Shown here: positions 1 to 64,000 of the stretch, in pieces
Layout: each line of letters opens with the position of its first letter
Numbering within the stretch: the stretch's first letter is position 1
NCBI GenBank assembly: GCA_026014485.1
Contig: JAOZIE010000014.1
Span: 101,017-165,016 of the forward strand
DNA length: 64,000 nucleotides
Direction of reading: 5' to 3'
DNA from: Candidatus Bathyarchaeota archaeon
GTDB lineage: Archaea > Thermoproteota > Bathyarchaeia > Bathyarchaeales > Bathycorpusculaceae
Notes under the pieces: model-generated
What the model was told of the DNA's origin: nothing
Seen by the model: the letters and a program-made list of their open reading frames with translations, nothing else
Database searches by the model: none
Translations under genes and position numbers: made by a program

Positions 1-530
1 AAGTTTCAATAACTGAGGAAGTAGCTGCAGTTGAAGAGGCTCCAGTGGAGATAGCTCCAGTTATGGAGGAGCCTGCAGCGATTGAAGCGCCCGAGTTTGT
101 GGCTGAAGCTCCAGCTATCGAGTTTCCAGTTGAAGAGCCTGCAGCTGTGGAAGAGCCCGCAGTTATGGAGGCCGCTGTAGAAGAGCCAGTTGCTGAGGCG
201 TTCCCAACAGAAACCATTCCTGAAGCCCCAATTGCAGAAGAACCAGCTTTTCCTGAACCAGAACCCGCAGTAGTTGCAGAAACACCACAAAAAAGTCCCC
301 TGGATGAATTCGAAGTCGCTGAACCAGATGTCGTCCAACAAGAACTCTTGCAAGAGGTTGAGGAGATTGCGGAAAACCCTTTTCAAGAAGCGCCCATAGC
401 GGCGCAAGAAGAGGCAGCCGTAGACATTCCGGCAGAAGTTTCCGAGCCCCCGCAGGTGCAAATTCATATAGCAAAAGAGAGCTTGCCCGACGCCTCTTCA
501 AGTGAAGACGAAACCGAAACCCCCCAGTAA
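1..530 (+). CDS. Acidic Glu/Pro/Ala-rich protein, C-terminal part (partial)
   Basis: The reading frame is open from base 3 at the left edge to a TAA at 528-530, so the gene begins outside the window; the GTG at 45 is simply an internal Val codon. The visible 175 residues are low complexity: repeated short Glu-Glu-Pro-Ala/Val units for the first two thirds, then a more mixed acidic tail. No folded domain, membrane segment or catalytic motif is visible. Such tails are often disordered linkers or acidic extensions of membrane-bound or ribonucleoprotein factors, but the family cannot be named from this fragment. I am sure it is coding because synonymous positions vary freely while Glu/Pro/Ala composition is kept. 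Confidence 0.7.
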   Translation, partial: VSITEEVAAVEEAPVEIAPVMEEPAAIEAPEFVAEAPAIEFPVEEPAAVEEPAVMEAAVEEPVAEAFPTETIPEAPIAEEPAFPEPEPAVVAETPQKSPLDEFEVAEPDVVQQELLQEVEEIAENPFQEAPIAAQEEAAVDIPAEVSEPPQVQIHIAKESLPDASSSEDETETPQ

Positions 531-549
531 AACAGCTATCTCGTCCAAT

Positions 550-562
550 CTTTTCTTTTTTA
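550..562 (+). terminator. T-rich archaeal terminator candidate
   Basis: A T-rich tract (TTTTCTTTTTTAT) lies about 20 bases after the stop of the acidic protein gene, with no stem-loop. Archaeal RNA polymerase commonly stops on such tracts. Assigned by position only. Confidence 0.35.
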
Positions 563-725
563 TCCTCTCGTCTACCAGCCTTTTTCTTTCTTAAAAAAGA
601 AGACTGCTTTTGCCTTGGGCTGACCATTTTCTGTAAGCTGCTTTTGAAGTTACTTTGCCGCAGGGGTTTTTGGTTGGAAGCAGTTTAGTGGTGTTTAAAC
701 AAGTAATGATTTGTCTCAACTTCTA

Positions 726-740
726 ATTCGAAATTCGAAT
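726..740 (+). promoter_or_regulatory. Inverted repeat upstream of the PadR-like gene
   Basis: ATTCGA-aat-TCGAAT is a perfect 6+6 inverted repeat with a 3-base spacer. It lies just upstream of the TATA-like element at 752-759, where an archaeal BRE and activator or repressor site would be. PadR-family proteins usually bind inverted repeats in their own promoters, so autoregulation is a reasonable inference. Confidence 0.4.
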
Positions 741-751
741 ATTAGTTAAAT

Positions 752-759
752 ATTTATAT
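752..759 (+). promoter_or_regulatory. TATA box for the PadR-like gene
   Basis: ATTTATAT sits about 50 bases before the ATG at 809, giving a predicted transcription start near 781-785 and a short leader that contains AAGGAG at 793-798. Confidence 0.5.
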
Positions 760-808
760 CAGAATTCAACTAAATGAACAACTACGGGAGACAAGGAGAT
801 TTCACGTA

Positions 809-1156
809 ATGGTTGTAACCTTGGAGAAATCAGAGGCACAGATTGTAAAAAAAATGAATGAACGCATCATAAAGACCTTTTTAGACATAATCATACTGAG
901 TGAGCTTCGGAATGGCTCTTTCAGCGGCTACGACATAATAAGCTACATACATAACAAGTACCAGCTTCTCGTCAGTTCAGGAACCATCTACAGCCTCCTA
1001 TACAGCCTTGAAAGAAACAACCTCATCGAAGGGGTCTGGGACGAAAGAAAACGAACCTACCAGCTGACAAAAAAAGGCGCTCACACCATAGGCACCATAC
1101 TCAACGCTAACCACGACATCAAAACCTTCGTTGGCAGCTTCCTCAAAGTTCAATAA
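809..1156 (+). CDS. PadR-like winged-helix transcriptional regulator
   Basis: A 115-residue protein with one winged-helix domain of the PadR/MarR type across about residues 18-100. It shows the PadR pattern: a long first helix (ILSELRNGSFSGYDI), then a recognition-helix segment SSGTIYSLLYSLERNNLIEG, and a wing ending in TYQLTKKG. PadR proteins act as dimers that repress nearby genes, often for stress or membrane transport. The ATG at 809 is preceded by AAGGAG at 793-798. The C-terminal dimerisation helix is short, as in single-domain PadR-s1 proteins. A perfect inverted repeat at 726-740 in front of the TATA box may be its own operator. No adjacent transporter is seen, so its target other than itself is unknown. 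Confidence 0.8.
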   Translation: MVVTLEKSEAQIVKKMNERIIKTFLDIIILSELRNGSFSGYDIISYIHNKYQLLVSSGTIYSLLYSLERNNLIEGVWDERKRTYQLTKKGAHTIGTILNANHDIKTFVGSFLKVQ

Positions 1157-1367
1157 CCCTCTTTCTCTCTTTCTGTTCTCAATTTGCGGCTGCGTTCGCC
1201 GTTAACTACTGCGTTTTGTAGGTGCCCGCGCGATAATTTGAAGCTAACAACGTTTTAGGATACTGCTCCACCCAGAAGAGGCAAAAAAGACCTAGAGACT
1301 ACGCCGATAGAACAGAAACGCTAAAAAACCCCCTTGCAGTTTTCCTATCAGCAGCATCCACTTAGGT

Positions 1368-1442
1368 GGGTCCGTAGCTCAGTCAGGCTAGAGCACCGGA
1401 CTTTTAATCCGGGGGTCGCGGGTTCAATTCCCGTCGGACCCG
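1368..1442 (+). tRNA. tRNA-Lys (anticodon TTT)
   Basis: A complete cloverleaf can be drawn. The acceptor stem GGGTCCG at 1368-1374 pairs with CGGACCC at 1435-1441. The anticodon stem CCGGA/TCCGG encloses the seven-base loop CTTTTAA with anticodon TTT, and the T arm is CGGG-TTCAATT-CCCG. The discriminator base is G at 1442 and CCA is not encoded. There is no intron. A short T tract follows at 1444-1447. Confidence 0.95.
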
Positions 1443-1511
1443 CTTTTCCCACCTCTACACTTTTTTGAGAAACCTTTTCGGTGGTTCCAGAATGGACCCC
1501 GTTAGTTCTGC

Positions 1512-2357
1512 TCAAACCGTGCTTGCGCTCTGGCGGGCTTTCTCCATGATGACTCTAACCGCTTCCCGCTGTAACCCAGTCTTTTTTGCGAGGTGCTCTG
1601 TATCTTCCTCTATCAGTTGTCTTATGAACACCACTCCTTGATTAGCTAGCCTTGACCGCTCTTCGTTTCTCACGCCTCTGAGGCAGCTGATTGGATACAG
1701 CTTCTTTTCCTCAATCATGCTTTCCAGTCCTTCATTGTTGGGGTAGTTCCATCCAACTTGCATTATGTTTCGGCATTTGCCGTACCTTTTTGCATGGTCG
1801 GAGTATCTTGTATTGGTGATAATCATGGCTCTGTCGATTCTGAAAGCGGTTCTGCCCGTCTGGAACCCCTCCGAAATATCTTCCAGCACTGCACGGGCAA
1901 TGCGGCTTTCATCTAACCCGGTTTGGGCATGGTAACTCAGGTGATGTTTTGCTTCCACGAAATACGTCACGCCGTCTTTGCGTGCAATAGCGTCAACTTC
2001 GTGTTCGGCGCAGTGGCCTCTAAGAATCTGATTTGAACTGACTTCATATCCGTGGTGGCTCAGCAAAGCTTGAACAAACACCTCAAATTCGGGTTTAGAA
2101 CCCATTAAGCTCAGTCCCCTTCGCAAATCAAAAAGGTGCCCTATACCCGGTTTATCTTTGCGCATAAACCTAAAAATTAACTGGAGAACCTTCTTTGTTG
2201 GCATGCCCTCGTATACTCTGTCTTCAACTTTTTGGGCTACTTGATTGGCGAGTTGCTGGTTTGCTCCCATTCGTAGGCAAGTCTTGACCACCTTGCTTTT
2301 ATCAAACGGTTGTTTGGAGCCGTCTGCCTTAGTTACTGATATTCCCAGAGGTTCCAC
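1512..2357 (-). CDS. ATP-cone domain fused to a PD-(D/E)XK (Mrr-like) nuclease domain
   Basis: A 281-residue protein with two recognisable parts. Residues about 5-90 form an ATP-cone, the allosteric nucleotide-binding module of ribonucleotide reductases and NrdR (ISVTKADGSKQPFDKSKV start, conserved basic positions). Residues about 88-185 look like an Mrr/restriction-endonuclease fold: E118, D122 (in EHEVDAIA) and E135-A-K137 form a D-(x)n-ExK active site. The remaining roughly 90 residues are helical and end in a helix-hairpin-like segment (LAKKTGLQREAVRVI). The activity inferred is metal-dependent DNA cleavage gated by ATP or dATP binding. It stands alone, with no methyltransferase beside it. 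Start is ATG at 2357. Confident in the two domains; the biological role is open. Confidence 0.75.
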   Translation of the reverse strand: MEPLGISVTKADGSKQPFDKSKVVKTCLRMGANQQLANQVAQKVEDRVYEGMPTKKVLQLIFRFMRKDKPGIGHLFDLRRGLSLMGSKPEFEVFVQALLSHHGYEVSSNQILRGHCAEHEVDAIARKDGVTYFVEAKHHLSYHAQTGLDESRIARAVLEDISEGFQTGRTAFRIDRAMIITNTRYSDHAKRYGKCRNIMQVGWNYPNNEGLESMIEEKKLYPISCLRGVRNEERSRLANQGVVFIRQLIEEDTEHLAKKTGLQREAVRVIMEKARQSASTV

Positions 2358-2538
2358 CTGCCAAATTTAAGCAGACTATGCTCCTATGCCTCTTAAGTAA
2401 CTATGCTTTAATCTTCAGAAAAGAAAAAGAAAAAAGGCTTATACAGAAACGTGTGTTGGCTTCTCTGGTGTATTTAACCCTCGACTCAGGGTTATTGAAA
2501 AGAGGGGAGTATACTAAAAAATGTGGGTTGGTGAAGGT

Positions 2539-2757
2539 TTATTCGCCCCAGTCTTCGCCTTCAAGGGTTAGCTCTTGAAAATCTATGGCTTCACCTCCAA
2601 AACCTATTCTTTTTACTTCGAGTTCCAGCCCACAACTCGGGCAACTCAGTATTTCGCCTTTTTCTACGTCTGCAGGGATATTCAGTTCTGCGTCGCAGTC
2701 TGGGCATTTAGCGGTAAGGTCCTTGTTGTGTAGCTGTAGATTTGTTGGGTTAATCAT
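2539..2757 (-). CDS. lysW: LysW-type amino-group carrier protein
   Basis: A 72-residue acidic protein with two CxxC zinc knuckles (CPDC near residue 18, CPSC near 39) and the diagnostic C-terminal EDWGE. In the LysW/ArgW system the terminal Glu forms an isopeptide bond with the alpha-amino group of alpha-aminoadipate or glutamate, so the substrate stays protected through lysine and/or arginine synthesis. Here the usual partners (LysX/ArgX ligase, LysZ, LysY, LysJ, LysK) are not adjacent, which is odd. The segment between the second knuckle and the tail is somewhat longer than the shortest LysW proteins. It seems to be monocistronic, with an A/T-rich TATA-like stretch at 2801-2812. A distinct LysW-like carrier with another substrate is possible. 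Confidence 0.8.
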   Translation of the reverse strand: MINPTNLQLHNKDLTAKCPDCDAELNIPADVEKGEILSCPSCGLELEVKRIGFGGEAIDFQELTLEGEDWGE

Positions 2758-2952
2758 TTGTTTTCACTTTTTGTGTGGTTTTTCTATAGCTTCGGCGAGC
2801 TATTAAATATTGTGACATTTATGTAACAAAATGCGCCAATAATGTTTCTTTTGGTACAAATTTTGTCTTTCAAAAAAGCAACAGCCCACACACCCAACGT
2901 AGCAATCGGGCAGCCATCACTGCTAACTGGGTCCCGACTTTGCTGAACCAGT

Positions 2953-3633
2953 TTAGTCGTTGCCGACGGCTTTAGGCAGAAATTTTAGCAGCTTCGTTAT
3001 GAGTTCCTCTCTTTTCTCTAAAATGTCTGTTCTTCGGTTTTTGCTTTTACCCGCGTATTCTTGAGAAAAACTATACATAACGTCCACCAATCTGTTTCGA
3101 GTTGCCTTCTGTGACAACCTGTAAACAGTTTCCTCTATGGCTTCGTCTAATGCTTTAGCGCAGTTTGCCCTTCCAAGCTTTCTTCCCAAAACGGAAAAAC
3201 TAATCATGGACGTGACAAATTCGTCTGCAAGGATGTCTTCAAACATGGTTTGCTCTCTGATTCTAAAGTGAAACTCGTACTGCTGCTGAATAAACGAATG
3301 CGCAAGCATGCGAACTAAAAGCTGTTTCATAGCGTTTATGGGGTCGTTTTTTGTCAGGAACAGGTTAATCTCAAGAGGATTGTCCTCTTTGAGGTAACTG
3401 TTGCGGTTCTTAGGCGATTTCTTGTGTAGAAGAACCACGATTCCTTCCTTTTTGGAGGTGTCTGTGAAAGTGTCACCGCAGGCGCCTTCGATTTTGCTCA
3501 GTATTTTTGTACCATTTCTGCTCCACATCTTTTCGAAATACTCTTTTTTCTTTTTCAGCCAACTGCGGTCGCTTTTTGTTTCGCCTTTTCCGATCTTGAA
3601 AGCCACAGGTGGAAAATCGTCTATTTCTATCAC
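2953..3633 (-). CDS. Conserved-looking hypothetical protein
   Basis: A 226-residue soluble protein that I do not recognise. It starts at GTG 3633. No membrane segment or signal peptide is present. The middle part (about 100-160) is helical with the segment LLVRMLAHSFIQQQYEFHF followed by FEDILADEFV. This faintly resembles the helix pair of zinc proteases but lacks a clean HExxH, so I do not assign that function. The N-terminal third is Lys-rich (SWLKKKKEYF) and the C-terminal third is a basic helix. It is flanked by LysW on the same strand, with about 195 bases between, and a TATA-like AATAAATTTA lies around 3666-3675. Coding appears certain from codon use; function unknown. Confidence 0.65.
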   Translation of the reverse strand: MIEIDDFPPVAFKIGKGETKSDRSWLKKKKEYFEKMWSRNGTKILSKIEGACGDTFTDTSKKEGIVVLLHKKSPKNRNSYLKEDNPLEINLFLTKNDPINAMKQLLVRMLAHSFIQQQYEFHFRIREQTMFEDILADEFVTSMISFSVLGRKLGRANCAKALDEAIEETVYRLSQKATRNRLVDVMYSFSQEYAGKSKNRRTDILEKREELITKLLKFLPKAVGND

Positions 3634-3841
3634 ACCTTGCAGACATATTTGTACGTCATTGCATCTAAATTTATTCCTTACCCGCGCCTGCTGAACGAGA
3701 AGTTTTACGGTTTTTCCTCTTTTGGAGGTGGCGCTTTCGTGGGGTAGCCTTCTTGGAAATTTTGTAACTTTAGCAACTTGCGTCTTTGGCGATGAAAAAA
3801 TCTATTAGGCAATTGCCTGAATCTTAAGTTAGGCGAAAAAA

Positions 3842-4270
3842 CTGGCAATCACCCGAAGACGCAGGGGTACAGCTATAGTTCCCACTTCAGAGGGCATTTT
3901 GGTTGTTAGCCGCAACAATCGGACCTTTTATTTGCCCGGCGGCGGAGCGGAAAGCGGGGAAAGCAGACGAGATGCGGCAATAAGAGAGTTGCGTGAAGAG
4001 ACAGGTTTGCGGACGGTGGGTTGTCGTTATCTGTTTGAGTACCCGACTTTTTTCAACGACCACAAAGTGTTTTTGATAAACACTGCTGGAGTGGCGGAAC
4101 CCGCAAACGAAATTAAATACATAGATTATTTTGACGGCTCAAACCTGAAGGTGTCCAACACCACTTGGGAGATAATTGAGTTATACAACATCAAGAAAAA
4201 AATCGAGAACGCGAAAACTCAAAGCCCGATTCACCATGTCTCCACAACCCCGCCAGTGAAAACCAAATAG
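3842..4270 (+). CDS. Nudix hydrolase (start uncertain)
   Basis: A perfect Nudix box is present: GGAESGE-x7-REL-R-EE-T-GL, matching Gx5Ex7REUxEExGU, so the protein should hydrolyse a nucleoside diphosphate linked to another group using a divalent metal. The first canonical start, TTG at 3899, falls in the middle of the first beta strand. The frame is open back to 3833 and the upstream codons read as a typical Nudix N terminus (RRRGTAIVPTSEGILVV). No ATG, GTG or TTG lies between 3833 and 3898; CTG at 3842 is the nearest plausible start. Either a rare CTG start is used, or the 5' end is damaged. The C-terminal 25 residues are Thr/Pro/Lys-rich. Substrate cannot be told. Confidence 0.7.
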   Translation: MAITRRRRGTAIVPTSEGILVVSRNNRTFYLPGGGAESGESRRDAAIRELREETGLRTVGCRYLFEYPTFFNDHKVFLINTAGVAEPANEIKYIDYFDGSNLKVSNTTWEIIELYNIKKKIENAKTQSPIHHVSTTPPVKTK

Positions 4271-4345
4271 CGCCACCCCGAGTGAGCAGCCTACCTGTCG
4301 TCGGTAGATAGCTGGCAAACGCAGGCAAACCCCCCGCATATCTTT

Positions 4346-5071
4346 TCATGGCAGAACATCATTGACTTGGTTGACGTTGCTGAGGACTTTCTCTGCTCCC
4401 ATACTATACAGCAGTTCTTTTAGTTCTCCTGCAGAAACGTCGGGTGGAACGCAGCCTATTGCCTTGACTCCCGCCCGAACCGCGGCTTTAATGTCGTCTA
4501 CGCTGTCGCCCACGTAAACAGCATCCTGCACCCCCAGCTTCTTTAAAGCCAACGTAATTGGGTAGGCGTCTGGCTTTGACTTTTCTGGCGGATAATCCTC
4601 CATTGCAACAACGACATCAAACAGGCTTTCAACATCAAATTTTCTCAGAACATAAACTGTTTCTTCTCGGGGTCTTCCCGTAACTATGCCTAAACAGTGT
4701 TTCTTACGAAGCTCTTCTATTTTCTCCTTTCTCAGTAGCCATTTTTCGTTTTCTATTAATCCGCTTTCGCCTTCAGCGCCTAAGTAGAATTCTTGAAATT
4801 TCTGTATTATCTCTTTTTTTGGCGCCTTTTGTCCCTTGCTGATTAAGATTGCTTCGGTTAAGTCCCAATCGTTATTGTAGCCGCCTCTCTCTTTTAGCTC
4901 CTGAATTTCTCTTGGCTGAACGGTTTCTCCAGTGAAAAACTGCACTGTTTTCTGGATGGCCCTCCTGTATGACCCCGTTACATCTACAAGCACGCCGTCC
5001 ATGTCAAAAAGGACCGCAAAGCTCTTGCAGGTTGTGGAAGTGGTGTCCTCTGGAGCGTTGACAGTTTTCAA
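4346..5071 (-). CDS. HAD-superfamily subfamily IA phosphatase
   Basis: A 241-residue HAD hydrolase. Motif I is DMDGVLVDV (residues about 23-31; nucleophile and general acid Asp), motif II is the Thr in VTGRPREE, motif III is the conserved Lys region around PEKSKPDAYP, and motif IV is GDSVDDIKAA. The long cap between motifs I and II (about residues 35-125) is helical, as in phosphoglycolate-phosphatase-like enzymes. It dephosphorylates a small phosphorylated metabolite in the cytoplasm; the substrate cannot be inferred. The first 17 residues (Thr-rich) precede the fold and may indicate that a later start is used. It is co-oriented with the large surface protein gene upstream of it, 69 bases away, but no functional link is evident. 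Confidence 0.85.
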   Translation of the reverse strand: MKTVNAPEDTTSTTCKSFAVLFDMDGVLVDVTGSYRRAIQKTVQFFTGETVQPREIQELKERGGYNNDWDLTEAILISKGQKAPKKEIIQKFQEFYLGAEGESGLIENEKWLLRKEKIEELRKKHCLGIVTGRPREETVYVLRKFDVESLFDVVVAMEDYPPEKSKPDAYPITLALKKLGVQDAVYVGDSVDDIKAAVRAGVKAIGCVPPDVSAGELKELLYSMGAEKVLSNVNQVNDVLP

Positions 5072-5140
5072 ATTTGCCCCTCTTCTGTTTTCTCGTTGCT
5101 TTGACTATTAACCTTTCGCTGCAACAAAAAGAGCGAAATG

Positions 5141-8005
5141 TCAGATACTTTCTGGTTGCTCCGTAGTTTTCTTACGGTTTGCGGAAAATATCTTCGGTAA
5201 ACTCCATTTTTTCCGTTTCGCGATAAAACCCGCTGTAACCAATCCTGCCACGGCAATTACGGTAATTAACCCTACTTCTGTTGACCATGGGAAGCTGGGT
5301 GAGCCGCCGTTTGCAGTCTGGTTAACCTGTATGAATAGGCTGTCTGTACCTCTGCGTCCTACTGCATCCTTTGCCGTTAACCTGACCACGTATGCTCCCG
5401 CTGCCGAGTAAACATGGGTACAGTTCTGTCCTACAGCGGAGTTGCCGTCTCCGAAATCCCATTGATAGCTGACGACTGCTACGTCGTCCCCGCTGCCGAC
5501 GCCGCTAAAGGTAACCTCTACGTATGCATCCGCCGTGGCATCTCCAATGGCAACTGCTTGCGGTGCTTCCTTGTCAATTTTTATTGTAGCCATTTTGGGC
5601 GCTTCCTCTTCTCCGCCTTCGTCTGTTGCCTTGAAATACAGCGTGTTGACTCCGCTTTGTGTAATGTTGAATGGCGCCGTGTAATTGCTCCATGTGACGT
5701 TGTCAAAGCTGTAGTTTATGGTGCAGGTTTGAGGCGTCTGGGTTTCAACGGTTAAAGTGACGGTGACGTCGGAGAGAAACCAGCCGTTGTCTCCACTTTT
5801 GCCGTCAAGGCTTAGGGATGTTGAAGGCGAAGTGTCGGGTGTTACTGTCGGAGTAGGCATGGTAGTGGGGCTTGTTGTGGGTGTTGGCGACGATATGTCG
5901 GGCGAGTTTGTAGGTGCTGTTGTGGTGGTTGGGGCTGGAGAAGCTGGCGTCGCGGGGGGCGTGCTGGTTTGTGTAGGGGACGCTGTGGTAACTGGTTGGT
6001 TTGAATAGACAAAAAATACTGCAACGTTGCTTTCTGCTCCAGCCGTGACTGCGTTGCCTAGCCATGACGCTTTCACTTCGTATGAGCCAGCGGCCAAGCC
6101 TGACCAAACGTAAGAAAAGTAGCCTGAAGAATCCGTCTGCACCGTTTCCAATGTTATCCACGCAGCTTCACCGCCTGAAATCCTGCCCAAGACTGAAACG
6201 TTAACTCCTGTTTGAGACGGAACTTGCCCTTTTACTTGGACATCTAAACCTTCAAGTACGCTGGAGGATTCGACTTGTACCGAGACTGAGCTGCTCAACA
6301 GGTTGGCGGTAACTGAGATTGACTGGCTTTCAGCGCTAGTGGTAAGGGGGTCTCCCTGCCAGCTGGCTTTTATCAGGAATGTACCCTCTGTTATGCCGCT
6401 CCACAAGTAAGAGAAATGCCCTGACGAATCTGTTGTCACCAAAGCCAGAGTGGTCCATCCTGTTCCTTTAGAACTGCGCGAAAGAGTTACCAGTGCATCA
6501 CCACGGACGGGTACAATTGCCCCGCTGACGTGCAGTTTGTCGCCCACTGTCGCGGTGGAAGCATTTACGTTGACTGAGATGGCGCTTGCTATTGCATTCA
6601 CATTTAACAAGGCAATGCTGCTTTCGATTTGGGTCACACCATTAGCGATGAAGGATGCTTTGATTTCGTAGGCGCCTGCTTCTATGCCGCTCCAAACATA
6701 AGAAACCGCACCCGCAGAATCAGTGGTGACCAACGCCAAGGTATCCCATTCGCCGCCCAGCCGCCTCATGGAAACGGAAACGGGCACGCCGATGGAGCCA
6801 GGAAAAATCTGCCCGTTTATTCCTACCGAGGAGCCAGCGTTTACCGTAGAGGAATCCAAACTTAAGGCGATGGAGCATGACCCGTAGGCTCCCAATAGAA
6901 CGTCAGCGGCATCCCCTGAAAAGAAAGATTTCGTTTTAAAGTTAACAATGCTGTAGTCGTTTATGTCTGCTTGGTATTGTTCAAAAAAATCGAATTGGCA
7001 TAGATTCTTTATTCCTGCGTCTCTGGCGGCATTTAACACTGCGTTGTAGTAGTTGACTCTGTCTTGGGTGGTGAAGCTGACGCTTAACCCGAAGTCGTTC
7101 CCGTTTCCCACCCACATTCCAAACTCGCCCAAGAGGACGTTTTCTATGGGGAAATCTCCTTTGGCGTTAACCATTTTTCTGGTTAAACTGTTTCTGTAGT
7201 AGTTTTCGAAGCTAACCCAGTCGTAAGAGCCGTCGGTCTTAACGTAGTTGCTTACCAGCGTGGCTTCTTCGTAGTAGTGTGCCTCCAAGAAATCTACGTG
7301 TTCGCCTATTAGCGGAAGGGTCAGGGCGAAATTGTAGCCTGCTGAGGAGCCTTCGATGGTTGTTGGGCTTGCCATCCAGGCTTTTCCCCCTTTCGAGTGA
7401 ATGTAATCAAGAAGCCGCAGATTCCACTGCAAAATAAAAGGGCCGTCATGATTACGATTAGTAGCGTCAGTGTTTGGGCCGATATATACTTCGTTGGATG
7501 TTACCCAGCCTAAGACTCTTGGGTCCGCGATGAAGTTATGGTGTAAGCTGTTGTCGCCTGCGAGCTTGTCAATTATCGCTTCAGCTTGCTCTATCGGAGT
7601 ATACTCTTTAGGGTTAGTGTCCCTTGCTTCAGACCCGATAATTCCTGGTGAGCGAATCCCAAATAGCGTTCCATACGCTGAGCCTAGGCTGCCGAAGGAT
7701 ACTTTGATGCCGTGGCTGTCGGCTTGGGCAAGGAAGTTGTCGAGGTTTTGTGCCCACTCGTTGGGGTAGTTTTGGATGTTGAAGTGGTTGATGTCTCCTT
7801 CGATTCCGCCGCTGACACGAATCCAGTTGACCCCTGCATCTTTCAGCAGTTGCCAGCCGTTGGGGTAGTAGCTTCTAGCTGACGAAATAAAGCAGTTGGC
7901 GTTTACGGCGGCGCCTTGTAAATTGAATCCGAAACCTGTAGTTGTGGGCGTTGAAGAGGCGGATGGATATGGAAACAGGCTTACGGCTAAGATTGCGGTA
8001 ACCAA
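5141..8005 (-). CDS. Secreted, membrane-anchored clan GH-A glycosidase-like protein with Ig-like repeats and PKD domain
   Basis: A 954-residue surface protein. An N-terminal hydrophobic signal is followed by a TIM-barrel domain (about 22-370) with likely acid/base E172 (in TSNEVYIG) and nucleophile E294 (in LLGEFGMW), the two-Glu arrangement of clan GH-A (GH5-like). Three Ig-like/bacterial-surface repeats of about 90 residues follow (each with a YxWSGxxxGxYxxKASW-type end), then a Pro/Thr linker (about 675-730), a chitobiase-like beta domain, a PKD domain (WDFGDG, about 818-895), and a C-terminal transmembrane helix with a basic tail. It probably binds and cuts an extracellular polysaccharide while anchored to the cell. 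TTG at 8005 removes the basic n-region of the signal peptide; the open frame continues upstream (KKRVILSIL) with no canonical start, so the 5' end may contain an error. Confidence 0.8.
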   Translation of the reverse strand: MVTAILAVSLFPYPSASSTPTTTGFGFNLQGAAVNANCFISSARSYYPNGWQLLKDAGVNWIRVSGGIEGDINHFNIQNYPNEWAQNLDNFLAQADSHGIKVSFGSLGSAYGTLFGIRSPGIIGSEARDTNPKEYTPIEQAEAIIDKLAGDNSLHHNFIADPRVLGWVTSNEVYIGPNTDATNRNHDGPFILQWNLRLLDYIHSKGGKAWMASPTTIEGSSAGYNFALTLPLIGEHVDFLEAHYYEEATLVSNYVKTDGSYDWVSFENYYRNSLTRKMVNAKGDFPIENVLLGEFGMWVGNGNDFGLSVSFTTQDRVNYYNAVLNAARDAGIKNLCQFDFFEQYQADINDYSIVNFKTKSFFSGDAADVLLGAYGSCSIALSLDSSTVNAGSSVGINGQIFPGSIGVPVSVSMRRLGGEWDTLALVTTDSAGAVSYVWSGIEAGAYEIKASFIANGVTQIESSIALLNVNAIASAISVNVNASTATVGDKLHVSGAIVPVRGDALVTLSRSSKGTGWTTLALVTTDSSGHFSYLWSGITEGTFLIKASWQGDPLTTSAESQSISVTANLLSSSVSVQVESSSVLEGLDVQVKGQVPSQTGVNVSVLGRISGGEAAWITLETVQTDSSGYFSYVWSGLAAGSYEVKASWLGNAVTAGAESNVAVFFVYSNQPVTTASPTQTSTPPATPASPAPTTTTAPTNSPDISSPTPTTSPTTMPTPTVTPDTSPSTSLSLDGKSGDNGWFLSDVTVTLTVETQTPQTCTINYSFDNVTWSNYTAPFNITQSGVNTLYFKATDEGGEEEAPKMATIKIDKEAPQAVAIGDATADAYVEVTFSGVGSGDDVAVVSYQWDFGDGNSAVGQNCTHVYSAAGAYVVRLTAKDAVGRRGTDSLFIQVNQTANGGSPSFPWSTEVGLITVIAVAGLVTAGFIAKRKKWSLPKIFSANRKKTTEQPESI

Positions 8006-8258
8006 GATAGATAGAATAACCCTTTTTTTGCCAAGTGGTTTAGCCCAGAGAAAATGCGCTTTTCACCCACCTCCTGATGTGCAGTGACTGTGGAATTGGA
8101 CAGGTTTTTACGGCGAGAATCAGCACTTAAAATTAGGTGAAAACACCTTAAAGAGGGTATCGATTTCTTCTTTAAAGTTACGTTCCCTACAGTTTTATCA
8201 GTATTTTGTTTCAGTTGTTGAGGGTGCTTCTGAACCCTAGTGAATTTGGCTTCAAGAA

Positions 8259-8268
8259 AATTTATATG
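8259..8268 (+). promoter_or_regulatory. TATA box for the small gene at 8313
   Basis: AATTTATATG is a strong archaeal TATA match. It lies about 50 bases ahead of the ATG at 8313, in the gap between the divergent glycosidase-like gene and the small gene. The remaining roughly 250 bases of this gap hold no other gene that I can see. Confidence 0.55.
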
Positions 8269-8312
8269 CTAAATCCAGACGTTACTAATCAAGAGACTGA
8301 GGGAGAAAAAGG

Positions 8313-8471
8313 ATGCCGCAGAAAACGCGCCAGTCAACGAAATCCGAGTGTTTAGATGACCCTGAACATTTACAGGCAATGGATGAAAGCAACACGGAAT
8401 GGGTCGAGCAATGGAAACGGGTCGTCAAGCCTAAACCAACTGGAACCCGAAAGAAAAAACCCTCCACCTAA
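8313..8471 (+). CDS. Small basic hypothetical protein, 52 residues
   Basis: ATG at 8313 to TAA at 8469-8471 gives a 52-residue protein. It has GGGAG at 8301-8305 as ribosome binding site with 7-base spacing, and a good TATA box at 8259-8268, so the expression signals are better than for many larger genes here. The N-terminal half is polar and acidic (DDPEHLQAMDESN), the middle has two Trp (TEWVEQWK), and the C terminus is strongly basic (KPTGTRKKKP). No family recognised. It ends 41 bases before the stop of the convergent RHH-AIRS gene. Short, basic, Trp-bearing proteins like this often bind nucleic acid or ribosomes, but that is a guess. Confidence 0.55.
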   Translation: MPQKTRQSTKSECLDDPEHLQAMDESNTEWVEQWKRVVKPKPTGTRKKKPST

Positions 8472-8512
8472 GTCATTTATCGTTCAGCAGTTTTTGGCGT
8501 TTATTTGTTGTG

Positions 8513-9442
8513 TTAGAGAATTTCCCCGACAACTGCGGTGGGTTTTGGAAGCAGCGCCTTCAGGTCCTCAAGCTTCTGCGGGTCTAACGTAACCAGCACT
8601 ACGGTGGCGGGTCCAGCAGACTTTTCCATATCTAAGCCGCTTTTGTCTGCCAGTTTGAGTTGTCGCCCCACCGCGTAAGCCATCATTCTTGCTTCGTAGG
8701 CGATGCCGAAGGTTCCCACGGTTACGATGTCGTGGATAAACTTTTTTTGTGAAAGCCACGAGACGCTTCGTAGGTCTGCGATTTCGCCTTTGACTTCCGC
8801 TGGAATTACTTCTTCGCCCACTTTAGGTTTGCCAATTGCCACTAATGCGTCGCCGGGTCTGGTTTTTCCTATGCGTAGTTCTTCTTCGTTTGCGAATCCG
8901 ACCACTGTTAAGCCCGCGCCAGTTTGCTCCGTTGTGAAGTTTTCCTCCGTGTTTTCCATCAGGACTTGGTTTGGTTCCAGCCCCAAGATTATGGCTTCGT
9001 TTTTTATGCCTTGCAGAATTTCCTCGCCTGTCGGCTCTTTCTCGACGCCTAAAGTTACGGACAGTAGCAGGGGGAAGGCGCCTGTTGCGACGACATCCAT
9101 CAGGGCGACTCGGGCAAGAAACTTTCCCAGCACTCGACCTTTAACTTTGACTTTGTCCAGGGCTTTTGGTCCAACGGCTCCTGACGATGTTGAACCGACG
9201 ACTAAGGCGTGTCCTGTGGGGATTTTGAGAATTGACACGTCTCCTCTTCTTGTGTATGCGATTTGGGCGGGTTTCACTTGGAAGGCTATGGGTCTGAGCA
9301 TGGTGCCGACGTTTTCGACGAGTTGTAGGTACACGGTTAGGGCTTGGCGGATGACTTCTGAGCGGTTAAGTTCGTATTTCTTGGCAAGTTTGTCGGTGTC
9401 GGCGATTATTTTTTCGGATAACCTGACGTTTGTTACCTTCAT
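8513..9442 (-). CDS. Ribbon-helix-helix / AIR-synthase-like fusion, candidate alpha-ribazole kinase (CblS-like)
   Basis: A 309-residue fusion. Residues 1-45 are a CopG/NikR-type ribbon-helix-helix DNA-binding domain (VTNVRLSEKIIADTDKLAKK then NRSEVIRQAL). The rest is a PurM/AIR-synthase fold: the N-terminal subdomain (GDVSILKIPTGHALVVG, then DVVATGAFPLLLSVTLG) and the C-terminal subdomain (TRPGDALVAIGKPKVGEEV). Relatives with this fold (ThiL, SelD, HypE, CblS) use ATP to phosphorylate or activate a substrate. The gene is divergent from cobT, followed by an ECF-type membrane protein, cobD and cbiB. This context favours alpha-ribazole kinase (CblS), which with the transporter CblT salvages the cobalamin lower ligand precursor. 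The RHH domain suggests that it also represses the divergent promoter. HypE-like or other AIRS functions remain possible. Confidence 0.65.
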   Translation of the reverse strand: MKVTNVRLSEKIIADTDKLAKKYELNRSEVIRQALTVYLQLVENVGTMLRPIAFQVKPAQIAYTRRGDVSILKIPTGHALVVGSTSSGAVGPKALDKVKVKGRVLGKFLARVALMDVVATGAFPLLLSVTLGVEKEPTGEEILQGIKNEAIILGLEPNQVLMENTEENFTTEQTGAGLTVVGFANEEELRIGKTRPGDALVAIGKPKVGEEVIPAEVKGEIADLRSVSWLSQKKFIHDIVTVGTFGIAYEARMMAYAVGRQLKLADKSGLDMEKSAGPATVVLVTLDPQKLEDLKALLPKPTAVVGEIL

Positions 9443-9501
9443 ACAGATGTCACCACACTACGGTTGTAATACACGCGAAAAGGCTTTTATGAGTTGCCCC
9501 C

Positions 9502-9511
9502 GCATGCATGC
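9502..9511. promoter_or_regulatory. Palindrome in the RHH-AIRS / cobT intergenic region
   Basis: GCATGCATGC is a 10-bp perfect palindrome in the 95-bp gap between the divergent genes, downstream of a TTTTAT element (9485-9490) that could be the cobT TATA box. It is a candidate operator for the RHH domain. The 8-bp core GCATGCAT also occurs elsewhere in the window, inside coding sequence, so the evidence is weak. Confidence 0.25.
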
Positions 9512-9537
9512 CTGAACCAGCTTCGAGAGAATAAAAA

Positions 9538-10629
9538 ATGCAAGACATACTATACGCTCACAACGAAAAAGACGGCAAAACCTTCCTAGCCAACCTAAAA
9601 GGGAAAACCCCGCTTTTCACCTGCACCTTAAGCACAACGGAAACAGGCAAAATCTCTGGCATATCAGCCGCGGGAGCAAACCCCGAGATAACTGATTACA
9701 CGCCGCCAGCAGACATCGAGATGCTGCTTTTAGGCAAATGCAAATGCATCAACGGCGTCCCTGTGACCCCTGATGGCATTCCGACTCCAGCGTTGGTTAC
9801 CATGTCAGCGCTTAACCTAGCTGGTATAGCTACGTTGCCCGTCAACGCGGGGTTACGGGTTCTGCCACATGTGCCGTTTTTGGAGTTAGGCGCAAAACCT
9901 GGCGCAGACATCCGAACAGGCAAAGCCGTCGAGAACGCTGAGGAAGTTTTGCAGAGCGCCAAGCTCGCTGGACAAATCCTGTCCAAAACCGCTGATTACC
10001 TTGTGGTTGCTGAGAGCATTCCTGGCGGAACCACCACTGCGCTGGGCGTCCTGTTGGCGATGGGTGTAGACGGAAAAGGAAAAGTCAGCAGCAGCATGCC
10101 TGGAAACCCGCATGACCTCAAAACAAAAACGGTTGAGGAGGGGCTGAAAGCTTCAGGGATAGCCTTCGGCGACTTAGCAAATGACCCGTTGAGGGCGGTT
10201 TCATGCGTCGGCGACCCCATGATGCCTGCTTTCGCGGGGCTGGTTCTGGGTGCTGCAGAGCAAATTCCTGTGTTGATGGCTGGCGGAACCCAAATGAGTG
10301 CTGTATTAGCGATAATCAATGCTTTGAACCCCAACGTTTTGGGCAATGTCGCCATCGGGACAACCCGCTGGATAATCAGCGACGAAACATCCGACCTCAA
10401 AGCCCTCGTTAACCAAATCGCAGATGTTCCCATTCTGGCGGCGAACTTGGATTTTGGCAGCTCCAGATTCAGCGGCTTAAGAGCATACGAAGCTGGAGTT
10501 GTTAAAGAAGGCGTCGGAGTTGGCGGCTCAGCCATCGCTGCTATGGTGAAGTCTGAAGGTGCCGTAACCAAACAAACCCTGCTCAGAGAAGTCGAACGCA
10601 ACTATGAGCAACTGGTAACCTCAAAGTAG
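9538..10629 (+). CDS. cobT: Archaeal-type CobT phosphoribosyltransferase
   Basis: A 363-residue protein of the archaeal nicotinate mononucleotide-dependent phosphoribosyltransferase family. It would transfer phosphoribose from nicotinate mononucleotide to the cobalamin lower-ligand base, giving alpha-ribotide. Visible family features include Gly-rich loops around ESIPGGTTTALGVLLAMG, GDPMMPAFAGLVLGA and LMAGGTQMSAVLA, and the C-terminal GVGGSAIAA. Length matches the archaeal family rather than the shorter bacterial enzyme alignment. It is the first gene of a plus-strand group (cobT, ECF S-like, cobD, cbiB), 21 bases before the next gene. No strong ribosome binding site precedes the ATG at 9538; the short leader after the predicted TATA fits weak or leaderless-like initiation. 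Confidence 0.85.
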   Translation: MQDILYAHNEKDGKTFLANLKGKTPLFTCTLSTTETGKISGISAAGANPEITDYTPPADIEMLLLGKCKCINGVPVTPDGIPTPALVTMSALNLAGIATLPVNAGLRVLPHVPFLELGAKPGADIRTGKAVENAEEVLQSAKLAGQILSKTADYLVVAESIPGGTTTALGVLLAMGVDGKGKVSSSMPGNPHDLKTKTVEEGLKASGIAFGDLANDPLRAVSCVGDPMMPAFAGLVLGAAEQIPVLMAGGTQMSAVLAIINALNPNVLGNVAIGTTRWIISDETSDLKALVNQIADVPILAANLDFGSSRFSGLRAYEAGVVKEGVGVGGSAIAAMVKSEGAVTKQTLLREVERNYEQLVTSK

Positions 10630-10650
10630 ACTACCAAGGAGACCGATAAG

Positions 10651-11235
10651 ATGTTGATGCAGAAACCAAGCAAAGCCAAACAAGCCTCTATAATGGCTAT
10701 GTCCGCGGCGCTCTACGCCATATTCTTCTTTCTGTCATGGTCAGTGACGCTGCCTGGGTTCACTCTTCTTTATCTGCCGATTATTCTGCTGGGCGTTTTC
10801 CCGTTTTGGTTCGGCTGGAGCGGACTCGTAGGAAGCATGGTCGGCGGCTTCATCGGCGGCGCCTTCGTTGAAGGTCTAGGGTTGCTGGGTGTTTTTGAGA
10901 TTGTTGTAGCGGTTCTGATTTACATGCTAAACTGGGCGCTCATTCCACAAAAGGCTGAGGACGGAAAAGGAAGAGGCATCTTCACACTTTTGGGTGTGTA
11001 TGCTTTGAGCCTTTTCGCAGGAACCAGCTATATTCTTTGGCAGTACACGGTTCTGCCGCAGTTGTTCACAGCAACCGAAGCACTGCCCATCTTGGCGACG
11101 ACGTACGCTCTTAACCTGCCAATTGTGATGATAGCCTGTCCTGCTTTGCTTAGGGCGATTTCCCCGAAGTTGAAGAGTTGGGGAATCTACTCAGGCAACC
11201 TCTGGGAATGGAACAGAAACAGAAGCAAAAACTGA
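10651..11235 (+). CDS. ECF transporter S-component-like membrane protein (CblT-like candidate)
   Basis: A 194-residue integral membrane protein with about five to six transmembrane helices and an N-terminal MAMSAALYAIFFFLS segment typical of energy-coupling-factor substrate-binding (S) components. A glycine-rich loop (GSMVGGFIGGAFVEGLG) lies in the middle. AAGGAG at 10636-10641 gives a good start at ATG 10651, directly after cobT. S components bind a vitamin and share a separate EcfAAT module, which is not in this window. Position between cobT and cobD, with a CblS-like kinase gene opposite, points to alpha-ribazole or a related lower-ligand precursor as substrate, as for CblT. Substrate is inference from context; the S-component fold is fairly clear. 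Confidence 0.65.
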   Translation: MLMQKPSKAKQASIMAMSAALYAIFFFLSWSVTLPGFTLLYLPIILLGVFPFWFGWSGLVGSMVGGFIGGAFVEGLGLLGVFEIVVAVLIYMLNWALIPQKAEDGKGRGIFTLLGVYALSLFAGTSYILWQYTVLPQLFTATEALPILATTYALNLPIVMIACPALLRAISPKLKSWGIYSGNLWEWNRNRSKN

Positions 11236-11319
11236 CGGCGTCGACTCATAGAGTCCGCTGACTACCCCGAATTCTTATCCACTTTTAACCGTGGTTTTTG
11301 GCTTAAAACACCCATCCGA

Positions 11320-11329
11320 ATATTTATAT
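11320..11329 (+). promoter_or_regulatory. TATA box ahead of the cobD-like gene
   Basis: ATATTTATAT is a clear archaeal TATA element about 120 bases before the GTG start at 11452. It predicts an unusually long leader of about 100 bases. I looked in that leader for the cobalamin riboswitch core GCCACTG and did not find it. Confidence 0.55.
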
Positions 11330-11451
11330 GACCTTTTAGCTTACAACAATCGAACCTTAGCCGCGAAGCCGTAAAAGCACGGGGAAAATTGTTTATGCCT
11401 TTCATAACGGATTTATTGAGCTGCCCCGAAAAGAGAGAGGGATGATTACCA

Positions 11452-12582
11452 GTGAAACCTGCGTTGGATTTGGCTAAGGCAAACTTTCGGGGTCTCACGC
11501 CATGTGTGCACGGTGCGGACGTTTTGGAAGCGGCAGGTGCGGCTGGTCTTGAACGGGAAGCAATTTTGGATTTCAGTTCCAGCGTTAACCCTTTGGGGCC
11601 ATCAGATAAAGCGCTGCAAGCCATAAAGGCGGGGTTTAGCCAGATTCCCAGTTACCCTGATTCCTATTCAAATGAGCTGCGGGACGCCATAGCCAGCCAT
11701 TACGCGGGAGTAGACAGAGGCAACGTAATTGTGAGTAACGGTTCAACGGAGCTCATTTACCTGTTTGCCGAGGCATTCATGCGTAGGGGCGATGTAGCGC
11801 TTGTTCCTGCACCATCGTTTGGGGAATACGAGACTGCCGTTCGAAAAACGGGCGAAAAAGTTCGGTATGTGAAGCTCGGCAGAGGTTTTCAGGTTACCTC
11901 AGAAAAATTTTTGCGTGCGATGTCTGGGAACGCCAAGATTGTTTATTTCTGTAACCCAAATAACCCCACAAGCATGTTGACTTCGCAGGAGACGCTTGCC
12001 TCGATTATTCAGAGTGCGCTTGAGCGGGATATTCTGGTTTTTCTGGATGAAGATTTCTTGGAGTTTGTGGACGGCGAAGAAACCTTGTCTATGATACGCA
12101 GGATTAGGGAGTTTCCGAACCTGTTTGTTTTGCGGTCGTTCACTAAACTTTTCGGGTTAACTGGACTCAGAATTGGCTACGGTGTTGCCTCAGAAGAACT
12201 CGTTAGCGTGTTGATGAACGCCAAGTTGCCTTGGAACGTTAACTGTTTAGGGCAGGCTGCTGCAGTAGCGGCTCTAAACGATGCAGAGCACCTCAAGAGA
12301 ACACTTGATTTAGTGCGAGAAGAAAAAACGTTTCTGTTTAGTCGCTTATCCAAAATCAAGGCTTTCAAGGTTTATCCGCCTGATGCCAACTTCCTATTTC
12401 TAAATATCAAGAAAACGGGTTTAACGGCTGCCCAGCTCAAGCAGAAGATGCTGCGTAAAGGCGTTTTGATTCGGGACTGCAGTTCCTTTGCTGGTTTAGA
12501 TGAGTATTACATTCGGGTTGCGGTGAAGACAAGGCAGGAAAACGAGCGGTTGCTTGCCGCGTTTAAGGAGTGTTTGAGCTAA
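11452..12582 (+). CDS. cobD: L-threonine-O-3-phosphate decarboxylase-like aminotransferase-fold enzyme
   Basis: A 376-residue fold-type I PLP enzyme. The N terminus CVHGADVLEAAG followed by LDFSSSVNPLGP is the CobD hallmark that separates it from histidinol-phosphate aminotransferase (HisC). The PLP lysine is in RSFTKLFGLTGLRIGY; FCNPNNPTS and LDEDFLEF carry the cofactor Asn and Asp. CobD makes (R)-1-amino-2-propanol phosphate, the nucleotide-loop linker attached by CbiB, whose gene follows 10 bases later. GTG at 11452 is preceded by a GAGAGAGGG purine tract about 10 bases upstream. It has its own TATA box at 11320-11329. A HisC role cannot be fully excluded but context is strongly in favour of CobD. 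Confidence 0.85.
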   Translation: MKPALDLAKANFRGLTPCVHGADVLEAAGAAGLEREAILDFSSSVNPLGPSDKALQAIKAGFSQIPSYPDSYSNELRDAIASHYAGVDRGNVIVSNGSTELIYLFAEAFMRRGDVALVPAPSFGEYETAVRKTGEKVRYVKLGRGFQVTSEKFLRAMSGNAKIVYFCNPNNPTSMLTSQETLASIIQSALERDILVFLDEDFLEFVDGEETLSMIRRIREFPNLFVLRSFTKLFGLTGLRIGYGVASEELVSVLMNAKLPWNVNCLGQAAAVAALNDAEHLKRTLDLVREEKTFLFSRLSKIKAFKVYPPDANFLFLNIKKTGLTAAQLKQKMLRKGVLIRDCSSFAGLDEYYIRVAVKTRQENERLLAAFKECLS

Positions 12583-12592
12583 AGCAGGTTTG

Positions 12593-13570
12593 ATGCTGTG
12601 GATGTTCCTGTTTGATGTGTCTTTCTTTTCGGATTCGGTTTTGGTGTTTGTTTTAGCTTTAGCTATTGATTTAGCGTTTGGCGAAATCCCCGATAGAGCT
12701 CACCCCACGGTTTGGATGGGCTACGTGATTGCGTTTCTGAAAGGCAAACTCAAATCTGGCAATCCCCGCGTGGACAAGGTGAGTGGCGTGTTTTTGTGTG
12801 TGGGGTCAGTGGCGGTTTTTGCTGTTCCCGCCTTCGCGATTCTGTGGTTGCTGCGGCAGGTTCCCGTTTGGGGCTGGCTACTCTACATTATTGCGGCGGC
12901 GATTATGCTGAAGACAACTTTTGCGCTCAAATGCATGCGGTACTACACTTCGCCAATTGAGCGGGCTTTGAAGAAGGGCGATTTAGCTGAGGCTAGGCGG
13001 TGGATGCGGTTTATTGTGCGGCGTGACCCTGAAACGCTGGATGAGCGGCATCTGGTTTCTGCGTCTGTAGAATCCATCGCGGAGAGCACCACGGACGGGG
13101 TGACTTCGCCGTTTTTCTTTTTTGCCCTGTTTGGGGTTCCAGGCGCTTTCGCGTTTCGAGTCATCAACACGTTGGATTCGATGGTGGGCTACCGTGACCC
13201 CGTGAACATAAACATCGGATGGTTCTCCGCAAAGATGGATACAATAACCAACTATGTTCCTGCAAGAATCACAGCGGTTTTGATGGTTGCCGCCTCTGCT
13301 GTGCTGGGTGCTGACTGGCACAGTTCATGGCGGATTCTGAAGCGTGACCGCAACAAAACAGCAAGCCCCAACGCAGGCTGGACAATTTCAGCTATGGCAG
13401 GCGCGTTGAACACGCAACTAGAAAAAGAAGGCAGCTACGCCCTAGGCGATGCAAAACGGTTCTCTGCAGGCGACATAACTTGGGCATGGCACATAATGCA
13501 ACTAACCACAATCCTATTCGGCATCACCGTAATCCTGCCCATTTTAGCTCTGGTAGCTTTCGTAGTGTAG
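12593..13570 (+). CDS. cbiB: Adenosylcobinamide-phosphate synthase CbiB
   Basis: A polytopic membrane protein of about 325 residues. The conserved start LALAIDLAFGEIPDRAHPTVWMG, the block SVESIAESTTDGVTSPFF and the segment NTLDSMVGYRDP are CbiB signatures. CbiB joins adenosylcobyric acid to the aminopropanol phosphate made by CobD. ATG 12593 is chosen over the TTG three bases upstream; the cobD stop is 10 bases before. There are about four to five hydrophobic helices (residues about 15-35, 60-85, 90-110, 210-230, 300-325). The usual partners CobY/CobU, CobS and CobZ are not in the window. Confidence 0.9.
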   Translation: MLWMFLFDVSFFSDSVLVFVLALAIDLAFGEIPDRAHPTVWMGYVIAFLKGKLKSGNPRVDKVSGVFLCVGSVAVFAVPAFAILWLLRQVPVWGWLLYIIAAAIMLKTTFALKCMRYYTSPIERALKKGDLAEARRWMRFIVRRDPETLDERHLVSASVESIAESTTDGVTSPFFFFALFGVPGAFAFRVINTLDSMVGYRDPVNINIGWFSAKMDTITNYVPARITAVLMVAASAVLGADWHSSWRILKRDRNKTASPNAGWTISAMAGALNTQLEKEGSYALGDAKRFSAGDITWAWHIMQLTTILFGITVILPILALVAFVV

Positions 13571-13833
13571 ACCACGTTTTCTGTTTGTCTGATGTGCGAT
13601 TTTTTGTCTATACCCCCTCTATAAATAGTTGCCAAGCGTCGGCTGCCGCGTCTGATGCCCGTGAAACGGTGTTTCTAACTTGCCCTGTGCCTCTGCGGTT
13701 TTTCAACATGCTAATGACGCAAAATTTCGCCAATAGGGACCTACCTCTATAGGTTTTTGCATCGAATCAATATTTGCATCCAAATAGGTTTGCGTTTTGT
13801 CTGCTGTTGTGTGTAAGCGTGTTCCAAGCAGCT

Positions 13834-15237
13834 TTAGCGTTTTTTCTTCCTGTGCAGAAACACAGCCAGAACCGTCGCAGCTGCAAGGCAAACGGCGGCT
13901 ACAGTGGCAATTAGCCAGTACATGTTTGTCTGTTCGTTTGTGTTGTTGTCTGAAGGGGTAACGGTGGGCTGTGGTGAGGCGGATTCTGAGGGCGATTGTG
14001 TGGGCTGTGGTGTTGCTGAATTAGTCGGTGCAGTCCCATAACCAAACGGCGTATAAACTTCAACGGTATCCGTCGCCTGCCCCGGTAGGACAAAACTCGT
14101 CAAACCGCCACCAATCGCAAACAGTTTATCCTCCACTACTGCAACAGCCAAATGTCCACGTGCAGTAGGCATATCTGTTGCGGTGCCCCAAGAATCCGAC
14201 TCTGGGTCATAAACCCAGTTCTGGCTAATGGCTTCGTAGTTTGCGAGCCCATGGACTATGTATCCTCCTATGACATAGATTCTTTTTGGTGCATATTTTC
14301 CGGTGGTTGCCCCAATACCCATAGATATGGCGCCAACATCGAGGTTGATTAGTTCTTTGGGAATTGGGCTGCCGTTGCTCCAAGAATCATTATTTGCGTC
14401 ATAAATGTGGACTGATCTGCCGCCTTCAGCTATGATGTATATTTTGTCGTTTATTGCGGACGATACGTAGCCTGCTGGCCAATAGGGTATTTTAGTTTTG
14501 TTTGTCCAGGAATCTGTGGTGGGGTCGTATACTTCTGTTGCTTCTCCGCTTATGAGGTAGATTTTTCCGTTTGCCACGTTTGCGTCGATGTTTCTTCTTG
14601 CCTTTGGCAGGGCTTGTTTTGTTTCCCAAGTATCAGCTTTCGCGTCGTAAACTTCGTTCACGGTTGATGGCTCTGAATTCACGATGGTTGTGGCTGGGAT
14701 AAACCAGTATTTTTGTCCACTTATCACGTACACCTTGTTATCTATCGCTGCTATAGCGTAGTCTATTCTTGGGGTGGGCATGGTTGTTTTTTGGGTCCAA
14801 CTGTCTGTTTGGGGGTTATACATGTATGTGGCTTCTCTATGGAACACGTATATTTTGTCGTTAACGGTGACTGCCTTTCCGCCGGTTAGTGTTTTGGGTA
14901 GGAGTGTTTTGTTTTTCCAGATGTTCTCTTCCAAGGCGCGGGGGGTTGTTGTTTGTGTGGCTGCTTGTGTGGGGGTTTGTGTGTTTGTGTTTATGTTGAA
15001 TTGTGTTTGGGTTTTTAGGGTAAATGTCACTTGATTTATGTGGTGTGTTGTGTTTTGTGGAGAAGTGACTGTAAACGTTTCGTAGGGTGAGTCGTTTATT
15101 TTTCCAGTGGTAGGGTCGTAAGGGTTGGCCGCTGCAAATTCGACCAATAGGGTAACTATAATCGGTATGACTAGTAAAGGCAGTAATTTTGCTGTCATGT
15201 ACCTTTTTTTTCGAGTTGACGCGGTCAAAGCATGCAT
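13834..15237 (-). CDS. Secreted kelch-repeat protein with C-terminal membrane anchor
   Basis: A 467-residue surface protein. It has a signal peptide (basic KKRYMTAKLL then LLVIPIIVTLLVEFAAA, cleavage near residue 37), a Thr/Gln-rich spacer (about 75-105), then a kelch propeller (about 105-395) of five to six blades, each with a VYDPxTDSW-type segment preceded by KIYVIGG-like strands. After a Pro/Ser/Thr linker (400-435), a single transmembrane helix (about 440-460) ends in HRKKKR. Kelch propellers bind proteins or sugars outside the cell; no enzyme motif is seen. It is divergent from the winged-helix protein at 15696; the shared 458-bp region contains the palindrome at 15342-15359. Confidence 0.8.
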   Translation of the reverse strand: MHALTASTRKKRYMTAKLLPLLVIPIIVTLLVEFAAANPYDPTTGKINDSPYETFTVTSPQNTTHHINQVTFTLKTQTQFNINTNTQTPTQAATQTTTPRALEENIWKNKTLLPKTLTGGKAVTVNDKIYVFHREATYMYNPQTDSWTQKTTMPTPRIDYAIAAIDNKVYVISGQKYWFIPATTIVNSEPSTVNEVYDAKADTWETKQALPKARRNIDANVANGKIYLISGEATEVYDPTTDSWTNKTKIPYWPAGYVSSAINDKIYIIAEGGRSVHIYDANNDSWSNGSPIPKELINLDVGAISMGIGATTGKYAPKRIYVIGGYIVHGLANYEAISQNWVYDPESDSWGTATDMPTARGHLAVAVVEDKLFAIGGGLTSFVLPGQATDTVEVYTPFGYGTAPTNSATPQPTQSPSESASPQPTVTPSDNNTNEQTNMYWLIATVAAVCLAAATVLAVFLHRKKKR

Positions 15238-15284
15238 ACTGCATTTTCCCCTTATTCCTAACTAAAAATTGTTAGAAATTCTTG

Positions 15285-15293
15285 AATTATATG
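15285..15293 (-). promoter_or_regulatory. TATA box for the kelch protein gene
   Basis: On the minus strand this reads CATATAATT, about 50 bases before the start codon at 15237. The 458-bp divergent region otherwise holds the palindrome at 15342-15359 and a plus-strand TATA-like element at 15641-15650; I see no gene in it. Confidence 0.45.
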
Positions 15294-15341
15294 CCTTTTT
15301 ATCAAGATTTCTTGACCAAGAAGTTTTCCACTGCAGATTTT

Positions 15342-15359
15342 AGTCAAAGTACTTTGACT
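15342..15359. promoter_or_regulatory. Perfect 18-bp palindrome, candidate operator
   Basis: AGTCAAAGTACTTTGACT equals its own reverse complement over all 18 bases. It lies about 50 bp upstream of the kelch gene TATA element, in the region between two divergent genes, one of which encodes a winged-helix protein. A dimeric regulator site is the simplest explanation. Confidence 0.5.
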
Positions 15360-15640
15360 TATGAATAACCTGAAACGTTTTCAGAAAATTACGGGCATTG
15401 GTGGCGCCCTGTTTTTCTGTTTTTGTGTGCATCTTGTACACATGAATGTTAAATTAGTGATTTGCAGCTTAGCTTAGCTCGTTGGGGTTGCGGCTGTTGG
15501 AAAAAAGTGGTTTCGCGCTCTCTGCTGACCGCGGCATTCATGACTATTTGCTTCTGTTCTCCCTGATTCCACTCTACACAGGTGTGTCTGTGTCTTTGCG
15601 AAGCTGAGTTGACAATTAGCGTTAGTCCAGTTCGCAACAA

Positions 15641-15650
15641 TTATTAAATT
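15641..15650 (+). promoter_or_regulatory. TATA-like element for the winged-helix gene
   Basis: TTATTAAATT lies about 50 bases ahead of the ATG at 15696, with the GAGGTGA ribosome binding site at 15681-15687 between them. Confidence 0.4.
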
Positions 15651-15695
15651 TTCAAGAGGCAAACTTAACGGGCAAGGAATGAGGTGACTCCAGAA

Positions 15696-16109
15696 ATGGT
15701 TAGACGTTCAATATTTGATCAGATATTTAGGGAGATGCAGAGCATCCGTATTCGGCTGGATGACTTGGAAAACAGCATAGCCAACTGGAACCCGCAGCCC
15801 CTTGAAGTTTCCGAGTCCAGACTTATCTCTTTACCTGACCACCTACGCAGAACCTACTTGGTTGTTGTATCCAAGGGCGAATGCACCGCCATAGACGTAT
15901 CCAACGCCACAGGCAGATGCCGCGCCATCGAAAGCAACTACCTAAACCAGCTCGCACGCATGGGCTGGCTAAACAAACGCCGCATATCCAAAACAACACA
16001 TTTCCGCGGGGTCCCAAACCAGATGCTCAAGAAAAACCCGAACACAAGGCTGAACGCAATCACCATAGCAGAGTCCTCAATAGACCTAAAAGAGACCTGC
16101 AAAAAATAG
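15696..16109 (+). CDS. Winged-helix DNA-binding protein
   Basis: A protein of 137 residues. ATG 15696 is preferred over GTG 15684 because GAGGTGA at 15681-15687 makes an ideal ribosome binding site for it. The first 35 residues form a heptad-patterned helix (FREMQSIRIRLDDLENSIANW), probably a short coiled coil for dimerisation. Residues about 45-110 are a MarR-like winged helix: LPDHLRRTYLVVV, AIDVSNATGR, then the recognition helix RAIESNYLNQLARMGWL and a wing (KRRISKTTHFRG). It probably regulates itself and/or the divergent kelch gene. The palindrome at 15342-15359 is a candidate site. Effector unknown. Confidence 0.7.
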   Translation: MVRRSIFDQIFREMQSIRIRLDDLENSIANWNPQPLEVSESRLISLPDHLRRTYLVVVSKGECTAIDVSNATGRCRAIESNYLNQLARMGWLNKRRISKTTHFRGVPNQMLKKNPNTRLNAITIAESSIDLKETCKK

Positions 16110-16249
16110 CCCACAAAACCGGCTGCCGCCCCGCTTGAAACGTGCAGAGCTGCCGCTATTACAGAAAAAAGTGCCTAAAAAAAGGGTCCCGCCTAAACGC
16201 CTGTTAACCAGCCCTCAAAAACAGCAAAAAAGATGCGGTTGGCTGTTTG

Positions 16250-17479
16250 CTAGGTTTGGCTGAGGATGATGCGTTTTATTTTTCGGGGGGTGCGGTTGAG
16301 CAGTGCCTTCTTGTTTAGCGTCAGGAACCTTTGTCGTTTGACGGCGTCGGGAACCTTTGGCTCAATTTTTTGGGAGGGTGTCCGAGGCATCTCGGAGTAC
16401 TCGTAGACCTCCACGTAGTCAAGCACTACTTCGTCGAGGAGTTTGAGGCTTTTCTGGAAGTCCTCGTCGGTTTCCGTGGGGAACCCCGCAATCAACTGGC
16501 TCCGCACAATCAGGTTGGGGTATATCTTCTGCATCGCTGCGATGTATTCTTTGTATTCCTCTACGGTGTAGGGGCGGTTCATCAGCTTCAGGATTCGGTT
16601 GCTTCCTGACTCCACAGGCGACTCGATGTACCGAATCTTTCCCGTCCGCAGAATCGGCGCAAACTCATCCATCATATCCATCATGAACCGAGGATGCACA
16701 TTCCGCAAGTTAATCCTGAACTTGCCCTCCACCTCGACAAGTTCGGATAGAAGGCTGCAGAGGTTTTCACCCAAATCCGCCCCGTAAGAACCCAAATCAG
16801 TTCCCAGCAGGCTAAACCGCTTAAACCCCCGCGTCAAGCCATCTTGAAACTCGGCCCGCAACTGCTCGATGGGTTTGCTTTTTATGGTTCCGCGGGCTTG
16901 CGGCACCACACAGTAGGCGCACCTTCCACGGCACCCCGAAGAAGTTTTAATGTAAAATGTGGAAGCATCGCCAGCAGGAGCCAAGTTGAAGTGGTTATTC
17001 ACGTAATTCACCCACGACACACCAACCCGCTTAAAGCCGCGACTCAGAAACGAACCCTGATAACGCAGCAACCAACCCGCCGTCTTCTCATCATACTTCC
17101 ATGGCGCAACAAGATAATTCCCCACAGCCGCTCCTGACCCGCCAACTCCCAGTTCCTTAAGGCGGGGAAACTCAACCTCTGAAACCGTCACGTCCACAAA
17201 TTCGTCTTTGAAGATTTCAGGGTAAATTTTGGGCAGGCATCCCCAGACGATGAGCCGCTGGTTCGGATTCTTGTTCCGCTGAATTTCCCGTATGATGCTA
17301 AAGGATTGCTTCACTCTCTGCCCATGCCCGCCGCAGCAGTTAAACAGCACAACATCAGCAGCGTGCCAGTCCCCCACCATACGAAACCCGTTCTGGATAA
17401 GGAACGTTTCTGCTTTGGCGGCGTCCACACGGTTCTCTGGGCAACCGTTGCAGACCACACAGACAGAACGCTTCTCCAC
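16250..17479 (-). CDS. Methylthiotransferase-like radical SAM protein lacking a TRAM domain
   Basis: A 409-residue member of the MiaB/RimO/CDKAL1 radical SAM group. The N-terminal UPF0004 domain has the three auxiliary-cluster cysteines (NGCPEN, FNCCGG, WGCLP). The radical SAM motif CRGRCAYC sits near residue 185, followed by LLGTDLGSYG, a counterpart of the family's T-x-Q-D-x-x-x-Y-G. The protein stops at KRIILSQT right after the barrel, so the C-terminal TRAM RNA-binding domain of tRNA enzymes is missing. A complete canonical family member is encoded at 53253-54539, so this is a divergent paralogue. It is the last gene of the 12-gene minus-strand run with hemB, ubiD and B12-radical SAM genes, 29 bases after the hemB-like gene. 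Sulfur insertion or methylthiolation of a small molecule or peptide is the inferred role. Confidence 0.7.
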   Translation of the reverse strand: MEKRSVCVVCNGCPENRVDAAKAETFLIQNGFRMVGDWHAADVVLFNCCGGHGQRVKQSFSIIREIQRNKNPNQRLIVWGCLPKIYPEIFKDEFVDVTVSEVEFPRLKELGVGGSGAAVGNYLVAPWKYDEKTAGWLLRYQGSFLSRGFKRVGVSWVNYVNNHFNLAPAGDASTFYIKTSSGCRGRCAYCVVPQARGTIKSKPIEQLRAEFQDGLTRGFKRFSLLGTDLGSYGADLGENLCSLLSELVEVEGKFRINLRNVHPRFMMDMMDEFAPILRTGKIRYIESPVESGSNRILKLMNRPYTVEEYKEYIAAMQKIYPNLIVRSQLIAGFPTETDEDFQKSLKLLDEVVLDYVEVYEYSEMPRTPSQKIEPKVPDAVKRQRFLTLNKKALLNRTPRKIKRIILSQT

Positions 17480-17508
17480 ACAACCACCCGCTTTCAGAAA
17501 TGCTTGGT

Positions 17509-18483
17509 TTAACGGTTGAGTAACGCGGCAGCTTCAAGCCCGTGGTATGTCAGAATCATGTCTGCGCCTGCCCTCTTGATGGAGTTCAGCGTCTCCATAA
17601 GCAGCCTGTCCTCGTTGAGCAGACCTTTCTCTGCCGTGGTTTTAATCATGGCGTATTCTCCGCTGACTTGGTAGGCGGCTATGGGAACCGTGGGGAACTG
17701 CTGCTTCATGCGCAGAATCAAATCTAGGTTGGTTAACGCGGGTTTAACGATGATTATGTCTGCGCCTTGGCTGATTTCCAAGTTTGCCTTTTGGATGAAC
17801 ATTTTTTCGTTAATTATGTCGATTCGGAATTTGCTGGAGTCAATTCCTGCTCTTGCCGTCCCCGCTGACTGCGTCATGGTCTGATAGAACGGCTGAAACA
17901 GGCAACTGTCCGTTTTTATGTAGCTCATAACCGCGACGTCGTCAAAGCCGCCCGCGTCCAGCGCCGCCCGAATCTGCAGCACTTGCCCGTCTGCCATGGC
18001 GGCGGGGGCAATCAGGTCGGCGCCTGCCTCCGCATGGGCAACCGCTATCTTCGCCAGCATCTGCGCGGTTTTCTCATGGAGCACCTTGCCGTTCTTTGAG
18101 TAGACGCAGAATTCTTCCCGCGTGAAATCACACATGCACACGTTGCTTATCAGAACAAGATTCTGGTCAAACTCGCTTTTGAGCCTCCGAAAAACCTGCG
18201 CGTGAAAACCGTCTTTCTGCAACGCCACCGAACCGTCCTCGTCTTTGTGGTTTATCACCCCAAACACCATGACTCCCGGTATACCTGCGTCCACTGCTTT
18301 TTGGCATGTTTTCACAGCTTCATCCAGCGACAGGTACCTTTGCCCCTTCATCGACGGAACCTCAAGGGTTTGGGCGTCTTCCCGAACAAATATGGGGAAA
18401 ACTAAATCGTTGGTGGACAGTTCAAAGGGTCTTACAAGCCGAAGCATCTGCTTCGATTTCTTAATTCTAGTCGTAACACTCAT
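17509..18483 (-). CDS. hemB: HemB (porphobilinogen synthase) homologue with altered substrate pocket
   Basis: A 324-residue protein of the HemB family by length and fold. Both Schiff-base lysines are kept (K190 in MSYIKTDS, K247 in VKPAL), as are the three metal-ligand cysteines C116, C118, C126 and the block AYQVSGEYAM. Two things differ from ordinary HemB. The YGPFR block reads FQPFY, and the GDR that follows reads IDS, so both arginines that hold the A-side aminolevulinate carboxylate are replaced. One arginine (R220) appears nearby where HemB usually has Gln. The Asp before the first metal Cys is Asn (SNVCMC). ATG 18483 follows a GAGG ribosome binding site. It may still make porphobilinogen or may join a different substrate; its cluster also contains hemA but no hemL, hemC or hemD. 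Confidence 0.75.
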   Translation of the reverse strand: MSVTTRIKKSKQMLRLVRPFELSTNDLVFPIFVREDAQTLEVPSMKGQRYLSLDEAVKTCQKAVDAGIPGVMVFGVINHKDEDGSVALQKDGFHAQVFRRLKSEFDQNLVLISNVCMCDFTREEFCVYSKNGKVLHEKTAQMLAKIAVAHAEAGADLIAPAAMADGQVLQIRAALDAGGFDDVAVMSYIKTDSCLFQPFYQTMTQSAGTARAGIDSSKFRIDIINEKMFIQKANLEISQGADIIIVKPALTNLDLILRMKQQFPTVPIAAYQVSGEYAMIKTTAEKGLLNEDRLLMETLNSIKRAGADMILTYHGLEAAALLNR

Positions 18484-18595
18484 GTTCAAACCTCAAAATC
18501 CGTACCAAAATTCAAACTCCAAAAACGTCAGCTGAAAACAAGCACTGCCACAAGTTAGCTGAATGGGCGATGTTTCTTTCTGGAGGTGAATTTGG

Positions 18596-19396
18596 TTACC
18601 TGAAGAGGCGCCTGCTTTTTCCCTGTTGCGGTGTGTTGTAGTTTGCTGACAGGGTTTCTGCGGCGTCGTAGGCTGCCTTGACGCTTTGGGAGAGTCCCCT
18701 GCGGATTTGTTTGTTCGCGCCAGAGTCAAGCCACAATTGATTCAGAAAGGGATTATCCGATACAGCCAAAACCGCCCCTGCCTGTATGCCGCATAATTGG
18801 CTGATGAGGAACAGCGCGGAGGTTTCGCATTCTATGCCCAAGATGCCTTCGCGGTTCAGTTTGGAGATTAGCTGGGTTTCTTCTTTTATGAGGGCAGCTG
18901 TGGTGTAGACTGGTCCTTTATGCACGGGGGTTTCTTGGGGCAAAGCTTTTTCAAGCGTTTCCTGAATAGCCGCGCTTGGAGCGGCGGCGACGTTTTCGGG
19001 AGCGTAGTATCTGGTTGTTCCTTCGCCTCGCATGGCGGCTGTTGGGAGAATTACGTCGCCCATTTTGATGCTGCCTTGCAGTGCGCCTGCAAACCCTACG
19101 CCCACGATTACTTTAGCTGGTGTTTTAGATAGCACTCTGACGGTGATTTCGGTGGCGAGCGCGCCCATGTCTTGGCAAACAACCGCCAAGGGAACCTCAT
19201 TATACTTTCCTATGTAGAACTGCCCTGTCTTCTTCACTTTGCTTAGCGGCTTTAGAAGCAGTTCCTCATTGTTTCTTTGGATTCCTAGCCCAACCAAAAC
19301 CACCTCAGGAATGTCTTGCCGCTTGTCTTTGGGTAAACAGCCACGCGAGAATGCGTCGAGGAATTTTTCCTCCCAACTGCCTTCACGGTTTTGCAA
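18596..19396 (-). CDS. Nucleoside phosphorylase family protein
   Basis: A 266-residue protein of the PNP/UDP phosphorylase family. The Gly-rich phosphate/ribose regions are present (VVCQDMGALATEITVRVL, VGVGFAGALQGSIKMGDVILP), as is the family motif GILGIECETSALFLISQ, where ExE contacts ribose. The C terminus has the AVSDNPFLNQLWLDS segment. Uridine phosphorylase-like or hydrolase (futalosine or methylthioadenosine type) specificity is possible. Start TTG 19396 has AGGGTG just upstream. It lies between DUF362 and the hemB-like gene in the same minus-strand run, so cleavage of a nucleoside intermediate (for example a product of a radical SAM step) is conceivable, but this is speculative. Confidence 0.75.
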   Translation of the reverse strand: MQNREGSWEEKFLDAFSRGCLPKDKRQDIPEVVLVGLGIQRNNEELLLKPLSKVKKTGQFYIGKYNEVPLAVVCQDMGALATEITVRVLSKTPAKVIVGVGFAGALQGSIKMGDVILPTAAMRGEGTTRYYAPENVAAAPSAAIQETLEKALPQETPVHKGPVYTTAALIKEETQLISKLNREGILGIECETSALFLISQLCGIQAGAVLAVSDNPFLNQLWLDSGANKQIRRGLSQSVKAAYDAAETLSANYNTPQQGKSRRLFR

Positions 19397-19464
19397 CTAC
19401 AACACCCTTTCTTTGACGTGTGGAATCGGGAGATGATGAAGCTGAACCTGTTTATGGGTTTTTC

Positions 19465-20277
19465 TTAAATCGGTTTCAGTTCGTAGTCAATTTTGCCCAC
19501 GCCGAACTCAGCAGCGTACTTCAGGTGTCGTATCTGCTCGGGCTTGGGTTTTCCCAGAATCCGCTTCAGTTTCCGCTCTACCTTCACCAAAAGCTCAAAT
19601 CCATATGCGTCTAAGCTGACGGGGTCGGCGCCTGCATACATGCATCCAAGCTCAGCGGTTTTACCCCCATGCCTCATCTCCTGCGCGCAAATCATCGTTT
19701 GAACCGCATCCACAACATAGAAGTCAGGCTTTCGGACCCTGCTGAGTTCCGCAATTGCCTTGTGTATGTCTTTGTTTTTGTTTTGGTGTAGAAACTGTTT
19801 TTCGTGGTCTGAGAGGAACCCGTACTGGTTTTTCAACGCTCCCGTCAACCCCGTGGAAAAGTTATACTTTAAAACAGGCAGAGAAACCATGCAATCAAAT
19901 TCCCAAAGCGCCGATGAAACCTCAAGGTCAAAACCGCTTTGCGTGCGGATGGTCTTCATTTTGGGTTTGGCTAAATCAACAAAATCAACATTCAGGTTTC
20001 TGCAGAGTTTGGCTATAGGGTACTGCAGGATGTCGACGGGGCAGTCGAAGGCTTTCCCGTCGCCCACCCCCACTTTATCTGCGCTTTTCTTGAGCTGTTC
20101 AACAACCGCCTGAACCGTCTCAAGATGTGTCGTCGTCGGGTAAGCTTCATAGGAAACCATGTTGGGTTTAACCAGCACGGTTTTGCCCCTGACTTTTTCT
20201 GCGACTTTTTCCGCGGCAAAGAATTTTTGGACAAACACGCGGCGATTTGTGGTTTTTTCCCAGTAAACCGTTGACAT
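19465..20277 (-). CDS. DUF362 family protein
   Basis: A 270-residue DUF362 protein without a ferredoxin extension. Typical elements are VLVKPNMVSYEAYPTTTHLETVQAVVEQL, KVGVGDGKAF, the segment LPVLKYNFSTGLTGALKNQYGFL and DAVQTMICAQEMRHGG with ADPVSLDAYGFELL near the end. DUF362 proteins recur next to radical SAM and redox enzymes in anaerobes, but no general biochemical function is established that I know of. ATG 20277. It sits 76 bases after the first B12-radical SAM gene stop and before the nucleoside phosphorylase, all co-directional. Confidence 0.8.
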   Translation of the reverse strand: MSTVYWEKTTNRRVFVQKFFAAEKVAEKVRGKTVLVKPNMVSYEAYPTTTHLETVQAVVEQLKKSADKVGVGDGKAFDCPVDILQYPIAKLCRNLNVDFVDLAKPKMKTIRTQSGFDLEVSSALWEFDCMVSLPVLKYNFSTGLTGALKNQYGFLSDHEKQFLHQNKNKDIHKAIAELSRVRKPDFYVVDAVQTMICAQEMRHGGKTAELGCMYAGADPVSLDAYGFELLVKVERKLKRILGKPKPEQIRHLKYAAEFGVGKIDYELKPI

Positions 20278-20353
20278 AAATGTTCACTTGCTGTTTTGCT
20301 TTGGGCATCTACGCTGTTGGGCTACACCTTTGGGTTTTTCGTTGGCGCGCCCT

Positions 20354-21835
20354 TTAGTGTGCCTTTAGTTTTCCCTTTAGCCGGTTGTGTATGTATCTTG
20401 GGATTTGGGGTGCGTTTGAGATGAAGTCTTTTGCCACCTTTCCCAAGTGTCCCTGCTGGAGGTCGCTGGTCATCTGGCTCCACTGCCGTTTGAATGAGGC
20501 TTCACTCACCAAGTACTCTCGGGCTTTCTCCATGTCCCCAGACGTAAACGTCGGCATGTTCAGCACAGGTTTTGAAAGACCATACTGGTTCCAGTCTCTG
20601 GTGACTATCCAGCCGTTACGTTCAGCCAACTCGTACAGTTGAGTGCCTGGGTACGGGGTCGCCAGAGAAACAGAAAACACGTCTGGTTTCACCCTGTCGA
20701 TGAACGCTGCCGTATTCCTCACTGTATCCCATGTTTCCCCAGGTAACCCCACAATAAAATTGGTCTCCACCAGTATTCCTTCGTTCTGGATGGCTTTGAT
20801 GTTTTTTGTGACGGTTTCCATGTTGCAGGCTGATTTGCCCAGTTTCTGGAAGAGTTCAGGGTCGCCTGTTTCAATTCCCAACTGGATGCGGGTGCAGCCT
20901 GCCTTCTTCATTTTCTTAAGAAGCTCCACTGAAAGCTTGTCTGCTCGGGTCTCGCAAGCCCACGAAACCCGTACGCCTCGCTGGATTATTTGGTTGCAAA
21001 TTGATAGAGCTCGGTTGGTGTCCATGCTGAAGGCTTGGTCTTCGAACCAGACAACTTCCACGCCGTACTTTTTCACCAAACCTTCGACATCGTCCACGAT
21101 TTTGGTCGGTGACCGTCCCCGCCACTTGCCAAAAACAACGGGGTAAACGCAGTAAATACAGTTAAACGAGCACCCGTGGCTGCCCAACACCGAAGCAAAC
21201 CTGACAAAACGGCTGCTTGACTCTCCAGCGATAAACGACGACTTCTTCACCGTGTACCTGCTTAAGTCTAAGAGGTGGTAGGCAGGCGGCGGCAGAGAAT
21301 CAAGATCCCGATTCAACGGGAGACTCAGGAAATCCACGTATCTGCCTTCACTCTGCTCAACGCGTTCTCCCGCTGGGATTTTCTGGGCTTGCTGCACCGC
21401 TTCAGACACGGCAAATTCCAGTTCCGCTTCGCCCACAACCAAGTCAAGCTTACTTTTCCTCATGACATCCTGCGGCGTCATCTTACACAGCGAACCCCAA
21501 CCGACCAACCTGGCTTCTGGAAGCTCCGCCTTTAGGCGAGAAATCACCGTCAAATCGCTGTCAAACGACGGCGCTGAAACCCTGCAAACAATCACATCAG
21601 GATTGAACTTTTTCACAGCCGAAAACAGCGTCGACAGACTCAAGTCGTGAATTTGCCCGTCCACCACGGCGACATCATAGCCCTTTTTTTCCAGAATAGC
21701 CGCAGCAAACGCTTCGTGAAGAGGCGGAAAAACCGTTTGTCTACTGCCCTTCTTGACGGTGGAGGCGGTTCCGAAGCCTCCGCCAAAGTCCCGCAGAACA
21801 TGAATTCCTGCTGGACTCGGCAGATTCAGTAACAA
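20354..21835 (-). CDS. B12-binding-type radical SAM protein (first)
   Basis: A protein of about 493 residues. Residues about 1-150 form a Rossmann-like cobalamin-binding domain (ILEKKGYDVAVVDGQIHDLS, FNPDVIVCRVSAPSF), without the classical DxHxxG, as is common in this class. The radical SAM motif CSFNCIYC is near residue 225 and is followed by ETRADKLSVELLKKMKKAGCTRIQLGIETG and the ELYPGT-like segment ATPYPGTQLYELAERNGW. Enzymes of this class methylate unreactive carbons or form C-C bonds in lipids, tetrapyrroles and natural products. The start is uncertain: TTG 21835 is used here, but the in-frame codons upstream (KTKI) continue the first beta strand. It is followed by DUF362 and preceded by a second enzyme of the same class. 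Confidence 0.75.
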   Translation of the reverse strand: MLLNLPSPAGIHVLRDFGGGFGTASTVKKGSRQTVFPPLHEAFAAAILEKKGYDVAVVDGQIHDLSLSTLFSAVKKFNPDVIVCRVSAPSFDSDLTVISRLKAELPEARLVGWGSLCKMTPQDVMRKSKLDLVVGEAELEFAVSEAVQQAQKIPAGERVEQSEGRYVDFLSLPLNRDLDSLPPPAYHLLDLSRYTVKKSSFIAGESSSRFVRFASVLGSHGCSFNCIYCVYPVVFGKWRGRSPTKIVDDVEGLVKKYGVEVVWFEDQAFSMDTNRALSICNQIIQRGVRVSWACETRADKLSVELLKKMKKAGCTRIQLGIETGDPELFQKLGKSACNMETVTKNIKAIQNEGILVETNFIVGLPGETWDTVRNTAAFIDRVKPDVFSVSLATPYPGTQLYELAERNGWIVTRDWNQYGLSKPVLNMPTFTSGDMEKAREYLVSEASFKRQWSQMTSDLQQGHLGKVAKDFISNAPQIPRYIHNRLKGKLKAH

Positions 21836-21887
21836 GATTTTCGTTTTTGCCTTACACCTCTGTTTGAGCCTTTTTTGAGCTGAATTT

Positions 21888-23207
21888 TTAGCTGTAGTTT
21901 GCGCCTATAACTGTCCGAAGCGCTTCAGAGAAGCCTGCTGTTAAGCCGCAGACGGCATGCGCCATTTTTTCGCCGTAATGGCTGTAGTAGACGGGTAGAA
22001 TGAGGTTGGTTTCTGGCTGGATTTTTCTTTGCTCCAGCGCCAAGTCATAGAGGGGCGTGTCAGGGTAAATGCGCATGCGGGTTAAACCGAAGGACCGAAG
22101 CTTTTTTCGGCTGATATTTAGGAATTTTGCGTGAAGATGCAAAAGCCCCCGGTAATGCGACATGTTGCCTTGGGGGAGGTCATAAACAAAGCAGTAGCCC
22201 ATGTTAGCGCCCTCTATACTGTTTGCCCAATGAGCGGTATTAACCACGCAGTCCACGGTCATGTTCTTGCAGAGCACCCGCATGGCTTCGTTTGATGCTC
22301 CGTCAGGAGAAAAATTGAATTGCGCGCAACCTGACTCCACAGCGGTTTTCATGAGTTTAAACGTCATGTAGTCTGGGCGGAAATCTGCCTGCCACTTGAT
22401 GTCTAGGTGTCTTCGGATGATTTCTTGGCAGACTTTCATGGCGTGTGAGGCGGGGTAATTGAAGATGGGATCAGAAAAGTAGAATTCTCTGATGCCATGC
22501 ACGTTGACAAGTTCTTCCAGCTCGTCAACCACCCTTTTTGGTTTTCGAAGCTTAGGAAGCGCCCCTGTTCTCTTCGGATTTGGACAGTACAGGCAGTTAA
22601 ACACGCAGCCCCGCTTAGTCTGAACTCCCATCGAATAGGGCTGCTTACGGTAGATAGAGAGGTCAAAGTGTTCTCTTGCAGGAGGCGGTAACGCATCAAA
22701 ATTTGGGTAGGTGTTGTCTCTGGCAGAAAAAATAAGTCTGTTGCCTTTGCGTGCAATCACGTTTTTGGCTTTCTCGGGGTGATTCAGGTTATCCAGCAGC
22801 TTGGGTACCGCTGCTTCACCCTCCGAGACGACTGCAAAATCAATTTCAGGGTTTCTTTTCATTATTTCCTTGGGAAAAATCGAGAAACCCGCGCCTCCAA
22901 CCAGCAGCTTCGCGTTGGGCGCTTCCTGCTTTATCAGTTTAACCAGCGAAACGAAAGGCTCATAGTAAGACCGTGGAAGCTGCCCTGGAGAGCACGTCAC
23001 GCTGTCTATGTTTCTGAGCGATAAGCCGATGACATCTGGCTGAAACTTTTCAATGCTGGACTTCAAATTCCCGTTAAAGTTGTTAACGTTTGAGTCTAAA
23101 CATAAAACCTCATGTTTCCTGAGCGAACCCGCAATGTAGGCTAACCCCAACGGAAAAACCGTGCACTCACATGTGCTGGTCGGTGTTTGGCAAAGCAGAA
23201 CTTTCAC
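21888..23207 (-). CDS. B12-binding-type radical SAM protein (second)
   Basis: A 439-residue protein. The cobalamin-type N-terminal domain starts with VLLCQTPTSTCECTVFPLGLAYIAGSLRKH and has the SLRNIDS and VGGAGFSIFPKEIM segments. The radical SAM motif CVFNCLYC is at about residue 205, followed by NPKRTGALPKLRKP and EFYFSDPIFNYPASHAMKVC. The pattern is that of the subfamily where the substrate is drawn in by the VxGGxxxxxxP domain. GTG 23207 overlaps the end of the ubiD gene by 41 bases, implying co-translation. It is only distantly related to its neighbour at 20354, so the two probably do different steps. Confidence 0.75.
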   Translation of the reverse strand: MKVLLCQTPTSTCECTVFPLGLAYIAGSLRKHEVLCLDSNVNNFNGNLKSSIEKFQPDVIGLSLRNIDSVTCSPGQLPRSYYEPFVSLVKLIKQEAPNAKLLVGGAGFSIFPKEIMKRNPEIDFAVVSEGEAAVPKLLDNLNHPEKAKNVIARKGNRLIFSARDNTYPNFDALPPPAREHFDLSIYRKQPYSMGVQTKRGCVFNCLYCPNPKRTGALPKLRKPKRVVDELEELVNVHGIREFYFSDPIFNYPASHAMKVCQEIIRRHLDIKWQADFRPDYMTFKLMKTAVESGCAQFNFSPDGASNEAMRVLCKNMTVDCVVNTAHWANSIEGANMGYCFVYDLPQGNMSHYRGLLHLHAKFLNISRKKLRSFGLTRMRIYPDTPLYDLALEQRKIQPETNLILPVYYSHYGEKMAHAVCGLTAGFSEALRTVIGANYS

Positions 23208-24354
23208 AGGTAACTTCCCCCAAATGCTGTTTCGTTGAAGCAGGACTCTGTTCCAATCCGTATTCTGCCCAGTTGCGGACTGCTTTTTCAGTATCCTCCA
23301 AGGGTAACTTAACAGGCGACAGCGTCAAGCCATTTTTGAGCCTGCCGTAAAACCCGCAAGCTAACGCGGCAACCGACCTTTTTTGAGAAACGAACTCTTC
23401 TTCAGGCACGTTCTGTGGGGCACTGTTGAATGCGCCTATGTAGTGTTCTTCTTGTGGTTTTTTGCCGCTGTATGTTGCTTGATAGATGGGTTTTTCTCGA
23501 TGCGTCACGGCGGTAACCTGCAGGACGGGTTGAAGATGCGGTTTCCCGTAGTAACCGTTGCTTTCGCCGAAAGGACCCTCCATCGCCCGAATGTTAGGCG
23601 GAATCATCCCTTCAATTACAAACTCAGCGGAAGCAGGCACCTCAACGTTCACGGTTTTGCACCTCGTAACCCTCAACGGTTCCCCTCTCAACGCCCCCGC
23701 AAACTCCAATTCATCCTCGTCCAGTTCAAGGTCGGTTGCAGCAGCTAAAACCACCGCGGGGTCTAACCCCACCGCCACAGCAACCTCAAGAGGCTTACCC
23801 TTCGCCTCCGCCTTCGCATAATGCGCGGCGATGTGTCTTCCCGTCATAATGTTTACACCTAACTGCCGCTTCCCCTGCAACATCAACCTGTAAACCCCCG
23901 CGTTGCGTTTTCCAGTTTCAGGGTTCTTCGAAATCACCGCTCCAAGCGTTATGTACGGCGCGCCGTCAAGCGGGTTCCACTTCAGAACAGGCAGCCTAAA
24001 CAGGTCCACGTCATCTCCTTTGATGACCACTTCGCTGCATTGGCCATCCGAGACTTCTTTGGTGTTTAGCCACTTGCCCTGTTTTCGGTGGGACCACTCA
24101 GAAAAAAGGTGGCGTTCAACGGTTTCCAGCGCAAGAGCTATCCGCCTAAAACTGCCCAAAACACCCGCGCACATCGGGATGTCAAAGCCTTTTAGGTTCT
24201 GGAAAACCACGGCTTTTTCCCGTTTTTTCTGGAGCCTGTCCAAGATGGCGCTGACCTCAAACGATGAAACCGCCTCAACTTCCCTGTTGATTCTTGCTAG
24301 TTCGTCTTCGGCTTCAAGGTGAAGCAGAAATTCTCTTAGCCCCTCAAACGGCAT
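23167..24354 (-). CDS. UbiD-family prenylated-FMN decarboxylase, short form
   Basis: A protein of about 395 residues from ATG 24354 (GAGG 8 bases upstream; the TTG at 24369 is less likely). The prFMN-site features are present: N151 and R156 in RNAGVYRL, and the Glu pair E259/E264 in EGPFGESNGYYG. UbiD enzymes reversibly (de)carboxylate aromatic or alpha,beta-unsaturated acids using prenylated FMN from UbiX; no ubiX is in the window. After about residue 345 the normal C-terminal domain (VVDEDVD-type strand, WA-T-R region) is not found; instead there are some 50 residues of unrelated sequence, so the protein is about 50-100 residues short. It lies between a GNAT-SCP2-like gene and the second B12-radical SAM gene. 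Archaeal mevalonate-pathway UbiD homologues are an alternative, but the cluster argues against that. Confidence 0.75.
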   Translation of the reverse strand: MPFEGLREFLLHLEAEDELARINREVEAVSSFEVSAILDRLQKKREKAVVFQNLKGFDIPMCAGVLGSFRRIALALETVERHLFSEWSHRKQGKWLNTKEVSDGQCSEVVIKGDDVDLFRLPVLKWNPLDGAPYITLGAVISKNPETGKRNAGVYRLMLQGKRQLGVNIMTGRHIAAHYAKAEAKGKPLEVAVAVGLDPAVVLAAATDLELDEDELEFAGALRGEPLRVTRCKTVNVEVPASAEFVIEGMIPPNIRAMEGPFGESNGYYGKPHLQPVLQVTAVTHREKPIYQATYSGKKPQEEHYIGAFNSAPQNVPEEEFVSQKRSVAALACGFYGRLKNGLTLSPVKLPLEDTEKAVRNWAEYGLEQSPASTKQHLGEVTCESSALPNTDQHM

Positions 24355-24408
24355 CCGAAATCGCCTCAAACCTGCCCGCGACTACCCTTAACTGCCCTGT
24401 GGACGCCT

Positions 24409-25218
24409 CTATTTTACGGTTGCCTGCAAGATTTTGAAGGCGCGCCGCAACTTGAAGAGGTGTCTTAGTCCTTTTTTGATTCTGATTTTTCCAGTTATCC
24501 ACGCCTTAAATAGGTCGCCTACGCTTGCGCTTTCGCCGATGATTGACTCCGACAAAGGCAGATATCCTTCGATGACCACGTTGGGGTCTTGGGGTTCCTG
24601 CTCGTCTAAGCGGACACCTTGGGAGTCAATGTACACGGTGAATTTTGGGGCGCCCTTAAGTCTGAAAACAACGTTTAGGTTGAGTTCCCCAAACTTTCTT
24701 TTAAGCTGCTCATCGGATTCACAGCAGCGGTTCATCCTTTGAAATTTCTCTTTGAGCTTGTTGCAGGTGAAGAGCTTTTTGTAGGCTACCGCGTGGGTGG
24801 GTAACAGGACGTATCCCGCCGCAGGCTGATACAGGCTTCTGTTTAAACCAGCGTTGGTAAACATGAAACTCAACAAAATGCCCTTTTTTTCGAATGCCCC
24901 TGAAGAACGCAGATGCGCCAAAAGCCCTCTACCTAACCCCTGCCTTCTGTAGGCGCAGTCAACGGTTACATCTCCAGCCAGAGCAGCCCTAACCTGAATG
25001 TTCTTTGACAACTTGAGGTTTCGGGGAAGCCAATGGTTACAGCCGATTAACTGCTGATTCTCCTCTGCTAAAACCACAAGGTCAGGGTCAAAATCTGGAT
25101 TTGACTTGTACTTCCAAACCCAATAGTTATCCTGCTTGAAGCTTCCAAAAGATTTCTTCAATAGCTCCTGCAATGCAGCTTCGTCACCGTCTGAATAAGT
25201 CCTAAAAGAGTGATTCAT
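24409..25218 (-). CDS. GNAT acyltransferase with C-terminal SCP2-like domain (second of pair)
   Basis: A protein of about 269 residues. Residues 3-145 are a GNAT fold with the CoA-binding loop RRQGLGRGLL. Residues about 165-269 resemble the SCP2/sterol-carrier-like domain seen at the C terminus of Eis-type acetyltransferases (FTVYIDSQGVRLDEQEPQDPNVVIEGYLP, then SESIIGESASVGDLFKAW and a basic end). ATG 25218 is chosen because the upstream gene's stop at 25226-25228 is part of a GGGTGA ribosome binding site 7 bases away. Likely acylates an amine with a CoA thioester, possibly the product of the PaaK-like ligase in the same run. Substrate unknown. Confidence 0.7.
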   Translation of the reverse strand: MNHSFRTYSDGDEAALQELLKKSFGSFKQDNYWVWKYKSNPDFDPDLVVLAEENQQLIGCNHWLPRNLKLSKNIQVRAALAGDVTVDCAYRRQGLGRGLLAHLRSSGAFEKKGILLSFMFTNAGLNRSLYQPAAGYVLLPTHAVAYKKLFTCNKLKEKFQRMNRCCESDEQLKRKFGELNLNVVFRLKGAPKFTVYIDSQGVRLDEQEPQDPNVVIEGYLPLSESIIGESASVGDLFKAWITGKIRIKKGLRHLFKLRRAFKILQATVK

Positions 25219-25225
25219 TTCTGTT

Positions 25226-26098
25226 TCACCCAATATCCGCTCTTGGAATAGCCCACATAGACTTAACCTGCATCAGCGAAAGCAGCCTAACGGTTTTCTG
25301 CAGTTTCCAAAAAGGACGCACTTGAATTCGAGAAGACAAAACCGCTTTTCTAACGCTTCCAGCACCGAATAAAACCGACACAAACGTCTGCAGGTCAATG
25401 GTGACCGTAACTTCAGGGTTGACTGCGCCATTAATCAGGGAGAAGCCCTTTTTCTCTGTTTTTAGAACAAACTGGTTCTTGAACCAATCGGGGCATTTGG
25501 TCACCTGAAACATAAACGTTCCCTCAAAGTCTATGGCTTCCTTTCTGCTTTGAAGAACTTCACTTAGCAGACGGGGCAAGTCCATCACGCTCAAGAAACA
25601 CTGCTCAGCAGGCGTTTCCACAAAATCCAATTCTTGGCATACTTCTCGGACAACTTGGTTTTCGGCGTATTCGTTTAGGACAAGCGAGTCGCTTCCAACA
25701 TTTCTAGCGTACTCCGCAGCCTGAGTCAACAGCTTTCTGAAGACCGCTTTGCCGTCGCAGTTTGTGCAGTAACTCATTTCCCAGATGTTCCCAGTTTTTC
25801 CAACAACCGCATAACCCACCACTTCGTTTTGCACGGCGGCTACGAATATGCCTTCTTTTTCTACGTCTGGGCGGGTGAGACAGCACCACCTCCAGTAGGC
25901 GGGGGTTCGAGGCGCAAAACCCGCCAAATGAGTGTGGGTTTGGTTGAAAAGACGCGCCAGTTCCTCCTCGTCACCCTCTCTGTACGTTCTCAGGACACAC
26001 TTTTCTGCATCTGTCCTCAAGCTTTGCTTGTTGCCTGTTGGGTTTTGCACGGTTACAAACGGACTGCAAAAAAGTTTTCTCACCGAAAACTGCTTCAT
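25226..26098 (-). CDS. GNAT-like protein with C-terminal SCP2-like domain (first of pair)
   Basis: About 290 residues from ATG 26098, which overlaps the deacetylase stop in the sequence ATGA and has GGGGAG upstream. The architecture matches its neighbour: a GNAT-type N-terminal domain (VLRTYREGDEEELARLFN, VGYAVVGKTGNIWEMSYC) and an SCP2-like C-terminal domain (GFSLINGAVNPEVTVTIDLQTFVSVLFGAGSV). The CoA loop is degenerate: where RxxGxG/A is expected the sequence is CDGKAVFRKLL, so catalysis is doubtful and it may form an inactive or regulatory subunit with the downstream protein. The tandem arrangement suggests a heteromer. Confidence 0.65.
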   Translation of the reverse strand: MKQFSVRKLFCSPFVTVQNPTGNKQSLRTDAEKCVLRTYREGDEEELARLFNQTHTHLAGFAPRTPAYWRWCCLTRPDVEKEGIFVAAVQNEVVGYAVVGKTGNIWEMSYCTNCDGKAVFRKLLTQAAEYARNVGSDSLVLNEYAENQVVREVCQELDFVETPAEQCFLSVMDLPRLLSEVLQSRKEAIDFEGTFMFQVTKCPDWFKNQFVLKTEKKGFSLINGAVNPEVTVTIDLQTFVSVLFGAGSVRKAVLSSRIQVRPFWKLQKTVRLLSLMQVKSMWAIPRADIG

Positions 26099-27021
26099 AG
26101 GGCATCTCCCCATTTGGCGTTAGCTTTTTGCGCTGCCGAAAGCATCGTCTCAACCGTTAACGAGCCATTCCGCACTTTACCTTGAGCATATTTGAGAAAC
26201 GGCGAGAAAACTTTTGCAACGTATTTCTTTATTTTGTCGTCGGAATCTCCGAAAGTCCACGGGTGAAACCACAGGTGCAGGGGAACTTTTTTGGCTACGG
26301 CTACATCCAGTATCCAATCCAAAATCATCGGGGTTACACTAAGGTTAAGGTATAGGCTCGGATGGACATTGTATAGGTTGCCTCTTTTTTCTATGTACAT
26401 CCCATCACCCAAGGGGCTTCCAGCGGATTCCCTGTAGCATCGGTAGTTAAATTTCTCCAGCAAATCTAAATGCTGCACCATATTTCTTGGGAAAACGAAG
26501 CTCTTCGGGGACACCGTGAACTTTCTTAAGCCCACAGCGATTTTTTCAAGTTCTTCTTGGGCTTCTTCTCTTGAAAGAGCCTGAAAATTCCTATGGGTGT
26601 ACCCATGCGCGCCAATATCATGTTTGACTGGGGAATCAAGCAGTTTATCCACAATTTCCTGTGCGACTTGGGCGAATTCGGTTATTTGACCGCGCAGGGC
26701 AAAGGTGGCAGGTACTTCAAACTCGTTGAATGCTCCAAGAAAAACTGGAAGCGCGCGTTCTTCGATGTCGCCGATGTAGGCTTCGCTGAAGCATTTGTGA
26801 ACGTTCGAGTCGTTTTTTCCTCCGTTAGCCAACCCTAACTCTTTGTTGCCTGCATCTACATCCACCGAGAAAATCAGCATCGCCTTGTCAAACTGGGCTC
26901 TTGGCTTCTTCAACTCGAAGGATACCAAATGGACCACTTGAGAAACTAGGGAGACGGAGCTCTCGATAGCTCTGCCCCGTTTCTCGGTTAAGAACAAATC
27001 AGAAAAGGCTTTTTTCGCCAC
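26095..27021 (-). CDS. Polysaccharide deacetylase-like (NodB fold) protein
   Basis: A 308-residue protein with a carbohydrate esterase family 4 type barrel. Motif 1 is FSVDVDAG (metal and base Asp) and motif 2 is HDIGAHGYTHRNF (metal His pair). The later segments FVFPRNM and LHLWFHPWTFGD replace motifs 3 and 5, as in the archaeal and polyketide-cluster variants that act on small amides. There is no signal peptide, so it is intracellular. This fits deacetylation of a biosynthetic intermediate rather than cell wall. The first 45 residues before the barrel are helical. GTG 27021; 23 bases after hemA stop. Confidence 0.8.
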   Translation of the reverse strand: MAKKAFSDLFLTEKRGRAIESSVSLVSQVVHLVSFELKKPRAQFDKAMLIFSVDVDAGNKELGLANGGKNDSNVHKCFSEAYIGDIEERALPVFLGAFNEFEVPATFALRGQITEFAQVAQEIVDKLLDSPVKHDIGAHGYTHRNFQALSREEAQEELEKIAVGLRKFTVSPKSFVFPRNMVQHLDLLEKFNYRCYRESAGSPLGDGMYIEKRGNLYNVHPSLYLNLSVTPMILDWILDVAVAKKVPLHLWFHPWTFGDSDDKIKKYVAKVFSPFLKYAQGKVRNGSLTVETMLSAAQKANAKWGDAL

Positions 27022-27044
27022 AAAATTCGCCAGCCAATTAGATG

Positions 27045-28364
27045 CTAAATGACAAACTCGTAAGCGACCTTTTTAGCCGCATTAATTTCGTTTGTGGGTT
27101 CTGAGGTTTTTGTTTGAAAAATCTTCTCCGCTACAGTCAGCACTTCGCCGTTGTTGCTTAAAGCTGCCTCCCTCAACTGTTCTATGGGGATATGCGCGAT
27201 TCTTTCGGTGAGTTCACGGGAGAATCTGTCTAAAACCATGAGTTTTTTCTTGTCCAGTTTACCCATTTTGCGGACAGCCCTGTCCAGCTCTTTTTTGCGG
27301 ATTTCCTCAAATTTCCTGCAGATATCCGTGATTAACGGCTGAGCCACCAGCTTTGAAAGCTCCGCTTCAAAACGTTCAAGCTCCTCCGCAATTATGGCTT
27401 TAGATTTCTCCGCTTCTGCCTCTCGGTTTTTCAGGTTCTGAGCCACCAATTTTTTGAGGTCGTCAATTGTTCTGAGGCTGATTCCCTGAAGTGCCCCCAC
27501 TTTCTCTTCGACAGCGCGAGGCTGCGAAATGTCAATTATAAGCAGCCGCTTTGACGGCTCAAAGCTGTGGACAAAAGCCGAAACCTGTTCCTCCCTAAAA
27601 ATCGGCTGCGTAACTGAAACCGCCGCGATAACTAAATCCACATAAGGCATGGTTGACAGGACGCTTTCAAACTGCACGGCTTCCCCCGAGATTTTCTGGG
27701 CGAGAAGCAAGCTTTTCTCGTAGCTTCTGTTCGCAACCATTATGGCCGCGGCAGATTTGCTTTTGAGGGTTTCAGCGGCCAGCGTTCCTGCTTCTCCCGC
27801 GCCGATAATCAGGGCCTTTCTAGATGTTAGGTCCCCTAGTTCTTTTGCGGCAAGGTCAACGGCGGCTGAACTAATCGAAAGTGCGCCTTCGTTTATTCTG
27901 GTTTCATTGCGGATTTTTCTGCCCGTGTTTATGGCTTTCATGAAGGCTCGGTTCAGAATCACGCCGACGGTTCCGTTTGCTTTAGCCCTGCGCCATGAAC
28001 TGTGTACTTGCCCCAGAATTTGGTCTTCGCCGATAACCACCGATTCTAAGCCTCCCCCCAAATAGAACAGGTGCCTTAACGCTTCCTTTCCCTGAAACGC
28101 CTGCACTGTTCTGGATATGATGTCTAGGCTGACGCCTGTCTCGGTGCTCCAAAACTTCAAAGCGTTGTTAACTGCCTCGCCGTTTTTCTGCTTTGACGAC
28201 ACATAAAAAACTTCGACGCGGTGACAGGTCTGATGCAGAATACACTCCTGCACTGAACCATTCTCCATCAGTTTATGAGTGAACTTAGTTTCGTCATTAA
28301 TTTTTAATGCCTCAAGAAGGGGTAAACTAGCGTTCTTGTGGGAGACCGAAAGGCAACCTATCAT
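27045..28364 (-). CDS. hemA: Glutamyl-tRNA reductase HemA
   Basis: A protein of about 440 residues from ATG 28364 (MIGCLSVSHKNASLPLLEAL is the family start; the longer frame to 28460 would overlap the PaaK-like gene). It has the catalytic Cys in TCHRVEVF (TCNR in most enzymes; the essential Thr-Cys-x-Arg is kept), GGGLESVVIGEDQILGQV, the NADPH-binding Rossmann loop IIGAGEAGTLAAETL, LLIIDISQPRAVE, and the C-terminal dimerisation helix. HemA reduces glutamyl-tRNA to glutamate-1-semialdehyde, the first step of tetrapyrrole (heme, F430, B12) synthesis. Genes for GSA aminomutase and later steps are absent from the window, while a changed HemB lies nine genes downstream, which suggests a pathway other than ordinary tetrapyrrole synthesis. 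Confidence 0.9.
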   Translation of the reverse strand: MIGCLSVSHKNASLPLLEALKINDETKFTHKLMENGSVQECILHQTCHRVEVFYVSSKQKNGEAVNNALKFWSTETGVSLDIISRTVQAFQGKEALRHLFYLGGGLESVVIGEDQILGQVHSSWRRAKANGTVGVILNRAFMKAINTGRKIRNETRINEGALSISSAAVDLAAKELGDLTSRKALIIGAGEAGTLAAETLKSKSAAAIMVANRSYEKSLLLAQKISGEAVQFESVLSTMPYVDLVIAAVSVTQPIFREEQVSAFVHSFEPSKRLLIIDISQPRAVEEKVGALQGISLRTIDDLKKLVAQNLKNREAEAEKSKAIIAEELERFEAELSKLVAQPLITDICRKFEEIRKKELDRAVRKMGKLDKKKLMVLDRFSRELTERIAHIPIEQLREAALSNNGEVLTVAEKIFQTKTSEPTNEINAAKKVAYEFVI

Positions 28365-28398
28365 GGACAAAACCCTGAAAAGCGCTGTTTGCGAGGCG

Positions 28399-29682
28399 TT
28401 AAGAAATAACGATGACTTTCTTGAATTTGTTTTCAAATTCGCCCTGCGGGACAAACGCAACCTCGTTGAATCCTATTCCAACCCGCGTCTTGATTTCCAT
28501 GGTGATTTCCTGCTTGAGCGTTTTATCCCGGTACGCTGGCAAAGAAGCGGCGGTTTCAACCCGAAGAGTCGCTTCGTGGGCGGGGGTTCGTTTATCAACG
28601 ATTATCTGGCATTTGCCGGTGACTTCTGGGAACTTTGACAGCAGAAACTCTATGTGGCTTGGAAAAATGGTTACCCCCCGGATTTTAGTCATGGAATCTT
28701 CTCTGTCGATGTCTGCGCTGATGGTGGGGTGGCACAAGCCGCATTCGCATTTGGTGAAGCCCAAGTAGGTGGTTAAATCCTTTGAAAGGTAACGCACAAG
28801 CGGGAACGCCTCTCTTTGCAGACTAGTGATTACCAGCTCGCCTCGTTCGCCTATTCCCAGAGGCTCATGAGTTTTGGGGTCTACCACTTCAACAAGGTAG
28901 TATTCTGGCCAAACATGATGCACGTCAGGGTTGCTCTTGCAGTTAACGGAGAATCCTGGAAACTCCGTGGCGCCGTAGTCTGAGATTACCGTCCTGTAGC
29001 CGCCCTCCATTTTAAGAATCTCCGTTTGCGTCTTGGTCGGTTTTTCAGCGACGCACACCGCAAGTTTAAGCTTGTATCTGCTCAAATCTTCACCCAGCGA
29101 CTTAGCAACTTCCAGGATTCTAAAGTGATAGTTAGTTGCGGCGTAGAGGATGGTGGTTCCAAACTGCTTTATCAGAAGAATCTGCCTCTCCGTCTCTGCT
29201 GGACCAACTGGTATGACAAACGCCCCGATTCTTTCGGCGCCCCAATGCATTGACCAAGCAGCCTGCCACAGCCCATACGCAGATGTTATCTGGACGACAT
29301 CCTTTTTTGTGGCTCCATAGTAGAGGAGTCTTCTTGCGGAAGCGTCAGTGATCATGGCTATGTCTCTTTTTGTGTGGGCAACTCTCAGTGGGTTTCCCGT
29401 GGTTCCGCTGGACATGCGTACGGTTGAAATCTCTGAGGGCGGCACGGCTAAAATGCCCTTGAAGTTCTGCTCTAACTCTTCTCTGCTGGTTAACGGAACC
29501 TTAGCAAAATCCTTTAGGCTGTTGATTTGCGACGGCTTGACGCCTGCAGCATCAAATTTTTCACGGTAGAAACGGCTTCTATGGTAGACTCTCCGTAGCT
29601 GCCTCTGCAGGAGGCTAAGCTGGTGTTCTTCTAATTCCTTAAAAGATTCTCGCGTTTTTTCTTTCAAAAAAAGTTCAGTCAT
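28399..29682 (-). CDS. PaaK-like AMP-forming CoA ligase
   Basis: A 427-residue adenylate-forming enzyme of the phenylacetate-CoA ligase group. The P-loop MSSGTTGNPL is near residue 90, YGATEFPG is the A5 motif, GERGELVITSLQREAFPLVRYLSKDLT covers A7/A8, and RGVTIFPSHIE is the PaaK-type C-terminal domain entry. A Cys pair (CECGLCHP) is inserted near residue 320 and could bind zinc. It would activate an aryl or acyl acid through an adenylate to a CoA thioester. It is the first gene of the twelve-gene minus-strand run, with hemA starting 34 bases later. In that setting, it may feed the GNAT-like acyltransferases. Substrate unknown. Confidence 0.8.
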   Translation of the reverse strand: MTELFLKEKTRESFKELEEHQLSLLQRQLRRVYHRSRFYREKFDAAGVKPSQINSLKDFAKVPLTSREELEQNFKGILAVPPSEISTVRMSSGTTGNPLRVAHTKRDIAMITDASARRLLYYGATKKDVVQITSAYGLWQAAWSMHWGAERIGAFVIPVGPAETERQILLIKQFGTTILYAATNYHFRILEVAKSLGEDLSRYKLKLAVCVAEKPTKTQTEILKMEGGYRTVISDYGATEFPGFSVNCKSNPDVHHVWPEYYLVEVVDPKTHEPLGIGERGELVITSLQREAFPLVRYLSKDLTTYLGFTKCECGLCHPTISADIDREDSMTKIRGVTIFPSHIEFLLSKFPEVTGKCQIIVDKRTPAHEATLRVETAASLPAYRDKTLKQEITMEIKTRVGIGFNEVAFVPQGEFENKFKKVIVIS

Positions 29683-29845
29683 AACAAATCACTTGTAAAA
29701 ATTGAGGTTTTCTTCTTCAAACCATCAATTTGCATGCATTAAACACGTTTTGTGTTTTCGTGGTGAACAGTTATGCTAATTTGTTTATGTACACGGCATC
29801 CGTAGTTGGTTCAGAAAAATAAAGATGCTTCAGGAGAAAACAAAA

Positions 29846-32263
29846 ATGAACAATTCAAAGAAAATTGCAAAGCTATGCGTTTTGATCTTAGGAACTCTGC
29901 TGGTTTTCAATGCTATATCACCACTTTTAAGCTCAGCCCTCACAAGCGCCACAGTCTTTCAGGATGGGTTTGAGGGTGCGAGTTTGAGCGCTTGGTCTGT
30001 TGGTGGTTCTGCTGCTGTTGCAGCTTCGCCTGTTCATAGTGGTTCTTATTCTGCTATGGCTACGGGTCCGAGCGTTTGGGCTAAGAGTTTAGGTAGCGGT
30101 TATGGTGACCTCTTTTTTGGGGGTTACGTGCTGATGCCTTCTATGCTTCAGAGTGGCCAAGTTACGACGTTTGTGGCTATTCAGGATGCTGCGTACTCTC
30201 ATATTGTGGCTGGTGGTTTGCAGGTTTCTGGTGGTAGTGCGTATTGGAATTTGCGTGTCAATAATAATTGGTACACGGTTCCTGCTGCTGTGAATGCGAA
30301 TCAATGGTATTTCGTTGAGGTTGAGTACAATTCTGCTGGTACTGCTAAGCTTTGGGTGGATGGTAGTCTTTTGTATACTGCTTCTGGTCAGTCGTTGTCT
30401 GGTAATGCTGCTGTGGTTCAGGGTGGTAATCCGTTTGGTGGTGCGCCTTCTGGCTTTGTTAGCTATGGAGATGACTTTGTTGCCGCCACAAGCTACATAA
30501 CCCCTGGATCTTCGGTGCCTGCTTCTACGCCTACTGCCACAACTACTCCTACTGTCACACCAACTCCAGTCCCAACCCAAACACCGCCGGCAAGCAACGT
30601 TGTTAGCCAGGATGGGTTTGAGGGTGCGAGTTTGAGCGCTTGGTCTGTTGGTGGTTCTGCTGCTGTTGCAGCTTCGCCTGTTCATAGTGGTTCTTATTCT
30701 GCTATGGCTACGGGTCCGAGCGTTTGGGCTAAGAGTTTAGGTAGCGGTTATGGTGACCTCTTTTTTGGGGGTTACGTGCTGATGCCTTCTATGCTTCAGA
30801 GTGGCCAAGTTACGACGTTTGTGGCTATTCAGGATGCTGCGTACTCTCATATTGTGGCTGGTGGTTTGCAGGTTTCTGGTGGTAGTGCGTATTGGAATTT
30901 GCGTGTCAATAATAATTGGTACACGGTTCCTGCTGCTGTGAATGCGAATCAATGGTATTTCGTTGAGGTTGAGTACAATTCTGCTGGTACTGCTAAGCTT
31001 TGGGTGGATGGTAGTCTTTTGTATACTGCTTCTGGTCAGTCGTTGTCTGGTAATGCTGCTGTGGTTCAGGGTGGTAATCCGTTTGGTGGTGCGCCTTCTG
31101 GCTTTGTTAGCTATGGAGATGACTTTGTTGCCGCCACAAGCTACATAACCCCTGGATACTCAGTTTTGGATGCTGCTCCTGCTGCCACAACTACTCCCGC
31201 TGCCACACCAACTCCAACCCCTGCACCCTCTTCGGTTGTAACCCCTGCACCTAGCACTGGTGGAGCCCCCTGGCTTCATACTTCTGGACAGAACATCTAC
31301 GATTCATCTGGTCGACAAGTGAAGTTGTATGGTGTTACAATTCCGTGGGGTCAAGGCAATGAGCAAATAACCCAAAGTGACATACAGAGCATTCGAAGCA
31401 AAGGCTTCAACTCAATCCGCATTTTCGTAATGTGGTGCGACGTTCAGCCAACAAGCCCAAGCAGCGTTAACACGGCAATCTTCACTTCAAACTATGGACT
31501 TGCAGGAACAAGCATAGACAACATAGTCAGCTGGGCAGCACAAGAAGGTATCTACGTGGAGATATGCACTGGCTGGAGTCCGAGCTTCCCAGCGCCAAGC
31601 TGGACCGGCTTCGGTTCAGACATGAACAGTGTAACCACAAAGATACTGCAAAACACCAACAACGTCTGGTCAGGCATAAGCTACATGTATCAATGGATGG
31701 CGCAGCACTACGCAGCTAACAGCAACGTGATCTTCGAAAGCTTCAATGAAATGGAGACAAGCACCACCTCACTTGCAGGTTCAGCATTCGCAAACTTCAA
31801 CGACGCTTGGGTATCTGCAATCGAGAAAGGCGAAGGCAGCAACAGCCACCTGAAAATCATCGAGTTCCTCATACAGAGCGGACCATACTCCCCGATTTTC
31901 ACGGCTCCCTACATCAGCGGAAGCCACAGCAACATTATGCTGGCATCACATGACTATGCATCTATGAGCAGCGCAGACACCACAGGCGTAGCCGCAAGAC
32001 TGGTGAGCATTGCAAATGCAGCACACAACGCAGGGCTACCTTGGGTCGACACTGAATTCAGCAAATCCTTAGACCAAGTCGGATGGGACAACTGGCTGCA
32101 CCTTGTGCTTTCAACTTTCAAGCAATACAACATCGCTGGTTGGTCCTACTTCTGCTACGACGGCAACGTCAACAATGAAGCAAGCGGAGCTGCAACTTGG
32201 AACATCAAGAACCCCTCCATAGGAGCGCAGGTTCTGCCGATACTGCAGCAATACATGACTTAA
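29846..32263 (+). CDS. Secreted GH5 glycoside hydrolase with duplicated LamG-like modules
   Basis: ATG 29846 is favoured over ATG 29825 because CAGGAG at 29831-29836 is well placed for it. The product of about 805 residues has a signal peptide (residues 1-32), two jelly-roll (LamG/concanavalin-like) modules at about 39-221 and 255-437 that are identical to each other, Thr/Pro linkers after each, and a GH5 catalytic barrel (about 475-805) with acid/base E635 (SFNEME) and nucleophile E737 (VDTEFSK). It would hydrolyse beta-glucans or mannans outside the cell, with the modules binding the polymer. There is no membrane anchor. The two modules are encoded by exact 550-bp copies with codon use (T-ending, Gly GGT) different from the catalytic part. 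Confidence 0.85.
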   Translation: MNNSKKIAKLCVLILGTLLVFNAISPLLSSALTSATVFQDGFEGASLSAWSVGGSAAVAASPVHSGSYSAMATGPSVWAKSLGSGYGDLFFGGYVLMPSMLQSGQVTTFVAIQDAAYSHIVAGGLQVSGGSAYWNLRVNNNWYTVPAAVNANQWYFVEVEYNSAGTAKLWVDGSLLYTASGQSLSGNAAVVQGGNPFGGAPSGFVSYGDDFVAATSYITPGSSVPASTPTATTTPTVTPTPVPTQTPPASNVVSQDGFEGASLSAWSVGGSAAVAASPVHSGSYSAMATGPSVWAKSLGSGYGDLFFGGYVLMPSMLQSGQVTTFVAIQDAAYSHIVAGGLQVSGGSAYWNLRVNNNWYTVPAAVNANQWYFVEVEYNSAGTAKLWVDGSLLYTASGQSLSGNAAVVQGGNPFGGAPSGFVSYGDDFVAATSYITPGYSVLDAAPAATTTPAATPTPTPAPSSVVTPAPSTGGAPWLHTSGQNIYDSSGRQVKLYGVTIPWGQGNEQITQSDIQSIRSKGFNSIRIFVMWCDVQPTSPSSVNTAIFTSNYGLAGTSIDNIVSWAAQEGIYVEICTGWSPSFPAPSWTGFGSDMNSVTTKILQNTNNVWSGISYMYQWMAQHYAANSNVIFESFNEMETSTTSLAGSAFANFNDAWVSAIEKGEGSNSHLKIIEFLIQSGPYSPIFTAPYISGSHSNIMLASHDYASMSSADTTGVAARLVSIANAAHNAGLPWVDTEFSKSLDQVGWDNWLHLVLSTFKQYNIAGWSYFCYDGNVNNEASGAATWNIKNPSIGAQVLPILQQYMT
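29960..30509 (+). repeat. Direct repeat, copy 1 (LamG-like module)
   Basis: A 550-bp stretch that appears unchanged 648 bases downstream at 30608-31157, as far as I can compare by eye. It encodes residues about 39-221 of the GH5 protein. The identity includes synonymous sites, so it reflects recent duplication or gene conversion and could confuse assembly. Confidence 0.9.
30608..31157 (+). repeat. Direct repeat, copy 2 (LamG-like module)
   Basis: The second copy of the 550-bp repeat (see 29960-30509), separated from the first by 98 bp encoding a Thr/Pro linker. The divergence point is sharp: after GGAT the copies continue as CTTCGG and ACTCAG. Confidence 0.9.
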
Positions 32264-32290
32264 GCATAAACCAAATCCAAACCCCTCTTC

Positions 32291-32298
32291 TTTTTTTT
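32291..32298. terminator. T8 tract between convergent genes
   Basis: Eight T residues follow the GH5 stop by about 27 bases and lead into an A/T-rich stretch before the end of the convergent FemAB-like gene. This is a typical archaeal terminator for the plus-strand gene. Confidence 0.5.
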
Positions 32299-32320
32299 AA
32301 ATAAAAATTAACTTAGTTTT

Positions 32321-33235
32321 TTATGCGTCGTCTGGGTTTCCCGATTGCGCTGGAAGCATTTTGTTTATCGTGTTGTAGAAGGGAATAAGCGCCTGCGTCA
32401 GTGTGGGCGAGAAAGAATGCTCCAGTGGTTGGCACAGCTTCAGTTTTACAGCTAGCTGACCCTTAGCTGTTAGGGGCGCGTAGTATCTGGTTACGGGGTA
32501 CCTTTTGAAGCCGTTGTTTTTCTTGAAGAAGTCTAAACTTGGATTGTACCCCATGTTGCCGTAGGTGAAGAATCTGTAGCCTTTCTCGCTGCATCGCTTC
32601 ACCGCTTGAGCTATTAACGCGTTGTTGGGCGACATTTTTCTTTGACTAATTAGGGAAAGAAAGCTGCTCATAGCGGCTACTCTGTCTCCGAACTCCACCA
32701 ACATGAGGCCAATCAGTCTGCCGTCCAAGTAGGCGCCCATAACTTCCGAGTTATCCATTTTCAAAAACTTTCCTCTCACGTCATCCAAGCTTAAGCCGTA
32801 GCCACTGTATTTTCTGCCTTGACGCATCGGCGTTTCGTTGTAGATTTGAAAAGCCCCCTTCACGAAATCCTCATCGACATCCACGACGCAGGTCTTCAAG
32901 CCTTTCCGCTGCGTTTTCCTGATGGTGCTTCTTTCCCTTTGAGGCAGCGCCTTAAACCATGAATCGAAGCTTTCAATCTTCAGAAGCCCAATGGTTTCTA
33001 CGCAGCTGAACATTCCCTGCTTCTTATTTGTTGAATGATGCAGAAAGCTTCTTTCGATGTAACCAAACAAGTCAACCCTTCTACTCTTCAGCTTTTCTAT
33101 AAGCTCACGCCAAGGCTGCACGTCACAGGTGTGCTCTACGGGTTCAGGATACTTGGCTATCCTGTAAAACCACCGCCGCGAAATTCCCGGCATCTGAAGT
33201 GTCCTGTTGTTTTCGCAGGCAAAATTCTGAACCAT
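32321..33235 (-). CDS. FemAB/GNAT-like acyltransferase
   Basis: A 304-residue protein with a GNAT-related fold of the FemAB/LCN type: STIRKTQRKGLKTCVVD is the characteristic R-x-x-K-x-x-R-x-G entry, VMGAYLDGRLIGLMLVEFGDRVAAMSSF covers the central strands, and LIAQAVKRCSEKGYRFFTYGNMGYNPSL followed by FKKNNGF is the C-terminal lobe. Such proteins transfer aminoacyl or acyl groups to cell-surface glycans or peptides. It is the last gene of the long minus-strand glycan run, 75 bases after the LeuA-type gene. Substrate unknown; a role in decorating the surface glycan fits the context. Confidence 0.7.
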   Translation of the reverse strand: MVQNFACENNRTLQMPGISRRWFYRIAKYPEPVEHTCDVQPWRELIEKLKSRRVDLFGYIERSFLHHSTNKKQGMFSCVETIGLLKIESFDSWFKALPQRERSTIRKTQRKGLKTCVVDVDEDFVKGAFQIYNETPMRQGRKYSGYGLSLDDVRGKFLKMDNSEVMGAYLDGRLIGLMLVEFGDRVAAMSSFLSLISQRKMSPNNALIAQAVKRCSEKGYRFFTYGNMGYNPSLDFFKKNNGFKRYPVTRYYAPLTAKGQLAVKLKLCQPLEHSFSPTLTQALIPFYNTINKMLPAQSGNPDDA

Positions 33236-33310
33236 TCGGTCTTCGCTCGCAAAAATCCATTTTGTCGCTGTTTGGTCGCTTTTTGGTGGATAGAGTACAA
33301 ATTTCGTGGT

Positions 33311-34906
33311 TTATCTGGCATCAACTGCCGTGACTTTAATGAGCCCCCTTTTGGTGGCGGCACCGTTTCTTTGGGGTTCAAGGTGGCTGCTTATGTTCCT
33401 CCTGTTTTTTTGTTCTCTTAGGAGGCATTTGTTTATGCCGTTTATCATGGCTTCTACGCTTGCCATAACTATGTCTTCTCCGACTGCGCGGGCGGACATG
33501 ATTCTGCCTTTGTCATTTTCAACTTTGATTATGACTTCAGCTACAGCGTTGGAGCCGCCTGTTATGGCTTCTAATCGGTACTCGTTCAGCTTTACGTTGG
33601 CGAGGCTGTCAGTGATTTTCTGGATAGCTTTTATGACAGCATCCACTGGTCCCACACCAGTCTCTGCTGCTGTGTACTCTTTTCCATCCAAAGCCAACCG
33701 AATCGACGCGGTGGGGATGACTTTTATGCCTGTCACCACAGCTAAGTCGCGGAGCTCCACCGTCTGTTCCTCCTTGACTAAACCGCCCATAACCGCCGAG
33801 GCCAACGCCGTCAAGTCCGCGTCGGTGACCATTTTGCCTTTGTCACCCAACTCCTTAACCCTGCGGACGATTTCCTTCAGCTGCTCCGCGTTGGGGTATA
33901 CATTCATTTCTTCCAGTTCCGTTTTTACACCGCGGGTACCCGCCAGTTTTCCCGCCACCAGTTTCCTTGTTCGCCCCACATACCCAGGTTTTATGGGTTC
34001 AAACGTTAAGGGTTTAACAGTCACGCCCCGCGTGTGAATCCCTGACCCATGAGCGAAAGCGTTCTCGCCGACAATCGCCTTGTTAGCCTGCACAGCAATA
34101 CCCGTCAGCTTAGCCACCAACTTGGAGGTACCGTAAAGCAGTTTAGTGTTAACGCCTGTACGATAACCATACAACAGATGCAGCGCCACCACAGTCTCCT
34201 CTAGCGAGGCGTTTCCTGCGCGTTCGCCTAGTCCGTTTATGGTGCAGTGGATTTGTTGTGCGCCTGCCTCAACGGCTGCCAGCGAGTTGGCGACTGCCAT
34301 GCCGAAGTCGTCGTGGCAGTGTACGCTTATGGGCACTGAAACTGCTGTTTTGATTTCCTGGATTAGTTTGGTCATGGTTTTTGGGGTCATGATGCCTACG
34401 GTGTCGGGTACGTTTAGTCGGTCCATGCCTGCTTCTTCTGCTGCTTGGCACACCTGCTTGAGGAATGGTAGTTCGGAGCGTGTGGCGTCCATGGGGGAGA
34501 ATTCGCAGGTTAAGCCGTGTTTCTTCACGTAGGCTACGGAGTCAACAGCGGCATCTAATACTTGTTGGGGGGTCATGCCGATGGCGTGTTTCATCTGTAC
34601 GGGGGAGGTGGGTATGAATACGTGTATGGCGTCTACGTTGCAGTCTATGGCTGCTTCTATGTCGGGTTTGTTGGCTCGGGAGAGTGCGCAGATTTCGGGT
34701 TGTAGTTTTTCGGTGGCGATTTGTTTGATGACTTTTTTTTCGCCTTCGGAGGAGCTTGGGAATCCTGCTTCTATAGTGTCTACGCCTAGTTGGCTTAGTT
34801 GGCGGGCGATTTCGGTCTTGTCTTCTGGGGTGAGGGATACGCCGGGGGATTGTTCGCCGTCTCTTAAAGTTGTGTCAAAAATTCGGATGTGGGTGTGTGC
34901 TTTCAC
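33311..34906 (-). CDS. leuA: 2-isopropylmalate/citramalate synthase family protein
   Basis: A 531-residue enzyme of the alpha-IPM/homocitrate synthase family. The N-terminal IFDTTLRDGEQSPGVSLT is the catalytic motif (metal-binding Asp, Arg), HCHDDFGMAVANSLAAVEAGA gives the HxH metal ligands, and residues about 390-505 are the LeuA dimer/allosteric domain. The last 40 residues are a basic extension. LeuA condenses acetyl-CoA with 2-oxoisovalerate for leucine synthesis; CimA uses pyruvate. Substrate cannot be fixed by eye. It follows the DUF2206 gene by 26 bases inside a surface-glycan operon, far from other leucine genes, which is unusual. Confidence 0.8.
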   Translation of the reverse strand: MKAHTHIRIFDTTLRDGEQSPGVSLTPEDKTEIARQLSQLGVDTIEAGFPSSSEGEKKVIKQIATEKLQPEICALSRANKPDIEAAIDCNVDAIHVFIPTSPVQMKHAIGMTPQQVLDAAVDSVAYVKKHGLTCEFSPMDATRSELPFLKQVCQAAEEAGMDRLNVPDTVGIMTPKTMTKLIQEIKTAVSVPISVHCHDDFGMAVANSLAAVEAGAQQIHCTINGLGERAGNASLEETVVALHLLYGYRTGVNTKLLYGTSKLVAKLTGIAVQANKAIVGENAFAHGSGIHTRGVTVKPLTFEPIKPGYVGRTRKLVAGKLAGTRGVKTELEEMNVYPNAEQLKEIVRRVKELGDKGKMVTDADLTALASAVMGGLVKEEQTVELRDLAVVTGIKVIPTASIRLALDGKEYTAAETGVGPVDAVIKAIQKITDSLANVKLNEYRLEAITGGSNAVAEVIIKVENDKGRIMSARAVGEDIVMASVEAMINGINKCLLREQKNRRNISSHLEPQRNGAATKRGLIKVTAVDAR

Positions 34907-34932
34907 TTTTTCAATGAGCCTCCTGTGTTGTG

Positions 34933-37047
34933 TTATTTGCTTTGTACGTAGATGGCGGCTTTTCCGTTTGCGTATACGCAGCTGCTGTTACCGAACACGT
35001 TCTCAAAGTCGGTGATGTACCAGATGAAGCGCTCGTGTTCTATGACGCCGTATACTATGTTTAGTCTTCCAAAACAAACAAGTGCGCCGTTTATCTGCAT
35101 GTCTGAAATCTGTGGCGAAAGCGTTTTGTGCATACGGGGGGCTACCAGAGCGTAGCTTGCCATGTACCTGACGCCGAAGTCGGTGTAAATCTCTGACTGG
35201 TTGATTCGGTTGTCTTGTACCCAGTATGCGCTTTCAACTTCTGGTTTATCCACGTAGAGGTCATGCAGGTCAAGTGGCCAGTTTTTTATTTCTTTTCTGC
35301 TCAAGGCAATTGAGGTGGGGACATCATCGGTTACTTGATAGATGAAGCCCACTTGAAAGAGAAAATAGCTCACCAGAATAACCGATAACACAACGACGCC
35401 TGCTCTGTGCAGGGACTTGGCGAGGTCTTTAGGATGCGCCATTTTTTTTGCGGCTTTAGCTACTAAACTGCCGATTGCGGTTGCCCCTACGATTAGAAAG
35501 GGCGCTAAAAAGTATTGTGCGATATGGTAGAACCTTGAAGCGTTTAAGCTCTCCGCAAACGTGGGCACTCCCATGCACAGTATCAGAACAACCATGCTTA
35601 CAATGGCCATTGATGAAAACTCCGAGCCGAACTTGATTCTTTCGCGTCTAATCAGGAGCAGTTTGAGGATTCCAATCGCCACTATGATTTGTAGAGCTAG
35701 GAAAAGGTAGGTGCTGACGCTGTGCAGTGGAGAGAAGTATACGGGTGTTAATCCTGCTATGCCTGGCGCTGGGATTCCGCTTTGGATGCTGAGGTAAATC
35801 TGTCGGATGATGTTTGTTAGTGCTCCGAACGCTGCGGGGGTGCCTAGGGCGTACCATGCGTAGGTTATGCCGACGCATCCAAGCACGATGGGGGCTGTAA
35901 CTAACGGTGCGGCTATCTTGTCGATGCGTTTGAAGATTTTGGATAAAATGTATGTTCCGATGAGGAATCCCACCAGCAGGTAGGCTAGGGCGTAGTGCGA
36001 AAAAATTAGGCCTACGCTGAAAAGCAAAAAGAGGATTTTTCTTGCTGTGATGTTGATTTTGTCTTCTACCAAAAGAACAATTAGCCCTGCTAAAAAGAAT
36101 TCGCCGATGATTTCACGGGTTAGACCAAGCATCTGCACAAAGAACGTTGGGGTAGCCATGAAGAAGAACGCCGCCAGAAACGCAAGGTTTGAGCTGATTT
36201 TCTTGGCGTACGCTTTGTAGAGCATTACGGGTACCAGCGTGAAAATGAGGGGATAGAAAAGCTTGAAAATCCACTGCATGTTGGTGCCTGTGAAAACTGC
36301 AAGAGTGGTGGGTAGAATTGTGATGCTGAGCATGCTGTTGTACTGGTGTGGTAGTGACGGATTCCATGCTGCGTTGAGTGATGTTGTTTCGGCGAAGTAG
36401 TATTCCGTGTGGACATCCCAGCCTATGAGGTACTGGGTTGACAGGGAAACGTGGAAAAGCAGAAAGAAGGCGATGACGAGGATAACTATCGGAATGTACT
36501 TGGGTTCGATTAACCGTTTTGACATGCTTGCAAACAGTAAACCCGCAACTGCTACAACAAGAACCAGCAGCAGCAAAGCGTTACCGTAAAGGTTGACAAG
36601 TTCTGCTCCCACAATCGTGAGCAGCGGGATTACGACTAACAGGTGTATCTTGGGATTTCTAAATGGGCTGGGCGATTTCTCAGGCTCCAGTTTTCCTCTG
36701 TCTCTGAGCAATGCCGCTGTAAACATGGATAATGTGATGATTGTGGTGGCTCCGACAAGCGGGAAAAGCGTAAGTGGACGCGGAATACTTAGCAGGCTAA
36801 ACAAAGTGTTCACAAGCAAGCCCGTGGCCATAACAAGCAGCAAGCTTAAAGCGACGCTGAAGGCGCTTGTGATTTCCCAGTTCAGTTCCTCTTTGACGAT
36901 GAGGGTGAGCAGTAGAAAGCCTGGGATAAATGCGAGATAGCAGAAACTCATGACGGCTCTTAAAATGGGTAAGTTGAATACTATCGAAAGAATCACTAGA
37001 AGCTGGATTAGAATTATGGTTATAGCCGTTGGTTTTTGAAGTTGCAC
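34933..37047 (-). CDS. DUF2206 polytopic membrane protein, glycosyltransferase-like
   Basis: A 704-residue protein with about 13-15 transmembrane helices through residue about 540, then an extracellular domain of about 160 residues containing Trp and Tyr-rich segments (LDLHDLYVDKPEVESAYWVQDNRINQSEIYTDFG). DUF2206 proteins are archaeal and look like GT-C enzymes that use polyprenyl-phosphate sugars. An extracellular-loop DxH-type motif (IGWDVHTEYYFAE) after the fifth or sixth helix resembles the metal/acid loop of GT-C transferases. It would add a sugar outside the membrane. ATG 37047; it is in a co-directional glycan run. Confidence 0.7.
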   Translation of the reverse strand: MQLQKPTAITIILIQLLVILSIVFNLPILRAVMSFCYLAFIPGFLLLTLIVKEELNWEITSAFSVALSLLLVMATGLLVNTLFSLLSIPRPLTLFPLVGATTIITLSMFTAALLRDRGKLEPEKSPSPFRNPKIHLLVVIPLLTIVGAELVNLYGNALLLLVLVVAVAGLLFASMSKRLIEPKYIPIVILVIAFFLLFHVSLSTQYLIGWDVHTEYYFAETTSLNAAWNPSLPHQYNSMLSITILPTTLAVFTGTNMQWIFKLFYPLIFTLVPVMLYKAYAKKISSNLAFLAAFFFMATPTFFVQMLGLTREIIGEFFLAGLIVLLVEDKINITARKILFLLFSVGLIFSHYALAYLLVGFLIGTYILSKIFKRIDKIAAPLVTAPIVLGCVGITYAWYALGTPAAFGALTNIIRQIYLSIQSGIPAPGIAGLTPVYFSPLHSVSTYLFLALQIIVAIGILKLLLIRRERIKFGSEFSSMAIVSMVVLILCMGVPTFAESLNASRFYHIAQYFLAPFLIVGATAIGSLVAKAAKKMAHPKDLAKSLHRAGVVVLSVILVSYFLFQVGFIYQVTDDVPTSIALSRKEIKNWPLDLHDLYVDKPEVESAYWVQDNRINQSEIYTDFGVRYMASYALVAPRMHKTLSPQISDMQINGALVCFGRLNIVYGVIEHERFIWYITDFENVFGNSSCVYANGKAAIYVQSK

Positions 37048-37085
37048 ATTCTAAATCTCCTAAGTTTTTCTCAAATTAGCTTGTT

Positions 37086-38228
37086 TTAGTTCAGAAATTG
37101 GGTGATGAACTCATAGTATTTTTTGCAGGTGACTCGCTGGTCAAAGAATTCCTCGGCGACTTTCCGTGCGTTTTCACCCATTTTTCTCAGTTCATTTTGG
37201 GGCGTTCTTTTGGCTTCAAGGATCGCTTTAGCTAACGATTGGGGTGAGGGGTCGCAGACGAATCCGCAGTTGTATTCCTCCACGAAGTTAGCTGAAACGT
37301 CCAGAGAAGTTACAATCACGGGTTTACCCAACGCCAGAAACTCAGCGAACTTTGTCGGAAGCCAACCGAACGTCCGTCGAACATACTCTGGGTTGCAGTA
37401 AAGCGGAGTGGCGGGGTTCCAGTATCGGGGTATAATCATGATGTCCGATTCCCAAAGCTTCTGCAGGAACGATTCCGGCTGCTTATCCGAAACTCTTGGC
37501 TGGTAATCAAACAGTTCCGCTTTGTTCTTTAACCGTCGTTTGATGTTTTCCTTCAAGGCGGCATTGTGCCTTTGGAAGCCCAAGAATTTGAATTTCACTT
37601 TTTCAGCTTTGAGTAGCTCAATCGCATCTACTAGGTTCTCGATTCCCTGCCACTTCTGATACGCCCCCGCATACGTCACCGTGAAGACGCCGTTGTGTTC
37701 TATCTGGCAAGGTCTGAAGAGTTCAGTGTCTACCCCATTGTATATTATCTCGGTTTTCTCTTTTGCCACGCCTTCACTAAGCATTTTCTCCCTCAAGGGG
37801 TCTGAAACCGTTATGAAGCAGTCACTTGTATGCCGCGCAATTTCCCAGGCGATTCTGTGGGCAATCCACTGGTAGTTCCCGCTGAATTCAAGTATGCCTT
37901 TTTTAGTTAACTCGTACTCTGAGATGCTTCCGTGGATGTCGCAGACCATCTTGAAGTTGGCTAAATGTTTGTTTAAGCTCATAGGAATCAACGATAACCC
38001 CGCGGTATGCACGAAGTCGTAGGCTCTCACTTTTTCCAGAAACAACGGGGTGTTGACGGTTGCCAGAATTCTGGGGCTGTTTATGCGGTAATCTCCCAGA
38101 AAAAGAAGGTCTGCGCGGACTCCCAGCTTCTCCAACCCTGCCTTTAACACGCGGAAACGTTGAACCGCTGAGCAGTCATCGTGTGATGTGGTGTCAATAA
38201 CAAACAGTACACTGAAATTGCCTTTCAT
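37086..38228 (-). CDS. Glycosyltransferase family 4 protein
   Basis: A GT-B fold protein of about 380 residues. ATG 38228 lies two bases after the stop of the kinase-like gene, so it is favoured over GTG 38252. GT4 elements: the middle linker ITVSDPLREKMLSEGVAKEKTEIIYNGVD, TVTYAGAYQKWQGIENLVDAIELL, and the C-terminal nucleotide-sugar part PTKFAEFLALGKPVIVTS. The expected E-x7-E motif is represented by KFAEFLALGKP. It transfers a sugar from a nucleotide donor to a lipid-linked or glycan acceptor on the cytoplasmic side. Confidence 0.8.
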   Translation of the reverse strand: MKGNFSVLFVIDTTSHDDCSAVQRFRVLKAGLEKLGVRADLLFLGDYRINSPRILATVNTPLFLEKVRAYDFVHTAGLSLIPMSLNKHLANFKMVCDIHGSISEYELTKKGILEFSGNYQWIAHRIAWEIARHTSDCFITVSDPLREKMLSEGVAKEKTEIIYNGVDTELFRPCQIEHNGVFTVTYAGAYQKWQGIENLVDAIELLKAEKVKFKFLGFQRHNAALKENIKRRLKNKAELFDYQPRVSDKQPESFLQKLWESDIMIIPRYWNPATPLYCNPEYVRRTFGWLPTKFAEFLALGKPVIVTSLDVSANFVEEYNCGFVCDPSPQSLAKAILEAKRTPQNELRKMGENARKVAEEFFDQRVTCKKYYEFITQFLN

Positions 38229-38230
38229 AG

Positions 38231-38908
38231 TCACACTGAACCTTTCAAGCACTCCATTATCTGGCAGTGAACAACATCGAAGGGCTGCTCTGCATCAACC
38301 GTTTTGATGTTGAGTTGTCTGCCGATTATCTGGTAGTTTTCTCTTCTCAACCGCAGAAACCTCACATCTGGCACATCATTTTTCCTCTCAAAAGCAGTTT
38401 GGGCGTCAACGTTTAATCGGATAACCACCGAAAAAGAGGGGTTCAAGCTGCGCATCAGTTTCCCCGCCGTTCGCCACGGCAGATTGCTGTTTCCCGTGTC
38501 GGTCATCAACTCAACAAGCGTGTCGTAGACGAAGCGGTCACACACAACAATTATGCCCCGCCAAACAGGCAGGTACACCCTTGTCAGCACCAAAACAGCA
38601 AGGTCGAAAAGCTGCACCCAAGGCCAAACTGTCGCAAGAGCCTTGTTTTTGTGGTACTGGTGTTCTTTGCATACGACTCTGTTTTGTAGTATGTGTTTTT
38701 TTGTGTAGCCTAACCTGCTGCACAAGAACATAAACGGGTACGAAAACAAGTAAGGCTGACCAAACCAGACGTAACGGCACTTAAATCCTGCCTTCCGTAA
38801 GTCCGAGACGATTTTTTTTGCATGCGCCGTTTTTCCAGTTCCGTCTCCTCCCACCAAACAAACCGCTTTGGGCACAGATAATGAACACCGCAAAATCCCT
38901 TGCCCCAA
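38231..38908 (-). CDS. Thymidylate-kinase-like P-loop protein
   Basis: A 225-residue protein. Walker A is VGGDGTGKTAHAKKI (about residues 18-32), a VVCDRFVYDTLVE segment gives the DRY/F Asp-Arg of thymidylate-kinase-like folds, and RLNVDAQTAFERKND resembles the lid. In glycan clusters such proteins are seen as putative nucleotide or sugar kinases rather than housekeeping Tmk. The TTG start (38908) is 8 bases after the upstream stop and is preceded by AAGGTG. Overlaps in context with GT4 on one side and a nucleotidyltransferase-like gene on the other. Confidence 0.65.
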   Translation of the reverse strand: MGQGILRCSLSVPKAVCLVGGDGTGKTAHAKKIVSDLRKAGFKCRYVWFGQPYLFSYPFMFLCSRLGYTKKHILQNRVVCKEHQYHKNKALATVWPWVQLFDLAVLVLTRVYLPVWRGIIVVCDRFVYDTLVELMTDTGNSNLPWRTAGKLMRSLNPSFSVVIRLNVDAQTAFERKNDVPDVRFLRLRRENYQIIGRQLNIKTVDAEQPFDVVHCQIMECLKGSV

Positions 38909-38916
38909 CTGTTTTG

Positions 38917-40035
38917 TTACACCTTAATGTAGCCGATTGATTTTCTTCTCAGAATGTCGGAGAAAACATAGTTTATCTGCAGATATTTTTCTGGTAAGGT
39001 TAACTGTGGGTTTCTGAGTACTTTCCGCAGAAAGAACAGCGCTGAAACCCCATAAGGTATCTTCTGTAGCCCGCTTGGCTCGAAAGTGACGATTTTACAC
39101 ACCCAACTGGGCAAAGCCGCGATGTCCTCTTCTGTAACGTCAGCGAACACTTTTTGACCAAAACAGCACAGACTCATGCGGTTAACTAAATACTTGTTCA
39201 ACGCTAAAGCGTCAGTCCACCCCAACTTTTCAGCTTGACTAAACATGTACTCCCAGTCCAAGTTTTCCTCTTGGTTAACAAGCGTGTGAAGCTTCAGCAG
39301 ATCATAGATTTTCATTTCGTGGTCTTCAAAGAAGTAGTGCGCCACCGTGACGAGTATGGCGTCTTCAACTGACGGAACCAACGCGCCCGTCTCGTCGCTG
39401 AGGAACACTCGGGCTCGGTCTCTGAGGTTCTTGGGGTCTGCAAACTCTATTGCTTCCCACTCTACCCTCGTGTGGATGTGTAGCGGCAGTTCCCGCGGCG
39501 TCTGATGCTTACGAAACAGGAACTTGTGGGGCTCTCGGGACTCTAAGCATTCGCAGTATCCCTCTTCAGCAAGCGTTCTTGCGGTGGCACACAACTGGCT
39601 GGGCTTAATCAAGCAGTCGAAGTTGCTGCTTTCATGAGGGAAATCACCCGCCGATTTGATTAGAAGCAGATGAATATCCTGCTGGGCAAGTTTCTTGCTG
39701 ACCCTCACAAATTCACTCAGATTTCGTGACCAAAACATATTCAATTCCCGTATTAACCGCCCAAGTTCCCTGAATCTCTCAAACAGTTCCTGCTTGAATT
39801 CGGGTCGAGTGTCGATTTCTACGCTGAATTTGGTGAACAACTTGTTTTTACTCAAAACCTCAATTAATCTACCTTCATCTAGACCTGTCAGGTTCTGGTC
39901 TTCAAACCTGAATGTTTTACAAAACGGATTCACGGTTTTCAGCACGAAATCCAGTTCTCTGTTGAAATGTTTCAGACCGTTATCCCCGCCGCTAATTTGC
40001 TGTCTAACTTTAGCCCGTTTGGCACGCGTTATCAA
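38917..40035 (-). CDS. Putative nucleotidyltransferase-family protein (NTP_transf_5-like)
   Basis: A 372-residue protein resembling the uncharacterised nucleotidyltransferase family found in polysaccharide operons. The core appears at about 120-235: LLLIKSAGDFPHESSNFDCLIKPSQL, then LPLHIHTRVEW and VPSVEDAILVTVAHYFF. The usual G-S/D-x-D pair is only partly present (one Asp in NFDCLIK), so activity is uncertain. The remaining sequence is mostly helical. The start overlaps the preceding GT4 gene by 26 bases. Function not established; its place between glycosyltransferases suggests glycan modification. Confidence 0.5.
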   Translation of the reverse strand: MITRAKRAKVRQQISGGDNGLKHFNRELDFVLKTVNPFCKTFRFEDQNLTGLDEGRLIEVLSKNKLFTKFSVEIDTRPEFKQELFERFRELGRLIRELNMFWSRNLSEFVRVSKKLAQQDIHLLLIKSAGDFPHESSNFDCLIKPSQLCATARTLAEEGYCECLESREPHKFLFRKHQTPRELPLHIHTRVEWEAIEFADPKNLRDRARVFLSDETGALVPSVEDAILVTVAHYFFEDHEMKIYDLLKLHTLVNQEENLDWEYMFSQAEKLGWTDALALNKYLVNRMSLCCFGQKVFADVTEEDIAALPSWVCKIVTFEPSGLQKIPYGVSALFFLRKVLRNPQLTLPEKYLQINYVFSDILRRKSIGYIKV

Positions 40036-41263
40036 GGACCCGCGCGAATTGTGCTGCTACGCAGTTCCAGTCAGGAAGCGACTTAGCATACTGTTGAGCG
40101 TTTTTTCCGAGAGCCGCAACTTTTTCTGGATTTTGGGCAAGAAGCAGAATCGCCTCGGCTAATTCGTTAGAGTTTCCTGATCCAACTAGAATGCCGCGGT
40201 CTTCCCCAATGATTTCCCGTAGCCCACCCAAATTTGAAGTTACAACAGGTTTTCCTAAACTCATGGCTTCAAAAACTGAAAGCGGCGGCTCACTGGGAAC
40301 TAACCTAAAGGGCAAAACTATCGCGTCAGACGCAAGCAAATACTCCTGCAGCAGTTTTCTATCCAAAAACCCGGGGATAATCTCAACGTGGTCATCCACC
40401 TTTATCTTTCTAGCCAGCCCCCGAAGGTATTCTTCTTCTTCCCTGTTGAATTGTTCTTCAGGCGAGGCGTTGCCTATTTTGCGTCTGGAGAATATGAGAA
40501 GCTTGACTTTTCGGCGTTGCTTTAGGATTCTTTGTAGACTCAGGATGGCAACGTCGGGTCCTCTGAGTATGTTTGGGGCGCCAAAGTAGCTGAACACGAA
40601 ATCGTCAGCCTTTAACCCAAGTTTCCCTCTAAGTTCCTTGCCGTTCGTAAGGTTTGTTACGCATGTGTCCTTTGTTTCTATTGTTGAGGGAACTACAGCG
40701 ATTTTTGTTGGGGACACCCCTCTTTCACAAAGAGTATTCCTGAGATGCATATTTGGCACAATCAACCCGGAAACCAGCGAGGAGTCAGCCACAACCCTGA
40801 GTATGCGTTTAGAAAATGCCGCCGTGACTAAGTATTGGAGTAGGTTGCTGTCGGGATGAAGTATTTCTCTGTGAGGTATTCGAAACAGGAACTTTAGGCT
40901 GTAAATGTCTGTGTCTATGTCCCAGATAAGCGGCTTCCCCAGCGACTTTAACTTGGACAGGTAAAGCGCGCTGAACGGCGAACCATACCAAACTACAAGG
41001 TCAGGGTCGGTGCCCCAGATTTTCGATAGAAGCTTCTTACTGTTCAGGAAGGGTGCAAGCATGAGGTTATTCATCCGAATTACCCGTATGTTTTCGATTT
41101 GCTCCTCTGCCTGACCAGACTCTCCATTAGTTATTATGGTGACTGAAGCGCCGCCCGCTGCGATTCGCCTTGAAATTTCAAAGACTCGCCGCCAAGGCTG
41201 AAGCATAAGATTCGCCCTGTCAAAGCCTTGACAAACCTGCGTTACCTTCACCTGTTCATGCAC
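40010..41263 (-). CDS. Glycosyltransferase family 4 protein
   Basis: A 417-residue GT-B protein. N-terminal domain features: QPWRRVFEISRRIAAGGASVTIITNGESG and KLKSLGKPLIWDIDTD; C-terminal domain: AVVPSTIETKD, FSYFGAPNILRGPDVAILSL, DHVEIIPGFLDRKLLQEYLLASDAIVLPFRLVPSEPPLSVFEAMSLGKPVV, containing the GT4 E-x7-E-type motif (PSEPPLSVFEA). Cytoplasmic glycan assembly enzyme; donor and acceptor unknown. It overlaps the following gene by 26 bases. Confidence 0.85.
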   Translation of the reverse strand: MHEQVKVTQVCQGFDRANLMLQPWRRVFEISRRIAAGGASVTIITNGESGQAEEQIENIRVIRMNNLMLAPFLNSKKLLSKIWGTDPDLVVWYGSPFSALYLSKLKSLGKPLIWDIDTDIYSLKFLFRIPHREILHPDSNLLQYLVTAAFSKRILRVVADSSLVSGLIVPNMHLRNTLCERGVSPTKIAVVPSTIETKDTCVTNLTNGKELRGKLGLKADDFVFSYFGAPNILRGPDVAILSLQRILKQRRKVKLLIFSRRKIGNASPEEQFNREEEEYLRGLARKIKVDDHVEIIPGFLDRKLLQEYLLASDAIVLPFRLVPSEPPLSVFEAMSLGKPVVTSNLGGLREIIGEDRGILVGSGNSNELAEAILLLAQNPEKVAALGKNAQQYAKSLPDWNCVAAQFARVLDNACQTG

Positions 41264-41323
41264 CTTCCAAAAAACGTTAAAGCCACAGAATGCCTTTCCT
41301 TTCGTCGCTGTTTTTCCCGTTTC

Positions 41324-42502
41324 TCAGTTTAGCTTCAAGTTTTCGTAAATTTCAAGGTGTTTTTCCACCAGTACATCCCAGTCGTGGTTTTTCTTCACGT
41401 AATTGTACCCGTTTTTTCCCAGCTTGGCACGTAGCTTTGGGTCTTCAACAAGAATCTGAATTTTCTCTGCGAGGTCATCTACGTCACCTAAACGCGCTAA
41501 GAACCCGTTAACCCCCGACTTGATGATTTCCGCAGCAAACGGCAAATCAAACGCGACAACGGGCTTTCTGCACGCCATCGCTTCCAACACGGCAACGGGC
41601 TGCGCCTCGTACAGGCTCGGCAGAACCACCATGCCCGCTTTTTTGATTTCGGTGAGCATTTGTTTTCTGGGGACAAATCCTCGGACACGCACGTTTGGCG
41701 CCAAGCCTCTTGCGGAAACTGCACTTTCCACTTTGCTTCTCAGCGGGCCATCACCAAATATTTGTGCCTCAAAATCTGGGTGGCTACCCTTCAGTTTTTG
41801 TAGTGCATCCAAGAAGTAGGTCACGCCTTTAGCCCAGTAGAGGCGACCACAATACACAATTGACTCGCCGTTTTCCACGTTTGACTCTACACCGTCGAAG
41901 TCGCCGAAGTTTAACCCATTATAAATAACTGACAATCTGCTGGAATCCAAGTAGCTGAACATCTGCTTGAGTTCAGTTACTGTGCTATAGTTGCATACCG
42001 TGACGTGGTCGGAGTTTCTGAGGCAGATGTCATGTAGCAGAACCTGCAGGGGGTAACCCGCAAGCTGGAAGCCGACGTCTTTTGTTGTCCAGTTTTCGCG
42101 GGGCGCGTCAAGCGACAGCTTCAGGCTGCTCAAATGCAGACCGTGAATCGATGTCACCAGCGGTTTTTTAAGTCTCCGCTTCAGCAACGCCGCGGCAGCG
42201 CCTGCCTGTGGGTTAAAAACATGCAGAACCGAGTAATCTTGAAGGAGTTGGGCGAGGGTCTTGAGGTTTAGCAGTTGAAACCAAACGAATCTGGGAGGCG
42301 CCTCCAAGCAGGGTAGCCGAACAACCTCCAAGTTACAGTTTACGTGTTCCCTGCGGACTTTCCTGCTTTTTCCGCAGAAAACCGTTGTCTGCACGCCTTT
42401 TTTGGAGAGCGCAGCGGCGAAGTCGTGGCAGGCTGAGCCTATGCCACCGAACATGAACGGCGGGTACTCTTCGGAGATGAGAGCAACTTTGAGGGACTTC
42501 AA
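41324..42502 (-). CDS. Glycosyltransferase family 4 protein
   Basis: A 392-residue GT4. The start KVALISEEYPPFMFGGIGSACHDFAAAL has the Gly-rich acceptor loop, then VVRLPCLEAPPR, VYNG-type SVIYNGLNFGDFDGVE, IVYCGRLYWAKGVTYFLDAL, and the donor motif LPSLYEAQPVAVLEAMACRKPVVAFD with the E-x7-E pair. It follows the GT gene at 42507 by 4 bases, so they are certainly co-transcribed. Confidence 0.9.
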   Translation of the reverse strand: MKSLKVALISEEYPPFMFGGIGSACHDFAAALSKKGVQTTVFCGKSRKVRREHVNCNLEVVRLPCLEAPPRFVWFQLLNLKTLAQLLQDYSVLHVFNPQAGAAAALLKRRLKKPLVTSIHGLHLSSLKLSLDAPRENWTTKDVGFQLAGYPLQVLLHDICLRNSDHVTVCNYSTVTELKQMFSYLDSSRLSVIYNGLNFGDFDGVESNVENGESIVYCGRLYWAKGVTYFLDALQKLKGSHPDFEAQIFGDGPLRSKVESAVSARGLAPNVRVRGFVPRKQMLTEIKKAGMVVLPSLYEAQPVAVLEAMACRKPVVAFDLPFAAEIIKSGVNGFLARLGDVDDLAEKIQILVEDPKLRAKLGKNGYNYVKKNHDWDVLVEKHLEIYENLKLN

Positions 42503-42506
42503 AGCT

Positions 42507-43709
42507 TCAAACCTGCTGCGGCGTTCTTAGTCTGCGTAGATGGCGGCTCAGTATGTCCTCCAGGGTTTTTGCTAAAACTTTGAAGTCGTGCTCGCGGGCG
42601 AAGGCACAGGCTTTCTCGGACAAGTTTTCTTGATGGGCGTGGTCGCTGAGCACGGCGTCTGCGGCGTCTGCGAGTTCATCGGAGTTGCAATAGAAGAACA
42701 CGTGTTTTGTGTTTAGCGCTGTCACTTCAGGAAGCCGCGTTGACAGGATGGGTTTTCCGTAGGCTGAGTAGACAAAAAGTTTCTCGGGCAGGCGGATGGC
42801 GGCAAAGTAACTGTTTAGCTTGTAGGGCATTATGCAGCAGCTTGCCTCAGTAAGGCGCCGCTTCAGGTGCTGGCTGGAAATGTACCCCGTGACTTCAACG
42901 TGCTTTTCAAGTCCCCTGCTGGCGGCTTGGCTTTCGAATTGGCGTCTAAACTGAGGCTTCTGCCACGGGCCAATCACCACAAGTTTAAGGTCAGGGTACC
43001 TGGCGTTTAGCTTGTGGAGGGCTTTGAGGGGCGTTTCCAAGTCGAGCCAGTCATCGATTACCCCCATAACCACCAAGCTACGGTTCGGGTTCTTTGCGGC
43101 GTCTTTTTTTGGTGCTGGGGGTTTGCTGCGTGTGTCTACGCCGTTGGTTACAAGGTAGCAGGGTTTGGTTTTGTCTGTGTTTTGGGCGTTTTTGACGAGG
43201 GATTGGCAGACGGCTACGCAGATATCTGAGAATTTTATGTTCAGTTTCGTTACGGCTAAAGAGACGCCTTCCACAAGTTTCTTTACAATTTCCGAAGAGC
43301 CCCTGTAGTAGACAGATGCTGACTCGGGGAAATAGTCTGAAAAATCAAAAACCTTCAGGGCGCGTGTTCCCGCAGCAAAAAAAGCTACCAGCCCGCAGAG
43401 GATGTTCTCGTTTATAACGGCGTCGATTTCGAGTTTTCGGATAGCTTTGAAAACGGCTGGACCCATGGCGAAGGCGTTTAACGTGAAGAAGGCAGCGGGG
43501 TCGCTCAGCGGGAGCGTTTTGGATTTGATAAGCTTCACTTTTCTGGGTAACCGTTTAATCGGCTGGTTTCTGTAGAGGTCAAAGTTCCAAGCGTAAACTC
43601 TGTGTCCTCGTGCGGCAAGTTCTTCGGCGATGCTGTTGATGTGTCCTGCTCCCGCAGCTCGGGTCCAATCGTTGGTGGGGATGATGAGTATGTTCACTGT
43701 TCTGTGCAA
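42507..43709 (-). CDS. Glycosyltransferase (GT4-like) family protein
   Basis: A 400-residue GT-B protein. LIIPTNDWTRAAGAGHINSIAEELAARGHRVYAWNFD is the N-terminal Rossmann start with acceptor loop; CYLVTNGVDTRSK is the inter-domain VxNGVD; SLVVMGVIDDWLDLETPLKAL begins the donor domain, and CCIMPYKLNSYFAAIRLPEKLFVYSAYGKPIL carries the phosphate/sugar-binding region with a changed E-x7-E (only one Glu is evident). Co-directional and 4 bases before the next GT. Confidence 0.8.
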   Translation of the reverse strand: MHRTVNILIIPTNDWTRAAGAGHINSIAEELAARGHRVYAWNFDLYRNQPIKRLPRKVKLIKSKTLPLSDPAAFFTLNAFAMGPAVFKAIRKLEIDAVINENILCGLVAFFAAGTRALKVFDFSDYFPESASVYYRGSSEIVKKLVEGVSLAVTKLNIKFSDICVAVCQSLVKNAQNTDKTKPCYLVTNGVDTRSKPPAPKKDAAKNPNRSLVVMGVIDDWLDLETPLKALHKLNARYPDLKLVVIGPWQKPQFRRQFESQAASRGLEKHVEVTGYISSQHLKRRLTEASCCIMPYKLNSYFAAIRLPEKLFVYSAYGKPILSTRLPEVTALNTKHVFFYCNSDELADAADAVLSDHAHQENLSEKACAFAREHDFKVLAKTLEDILSRHLRRLRTPQQV

Positions 43710-43763
43710 TCCTCACTTTGAGCGGCGATGGCAGACGCAGGAGGTTCCTGTTGTGCTGTTTGG

Positions 43764-45125
43764 TTAGCTGTACTCGTTTATGAGCGTCTTTGTCCGTGAG
43801 GGCAGAGTTATGGTTGCCTGCGGGTCTTCAGTCACGGCGCCTATAAGTTCCTCGTAGTAGCTCGTGTTGCCGTTTCCAAACTCGTAGTCGGGGTGCACAA
43901 GAAACATGCATATGCCGCCTAAGTCGCGGATTACGCTTGCCATAACAGCCCAGATTTTCAGGGCTTCTTCAGGCTTTAGACCTAACACGTAAAGCAGCTG
44001 ATGGTCCTGCGGCAGGGTCAGCGGAATTTCCATTAACCCGTTCAGCGTGAGTGGGTAAACAGTTCCGATGCCGTGGGGCTTCATAGTGTACGGGTGCTTG
44101 GGCTCCCAAGCGGGAATTGAAGTGTCATAGGTGTATCCTGCTTCGTTTAGGGCCTGCAGTATGGTTGGGTTATGCTGCAGTATAGGTGCTCTGAATCCCT
44201 CGACAGGCTGCTGAATTATGGTTCCCAAGGTGTGCTTTACGTCAGAGAACCTCTCAACGAGCTCCTTCTTGGGCAGATGCGCAAGTTTTCCGTCATGTTT
44301 AGTGTCATGTGCACCCACTTCACCGTTATTTGCAAGTTCCCTCACTGCTCCGTCGTTTAGTTTGTAGCGCTTGGAGGGCAAAAACCAGGCGGAGCGGGTG
44401 TCGTATTTCTCCTCTATTTTCTTGATGAATCTGGCTTTTTGGAGTCCCTGCGCGGTTTCCACGTCATGCGTCAAGAGGCACACGTAGTTATCGAGAAAGA
44501 TGGGCTTCTTCTCCATCTGTTTGCCTGAGGCATTCTCAATGGCGTTTGATAGCATGTACCTTAAGGCATCCAGAGGGAGCTTGTCACATATAGCCAAGTT
44601 TTCGGGTCCACACTCTGTTCTCATCATGAAGTTGCGGATTCTTGCAGGCACCAACCCATAGGGAACAGGTAACCCCGTGAATAAACGGTGAAGTTTTGCT
44701 TGCTTCGGATTTAGGGTTGCATCTACGATTCCGTTGAATTCTTTAACTGCGTTAATTTTTAGGGTTGCAGTGCACTCTTTCGGCTTTACATCTGTGGATG
44801 TGCTGTCATCGAAAATCGGGTTTGTAGGTAAATCATAACAGTACTGCCTGTTAGGCGTAATCGACAGGGTCGTGTATGAAGTAGCGGGTACGTACACCAG
44901 ATTTCCTGGTTTGATGGTTACTTTTAGACCGTTGTTTCTTGCCCAAGCTTTGAAGCTTTCCGATTCTGAAGGAATAATTACTGTACTTTTTGCTTCGATG
45001 GGTTTTTGCCTGTAAACAATAGAAACGTCAGCGTCTTCTGGCTCCGTGAATGTAACGTTCCACGGAGACAAGAGTTCAGAAATAACTGCGGCGTCTGCGG
45101 GCACAGCTTGGACTGCTACTTTCAC
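43764..45125 (-). CDS. Polysaccharide deacetylase-like protein with extra N-terminal domain
   Basis: A 453-residue protein. Residues 1-205 are a domain I do not recognise (beta-rich start AVQAVPADAAVISELLSPW). Residues about 210-435 form a NodB barrel: LLTHDVETAQG (motif 1 Asp), GAHDTKHDGKLAHL (motif 2 His pair), GFRAPILQHN (motif 3 Arg), and LVHPDYEFGNG (motif 5 His). Metal site residues are all present. No signal peptide, so it works in the cytoplasm, presumably on an N-acetylated lipid- or nucleotide-linked sugar in this pathway. ATG/GTG choice at 45125 is not critical. Confidence 0.75.
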   Translation of the reverse strand: MKVAVQAVPADAAVISELLSPWNVTFTEPEDADVSIVYRQKPIEAKSTVIIPSESESFKAWARNNGLKVTIKPGNLVYVPATSYTTLSITPNRQYCYDLPTNPIFDDSTSTDVKPKECTATLKINAVKEFNGIVDATLNPKQAKLHRLFTGLPVPYGLVPARIRNFMMRTECGPENLAICDKLPLDALRYMLSNAIENASGKQMEKKPIFLDNYVCLLTHDVETAQGLQKARFIKKIEEKYDTRSAWFLPSKRYKLNDGAVRELANNGEVGAHDTKHDGKLAHLPKKELVERFSDVKHTLGTIIQQPVEGFRAPILQHNPTILQALNEAGYTYDTSIPAWEPKHPYTMKPHGIGTVYPLTLNGLMEIPLTLPQDHQLLYVLGLKPEEALKIWAVMASVIRDLGGICMFLVHPDYEFGNGNTSYYEELIGAVTEDPQATITLPSRTKTLINEYS

Positions 45126-45155
45126 GTAATCACCTAAAATTCTCTGAATTGTTGC

Positions 45156-45911
45156 CTATTTTTTTATGCCCGTTTTAAGGTACAGGAGAGGACCCACTAT
45201 TTGCCACCAGTCGCGGAGCGGAGAAATATTTGAGTAGCCGCCTTTGTTGTTAAACGGGTAAATTTTTGAAACTGGGACTTCTTTTACTCGATAACCCAAA
45301 GTTAACGCTTTATAGTGAATGTAGTATTCCAACTCGTATCTGTTAAGCCAGCCTTGGCTGATGTCAATTTCCTCGTTTTTGAACAAGCTTAACTTGTAGG
45401 CTCGAAAGCCGTTCGTGACATCGGTACATCTGCTTTTAGTAAGCAAAGTCCACACAAACGGAAACAGCCGGCTAAACATCCTGCGCAGAAAAGGGTTTTT
45501 CACCGCCCTTCCCCCATTAAGGAACCTTGACCCCTGCACATAATCATAGCTCTCTTTAAGGATCGGCTTCAAAAGTCTGGGGATTTCTTCGGGCTGATCC
45601 TTGCCGTTTCCCGCCATAATAACTGCAATGTCATATTTTCTGCTTATGCCGTATTCTATGCCCTCTCTTATGGCAACACCGATGCCTTCTCTGTTCTGTT
45701 TGCTTATTATGTGGACAGGAATTAGCGTTCTGCATGCTGCTTTCCTAATCAATTGGAGGTCACATTGGGGGGCGCAGTCAATGACTAAGCATATTTCATC
45801 TACCGTTTTATTCTTAAAGTTGCAGAGGACTTGCAGTAGCTGTTTAGTGTTGTTGCAAGCTGGAATAATCACAATCTTGCTGGGGTTGTCCTCATCTAAA
45901 GTCAATCCCAA
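45156..45911 (-). CDS. Glycosyltransferase family 2 (dolichyl-phosphate sugar synthase-like)
   Basis: A 251-residue GT-A protein. [17 protein letters not shown] is the first strand; [21 protein letters not shown] takes the place of the DxD region and [11 protein letters not shown] is typical of polyprenyl-phosphate mannose/glucose synthases. [12 protein letters not shown] and [27 protein letters not shown] complete the fold. No membrane helix follows, unlike some archaeal versions. TTG 45911 overlaps the hexapeptide acetyltransferase gene by 20 bases. It probably charges a polyprenyl phosphate for use by the DUF2206 transferase. Confidence 0.8.
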
Positions 45912-46368
45912 TTCTCCTGATAACCCGTGCTGGATTGCCCGCCACCAACGTTTTATTTGGCACGTCTTTGGTAACTACTGAGCCTGCGCCAACCATGGCT
46001 TCTTCACCTATGGTGACTCCGGGTACAATGACGCTGTTTGCCCCTATAGACGCGCCCTTCTTGACGGTTGTGGGCAACAGTTTCCATTCCCCCTGCGCTC
46101 TGGGATGCTTGTCGTTTGTGAATGTGACGTTTGGTCCGATGAACACGTTGTCTTCGATTGTGACGCCTGTTGGAATGAAAACGAACGGTCTAATTTTGCA
46201 GTTGTCCCCTATGACTACGCCTTCTTCGATGTAAACAAAAGAGTCAACCTTGCTGTTCCTGCCCACTTTGCATCTAAACAGGTTGACCTGGTCAAAAACC
46301 CTAGTGCCCTCCCCAATGTGCACGCCGTTTATCAGCGCGTACCTGCGGTTTTTGCGTTGATTCTGCAT
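45892..46368 (-). CDS. Hexapeptide acetyltransferase, WbpD/WlbB-like
   Basis: A 158-residue left-handed beta-helix protein with repeated [LIV]-G-x4 units ([48 protein letters not shown]) and the active loop NDKHPRA, whose His is the usual catalytic base. [36 protein letters not shown] ends the helix. This is the pattern of UDP-2-acetamido-3-amino-2,3-dideoxy-glucuronate 3-N-acetyltransferase. With the adjacent oxidoreductase and aminotransferase, it would make UDP-GlcNAc(3NAc)A. The gap to the oxidoreductase gene is 4 bases. Confidence 0.85.
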
Positions 46369-46372
46369 CTGA

Positions 46373-47350
46373 CTATTCCACTAGTTCAGTTCTGCCGTTT
46401 TCCATAGCTGCGCGGGAAAGCTCCAGGAGCTTCACAACGTTGGCTCCGACAAGTCCGTTGTTCTTGTTCAAGAAGGCGTCGTTTGATGCGCAGCCGTCCC
46501 TGACGCAATGAACAAAATGTGAAAGCTCAGAATTTATGGTGTTGCTTCGTTCCACGGGTAAATCAAAGAAGTGCCCATCTTCAAACCCTACGAATTTTTG
46601 GGTTACGCAATCTATCTTTGCAAACCTGTCTGAACCCATAATCTGCACTTCCCTGACTTTTTCAGGATGCAGCCAACTTATCTCTATGTGAGCCAATAAG
46701 TTGCTTTTGAATTCGCTTGTTATGTACGCGGTTTCTTCTCTTTGCCCTCTCCTGTGGGCTTTAGCTACACAGGTTACTTTTTCAGGCCAGTCGTTAGTGA
46801 GAAAGTTCAAAATGTCAAAAGGATGCGGCGCCAAATCGGTGATTATGTCTCTGCCAATCATAGGCGGCATAAGCGCCGTCCAAGTAAGCTTCATCCAGTA
46901 AAGATCACCGAACCATCTGTTTTCAATAAGCGCCTTGGCTTTTTCGATGGCGGCGTCAAACCTGAAGATGTGGCCAACTGACAGAACCAAGTTTTTTTCA
47001 TGAGCCAGGCCGACGAGTTTTATGGCTTCAAGCGAATTAAGGGTCATGGGCTTTTCTACGGTTACATGCTTGTTGTGTTTTAGTGCTTCTCTGCATATGT
47101 CGTAGTGGGTTATGCTGGGCGTGCAAATGTGGACCGCGTCAATTTTGGGGTTCAGCAGGATTTCGTCGGGGTTTTTGGCTAAGTAGGGGACATCATATTT
47201 TTCTTTACAGAACTTTAGATTATCCTCGAAAACATCGCAGACCCCGAGCAGTTGAACGCTGGGGTTAGTTTTGCTCATTAAAGCGTATTCTGAGGCGATT
47301 TTTTTGCCCCAGTATCCGACGCCTATCACAGCAACATTCATTTTGTCCAT
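46373..47350 (-). CDS. Gfo/Idh/MocA oxidoreductase, WbpB/WlbA-like
   Basis: A 325-residue NAD-dependent oxidoreductase. The Rossmann start is [13 protein letters not shown], followed by [18 protein letters not shown] and the catalytic EKPMTLN motif, then VGHIFRFD and the active-site segment [12 protein letters not shown]. Together with the neighbouring acetyltransferase and DegT aminotransferase it matches UDP-GlcNAcA 3-dehydrogenase (WbpB/WlbA) in diacetamido-uronic acid synthesis, known in archaeal N-glycan pathways of methanogens. UDP-GlcNAc C6 dehydrogenase (WbpA-type) is not in the window. Confidence 0.85.
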
Positions 47351-47387
47351 TTTTTGTTTTCTCCTTGCTTTTCATTCCGCCTTCTGC

Positions 47388-48491
47388 TCAAGTGTTCGGA
47401 GTGAAAAAATCGTGAATACTGTGCGAAACCTGCTTCACTGCCTCCTCCTCCATTTCTGGGTACATCGGCAAACTCAGCACCTGGTTTGAGGCAAGCTCGC
47501 TTTTCGGGAAGTCTCCTTCTCTGAAGCCATAAAGTTGCCTGTAGATTGGCTGTAGATGAATTGGTATGGGATAGTGGATTCCGCATTGGATGCCTTCGCC
47601 TTCAAGGTGGGCTTTCAGTTCGTTTCTGCGGTTTGTTTTCACAACGTAGAGGTGGTACACGGGCAGGATCTCGCGGCTTTCGCTGGGCGGTAACTCTAAG
47701 CCGTTCACGTCGTTTAGCAGCTTATCGTACATTTGGGCGATGTTCCGCCGCTTCTGGTTCCATTCCTCAAGTTTTCTCAGCTGAACTCTGCCAATAGCTG
47801 CGTTTACGGTGTTAAGCCTCGCCGTCAAGCCAATCAAGTCGTGCTCGTAGTGGGAGATTCTTCCGCAGTCACGGAGTCTTCCGATTCTTTTAGCTACCTC
47901 CTCGTCGTTGGTGACTGCCATCCCGCCGTCGCCTCCCACTGTCATGTTCTTAACGGGGTAAAACGAGAAGCAGCCAACCGAACCGAAGGAACCGACTTTT
48001 CTGCCTCGGTATTTCGCTCCATGCGCTTGGCAGCAGTCCTCTATCATGATGTGTTTGCCGTCTTCTGTGAGTTCCGCTGCTGCATCCAAGTCAGAGGGGT
48101 ACCCGTAGAGGTGGACTGGAAGAATAGCTTTTGTTTCGCTGGTTACCTTCTGCTTTGCCTCGTTTGGGTTTATGTTGTAGGTTTTGTTGTCGATGTCGGC
48201 GAAAACAGGTGTTGCTCCCGCCCAGTACACGGAGTTTGCTGTGGCTATGAACGAGAACGGTGTAGTCACCACCTCATCTTTGGAGTTCACGTGCAGAGCC
48301 TGCAGGGCAAACTGCAACGCGAAGGTTCCTGAACTTGTGGAGACAGCGTGTTTTACGCCGCAGTAGCGGGCGAATTCCTCTTCGAACTTGAAAACGCTCT
48401 CGCCCATGACGAACTTTTCGTTCTGCAACGCGTCAACCGCTGCGTTTTTCATTTCTTCATCGAAAACTGGCATTGCTAAAGGGATTTTCAT
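47388..48491 (-). CDS. DegT/DnrJ/EryC1 aminotransferase, WbpE/WlbC-like
   Basis: A 367-residue PLP-dependent sugar aminotransferase. VSTSSGTFALQFALQAL binds the cofactor phosphate, IEDCCQAHGAKYRGRKVG carries the Asp and Gln, and the Schiff-base lysine is in FSFYPVKNMTVGGDGG. It is the first gene of the minus-strand glycan run, with TGAGGT upstream of ATG 48491. In combination with the two genes that follow it should install the 3-amino group on UDP-3-keto-GlcNAcA. Confidence 0.9.
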   Translation of the reverse strand: MKIPLAMPVFDEEMKNAAVDALQNEKFVMGESVFKFEEEFARYCGVKHAVSTSSGTFALQFALQALHVNSKDEVVTTPFSFIATANSVYWAGATPVFADIDNKTYNINPNEAKQKVTSETKAILPVHLYGYPSDLDAAAELTEDGKHIMIEDCCQAHGAKYRGRKVGSFGSVGCFSFYPVKNMTVGGDGGMAVTNDEEVAKRIGRLRDCGRISHYEHDLIGLTARLNTVNAAIGRVQLRKLEEWNQKRRNIAQMYDKLLNDVNGLELPPSESREILPVYHLYVVKTNRRNELKAHLEGEGIQCGIHYPIPIHLQPIYRQLYGFREGDFPKSELASNQVLSLPMYPEMEEEAVKQVSHSIHDFFTPNT

Positions 48492-48598
48492 AAAACCTCA
48501 TACCTGTGAATACACGCTGCATTCAGCGTCTCCATGGTTGGATTTGGATGCTGACTGGGTCAAAGCAAGTTTATGGCGTTGTCTTTTGACTGTTTAAC

Positions 48599-48988
48599 TT
48601 AGTGGGCTGTGTGGAGCCAGCCTCGCCCGCCTTTTTTTGAGCGTTGAGGCTGCTTGTTTGTCTTTTTCGGCTGAGGCTTTTTTTGTGCCGCGGCTTTTTT
48701 GGGCTGCGTTATTGTGGTGCGGCTGAATTTTCTCCATCCTCCAACTTCGGGGTCTGGAGGTGGAAACCTGCTTTTACCAAGTTGATGCTGTTTTAGGGTT
48801 TCGCGGTAGCTTATGGGCTTCACTTTCGCCGTGGCTTTCACGACGGTTCCCCTTTCTACGAACAGCAACGCGTAGTCTTTGTCAGCTACTTTTTCGGCGT
48901 GGATTTTATCTCCTTTGAGGTCCCGCCAAAGGCTTCTCCATTGGTCGTTGAACTCGTGGAGGAATTTTTTTTCTTCCTTTGTCTTCAC
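48599..48988 (-). CDS. Hypothetical protein with lysine/proline-rich basic tail
   Basis: A 129-residue protein starting at GTG 48988, which has a strong AAGGAGGG at 48998-49005 (minus strand); longer readings to 49039 are less likely. The N-terminal 75 residues seem folded (KKFLHEFNDQWRSLWRDLKGDKIHAEKVADKDYALLFVERG), and the last 45 residues are disordered and basic, rich in Lys, Pro, Gln (KKAAAQKKPQPKK). The tail suggests nucleic acid binding. It is divergent from the DNA methyltransferase gene, 304 bases away. No known family recognised. Confidence 0.6.
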   Translation of the reverse strand: MKTKEEKKFLHEFNDQWRSLWRDLKGDKIHAEKVADKDYALLFVERGTVVKATAKVKPISYRETLKQHQLGKSRFPPPDPEVGGWRKFSRTTITQPKKAAAQKKPQPKKTNKQPQRSKKGGRGWLHTAH

Positions 48989-49292
48989 TAGCAATATCCC
49001 TCCTTGACAGGAGTGGACGGTTTGCCAAAAAAAGGTCATATGCCGACAAAGTCTGATATCTATCCCCGAATGCGGATTCTTAAGTATGTGTGATTACCCA
49101 CTGACAACAACAACCCCGTGGTCAGGGGGCTCCCTCAAAACTGGCGGTTTCGGCTGCGCGGCAGGTTTACGCTGCATTATTGCCTGTTACGCGTTTGTCA
49201 CAGTCGATGGCTCTGACGCCTCAATTCCTTTCCTTCTGGGCACCAAAAGAGTAAAACGCAGCATCCGCCGACATACATAGAAGGAAACCGCC

Positions 49293-50183
49293 ATGCAGAC
49301 CCGCCACAAAGTCATTATTGGCGACAGCCGACACATACCCGAAGTAGCAGACAGCAGCATCCACCTCATGGTGACCTCACCGCCCTACCCCATGGTGCAG
49401 ATGTGGGACCGCCAATTCGCCGAGTTAGACCCCAAAATCTCCGCACTCTGGCAAAAGCTGGAGCAGGAGTCGCGGGAAGAAACCGTCACCCAAATCTACA
49501 GTGCCATGCATGAGAACCTTGCCAAAACGTGGGCGGAAACCTTCCGCGTGCTGGTTGACGGCGGAATCGCATGCATAAACATCGGGGACGCCACCCGCAG
49601 CCTAAACGGGAAATTCCGCGTTTTCCCAAATCACGCCCGAATCATCGAACACTGCGAAAAAATCGGGTTCACGACGTTGCCTTATATCCTGTGGAAGAAA
49701 CCCACCACCAAACCCACGTACAAGGGCAAAGGCGCATTTTTAGGCTCAGGGTTTTTGCCACCGAACGCGTACGTAACGTTAGACTGTGAGTTTATTCTTA
49801 TTTTCCGAAAGGGAAAACTTCGGCAGTTCCAGCCCCACGACCCAAGCCGATACGGTAGCGCATTTACTAAGCAGGAGCGGGATGAATGGTTCAGCCAAAT
49901 CTGGCAGGTTACAGGTACGCGGCAAACCGTTGACAAGTTGGAACGGCGCACTGCTGCTTACCCTGATGAAATCGCTTGTCGTCTCATCAAAATGTTTAGT
50001 GTTGAAGGCGATATTGTGTTTGATCCCTTCTTAGGTTCGGGAACTACCACAAAAGCCTCTGTGGAAAACAATCGAAACAGTGTTGGATACGAATCTGACA
50101 AGTGCTTGCTTGAGGTTATTAAGAAGAAAATAGGTTGTTCAGCTACAAAAAAACTGGCTGAACTGCAGATAGTTGGGACCTAG
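49293..50183 (+). CDS. DNA methyltransferase (N4-cytosine/N6-adenine type), orphan
   Basis: A 296-residue amino-methyltransferase. The catalytic motif TSPPYPMV is near residue 30 and the SAM-binding motif FDPFLGSGTT is near residue 245, so motif IV precedes motif I, the beta class order. TSPPY is most often seen in N4-cytosine enzymes. GDATRSLNGKF lies between. No restriction endonuclease is adjacent; a lysine-rich protein lies on the other strand upstream, and a small nuclease-like gene lies at 51812. A solitary epigenetic methyltransferase is plausible. ATG 49293 has AGAAGGAAA upstream. Its last 4 bases overlap the convergent membrane protein gene. Confidence 0.85.
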   Translation: MQTRHKVIIGDSRHIPEVADSSIHLMVTSPPYPMVQMWDRQFAELDPKISALWQKLEQESREETVTQIYSAMHENLAKTWAETFRVLVDGGIACINIGDATRSLNGKFRVFPNHARIIEHCEKIGFTTLPYILWKKPTTKPTYKGKGAFLGSGFLPPNAYVTLDCEFILIFRKGKLRQFQPHDPSRYGSAFTKQERDEWFSQIWQVTGTRQTVDKLERRTAAYPDEIACRLIKMFSVEGDIVFDPFLGSGTTTKASVENNRNSVGYESDKCLLEVIKKKIGCSATKKLAELQIVGT

Positions 50184-50776
50184 GCTTTTGCGCTGTTATC
50201 TATTTTGGTTGCTGATTTACCGCTGGCGGTTGCAGTTGCGATTCTTCTATGATATAGCCTTGTAGACAAGGCTAACGCGGCAGTAACTATCGCAAATATG
50301 AATGTCCACTGGAATGCAGTTGCTGCTTCTATACTGACGCTCACGTTTTCGCTATAGGGCAGTTGAAGCGTTGTTGAACCCATTACAGGAATGCTAAACG
50401 ACCCAATTGCACTCGCTGCCCCTATCACTGCTGCAATTTCTGCAATGAATAAAACTATTGCGAATAAGGGCATGGTGTAGCCATATGACATTAACCGCTT
50501 TGAATAGGGCTTTAATGGTCGTATGCCGTATATTATCATGGTAGTAGCCCCCAACGCTAAAAGTGCTATGCTGGCAGCGTTTAATCCCACAATGATAGGT
50601 ATCGTTATAGCATCGCCTAGTATGTCCATGCTGAACTTGACTGGTGAGAGACCAGTGGTAAAGACAGCTGGGCTACCCAAAGTAAGTGTCCACCAAGGCA
50701 CCAAGATCGAGACGACGATAAGAATTATAGCGCATATACCTGCTGCCAATGCTATTGGGTTGTATCTGGCTTGCAT
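50180..50776 (-). CDS. Membrane protein with four transmembrane helices
   Basis: A membrane protein of about 198 residues from ATG 50776, which has TAGGTGA just upstream. Four hydrophobic helices appear at about residues 10-30, 60-85, 100-125 and 150-175; between the first and second is an extracellular loop with WWTLTLGSP. The C terminus is basic and Ser/Thr-rich. No family recognised. It follows the exported protein gene 50790-51368 by 13 bases; the two likely form a membrane complex. Confidence 0.65.
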   Translation of the reverse strand: MQARYNPIALAAGICAIILIVVSILVPWWTLTLGSPAVFTTGLSPVKFSMDILGDAITIPIIVGLNAASIALLALGATTMIIYGIRPLKPYSKRLMSYGYTMPLFAIVLFIAEIAAVIGAASAIGSFSIPVMGSTTLQLPYSENVSVSIEAATAFQWTFIFAIVTAALALSTRLYHRRIATATASGKSATKIDNSAKA

Positions 50777-50789
50777 GGGTCTCACCTAT

Positions 50790-51368
50790 TTAGGGGACGT
50801 TGGTATTCGCCCATTTTAGCGGTATCGGGTCGCTAATTTGGTAGGTATCTGTCTTCATCGTTATGCCGTTGACTGTAATTTCCGCGTTCTTCAGGTCTAT
50901 AAGTATCGACGTAGCATTTGTGTGTTGGCTGTTTAGATGTTGCTGAGACGCTTCTTCCCATCCGCCAAAGGTAGATATTCGCGTTGTTTTACCTGCCTGC
51001 AAGGTGACAGGATAGTCAAGAGACACTGTTTCAAAAGTATAATTATGGTCCCGGCAGATTATAGTCGCTGAAAAATTGTCCATCGTTAAATCTTTAGTGC
51101 CCGAGTTCTCTACGTCTATAGTGATCTTATATGTCATCTGGGCTTGGTTGACCTCCAGAGCCACAAACGTTGGTGTTAGAAGGCCTTTACCGTCGAAGTT
51201 GGCGGCGTTCCACACTTTGTCGAACGCGTTTCTTATATCATTTATAGCCACGAACGCGTCCAAGTTTGTACCGTGTGAGTTTGCGATAGCGACCGGCACG
51301 GCAATTGCTGTTGCAATTATTCCGGCGATAACAATTGGATTTGCTAACAAGGACCTCAAAAGAAACAT
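50790..51368 (-). CDS. Membrane-anchored exported protein
   Basis: A 192-residue protein with a single N-terminal hydrophobic segment (NPIVIAGIIATAIAVPVAIA, about residues 10-29) that may be an uncleaved anchor, then a beta-rich extracellular domain. The middle part (VNQAQMTYKITIDVENSGTK then FSATIICRD) resembles LEA14/immunoglobulin-like domains of archaeal surface proteins. ATG 51368 has GGGGAG upstream. A TATA-like ACATATAT lies near 51419-51426 on the minus strand. The partner gene at 50180 is co-directional. Confidence 0.65.
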   Translation of the reverse strand: MFLLRSLLANPIVIAGIIATAIAVPVAIANSHGTNLDAFVAINDIRNAFDKVWNAANFDGKGLLTPTFVALEVNQAQMTYKITIDVENSGTKDLTMDNFSATIICRDHNYTFETVSLDYPVTLQAGKTTRISTFGGWEEASQQHLNSQHTNATSILIDLKNAEITVNGITMKTDTYQISDPIPLKWANTNVP

Positions 51369-51376
51369 TCTCTTTT

Positions 51377-51811
51377 TTCACTCCCCATAAGTGAAAAAAT
51401 ACTTATCTGAAGGTCTCATATATGTTTTTTGTTCAAGTCACATTCTATTGTTTAATTTGGCATTTTCTACGCCGTTCATCATCAAGTTTTTTGTTTGTCT
51501 TCTCCGATTAGCTTTGTCTGTTTAAGGCGCCCTTTGACCAAAGCTACTTTGGGTAACTATGCATTCGCTGTAGAAATCGCCGAATACACATCGCAATGTT
51601 CAGCTTCAAGAGGACACTATTCTGGACCCACATAGGCTCTAAGGAACAACAACAAAGTTGCCCTGCAAGATCAACGCCACGGTATAGATTATGAAACCGA
51701 TCAAAATCAAAGCTCTCAACTATAACCAAAAAAATAACTTGCCCCAAAACTGCCCAAGCAAAAGAAGGGAAAATAATCAACTCTCAATACCTTAAAATGG
51801 GCTCGTAATAC
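51377..51811. other. Intergenic region without a recognisable gene
   Basis: About 435 bases between the exported protein gene and the nuclease-like gene. The left end holds the promoter of the minus-strand gene. Short open frames occur (for example on the minus strand at 51544-51780) but lack ribosome binding sites and protein-like composition. I see no tRNA or repeat. Confidence 0.5.
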
Positions 51812-52171
51812 ATGCTTATCAATCAACATCCAAAAAGGCTGCTGCAATACTTGGGTAAAAACAAACTGAACGATAGTCGCCCATTCGGGTTTGGGAACAC
51901 TTCCAGAAGGTTCCCTCTCTATGTCAGCAAAAAGGAAAAGGGCAAAATTGCCAAAGACCGCTTCGCGTTTGAACAAGACCAGCAGGGGAATGACTGCACG
52001 AAAACCTGTAAGGGTGGCGACTTTGTTGTTCAAGAACGCGATTTTTTTGGAAACAAAATCGGCAACCCCACAGTTTATGACGTAAAAACGGGGAATGCCA
52101 AGTTGACGGATGCACAGGAAAAGCGGAAGCGCCAACTGGGACGGGACCGTTACAAAATCGTCAGATACTAG
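51812..52171 (+). CDS. Small PD-(D/E)XK nuclease-like protein
   Basis: A 119-residue basic protein from ATG 51812 (in-frame stop TAA at 51806-51808). Its C-terminal half has the signature of the restriction-endonuclease fold: D70 in KGGDFVVQER, then D90-V-K92 in VYDVKTGNAKLTDAQ, close to the E/DVKTGxAxLTxxQ motif of Holliday-junction-resolvase and NERD-like nucleases. The catalytic acid is Asp instead of the common Glu. The N-terminal 60 residues are basic and lack a clear fold, so the protein may be a truncated or minimal version. No partner genes besides YwbE downstream. Activity needs proof. Confidence 0.55.
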   Translation: MLINQHPKRLLQYLGKNKLNDSRPFGFGNTSRRFPLYVSKKEKGKIAKDRFAFEQDQQGNDCTKTCKGGDFVVQERDFFGNKIGNPTVYDVKTGNAKLTDAQEKRKRQLGRDRYKIVRY

Positions 52172-52423
52172 AACCACCCTCTCTTCGTTTTAGACTTAAG
52201 CGGGTTACGGGCGCCCCAATTACAGCCAGATTAACCCAAAATTTCCCTTTCTGAACCTTTTTACGACGCAGAAACAACCCAAATCAAACGCTAAACCAAA
52301 AAAGCAGCCCAAACCATACGCTGCAGCAAAAGGGGGGCGTCGGAGAAAACTCGCAAAGACATCAAACCGTTTATTCTAAGCAATGCGAATACGCTATAAG
52401 CCGCGAAGTATAGGTGATTGGAA

Positions 52424-52618
52424 ATGGAACCTAATCAGCAGAGGAACCAAATCAAACTGGGCAGCCGCGTACAAATCGTCTTGAAGCAGGACCAGCGGAG
52501 CGGCAAATTAACCGAGGGCACCGTCCAGAGTATCCTTACCAGCAGCGTTACTCATCCCCACGGAATCAAAGTGCGCCTTACAGACGGCAAAGTCGGCAGA
52601 GTACAAACAATAATGTAG
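52424..52618 (+). CDS. ywbE: YwbE family protein (DUF2196)
   Basis: A 64-residue protein from ATG 52424 with AGGTGAT at 52412-52418 upstream. It contains the full family pattern RVQIVLKQDQRSGKLTEGTV and HPHGIKVRLTDGKVGRVQ. YwbE is a small, widely distributed beta-barrel-like protein without a settled function, suspected to bind RNA. It is complete and of usual length. It is separated from neighbours by about 190-250 bases on each side and seems to be monocistronic. Confidence 0.85.
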   Translation: MEPNQQRNQIKLGSRVQIVLKQDQRSGKLTEGTVQSILTSSVTHPHGIKVRLTDGKVGRVQTIM

Positions 52619-52804
52619 CCACACAGCTTAGCTGAGGACCCGTTCAGTAATAGAAGAGAAGCCACCTCTGAAGTAGATGCAGGCGGAAATGATGCTTTCC
52701 TTCTTTAGGGCGCGTTGTGTTTAGGCTTTCTAAGGGCTGCTGTTTTGCCTTCTGTTCCCTCTAATTCTGCTTTGTTCAGGAATTCTTGTCTGCTTTTGAA
52801 TTGG

Positions 52805-53095
52805 CTATTCACTTGGTTTTAGTGGTATGTCTGACCAGTTGAGCATTTCGAAGGGAATTAGCGTTTGGGTTTTTGTGACGTAGGGTAGGCTTCGCATTTC
52901 TAGGATTCGGCGGTCTATGTCGTATTTCTTTCCGCTGAGTATTACGATTAAATCGTAGTTGCCGTGGACAAAATCCAGCCGCTCAACCTTAGAATCCAAA
53001 ATCAAGCCTTTAGCGATAAGTTCATTGGCGAACACCCGCTCTTTGCCAGGTTGAATAGCCACAAGCACGTATGCCCGACTATTTTCGCTACTCAC
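52805..53095 (-). CDS. Stand-alone Lrp/AsnC ligand-binding (RAM) domain protein
   Basis: A 96-residue protein comprising only the Lrp/AsnC effector domain: AYVLVAIQPGKERVFANELIAKG is the first strand and helix, VHGNYDLIVILSG the central GxYDL motif, and ILEMRSLPYVTKTQTLIPF the last part. The helix-turn-helix domain is missing. Such single-domain proteins assemble with full Lrp regulators or bind amino acids themselves. It lies downstream of the tRNA methylthiotransferase gene on the same strand, with about 157 bases between. Confidence 0.8.
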   Translation of the reverse strand: MSSENSRAYVLVAIQPGKERVFANELIAKGLILDSKVERLDFVHGNYDLIVILSGKKYDIDRRILEMRSLPYVTKTQTLIPFEMLNWSDIPLKPSE

Positions 53096-53252
53096 AAAAC
53101 ATTCCTCACTAAAAACAATATAGGGTCAAGTTGCTAATATAACTTGACAAAACCGAGAACCTGTTTGGCTGCTAATTGTAATTTGATGCAGAAATCTATA
53201 GGGGGGAGGTCGCTATTGGCGTTTTTTGCAGTCAAACCAACATGGAAAACAA

Positions 53253-54539
53253 TTATTCGGCTGACCCAACCAGATGGGTTGCACAGGTCTTCACGACTTT
53301 GACGTGTATGGTTTTTCCCAGCAAATCCGCAGAACTGCGCACGGCAACGGGTTTGTAGGCGAAGTTCCGTCCAACCCATGTGCCCTCTATTTTGCCTTTC
53401 TCATCCACAAGGATTTCGCCTGTCCAGCCCAGCCAACGCTGATTCCGCTCAAACGAAACCTGCCTAGCAAGCTTTGCTGCTTCCATGCTTCTCCGCTTGA
53501 TTTCCGCTTTATCCACGGCTTCGCTGCGCATGTCCCACGCCGCAGTTTTCGGGCGCGCAAAAAACTTGGATACGTTCACCACGTCAGGCTGCACTTCGCG
53601 GATAAGCTGTAGCGTATTCTCGAAAGCCTCAGCGGATTCGCCTGGAAAACCGCAGATTACATCCGTGCTCACCGAGATTTCGGGAATTGCCTTGCGAAAA
53701 GCAGCCACAATTTCTTTGAATTCTTTGACGGTGTAGAATCGCCGCATACGCCGCAAAACCCCGTCATCGCCGCTCTGCACAGGCAGATGCACAAACTTGA
53801 AAACCTTCCCGCAGCCAAACGCCACAACCAACGCATCCAAAAAAGGCTGCAGCAAATTCGGCGTCATCATGCCCACACGCACCCGAAAATCGCCCTCAAC
53901 ACCACAAATCGCATCCAGTAGCCCAGCCAAGTTTGCGCCTATGTCTTTGCCGTAGCATGCGTTATCCTGTGATGTTAACCAGACTTCCCGTGCACCCAAG
54001 GCAACATCGCGTTTTACGCGGTTAACCACTTCGGTGACGCTGCAACTGCGCAGGTGCCCTCTGGCATGCACCACACAGCAGTACGCACAGCAGCCCAAGC
54101 AGCCATAGCTTACGGGAACCACGCTCACAACTGGGGTTACACGGATATTTGGCAACTCCAAATCTGGCTTTATAGCCAAAGAGCCCTCCAGAGCCGTCAC
54201 GGTTTCGCCGCTACAAACCCGCTGTACAATATCCACGATGCCTTCGCCGACAGCAGGGCCCACCACGCCGTTGAATTGCACTTCCCGCACAAGCCGTTCA
54301 AAGCTGACCAGCGGTAAACAGCCCGCCACAATCACCTTTTTGTCTTTTGGGATGCGTTTTAAGGCGTCGACTACGCGGTTTTCGGTGGGTCCCTTCACGG
54401 CGCAGGTGTTGTAAATCACTAAGTCTGCGTCTGCTTCGGTATCGGTAAGTTGGAAGCCTGCAGCGGCTAAGCATCCTGATATGGCTTGGCTGTCGGCTGT
54501 GTTGGCGCTGCATCCGAAGGTTCGCACGAAAATTTGCAT
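53253..54539 (-). CDS. tRNA methylthiotransferase (archaeal CDKAL1/MtaB-like)
   Basis: A 428-residue enzyme with all three domains: UPF0004 (FGCSANTADS, NTCAVKGPTENRV, AGCLPLV cysteines), radical SAM (CLGCCAYC near residue 150, then TSQDNACYG and VQSGDDGVLRRMRRFYT), and a C-terminal TRAM (residues about 365-425, GEILVDEKGKIEGTWVGRNFAYKPVAV). It converts N6-threonylcarbamoyladenosine at position 37 of tRNA to the 2-methylthio form. This is the canonical family member, in contrast to the TRAM-less paralogue at 16250-17479. ATG 54539. Confidence 0.9.
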   Translation of the reverse strand: MQIFVRTFGCSANTADSQAISGCLAAAGFQLTDTEADADLVIYNTCAVKGPTENRVVDALKRIPKDKKVIVAGCLPLVSFERLVREVQFNGVVGPAVGEGIVDIVQRVCSGETVTALEGSLAIKPDLELPNIRVTPVVSVVPVSYGCLGCCAYCCVVHARGHLRSCSVTEVVNRVKRDVALGAREVWLTSQDNACYGKDIGANLAGLLDAICGVEGDFRVRVGMMTPNLLQPFLDALVVAFGCGKVFKFVHLPVQSGDDGVLRRMRRFYTVKEFKEIVAAFRKAIPEISVSTDVICGFPGESAEAFENTLQLIREVQPDVVNVSKFFARPKTAAWDMRSEAVDKAEIKRRSMEAAKLARQVSFERNQRWLGWTGEILVDEKGKIEGTWVGRNFAYKPVAVRSSADLLGKTIHVKVVKTCATHLVGSAE

Positions 54540-54747
54540 GTGTGTTCCCGCTGCTGGTTTAGAGAAAACGCTAGCATCGGATAAAAACTTGCAGGTTGCA
54601 TGTGTGTGGAATATACATGAAGCTGCATCAACACTTCTGTGACGCTTATAAGGGCTGTAACGAACATGTTATATGCATATTTTGTGCATGATATACAAGA
54701 GTATATGCCAGAAGTGGCAGTGTTTTGTTCACCGAGGGATAACCCGA

Positions 54748-54903
54748 ATGAAACTAATCACACTTTACCTGCCTGAAACTTACATCAAAGCCTTAGACCA
54801 GCTTGTCGACGAATGCTTCTACCCCAACAGAGCCGAAGCCATCCGCGTGGCAATCCGCGACTTAATCAGCGCTGAAGTTTGGAGGAAGAAAGGCGTTGAC
54901 TAG
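54748..54903 (+). CDS. Ribbon-helix-helix protein, CopG/CdrS-like
   Basis: A 51-residue protein from ATG 54748 with GAGGGAT at 54734-54740; the longer frame to 54673 has no better start. KLITLYLPETYIKALDQLV is the beta strand and first helix, and NRAEAIRVAIRDLI is the second helix. It consists of a single RHH with a short tail, similar in size and sequence style to the archaeal CdrS regulators of cell division, but that assignment is from memory and tentative. Its stop overlaps the start of the next gene. Confidence 0.75.
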   Translation: MKLITLYLPETYIKALDQLVDECFYPNRAEAIRVAIRDLISAEVWRKKGVD

Positions 54904-55213
54904 ACATCTACATGACGAAGCCGCCGCCAAGCTTCATGTGTCTCTTGAGGATGCAGACGTATTACTCGCCAAGAAAATGAACCTCTTGGAAAGCGAAGGC
55001 TTGGGCGTTTGCGGCGTCGGCGTGAAATCTCTACGTGGCGTTGCAGCAAAGCCCGCCTTAGTTAAGGTTGAAGCCGACGTAAAAGCCTGTACCTTAAAGA
55101 GTAAACTGGGAACTGCAGTGCGTGACCTCTTCGACCTTGACGGCGACGGTGCATCCGAGAAGCCGCTGAACGTCGATTTAGGCGTTGACCTATACCAAAT
55201 GGAGAACTATTAG
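54896..55213 (+). CDS. Hypothetical protein overlapping the RHH gene
   Basis: A 105-residue protein of no known family. TTG 54896 overlaps the RHH gene stop at 54901-54903, with GGAGGA at 54881-54886 as ribosome binding site. The sequence is alpha/beta-like with AAAKLHVSLEDADVLLAKKMNLLESEG and a GVCGVGVKSLRGVAAK stretch, ending in an acidic segment (DLFDLDGDG). Since it is translationally coupled to a DNA-binding RHH protein, it may be a ligand sensor or antitoxin/toxin partner, but no toxin motif is seen. Codon use appears normal. Confidence 0.55.
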   Translation: MTRHLHDEAAAKLHVSLEDADVLLAKKMNLLESEGLGVCGVGVKSLRGVAAKPALVKVEADVKACTLKSKLGTAVRDLFDLDGDGASEKPLNVDLGVDLYQMENY

Positions 55214-55280
55214 TCTCCCCTTTCTTTGTGTCTTTTTGTTGTGAAAAGCTTTTACCTACTTTGCTACTAATCTGGTAGCT

Positions 55281-55991
55281 ATGAGCAATCTGATTGCCCA
55301 GCTACGTGAGGAACTCAAAGCGAGTGCTGACGAGAAAACCAAAGCAAGTTTTCAGCGGTTTTTCAAAGAAACCGTGCGCTATTATGGTGTGAAAACTGCG
55401 ACTGTGGGCAAAATCGCCAAGAAGCACTGGAGCCAAGTTGCAGACTTAAGCAAAGCAGAGCTTTTTGCGCTTTGTGAGGAACTCTACAGTTCAGGCGTCA
55501 CAGAAGACGCGTTTGTGGTTTCTTTTTGGCTGCCCAACTACATGGACAAGCTTGAACCAGCTGATTTAGCGACCTTCAAAGGGTGGATTGAGCGCTACAT
55601 TGACAACTGGGCGAAATGCGACGGCTTCTGCAACCACACCGTCGGCGAATTAATCGAAAAGCACCCCGAAAGCGTAGCTGAGTTAAAGCGTTGGGCGAAA
55701 TCTGAGAACCGTTGGCTTAAACGTGCGGCTGCAGTTTCCCTGATTGTTCCCGCCAAAAAAGGAGCTTTTCTGCAGGATGCCTTTGAAATAAGTGATTTGC
55801 TGCTTGTCGACGGCGACGACATGGTGCAGAAGGGTTACGGTTGGCTGCTGAAGGAGGAAAGCCGAAAACACCCCCAAGAAATCTTCAACTACGTCCTACA
55901 AAACAAGAAGATTATGCCGCGAACCGCACTCAGATACGCCATCGAACTTCTGCCCAAAACACAAAAAGCAGAAGCCATGAAGAAAAACTAA
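55281..55991 (+). CDS. DNA alkylation repair protein, AlkD-like
   Basis: A 236-residue all-helical HEAT-repeat protein. It shows AlkD-type sequence: VRYYGVKTATVGKIAK, AFVVSFWLPNYMDKL, IDNWAKCDGFCNHTVGELIEKHPE and RAAAVSLIVPAKKG, VQKGYGWLLKEESRKHP. The Trp/Asp in the WAKCDGF segment correspond to the conserved lesion-contact region. AlkD family glycosylases excise N3/N7-alkylpurines. Complete length. ATG 55281 is near GGTAGCT; there is no strong ribosome binding site. Confidence 0.85.
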   Translation: MSNLIAQLREELKASADEKTKASFQRFFKETVRYYGVKTATVGKIAKKHWSQVADLSKAELFALCEELYSSGVTEDAFVVSFWLPNYMDKLEPADLATFKGWIERYIDNWAKCDGFCNHTVGELIEKHPESVAELKRWAKSENRWLKRAAAVSLIVPAKKGAFLQDAFEISDLLLVDGDDMVQKGYGWLLKEESRKHPQEIFNYVLQNKKIMPRTALRYAIELLPKTQKAEAMKKN

Positions 55992-56068
55992 GCAGTTAAG
56001 ATGCGCGCCGGGAAAGCGTCGACAACTGTTTTTCGCTGATGCGGCAAAACTGCCCTGATGCCCTAGTG

Positions 56069-56247
56069 TCAGTCTTCATTGGAGCGTAATCTCTCCAGCA
56101 AATCGGAAAGCAACAGGGCTTTTGCGGCGGCTTCTTCTTGTTCAAGTGTGCTTTTTCTAACTCCAGCATGGCTGCATTCTTATGCTGCTGGTAAATTGAT
56201 ACCCTTTTCCATCTTTCTATAGCTAAGTTTGGCTTGTATGAAAACAA
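56069..56247 (-). pseudogene. Small frameshifted coding sequence
   Basis: Two overlapping frames read as one natural protein if a single shift is allowed. From about 56247 the frame gives IERWKRVSIYQQHKNAAMLE, then ELEKAH near 56140. The neighbouring frame then continues EQEEAAAKALLLSDLLERL and ends RSNED before TGA at 56069-56071. The unshifted continuation is Lys/Pro/Cys-rich and not protein-like, while the shifted one is an amphipathic helix. It is either a damaged gene or a one-base sequencing error in the A-rich run. No family recognised; it would be about 60 residues. The rest of the 345-base gap before 56336 holds only a possible promoter (ATTTTTTATTT near 56292). Confidence 0.4.
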
Positions 56248-56335
56248 AAATTAACCTAAAGAATTGTTGTCAGTACCGTACTCATGGGCAAATTTTTTAT
56301 TTCAAACCATCTAACTTGTTTCTTGAGGCGCATTA

Positions 56336-56602
56336 TTGCTTATGGCTGAAGAAGGAATCCTTGAAATTGGGTCAGTTAAGCATTTTTTCACCAAAATCAG
56401 TGTTGCCATAATCGACCTTACTGCTCCGTTATCCGTGGGCGACCATATCCTAGTTAAAGGTCCCTTAACAGACTTCGAAATGACCGTTGACTCCATGCAG
56501 GTTGAACACAAAAACATCCAACGTGCGGAGGCAGGAGACTGCGTGGGATTAAAAACTCTGCAGCACGCTAAGGAACGCGACGTAGTCTACAAGAAACTCT
56601 AA
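56336..56602 (+). CDS. Small EF-Tu domain 2-like protein
   Basis: An 88-residue (TTG 56336) or 86-residue (ATG 56342) beta-barrel protein of the type annotated translation elongation factor-like. IGSVKHFFTKISVAIIDLTAPLSVGDHILVKGPLTDFEMTVDSMQVEHKNIQRAEAGDCVGL is the domain-2 barrel of EF-Tu without the GTPase. GAGG at 56324-56327 fits the TTG start better. Function unknown; such proteins are widespread in archaea and anaerobic bacteria. Confidence 0.75.
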   Translation: MLMAEEGILEIGSVKHFFTKISVAIIDLTAPLSVGDHILVKGPLTDFEMTVDSMQVEHKNIQRAEAGDCVGLKTLQHAKERDVVYKKL

Positions 56603-56630
56603 GTTTCTTTTTTAGTTACGGCGGAGTATT

Positions 56631-57776
56631 CTACGTGGATTCCGTAGATTTATCCACTATATTTTTTATCTCCGCGTTTAACGCATCAGGCAACCCCATT
56701 ATGCCCACGTCCATGAAGCCCCTGATTATAAGCGAAACCGCTTGGTCACGTGATAACTTGCGGGTCATCAGGTAAACAATTTCTTTCTCGCTTATCTTGC
56801 CAACCGCCGCTTCATGCGTAATATCCACGCCCCGCGTCTTAGCAATCAACTCGGGGATAGAATGTATGAACGACTTGTCATCCATCAGTAAGCCGCGGCA
56901 TTCCAAGTGCCCTTTGCATTCGGTGGTGTCGCCTTCAATCATGCCCCTAACTATCATCTTGGAGCCTTCCCGGGCTATGGCTCGGCTCACCATCTCTGCT
57001 TTGCTGCCTCTGCCCGTCAGAACTGCCTTGGAGCCGATGTCCAGCAAGCTGTTTTTTTGACCGTAAAGGATGGTGTTGAAGCTTACTCGGGAATCGGCAC
57101 CTTTACAGTAAGCCACAGGGTACATCTGCATGTCCCGCACGGGACGCATACAAACATAGTTGGACACGAACGTGGCGTTGTCCTCAATTACCGCTGCGCT
57201 TCGGGGACGCACAAGCGTGTTTTCGCTCCACTGATGAATCATCGTGAAGTTCAGAGAAGCGTTTTTCTTGACGTAGATTTCGCTGATGCCAAGATGCGAA
57301 GCATTAGCCACGCCAGAATGCTGAAGGCAACTGGTAATTATATGTGCATTAGAGTTTTCCTCAGCAATTATGATGTTGTGCACGCGCTGCTCCAGATTCC
57401 GATCCGTAATCATCAGACACGACTGAAGCGGGAATGTGATTTCGGCTCCCGGCAGAATCCGTATGAAGTAGCCGCCGCTATAATCCTCCGCCACCTTCTT
57501 GGTGTATTCGTCTTTGTCTTTGCTGACGATTTTCCACCTGTACTCCTCAAGCCACGGATACTTCTTCAAGGCAGCTTTAACATCCATAAGCTCAAGTTTG
57601 CCTTCAAAAAGCTCGTTCACTTTGGCGGCAACAGTTTCTTGGTTCAAATGGAAATATGTGCCTGAACGGTTCTTATCCTGTGTTTCTAAGCCTACTTTCG
57701 CGGCTTCTTCAAGAATCTGGTGGGGAATCTTGGTTAAATCGCCTTTACTGTTCGCGCTCACTTTTCCATCCCTCAA
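56631..57776 (-). CDS. SufB/SufD-family scaffold, SmsB-like
   Basis: A 381-residue SufBD-fold protein with the parallel beta-helix core (SGGYFIRILPGAEITFPLQSCLMI, NAHIITSCLQHSG, GKAVLTGRGSKAEMVSRAIA, ECKGHLECRGLLMD) and the C-terminal helix domain (AVGKISEKEIVYLMTRKLSRDQAVSLIIRGF). With the ATPase encoded just upstream it forms the two-protein minimal Fe-S cluster assembly system (SmsCB) of archaea. Cys-rich residues (SCLMI, TSCLQ, VCMRP, ECKGHLECRG) are available for cluster binding. It overlaps the ATPase gene by 32 bases. Confidence 0.85.
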   Translation of the reverse strand: MRDGKVSANSKGDLTKIPHQILEEAAKVGLETQDKNRSGTYFHLNQETVAAKVNELFEGKLELMDVKAALKKYPWLEEYRWKIVSKDKDEYTKKVAEDYSGGYFIRILPGAEITFPLQSCLMITDRNLEQRVHNIIIAEENSNAHIITSCLQHSGVANASHLGISEIYVKKNASLNFTMIHQWSENTLVRPRSAAVIEDNATFVSNYVCMRPVRDMQMYPVAYCKGADSRVSFNTILYGQKNSLLDIGSKAVLTGRGSKAEMVSRAIAREGSKMIVRGMIEGDTTECKGHLECRGLLMDDKSFIHSIPELIAKTRGVDITHEAAVGKISEKEIVYLMTRKLSRDQAVSLIIRGFMDVGIMGLPDALNAEIKNIVDKSTEST

Positions 57777-58521
57777 CGTTTCTTCTTCTGCAAGCTACGC
57801 AGCCTTCGTAGCCCAGCTTCTTTATGTCCTCGTAGATGCTTCTGGGCTCAGTGAAGCAGTGGAATTGCCCTGACAGCAAAATGCAAGCGTAAGAAGCCTT
57901 CACATGCTCTAAGATGTCTCCTTTATGCGTGATAATCAACGCGCTGCTCCCGCTTTTCCCAACATACAGCTGAATCTCCCCTGCAATCAACCGCAGACTT
58001 TCCACGTCCACGCCGCTGTCAGGCTCATCCAGCAGCATAAGCTTAGGCTTGAGGAAAATCAACTGTAGAATCTCGCTGCGTTTCCGTTCGCCACCTGAGA
58101 AACCAACGTTGATTTCTCTGTTCAGGAAACCCGTAAGCCGAAACGCTTCAATTTGCCTTTTTTCTTCTGCACTGAAGTCTTCAGATGCGTTTTTGCCCAA
58201 GCACAATTTCAGCAGTTCGCCCAGCTTTACGCCTGTGATTTCAGGCGGGTTCTGGAAGCTAACCACGATGCCCAGTTTGGCGCGTTCATCCACAGTTAAG
58301 TGGGTTATGTCTTGGCCCATAAAAAGAATGGACCCTGATGTTACTTCGTAGCCCGGGAGCCCCATCAGAGTGCTGATGAGCGTGGTTTTGCCTGACCCGT
58401 TTGGACCAAACAGAATGTGGCTTGCACCTTGCCTCAGGCTGAACGAGACGTTCTTGAGAATAAGCTTCCCTTCAACCTTCACCGATAGATTCTTGACTTC
58501 AAGCGCATCCATAACAATCAC
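57745..58521 (-). CDS. sufC: SufC-family ATPase, SmsC-like
   Basis: A 258-residue ABC-type ATPase. Walker A GPNGSGKT (about 38-45), Q-loop FQNPPEI, signature VGFSGGERKRSEI, Walker B LMLLDEPDSGVD with the SufC-type Asp-Ser-Gly-Val-Asp, and switch His in IITHKGDIL. The C terminus has CVACRRR, a CxxC pair that may bind metal. It powers SmsB. The gene comes first in the pair (58521 to 57745); the start of smsB lies inside it, implying coupled translation. Confidence 0.9.
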   Translation of the reverse strand: MIVMDALEVKNLSVKVEGKLILKNVSFSLRQGASHILFGPNGSGKTTLISTLMGLPGYEVTSGSILFMGQDITHLTVDERAKLGIVVSFQNPPEITGVKLGELLKLCLGKNASEDFSAEEKRQIEAFRLTGFLNREINVGFSGGERKRSEILQLIFLKPKLMLLDEPDSGVDVESLRLIAGEIQLYVGKSGSSALIITHKGDILEHVKASYACILLSGQFHCFTEPRSIYEDIKKLGYEGCVACRRRNVEGWKSEREQ

Positions 58522-58551
58522 GTAGCATTAGATTGAGGAAAAAATAAACGT

Positions 58552-58857
58552 TTAGCTTACAAACTCTAAAATTAAATCATCCACTGACTGCAGAAAAGAA
58601 TCCTCCAAGCTGATGCCGTTAAGCTCAGACAAGACAAACAGCGAAAAAAGCAGGTTAGACAGTAGCCTTGCCAACTCCTCTTTGCTTTCTGGGGAGGAAG
58701 ATTTTTCCAGCGTTTCTGTTTTCTTCTCAACCTCGCCTGCCCCGATAGCTAATTCTGTAGCTGAACAGAATTTGCGCATGCGGGTTTCATCAATTTTTTC
58801 CAGTTTCTTTAGGGTTTTCCACGCTAAATGTTGTGCGTCACGCAACGTAAGTGACAA
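58552..58857 (-). CDS. MazG-like protein, degenerate
   Basis: A 101-residue helical protein. The C-terminal part EELARLLSNLLFSLFVLSELNGISLEDSFLQSVDDLILEF matches the MazG-like helix pair, where EExxE and ExxD metal ligands are usual, but only part of the acidic residues are kept (EEL; D in SVDDLI). The activity, hydrolysis of nucleoside triphosphates, is therefore doubtful. It is co-directional with sufC, 30 bases before it. Confidence 0.6.
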   Translation of the reverse strand: MSLTLRDAQHLAWKTLKKLEKIDETRMRKFCSATELAIGAGEVEKKTETLEKSSSPESKEELARLLSNLLFSLFVLSELNGISLEDSFLQSVDDLILEFVS

Positions 58858-59010
58858 CCGTTTTCGCCTCCATAAAGACGAAGCTTTGTAGAGAATAAAA
58901 GGTTTGGCTTCAACCCACTGGGTGTCCGTGAAAGGTTGATTACTGATTCATAAGACTTTATTTTAAATCTAAGGTTACTTCAGGTTTATCACGCTGATAG
59001 CGGTCATAAC

Positions 59011-62000
59011 ATGCCAGCCAAACCTCAGAAAATGACTGAACAAGAATTCAACAGGCTTTTCCTAGAGGCTATTGATGAAACGTTATCGGCGCTGGGCGAA
59101 AGTGCCAAAACCGCAATATACTTTCATTTAGAGCAGAAATTCAAAATAGAAAGAGATACAATCCCCCGCCGCGTGGACAAGTTCACGAAAGCTTTGGCGA
59201 AGCTGTTTGGGGTAGGCAGCAAACCCATGGAAATCATGTTCATGCGAAGAATCCACGAAAAAATCAAAATTGACTGTGGACTACCCATGAAGCCTGAAGA
59301 ATTTACTCTCTCAGCCTACGTTTGCATGCTCAAACAGGAGGTTGTCTTAACTAAAGCCGAAGCTCAAGTTAGCCAAAACAAGCAACCCACGCAGCCAACC
59401 AAAGACAGAGAAACCAACTTTATTACCCTCTTAAACTTCATAGCTGACCCCGTTGTGATTTTGGACCGGCGAGGCAACTTCCTTTTCGTGAACACCGTTT
59501 TTGAGCGGGAGACAGGTGTCCGCTGTAAAGATTGGATTGGCAGAAGTTTCTTGGAGCTTCCCAATTTTCCTGAAACCAGCAAGATGTTGGCGATGAAAAA
59601 CCTGCATAGGCGATACAAGGGTTTACCTGTTGAACCTTATGAGCTGGAAGTGTTTGACCCCCACAGAGCGCTCCGCCAGTTTGAAGTGAACGCAAAAACA
59701 ATAGAGTTTTCAGGGCAACTTGCTGACATCGTAATTTTCCGTGAGGTTACCCAGCGAAACAAGTACGAAAAGCAACTGACAGACTACGCCGAAAACCTGG
59801 AGACGCTTGTGGAAGAGAAAGCTGGCGAAATCAAAAAAAGCGAAGAGAAGCTCCGAGCTATCCTGAACTCTTCACCCGACGCCTTGATGGTTTTCGACCC
59901 AGAAGCGGTTGTAACAGACTGTAACCAAGCAGCCGTAACGCTGTTTGGCTTCTCATCAAAGCAGGAGCTTATCGGCAAAAATGGGCTCGATTTTGCCTCA
60001 GCAGAAGACCGCCCCAGAATTCTGGAGATTGCCGAAAGCTTAGCAGCCAAAGGCGGCGTTTCCAAAAGCATAGAATACATGGCAATAACTAAAGATGGAC
60101 GTGAATTTTCAGGGGAGTTTTCTTTAAGCGTAATCAAAGGTCAAGAAACCCCGTTCTGCTTCATAGCCGCCACAAAAGACATAAGTGAACGCAAATACGC
60201 TGAAGAGAAACTTGTGACTTCTGAACGAAAATATCGTAAACTCGTCCAGCAGCTTGAACTTGCGCAAGAACGTATCACGCATGAAAGAGATCACGCCCAA
60301 GACTACCTTGATGTGGCTGATGTGCTGCTGCTGGCTTTAGACATTGAGGGAAACATAACATTACTCAACCGTAAAGGCTGCGCAATTCTGGGCTGCCAAA
60401 CCGCGGCTGTCTTAGGGAAGAACTGGTTTGACCTTTTTGTGCCTCCTGAAGAGAAAGCTGAAAGAATCCGACTCCACAAGCTAAGGATTAACGGAAAAAC
60501 GCTTAGCTTTGAGCAAGCAGAAAAAAACGTCAGGTGTTTAAACGGGGACCGACGCATCATCGCTTGGAGACACACGCTTATACGGGACTCCAACAACGTC
60601 GTGGTTGGCACGTTGAGTTCAGGCGAAGACATAACTGACCAAATAAAGACGCGCCAAGCATTGAAGGCGAGCGAGGAAAAATTCCGACGCATAGTAGAAA
60701 ACTCCAGCGACGTTATAATGCTCACACGACCCGACAGGTCCATATCTTATTTGAGTCCCGCAATAACCGAACTAGTAGGTTACCAACCTGAAGAGTTTTA
60801 CACGCCGAATTCTCCCATGATTTTTCATCCTGAAGACGCAAAAAGAATTCTTTCAATGATGTCCAAGGCATTGCAGGGCAAACGCGGCTCCGACTACCAA
60901 TATAGAGTAGTCACTAAAACGGGCGAGACACGATGGGTCTCTCATTCATGGTCTCCCATAATCGAGAACGGCAAAGTAAACTTGGTTGTCAGCATAGTCA
61001 GGGATATAACTGAACGCAAGCAGCTAATCAATGACCTTCAGGCAAGCGAAGAGCGGTTCCGTGCCATAAGCACCTCCGCCACAGACGCCATTATCTTGGT
61101 AGATGAAGACGAAACCGTGGTCTACTGGAATCCCGCATCAGAAAAAATCTTCGGCTACAGCGAAAAAGAGGCTGTAGGCAAAAAGTTATCCGATTTTGAC
61201 GTTTCTCCACCTGGACGCGCACATCACCTAGCATTCGCACGTGAATTAAGACGCGACTCGTCATCAAAAAAGACTTTTGAATTTACCACAAACAGACGCG
61301 ACGGCACAAAGATTTCCATAGAGCTTTCTTTATCCTCCATGAAGCTAAAAGAAAAGAACTGCATGTTAGCCCTTGTTCGGGATATTTCTGAACGCAAAAG
61401 GATGGAAGCCGCCCTCAAGCAGGAACGAGACATGCTGGAGAGCGTGGCATCCAACATAGGTGCAGGTCTTAGCATAATCAGCAGAGACTACAAAGTGCTG
61501 TGGGCTAACAGAGTCATGAAGAACATTGGCGGCGAAAACCTTGAAGGCAAACCCTGTTACTCCGTTTTTTCTCGGTCAGACGGCGTTTGCTCTGTCTGCG
61601 GCGTGAAAAAGGTTTTCGAGTCGGGTGCAGCCGTTGACAGGCACGACTATCACTCCAAACTTGACGGCAGAGACGAATGGATTGAACTTATCGTTACGCC
61701 CGTCAAGGACAAAGACGGCAACGTCGTGGCGGCTCTGGAGCTTGGGGTGAACATAACTGAGAGAAAACGTTTGGAAAGCAAACTAGCTGAGTACTCTCAA
61801 AGGCTAGAGGCTATGGTTGAGCAGCGGACTGCACAGCTTAAGCAGACTCAGTCGCGACTGCTAAAATCTGAACGCCTCGCCGCCATCGGTGAGCTAGCTG
61901 GTATGGTCGGACATGACCTACGCAACCCCTTAACCAGCATCAAAGGTGCAGCGTATTTCCTTAACGCCAAGTACTCCCAGTCTCTGGATGACTCAGGCAG

Positions 62001-62613
62001 GGAAATGCTTGTCGCCATGGATAAAAGCATAGCTTACTCCAACAAAATAATCAACGACCTGCTGGATTACAGCCGAGAATTAACGCTGGAATTATCTGAG
62101 GAAACCCCCAAAGCGCTTTTCGAAGCAGCACTGCAACTTGTCTCAGTCCCCCAAAACATCAAAGTCGTAGACAAAACTTCAGATACCCCCCAAGTGACGG
62201 TTGACTCAGCTAAAATGAACCGCGTCTTCGTGAACTTAATCAGGAACGCATTTGAATCAATGCCTAAAGGCGGAACCTTAACGGTAACCAACCGAAAACA
62301 AAAAGACCTATGGGAAATCCGCTTCGCAGACACAGGCTCTGGAATGAACAAAGAAACCTTAAGCAGGCTTTGGACTCCGCTGTTCACCACCAAAGCAAAG
62401 GGTATGGGTTTTGGCTTGCCCATCTGCAACCGCATCGTAAAAGCACACGGAGGAGAAATACGCGTGGAAAGCACCGTTAAACAGGGAACCACATTCACCT
62501 TAACGCTTCCCATAGACCCCAAAACCGAAACCGAAGCAACCTGGATTTTACATCCCTCAGCGTCGGCGAAAGGCAAAATCCCGCAGACCCACAAAAACAA
62601 CACAGAAACTTGA
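59011..62613 (+). CDS. Six-PAS sensor histidine kinase (orphan)
   Basis: A 1200-residue soluble sensor kinase without transmembrane helices. The N-terminal 100 residues resemble the NitrOD5-type archaeal domain (IDETLSALGESAKTAIYFHL). Six PAS domains follow at about 140-262, 279-400, 434-550, 557-672, 679-795 and 808-920, most ending in a DIxERKxxE-type junction. A coiled coil precedes HisKA with phospho-acceptor H968 (GHDLRNPLTS); the ATPase domain has N-box NLIRNAFE, G1 DTGSGM and G2 GMGFGLPI. PAS6 has C849, C860 and C863 in a CxnCxxC array that could bind metal or react to redox. There is no receiver-domain gene in the window, so its partner is elsewhere. ATG 59011; T/A-rich ATTTTAAAT near 58961 is a possible TATA. 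Confidence 0.85.
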   Translation: MPAKPQKMTEQEFNRLFLEAIDETLSALGESAKTAIYFHLEQKFKIERDTIPRRVDKFTKALAKLFGVGSKPMEIMFMRRIHEKIKIDCGLPMKPEEFTLSAYVCMLKQEVVLTKAEAQVSQNKQPTQPTKDRETNFITLLNFIADPVVILDRRGNFLFVNTVFERETGVRCKDWIGRSFLELPNFPETSKMLAMKNLHRRYKGLPVEPYELEVFDPHRALRQFEVNAKTIEFSGQLADIVIFREVTQRNKYEKQLTDYAENLETLVEEKAGEIKKSEEKLRAILNSSPDALMVFDPEAVVTDCNQAAVTLFGFSSKQELIGKNGLDFASAEDRPRILEIAESLAAKGGVSKSIEYMAITKDGREFSGEFSLSVIKGQETPFCFIAATKDISERKYAEEKLVTSERKYRKLVQQLELAQERITHERDHAQDYLDVADVLLLALDIEGNITLLNRKGCAILGCQTAAVLGKNWFDLFVPPEEKAERIRLHKLRINGKTLSFEQAEKNVRCLNGDRRIIAWRHTLIRDSNNVVVGTLSSGEDITDQIKTRQALKASEEKFRRIVENSSDVIMLTRPDRSISYLSPAITELVGYQPEEFYTPNSPMIFHPEDAKRILSMMSKALQGKRGSDYQYRVVTKTGETRWVSHSWSPIIENGKVNLVVSIVRDITERKQLINDLQASEERFRAISTSATDAIILVDEDETVVYWNPASEKIFGYSEKEAVGKKLSDFDVSPPGRAHHLAFARELRRDSSSKKTFEFTTNRRDGTKISIELSLSSMKLKEKNCMLALVRDISERKRMEAALKQERDMLESVASNIGAGLSIISRDYKVLWANRVMKNIGGENLEGKPCYSVFSRSDGVCSVCGVKKVFESGAAVDRHDYHSKLDGRDEWIELIVTPVKDKDGNVVAALELGVNITERKRLESKLAEYSQRLEAMVEQRTAQLKQTQSRLLKSERLAAIGELAGMVGHDLRNPLTSIKGAAYFLNAKYSQSLDDSGREMLVAMDKSIAYSNKIINDLLDYSRELTLELSEETPKALFEAALQLVSVPQNIKVVDKTSDTPQVTVDSAKMNRVFVNLIRNAFESMPKGGTLTVTNRKQKDLWEIRFADTGSGMNKETLSRLWTPLFTTKAKGMGFGLPICNRIVKAHGGEIRVESTVKQGTTFTLTLPIDPKTETEATWILHPSASAKGKIPQTHKNNTET

Positions 62614-62790
62614 GGTACCTTCCTTATTCAGCCGCTGCGAAGGCTACAACTGCAACTTGAAGCAAACACCCCTTTGCCTTCAAAAGGGAATGGCTTGTTA
62701 GCCTTTTTCTCAAGCTTAGGGCTTATCTCGCAACCGTATTTTTTGGTGATACAAAAACCCCTTTATCTGGTACTTGCAAAGTTGATGAAC

Positions 62791-63609
62791 CTACCGAGCG
62801 TGACTCATCTTTTTGCGTTTTCTCAAACGAAATAACAGAACCCCCAAGATCGTAATTATAGCTACACTGATTGCTACGGCAGGTATGTAACTGAGTATTT
62901 CAAACATTGTCTCTTTAGGACCTAGATCTATATTGGTTTCAAGAAGCTCTAGCCGACTGGAGATGTTTTTAACATTAATTGATAGTAAAGTCGGGTCATT
63001 AAGCATATTACCGTTTATCATTATTCCCGTATCAAATTCGTACGTAGCTGAAGACGCTATTGGTACGCCTTTGATTGTCCCAGAGCCTTGAACAAGGAAC
63101 GCTGCCTGTTGACCTTCGGGTGTGTCACAATATAATGTTTTGCCGTAAACAATGGATGTAATTGTTCCGCCAACGTGTTCGGGAGGGACATCCCATATTG
63201 TAACGTTCTGGCCATCAACTGGGGTGGGTTCCATCCATAACCTTGTTTGACCAATGTTGCTTCCATTTAACAAGTAAACACATTTTGTGCGTGTATCAAC
63301 CAAAATAGAAGAATTTAGAATAACCTGTGAATTGTTAACATTATACTGCAATGAAATTTCAAGGGTGGCTGTGTTGTTGGTTATTGACTTACATTCCCAC
63401 CGATAAATTACTGATTTATTATCCTTTAATAAAACAAACGAATTATCAGCAAACCCGATGCTTGAAGACTCTGATAAATATGTGCAGAATGTTCCTGTCT
63501 GCATCCAATTTGGCGAACAACCTGAATCAGCATTAACTATACTTACAATTTCCATTGTTGAAAAAAGGAAAAAGAGCAGGAAAAACAGGAGGAGTGCTTT
63601 TTTCTTCAC
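62791..63609 (-). CDS. Exported protein with C-terminal membrane anchor
   Basis: A 272-residue protein. It starts at GTG 63609 with AGGTGA shortly upstream, then KKKALLLFFLLFFLFSTMEIVSI is a signal peptide. The extracellular part is beta-rich with many N-glycosylation sequons (Asn-x-Ser/Thr). A transmembrane helix (AVAISVAIITILGVLLF, about 245-262) and a basic RLRKRKK tail end the protein. No family recognised. It follows the partial gene at the right edge by 7 bases and is likely translated with it. Confidence 0.7.
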   Translation of the reverse strand: MKKKALLLFFLLFFLFSTMEIVSIVNADSGCSPNWMQTGTFCTYLSESSSIGFADNSFVLLKDNKSVIYRWECKSITNNTATLEISLQYNVNNSQVILNSSILVDTRTKCVYLLNGSNIGQTRLWMEPTPVDGQNVTIWDVPPEHVGGTITSIVYGKTLYCDTPEGQQAAFLVQGSGTIKGVPIASSATYEFDTGIMINGNMLNDPTLLSINVKNISSRLELLETNIDLGPKETMFEILSYIPAVAISVAIITILGVLLFRLRKRKKMSHAR

Positions 63610-63616
63610 TTGGTTT

Positions 63617-64000
63617 TCACCTGTCTACACGTAATATGCGGCTGAATTGCAATGGCGGCGCCTTGTTGTCGCCTGATTTCCAGAGTGGTGGAAGTACGAA
63701 CTCGCGGTTGTAGTTGCAACCCCAGTATACTACTTGCAGCATTAAATATCTCGAAGTGTAGTCAGGTGACGATTGTGTTGCTGAGTTGTAACCGCCAGTA
63801 ATTGAGTGGACTTGATGAGTGAGATTGCCGTAGAAAGTACCTGCTGAATGGTTACAATGTTGATAGGCTACTTGGAATTTTTCCTCGTAGACATTTGGGT
63901 TATCATTGTGTACCCAAACGTGTGTGCGTACTTCCCAGTTTACGCCGTTTGTGGTGTTATCAATGTCTGAATCCTTTGATTCACATGTGTTTGCAATGGA
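63617..64000 (-). CDS. Hypothetical exported-type protein, C-terminal part (partial)
   Basis: On the minus strand a frame is open from the window edge (64000) to TGA at 63617-63619, giving 127 residues. The sequence is Asn/Thr/Tyr-rich with sequons (NNTTNGVNWEV, HCNHSAGTFYGNLTHQ) and several His and Cys, consistent with a secreted beta-rich domain, and shows no membrane anchor at its end. The start lies outside the window. Its stop is 7 bases ahead of the exported protein gene at 63609, whose ribosome binding site overlaps this gene's last codons, so the two form an operon. Family not recognised. Confidence 0.6.
   Translation of the reverse strand, partial: SIANTCESKDSDIDNTTNGVNWEVRTHVWVHNDNPNVYEEKFQVAYQHCNHSAGTFYGNLTHQVHSITGGYNSATQSSPDYTSRYLMLQVVYWGCNYNREFVLPPLWKSGDNKAPPLQFSRILRVDR

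Follow-up and report, generated by a model that had tools for sequence, protein, structure and literature searches.

A porphobilinogen synthase paralogue with a replaced A-site in glycan-associated gene clusters of Bathyarchaeia, and a candidate role outside tetrapyrrole synthesis

The HemA-HemL-HemB front end is not known to serve anything other than heme-like pigments, and no report of HemB acting outside tetrapyrroles was found in the open-licence literature. In the 64,000-nucleotide stretch of Bathyarchaeial DNA analysed here (the window), a HemA and a HemB gene (HemA2 and HemB2) belong to a run of twelve genes within which hemL, hemC and hemD are all missing.

Layout of the twelve-gene run

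All twelve ORFs called previously were found in place on the minus strand, and their families, as given by profile searches, match the names assigned to them (Table 1). Two overlaps, an ATGA at 26095–26098 and 41 bp between the UbiD gene and the first B12-binding radical SAM gene (B12-rSAM a), were confirmed, and the intergenic gaps are otherwise 23–106 bp. The start of HemA2 is most likely the ATG at 28364, which aligns with the starts of its orthologues, and therefore HemA2 and PaaK do not overlap. In the pair that had been described as GNAT-SCP2-like, the GNAT domains were recovered; the SCP2-like part gave neither a profile nor a PDB match.

Table 1. Genes of the run and the neighbouring cluster, in window positions.
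Feature	Position	Strand	Status and profile matches
PaaK-like acyl-CoA (aryl-CoA) ligase	28399..29682	-	core; PF00501/PF14535
HemA2, glutamyl-tRNA reductase paralogue	27045..28364	-	core; TIGR01035
NodB-like polysaccharide deacetylase	26095..27021	-	PF01522 (Polysacc_deac_1)
GNAT acyltransferase 1	25226..26113 (start may be 26098)	-	core; PF00583
GNAT acyltransferase 2	24409..25233	-	core; PF13527
UbiD-family decarboxylase, usual C-terminal domain absent	23167..24369	-	accessory; PF01977/PF20695
B12-binding radical SAM protein a (BzaD/ladder-like)	21888..23207	-	core; TIGR04385, TIGR04072, both sub-cut-off
B12-binding radical SAM protein b (HpnJ/AprD4/BchE-like)	20354..21835	-	accessory; TIGR03471 sub-cut-off
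DUF362 protein	19465..20277	-	accessory, recurrent in archaeal glycan clusters; PF04015
Nucleoside phosphorylase-like protein	18596..19396	-	accessory; PF01048 (PNP_UDP_1)
HemB2, porphobilinogen synthase paralogue, A-site replaced	17509..18489	-	core; PF00490
MiaB/RimO-like radical SAM methylthiotransferase (MTTase), TRAM-less	16250..17479	-	accessory; PF00919 + PF04055
Adjacent surface-glycan cluster	34933..48491	-	context; Pfam matches

HemB2, HemA2 and the ordinary hem genes

HemB2 was assigned to the porphobilinogen synthase (PBGS) family by profile searches (317 bits for PF00490; 319 bits for PRK09283, with a cut-off of 297). Its predicted structure has the PBGS fold (mean pLDDT 89.8; TM 0.88–0.93 to the best solved PBGSs), the A-site lid (residues 209–212) being the low-confidence stretch of the model. 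With positions given as E. coli numbers, the Schiff-base lysines K195 and K247, the three zinc cysteines and the P-site residues F204, S273 and Y312 are retained in all five HemB2 sequences. In contrast, D118, S165, R205, R216 and Q220, which we take from crystal structures to be the A-site recognition set of PBGS, are replaced in all five by N, A, F/Y, S/P and R, respectively. In ordinary HemBs D118, S165 and Q220 are invariant (68/68), and positions 205 and 216 are always R or K, with K in place of R in 4. What had been described as a changed HemB can thus be specified as one with five replaced A-site residues. In addition, Arg213 and Arg222 of the lid region are new and invariant across HemB2, and the replaced A-site could still hold aminolevulinate through other residues such as these.

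The HemB2 sequences form a clade with 100/100 support on a long stem. Their pN ranges from 0.08 to 0.22 and their pS, at or near saturation, from 0.74 to 0.96; given this low pN against near-saturated pS, HemB2 is under selection. Orthologues occur in three further Bathyarchaeia genomes, which gives four carriers and five loci in all; in two of the four, HemB2 lies on contigs shorter than 10 kb, and in G158 no HemA2 is visible on the short contig. None was found outside Bathyarchaeia in a 398-genome sample of the phylum (runner-up 330 bits versus 639–680), and plasmids gave only ordinary HemB-like matches below 60% identity. A pattern scan of genome contigs returned a single HemB2, in UBA233, on a 3,866-bp contig that is probably the same as G195:C2.

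HemA2 passes the TIGR01035 profile (358 bits, cut-off 209), keeps the catalytic Cys, and has GluTRs as its best PDB matches. Its orthologues in G141, G199 and G195 are 50–56% identical to it, while every other HemA is at or below 40%. It differs from HemA of the C5 route (HemA plus HemL) in the motif beside the catalytic Cys, which is TCHR in 4/4 HemA2 and TCNR in virtually every other HemA of the comparison, as well as in its location in a glycan cluster and in feeding no HemC. The absence of hemL from the cluster is peculiar to the source genome, since in G141, G195 and G199 a HemL paralogue (HemL2), 59–61% identical to ordinary HemL, adjoins HemA2.

A full ordinary hem set (hemA, hemB, hemL, hemC, cobA and hemD) is present in the source genome outside the window, on another contig; hemA sits on contig C2, and hemB is adjoined by hemL-hemC-cobA-hemD. 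Therefore, the HemA and HemB of the window are paralogues, and the earlier view, that the run serves something other than standard tetrapyrrole synthesis, is supported. In G141 (100% complete) and G195 (99%), HemA2 and HemB2 are the sole HemA and HemB. HemC was not found in G141, G195, G158 or G199 by a model search that scored 11 of 14 control genomes as positive. In the family of the source genome (f1), HemC is present in 43/43 genomes with ordinary HemB, and the only two HemB-bearing genomes without HemC are those with HemB2 alone. HemC lies near ordinary HemB at 20/20 loci and near HemB2 at none, in any relative, which agrees with the claim that this is no ordinary tetrapyrrole operon. Neither of the outcomes that would have contradicted the earlier note was seen. 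On sequence grounds, the core hem-like branch is demonstrably independent of tetrapyrrole synthesis. For annotation, the capacity to make tetrapyrroles should not be deduced from the presence of hemA, hemL and hemB in a Bathyarchaeial bin.

Conserved core, glycan setting and proposed pathway

Among 257 Bathyarchaeia, close orthologues of PaaK (63–66%) were found only in G141 and G199, and HemA2 comes directly after both. The window's PaaK scores 262 bits for TIGR02155, under the cut-off of 646, and its closest solved relatives are phenylacetate-CoA ligases. Both genomes keep the order GNAT-GNAT-PaaK-HemA2-HemL2, with a GNAT2 homologue (33–36%) immediately before PaaK and a GNAT1 homologue (32%) adjoining GNAT2. 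B12-rSAM a has a 51% orthologue within the G141 cluster, which unites PaaK, HemA2, the GNAT pair, B12-rSAM and HemB2, and 42% relatives in G096 and G085. It shares B12-binding and radical SAM domains with the BzaD and ladderane-type enzymes, its best profile matches, but stays well under both cut-offs (274.6 bits against 450 for TIGR04385; 227.5 against 360 for TIGR04072), and the annotated genes around it include no bza gene. Its identification as BzaD was rejected on the score. The G141 cluster lacks counterparts of the window's UbiD, B12-rSAM b, DUF362, phosphorylase and MTTase, so that these five fall outside the conserved core. The co-occurrence in relatives that the earlier note had proposed as a check was therefore found for the core and not for the twelve-gene unit. 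The G141 cluster also has a Polysacc_deac_1 gene, which by tblastn is not an orthologue of the window's deacetylase.

The glycan context is evident at all five HemB2 loci, which lie amid glycan-type genes, whereas ordinary HemB loci are hem operons. The surface-glycan cluster in the window encodes DUF2206, four group-1 glycosyltransferases, NTP_transf_5, a polysaccharide deacetylase, GT2, a hexapeptide transferase, Gfo/Idh and a DegT aminotransferase. Distant DUF362 genes occur in the glycan cluster of G096 and close to the two HemB2 genes of G195. Glycan clusters collect varied cargo, and therefore the neighbourhood alone is no proof of a pyrrole on a glycan.

Whether the core (HemA2, HemB2, PaaK, the GNAT pair and B12-rSAM, with HemL2 in relatives) forms an aminolevulinate branch outside tetrapyrroles, in which a remodelled HemB would make another pyrrole and acyl transfer would place it on a glycan, is in our judgement evenly balanced. 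An aminolevulinate-derived building block, as proposed in the earlier note, is likely. HemA2 would convert glutamyl-tRNA to glutamate-1-semialdehyde, and HemL2 (in the source genome, the housekeeping HemL) would convert this to 5-aminolevulinate. We infer a crossed condensation by HemB2, with one aminolevulinate in the intact P-site and a different carbonyl compound on the A-site lysine, which would yield a substituted pyrrole other than porphobilinogen. More speculatively, PaaK might activate the pyrrole acid, or aminolevulinate ahead of ring closure, as its acyl-CoA, the GNATs might move the acyl group, in an equally speculative order, onto an amino sugar bared by the NodB-like or a PIG-L deacetylase, and the B12-radical SAM enzyme might carry out an alkylation. 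The pyrrole would probably serve as a surface-glycan decoration. The full reading, with HemB2 as a crossed pyrrole synthase (aminolevulinate plus another carbonyl), the first non-tetrapyrrole use of HemA-HemL-HemB and a pyrrole on an archaeal surface glycan, is put forward tentatively, as somewhat less than evenly probable. Recruitment of the enzyme to other chemistry would be demonstrated by an A-site-altered, selected clade in hemC-less genomes; such a clade would also offer a ready system for testing which residues set the second substrate. If the glycan reading is true, archaeal surface sugars bear a pyrrole group that is not known to us from any earlier report.

It is unlikely that HemB2 still joins two aminolevulinates through a re-wired A-site, giving porphobilinogen (or a near analogue) as an end product or attached to the glycan. 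The PBGS fold and the retained lysines, zinc cysteines and P-site would suit such a reaction, as would R213 and R222, but every HemB2 has changed all five of the A-site residues conserved in 68 ordinary HemBs, and the paralogue would be redundant beside the ordinary HemB of the source genome. Aminolevulinate might instead be the acyl group, converted by PaaK to aminolevulinyl-CoA and cyclised or put on an amino sugar, with HemB2 carrying out a side reaction (aldol or Schiff-base) on the product. Such a diversion of aminolevulinate from tetrapyrroles to a specialised product is known from the C5N (2-amino-3-hydroxycyclopentenone) pathways of actinomycetes (PMC4525017), and HemA2 lies directly after PaaK in three genomes. 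However, those pathways use a cyclising ALA synthase, without HemA, HemL or HemB and without a pyrrole; among the twelve genes, the C5N set (cyclising ALA synthase, acyl-CoA ligase and amide synthetase) is represented by the PaaK-like ligase, with no ALA synthase-type gene. Since the pyrrole-forming machinery of HemB2 is intact but for A-site recognition, this route is improbable.

We likewise give little credence to the view that the cluster makes a free product, be it a small molecule or a cofactor such as a cobamide lower ligand. B12-rSAM a is nearest to BzaD, and the B12 nucleotide-loop genes CobT, CobD and CbiB lie at 9538–13570, but the BzaD score is far below its cut-off, these nucleotide-loop genes were not found in the clusters of relatives (tblastn), and relatives of B12-rSAM a belong to glycan clusters, one of them free of Hem genes. 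The earlier note had favoured such a product; the context in relatives is surface-glycan synthesis throughout, at 5/5 HemB2 loci, and speaks against it. Very improbable, finally, is a duplicated front end raising the supply of aminolevulinate or porphobilinogen for B12 or heme. HemA2 and HemL2 do look like functional enzymes, and B12 genes are close by, but the A-site of HemB2 is replaced, and G141 and G195, with neither HemC nor another HemA or HemB, contradict this reading unless they have a novel bilane synthase.

Accessory genes

The UbiD protein scores 299 bits for TIGR00148 (cut-off 245), and the alignment stops near residue 313 of 400. A frameshift or pseudogene was rejected after three frames were read and the missing C-terminus was not found. 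Among known enzymes it comes closest to the heteroaromatic UbiD decarboxylases HmfF and HudA/PA0254: its best solved match is 6h6x/6h6v, with PA0254 (4ip2) lower on the list. HudA takes pyrrole-2-carboxylate as a substrate (PMC7976604). The window's UbiD differs from these enzymes in its missing or unrecognisable C-terminal domain, and its gene is absent from the clusters of relatives. This UbiD is an extra paralogue; a role as the housekeeping mevalonate-pathway enzyme is unlikely, since contig C11 of the same genome encodes another UbiD, and the single UbiD of the relatives lies outside their cluster.

B12-rSAM b scores 183 bits for TIGR03471, and no close counterpart was found in the other clusters. 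The MTTase gave no TRAM match, while its paralogue at 53253–54539 has a TRAM-like match just under Pfam's cut-off.

The twelve-gene run and an ordinary hem cluster

The twelve ORFs of the window run lie in one direction, with gaps of 23–106 bp and short overlaps between them, and their families were confirmed by profiles. This bore out the single-direction run described in the earlier note, as well as its lack of hemL, hemC and hemD, none of which was found within the twelve genes. The start of HemA2, the HemA paralogue of the run, is best set at 28364, where its orthologues begin.

The same genome carries on contig C2 an ordinary cluster of hemA, hemB, hemL, hemC, cobA and hemD with cobalamin genes; except for hemA, hemB and hemC, gene names were assigned by eye on the translated sequences, and these genes served as queries in the locus comparison. 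The window HemB (HemB2) is only 39% identical to the HemB of this second set. Therefore, the objection weighed in the earlier note, that the genome might have no other hemB, fails; the window HemA and HemB are paralogues and not the housekeeping set.

Positions of features in the window and in compared genomes (G) and loci (L)
Feature	Position	Strand
Two unassigned ORFs with the B12 set, no profile match	8703-9515; 10651-11235	
B12 nucleotide-loop genes for CobT, CobD (threonine-phosphate decarboxylase) and CbiB, adjoining the cluster	9538-13570	+
Kelch-like repeat protein; signal-like start, C-terminal membrane segment (by eye)	13834-15237	-
Twelve-ORF run	29682 to 16250	-
MiaB-family methylthiotransferases (TRAM-like match in one, none in the other)	53253-54539; 16250-17479	
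Secreted-looking GH5 cellulase-type protein; two near-identical modules of ~200 residues in N-terminal part	29825-32263	+
Glycan cluster upstream of the run: DUF2206, several glycosyltransferases, polysaccharide deacetylase, hexapeptide transferase, Gfo/Idh, DegT aminotransferase	34933-48491	-
B12-rSAM a relative, G096 (41-42%)	L155 9361-10677	
Second B12-rSAM a relative (41-42%)	L156 9233-10435	
HemL-like gene	G141:C22:111559-112803	
HemL-like gene	G141:C38:5-808	
HemL-like gene	G158:C56:1135-2379	
HemL-like gene	G199:C51:14038-15261	

Orthologues in Bathyarchaeia and the absence of HemC

Among 257 Bathyarchaeia genomes, HemB2 orthologues (65–69% identity) occurred in G141, G158 and G195 (two copies), all other HemBs being at most 45% identical to the window protein. 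HemA2 orthologues (50–56%; other HemAs ≤40%) were found in G141, G195 and G199, and close orthologues of PaaK, the PaaK-like acyl-CoA ligase, in G141 and G199 only, each directly before HemA2. A 398-genome sample of the phylum yielded no further HemB2 or PaaK orthologues. The co-occurrence in relatives anticipated in the earlier note held in part: GNAT1-GNAT2-PaaK-HemA2-HemL2 (the last a HemL paralogue) has an identical order in G141 and G199, and G141 additionally has HemB2 and an orthologue (51%) of the B12-binding radical SAM protein B12-rSAM a within 15 kb, but UbiD is absent from the relatives' clusters. In G195, HemA2-HemL2 lies at the end of a contig; only short contigs carry the loci of G158, G195 and G199.

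HemC was not found in G141 or G195 (estimated completeness 100 and 99%, the tool's values), nor was any other HemA or HemB matching at the thresholds used. Comparison of the two lists for the window's family gave a HemB match in 45 genomes and HemC in 43. Since the two genomes with HemB and without HemC, G141 and G158, have HemB2 as their sole HemB, it is the only HemB type found without HemC in the family. This distribution points to a role outside tetrapyrrole synthesis. The tabulated HemL-like genes, in HemC-less genomes, are 43–47% identical to ordinary HemL. Two HemA matches each were seen in G051, G086, G087, G088, G107 and G210, the second not of HemA2 type (29–40% identity).

Residue changes and the proposed route

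The five HemB2 proteins formed one fully supported clade, whose stem branch measured 1.4 changes per site, and their substitutions (pN of 0.08–0.22 versus pS of 0.74–0.96) show that they are under strong purifying selection. The predicted structure is a porphobilinogen synthase (PBGS) barrel (mean pLDDT 89.8, TM up to 0.93) with an uncertain lid loop. Aligned with 68 ordinary HemBs, HemB2 retained the Schiff-base lysines, zinc cysteines and residues of the P-site, one of the two substrate-binding sites. D118, S165 and Q220 (E. coli numbering), invariant in the ordinary proteins, were N, A and R in 5/5 HemB2; at R205 and R216, where the ordinary proteins have R except for four with K, all five HemB2 had F/Y and S/P. 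From PBGS crystal structures, we take these five positions to surround the amino and carboxylate groups of the substrate in the other site, the A-site. TCHR stood beside the catalytic cysteine in 4/4 HemA2, and TCNR in essentially all other HemAs compared. PBGS uses two Schiff-base lysines, and its product has separate A and P halves (PMC7242693, PMC6262466).

The most likely route is that HemA2 and HemL2 would make aminolevulinate, HemB2 would condense one aminolevulinate with another carbonyl compound into a pyrrole, and PaaK and the GNATs would acylate an amino sugar. Family membership gives the putative aminolevulinate step good support; the different carbonyl partner we infer from the residue table, and amino-sugar acylation we propose solely on the gene families present. 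The best solved match of the window UbiD was 6h6x/6h6v, the furan-dicarboxylate enzyme HmfF. Given this match, and given that the substrate of HudA is pyrrole-2-carboxylate (PMC7976604), the window UbiD could act on a pyrrole acid, but the clusters of the relatives lack it.

Glycan genes around HemB2

None of the five HemB2 loci had HemC, HemD or CobA; HemC and other hem genes were present at 20/20 ordinary hemB loci tested. Glycan-type genes lay near all five (only Gfo/Idh at L036, 3.9 kb); most ordinary loci had no glycan-type match and a few (L135, L136, L142, L150) at least one, although the glycan queries were drawn from the HemB2 loci themselves and matches there are partly by construction, which does not apply to the HemC contrast. 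A PIG-L deacetylase adjoins HemB2 in both G141 and G158. No hem genes accompany the B12-rSAM a relative in G096, whose neighbours in a glycan cluster include FemAB-like, DUF362 and Gfo/Idh genes.

Follow-up and report, generated by a model that had tools for sequence, protein, structure and literature searches.

Porphobilinogen synthase (HemB or ALAD, PF00490) joins two molecules of aminolevulinate (ALA) into porphobilinogen, and the A-side and P-side of the enzyme have been defined (PMC7725820). HemC and HemD consume the product, and according to a review no alternative path to uroporphyrinogen III has been reported (PMC7242693). In the C5 pathway, ALA is supplied by HemA and HemL. A second ALA supply dedicated to secondary metabolites is known from the C5N unit (2-amino-3-hydroxycyclopent-2-enone) of actinomycetes, whose pathway combines a cyclising ALA synthase with an ALA-CoA ligase and amide synthase (PMC4525017). 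Literature searches gave no report of a HemB homologue within a non-tetrapyrrole cluster, and no paper that lists the A-side arginines.

The window, by which we mean the whole stretch of 64,000 nucleotides analyzed here from a Bathyarchaeia genome, contains a gene for a HemB homologue, HemB2, within a run of linked genes (Table 1). The HemB2 frame starts with an ATG at 18483 on the minus strand, and an in-frame TTG lies at 18489. A sequence-only reading of the window had already recognized a HemB homologue, which is borne out by the ALAD profile PF00490 (316.9 bits, cut-off 24.6) and by the fold. The structure predicted with AlphaFold (mean pLDDT 86) has a confident barrel and a lid with pLDDT <50. 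The model matches the solved HemB structures of E. coli (1i8j and 1b4e), Pyrobaculum (5lzl) and Chlorobium (1w1z) at Z 37-39 over ~300 residues, with deoxyribose-phosphate aldolases as the next family at Z ~20. HemB2 also scores above the equivalog threshold of the NCBIfam porphobilinogen synthase model (319 bits, cut-off 297).

Table 1. Features of HemB2 and of the linked genes, in positions of the window.
Feature	Position	Strand	Evidence or remark
MiaB/RimO-like radical SAM protein	16250..17479	-	TIGR00089 243.1 bits, under subfamily cut-off 251
HemB2, paralogue of HemB/porphobilinogen synthase, A-side pocket remodelled, 324 aa	17509..18483	-	ALAD Pfam, clade, residue table
K247, P-side Schiff-base lysine (E. 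coli K247), retained	17743..17745	-	Residue table and codon check
Altered lid: Y200 (for R205), R211 (new), S216 (for R216), R220 (for Q220)	17824..17886	-	Residue table and codons
K190, A-side Schiff-base lysine (E. coli K195), retained	17914..17916	-	Residue table and codon check
A161, replaces invariant Ser (E. coli S165)	18001..18003	-	Ser in 38/38 ordinary HemB, Ala in all HemB2
Metal cysteines C116, C118, C126, retained	18106..18138	-	Residue table and codon check
N114, replaces invariant Asp (E. coli D118)	18142..18144	-	Asp in 38/38 ordinary HemB, Asn in all HemB2
Nucleoside phosphorylase-like protein	18596..19396	-	PF01048
DUF362 protein	19465..20277	-	PF04015; DUF362 also beside HemB2 in G036, 24-26% identity
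B12-binding radical SAM protein 2 (HpnJ/BchE-like)	20354..21835	-	PF02310 and PF04055
B12-binding radical SAM protein 1 (BzaD-like, under cut-off)	21888..23207	-	51% identity to a B12 radical SAM protein of the G018 cluster
UbiD-family decarboxylase	23167..24369	-	PF01977; TIGR00148 above cut-off
GNAT acetyltransferase b	24409..25233	-	PF13527; 36% to G018; conserved in G018 and G045 modules
GNAT acetyltransferase a	25226..26113	-	PF00583; 33% to G018; conserved in G018 and G045 modules
Polysaccharide deacetylase-like protein	26095..27021	-	PF01522
HemA2, glutamyl-tRNA reductase paralogue (open frame to 28460)	27045..28364	-	TIGR01035 358 bits, cut-off 210
PaaK-like acyl-activating ligase	28399..29682	-	TIGR02155 262.7 bits, under its cut-off

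HemB2 has the fold of porphobilinogen synthase (VIA-align Z ~38) and shares with it two Schiff-base lysines, three metal cysteines and the P-side Ser and Tyr. Residues were compared in an alignment with 38 ordinary HemB, including those of E. coli and Chlorobium; four HemB2 copies entered the residue table and the fifth, from genome G173, was compared separately (published E. coli residue numbers equal the alignment index of the table plus one). Both Schiff-base lysines are present in 38/38 ordinary HemB and retained in HemB2. K247, S273 and Y312 (elsewhere numbered S274 and Y313), which form the P-side ALA pocket, are retained in all HemB2. HemB2 differs from porphobilinogen synthase on the A-side. 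In the HemB structures of yeast, E. coli and Pseudomonas, D118, S165, R205, R216 and Q220 contact the A-side ALA, and all five positions are altered in every HemB2 (D118N, S165A, R205F/Y, R216S/P and Q220R in E. coli numbering). Among ordinary HemB, R205 and Q220 are found in 38/38 and R216 in 37/38 (one Lys), and each of the five HemB2 copies departs at all three. The HemB2 lid is longer than in ordinary HemB and includes two new arginines, R211 and R220, kept in 5/5 copies. In the window, the codons of K190, K247, C116/C118/C126, Y200 (E. coli R205), S216 (R216) and R220 (Q220) were verified.

The alignment and codons agree with the sequence-only reading on the retained lysines and metal cysteines, on the loss of both A-side arginines and on a new arginine, R220, at the usual Gln. 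The changes of D118 to N114 and of S165 to A161 and the second lid arginine R211 had been overlooked, as had the ordinary hemB of which the gene is a paralogue and the linked HemA2, HemL and ligase genes. A proposed gapless alignment to the motif IDS was mistaken; one residue is missing ahead of K190, and the lid has gained a few residues net before IDS. The wide alignment also addressed whether the change is usual in archaeal HemB: it was found in 0/38 ordinary HemB, and Pyrobaculum 5lzl carries the ordinary residues. A common archaeal HemB variant was rejected on this count and on the presence of HemB2 in only four genomes of the class and phylum sets.

The joint shift of five A-side positions, invariant or nearly so in the 38 ordinary HemB, would be left unexplained if the product were the same. 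This speaks against a less likely reading in which HemB2 still converts two ALA into porphobilinogen, with R211 and R220 gripping the A-side carboxylate anew and porphobilinogen serving as a block of a non-tetrapyrrole product. Such an activity would fit the retained lysines and metal cysteines, the equivalog score and the conservation of both new arginines, as well as the provision of ALA by a HemA/HemL pair and a PaaK-like ligase that could activate the acetate arm of porphobilinogen. The low confidence of the lid means that the model cannot place R211 and R220. These residues could hold a carboxylate in a new way, leaving porphobilinogen as a possible product. A changed A-side partner is nevertheless fairly likely, if less firm than a role outside tetrapyrrole synthesis. 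The earlier proposal, that the A-side substrate is another one or sits differently, is strengthened by the concerted changes at five A-side positions, the conserved P-side, the fixation of these changes in a monophyletic clade and the occurrence of HemB2 without detected HemC and HemD in two near-complete genomes. It stays conditional on how the two arginines of the poorly modelled lid treat the carboxylate.

HemB2 is a paralogue. The window genome encodes an ordinary HemB (485 bits) in the same stretch as HemL, HemC and HemD, with an ordinary HemA close by; these ordinary hemA, B, L, C and D genes are on contig C2, separate from HemB2. The two HemB proteins of the genome are 39% identical. 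The presence of the ordinary hemB excludes HemB2 as the sole heme HemB of the window genome. Five HemB2 copies were found in 4/256 Bathyarchaeia genomes searched, namely the window genome, G018, G036 (two copies) and G173, and none was added by a 398-genome phylum sample that overlaps the class set. Scans of IMG/VR with HemB2 and HemA2 gave no matches. Beyond the known HemB2, a scan of the genome_contigs set recovered three full-length HemB at 39-42% identity and one short fragment. The HemB2 copies form one clade (support 100/100) on a stem of 1.45 changes per column, and the other copies are 65-69% identical to the window copy. HemB2 reaches 643-683 bits against its profile versus at most 330 bits for ordinary HemB. 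Third codon positions differ by 48-68% between copies and the protein sequence is conserved; the two G036 copies differ by 0.135, 0.046 and 0.477 at codon positions 1, 2 and 3. By these measures, HemB2 is a real clade under constraint. A pseudogene or sequencing artefact was ruled out by the five intact copies in four separate genomes and by the third-position bias. At both G036 loci (L027 and L028), a Gfo/Idh/MocA protein and then a DUF362 protein come after HemB2, which resembles a duplicated cluster. A HemB match of any kind was found in only 73/256 Bathyarchaeia genomes, so that the majority seem to lack a way from ALA to tetrapyrroles.

The main argument for a role outside tetrapyrrole synthesis comes from two near-complete genomes. 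An ALAD search retrieved HemB2 as the only HemB in G018 (estimated 100% complete) and G036 (estimated 99%). HMM searches, on which all gene absences in these metagenome assemblies rest, found neither HemC nor HemD in G018, G036 and G173 (71% complete). The same searches gave matches in the window genome and most control genomes. Enzymes to consume porphobilinogen in the same organism were thus detected in the window genome, together with its ordinary HemB, and in none of the other three HemB2 holders. In G018 and G036, HemA2 adjoins a HemL that scores above the curated cut-off, so ALA can be made there. With HemB2 as sole HemB and HemC and HemD undetected, tetrapyrrole synthesis by the known route is impossible for HemB2 in these two genomes, and a different product is probable. 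No HemB2 was detected in G045 (85% complete), which carries the remaining genes of the module, and no HemA in G173. A second HemL-like aminotransferase (421 bits, hemL cut-off 527) lies beside MobA-like and ParA-like genes in G018 (L069, contig C22) and G173 (L068, contig C56).

Another reading makes HemB2 a back-up porphobilinogen synthase that serves heme, siroheme or B12 synthesis. Membership of the HemB family and the adjoining B12 nucleotide-loop-type genes of the window (cbiB) would be in keeping with such a role. However, the near-complete genomes with HemB2 as only HemB yielded no HemC and HemD, no other uroporphyrinogen III route is known (PMC7242693), and the window genome is already served by an ordinary hemB accompanied by hemL, C and D. 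A spare enzyme is thus very improbable. HemB2 acting outside tetrapyrrole synthesis is, in turn, very likely and the firmest part of our overall reading.

HemB2 is linked to genes for ALA supply, acyl activation and acyl transfer. In the window, a co-directional run extends from the PaaK-like ligase at 29682 through HemB2 down to the MiaB-like protein at 16250. The gene order in G018 is GNATa, GNATb, ligase, HemA2 and HemL, then sugar and glycosyltransferase genes and a B12 radical SAM protein, with HemB2 ~12 kb further on. G045 repeats the order GNATa-GNATb-ligase-HemA2-HemL on a short contig. HemA2 and HemB2 each occur in four of the 256 genomes and share three, an overlap with a chance of ~6e-6 if genomes were independent, which they are not. 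Relatives of the ligase at 63-66% identity were found in only G018 and G045 among the 256 genomes. The accessory genes differ among clusters, and no MiaB/RimO-like radical SAM protein was found in the G018 neighbourhood. Genes for a sugar epimerase, a UDP-sugar dehydrogenase, PIG-L or glycosyltransferases are recurrent near HemB2 or the module. In G036 and G173, HemB2 is surrounded by glycosyltransferases, Gfo/Idh/MocA oxidoreductases, SPASM radical SAM proteins and a PIG-L deacetylase. The window has glycosyltransferase-like and sugar-modifying frames at 37-48 kb, recognized by reading. On the opposite strand near the HemB2 cluster, positions 9538-13570 (+) carry B12-related genes comprising a CobT-like frame (by reading), an aminotransferase and CbiB/CobD (Pfam). 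An 812-aa frame at 29825-32263 (+) has a near-exact internal repeat of ~200 residues (two LamG-like copies, by reading) followed by a glycoside-hydrolase-like part.

Compared with the C5 pathway, HemA2 and the linked HemL score above the NCBIfam equivalog cut-offs. HemA2 nevertheless forms a separate clade-like group, with identities of 56, 55 and 50% to the G045, G018 and G036 copies and 35% to the ordinary HemA of its own genome. It is linked to the ligase and GNATs instead of hemB-hemL-hemC. HemA2 and its relatives have TCHRVE next to the catalytic Cys versus TCNRVE in ordinary HemA.

The module also recalls the C5N pathway by having a second ALA source for secondary metabolism, next to which lie an acyl-activating ligase and enzymes that might form amides. 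It differs in deriving ALA through HemA and HemL rather than an ALA synthase, in the presence of a HemB homologue and in its archaeal, sugar-rich setting. Of the C5N triad, only a ligase, of the PaaK-like type, has a counterpart; no ALA synthase or amide synthase was found among the annotated neighbours. HemB2 might bind just one ALA, or an ALA thioester, as a Schiff base and cyclise or rearrange it, for example to a C5N-like ring, with ALA-CoA supplied by the ligase. The pairing of a second ALA source with an ALA-CoA ligase and amide synthase in the C5N pathway (PMC4525017) and the position of HemA2 beside the PaaK-like ligase in the window genome (G000), G018 and G045 would agree with this, and a masked carboxyl would fit the lost carboxylate arginines. 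We regard a single-substrate reaction as improbable, however, given that the A-side lysine and metal cysteines are retained, which suggests a two-site condensation, and that cyclisation in C5N pathways is done by the ALA synthase itself (PMC4525017).

We suggest, with moderate confidence, that HemB2, a paralogue of porphobilinogen synthase, has been neofunctionalised for an ALA branch of its own that leads elsewhere than to tetrapyrroles, and that its A-side partner is altered. HemA2 and HemL would provide ALA from glutamyl-tRNA, with HemL coming from the linked copy in G018, G036 and G045 and from a shared chromosomal copy in the window genome. The P-side lysine K247, together with S274 and Y313, would hold one ALA as usual. 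On the A-side, K190 might take a ketone or amino-ketone other than free ALA, or one whose carboxyl is masked or turned in the bound state. The product would then be a non-porphobilinogen pyrrole or a related condensate. The PaaK-like ligase and the GNATs probably serve to activate a unit and to attach it, perhaps to a surface or secreted glycan made by the neighbouring genes. The full route, from ALA and a different ketone to a new pyrrole-type unit activated and attached to a surface glycan, is proposed tentatively. The glycan as target, suggested by the sugar-related gene neighbourhoods, is a possibility and the least firm part of the proposal.

HemB is taken strictly as a marker for the synthesis of tetrapyrroles, and annotation calls HemB2 a porphobilinogen synthase given its score above the equivalog cut-off. 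If the proposal is true, HemB2 would be a member of the HemB family with a task outside tetrapyrrole biosynthesis. The gene is small and open to direct tests. Should HemB2 have another product, it would represent a naturally rebuilt A-side in an enzyme with a long-studied substrate order and asymmetry, and a new class of ALA-derived compounds would be there to be discovered. The joint presence of HemA, HemL and HemB would then be no proof of heme or B12 capacity in archaea.
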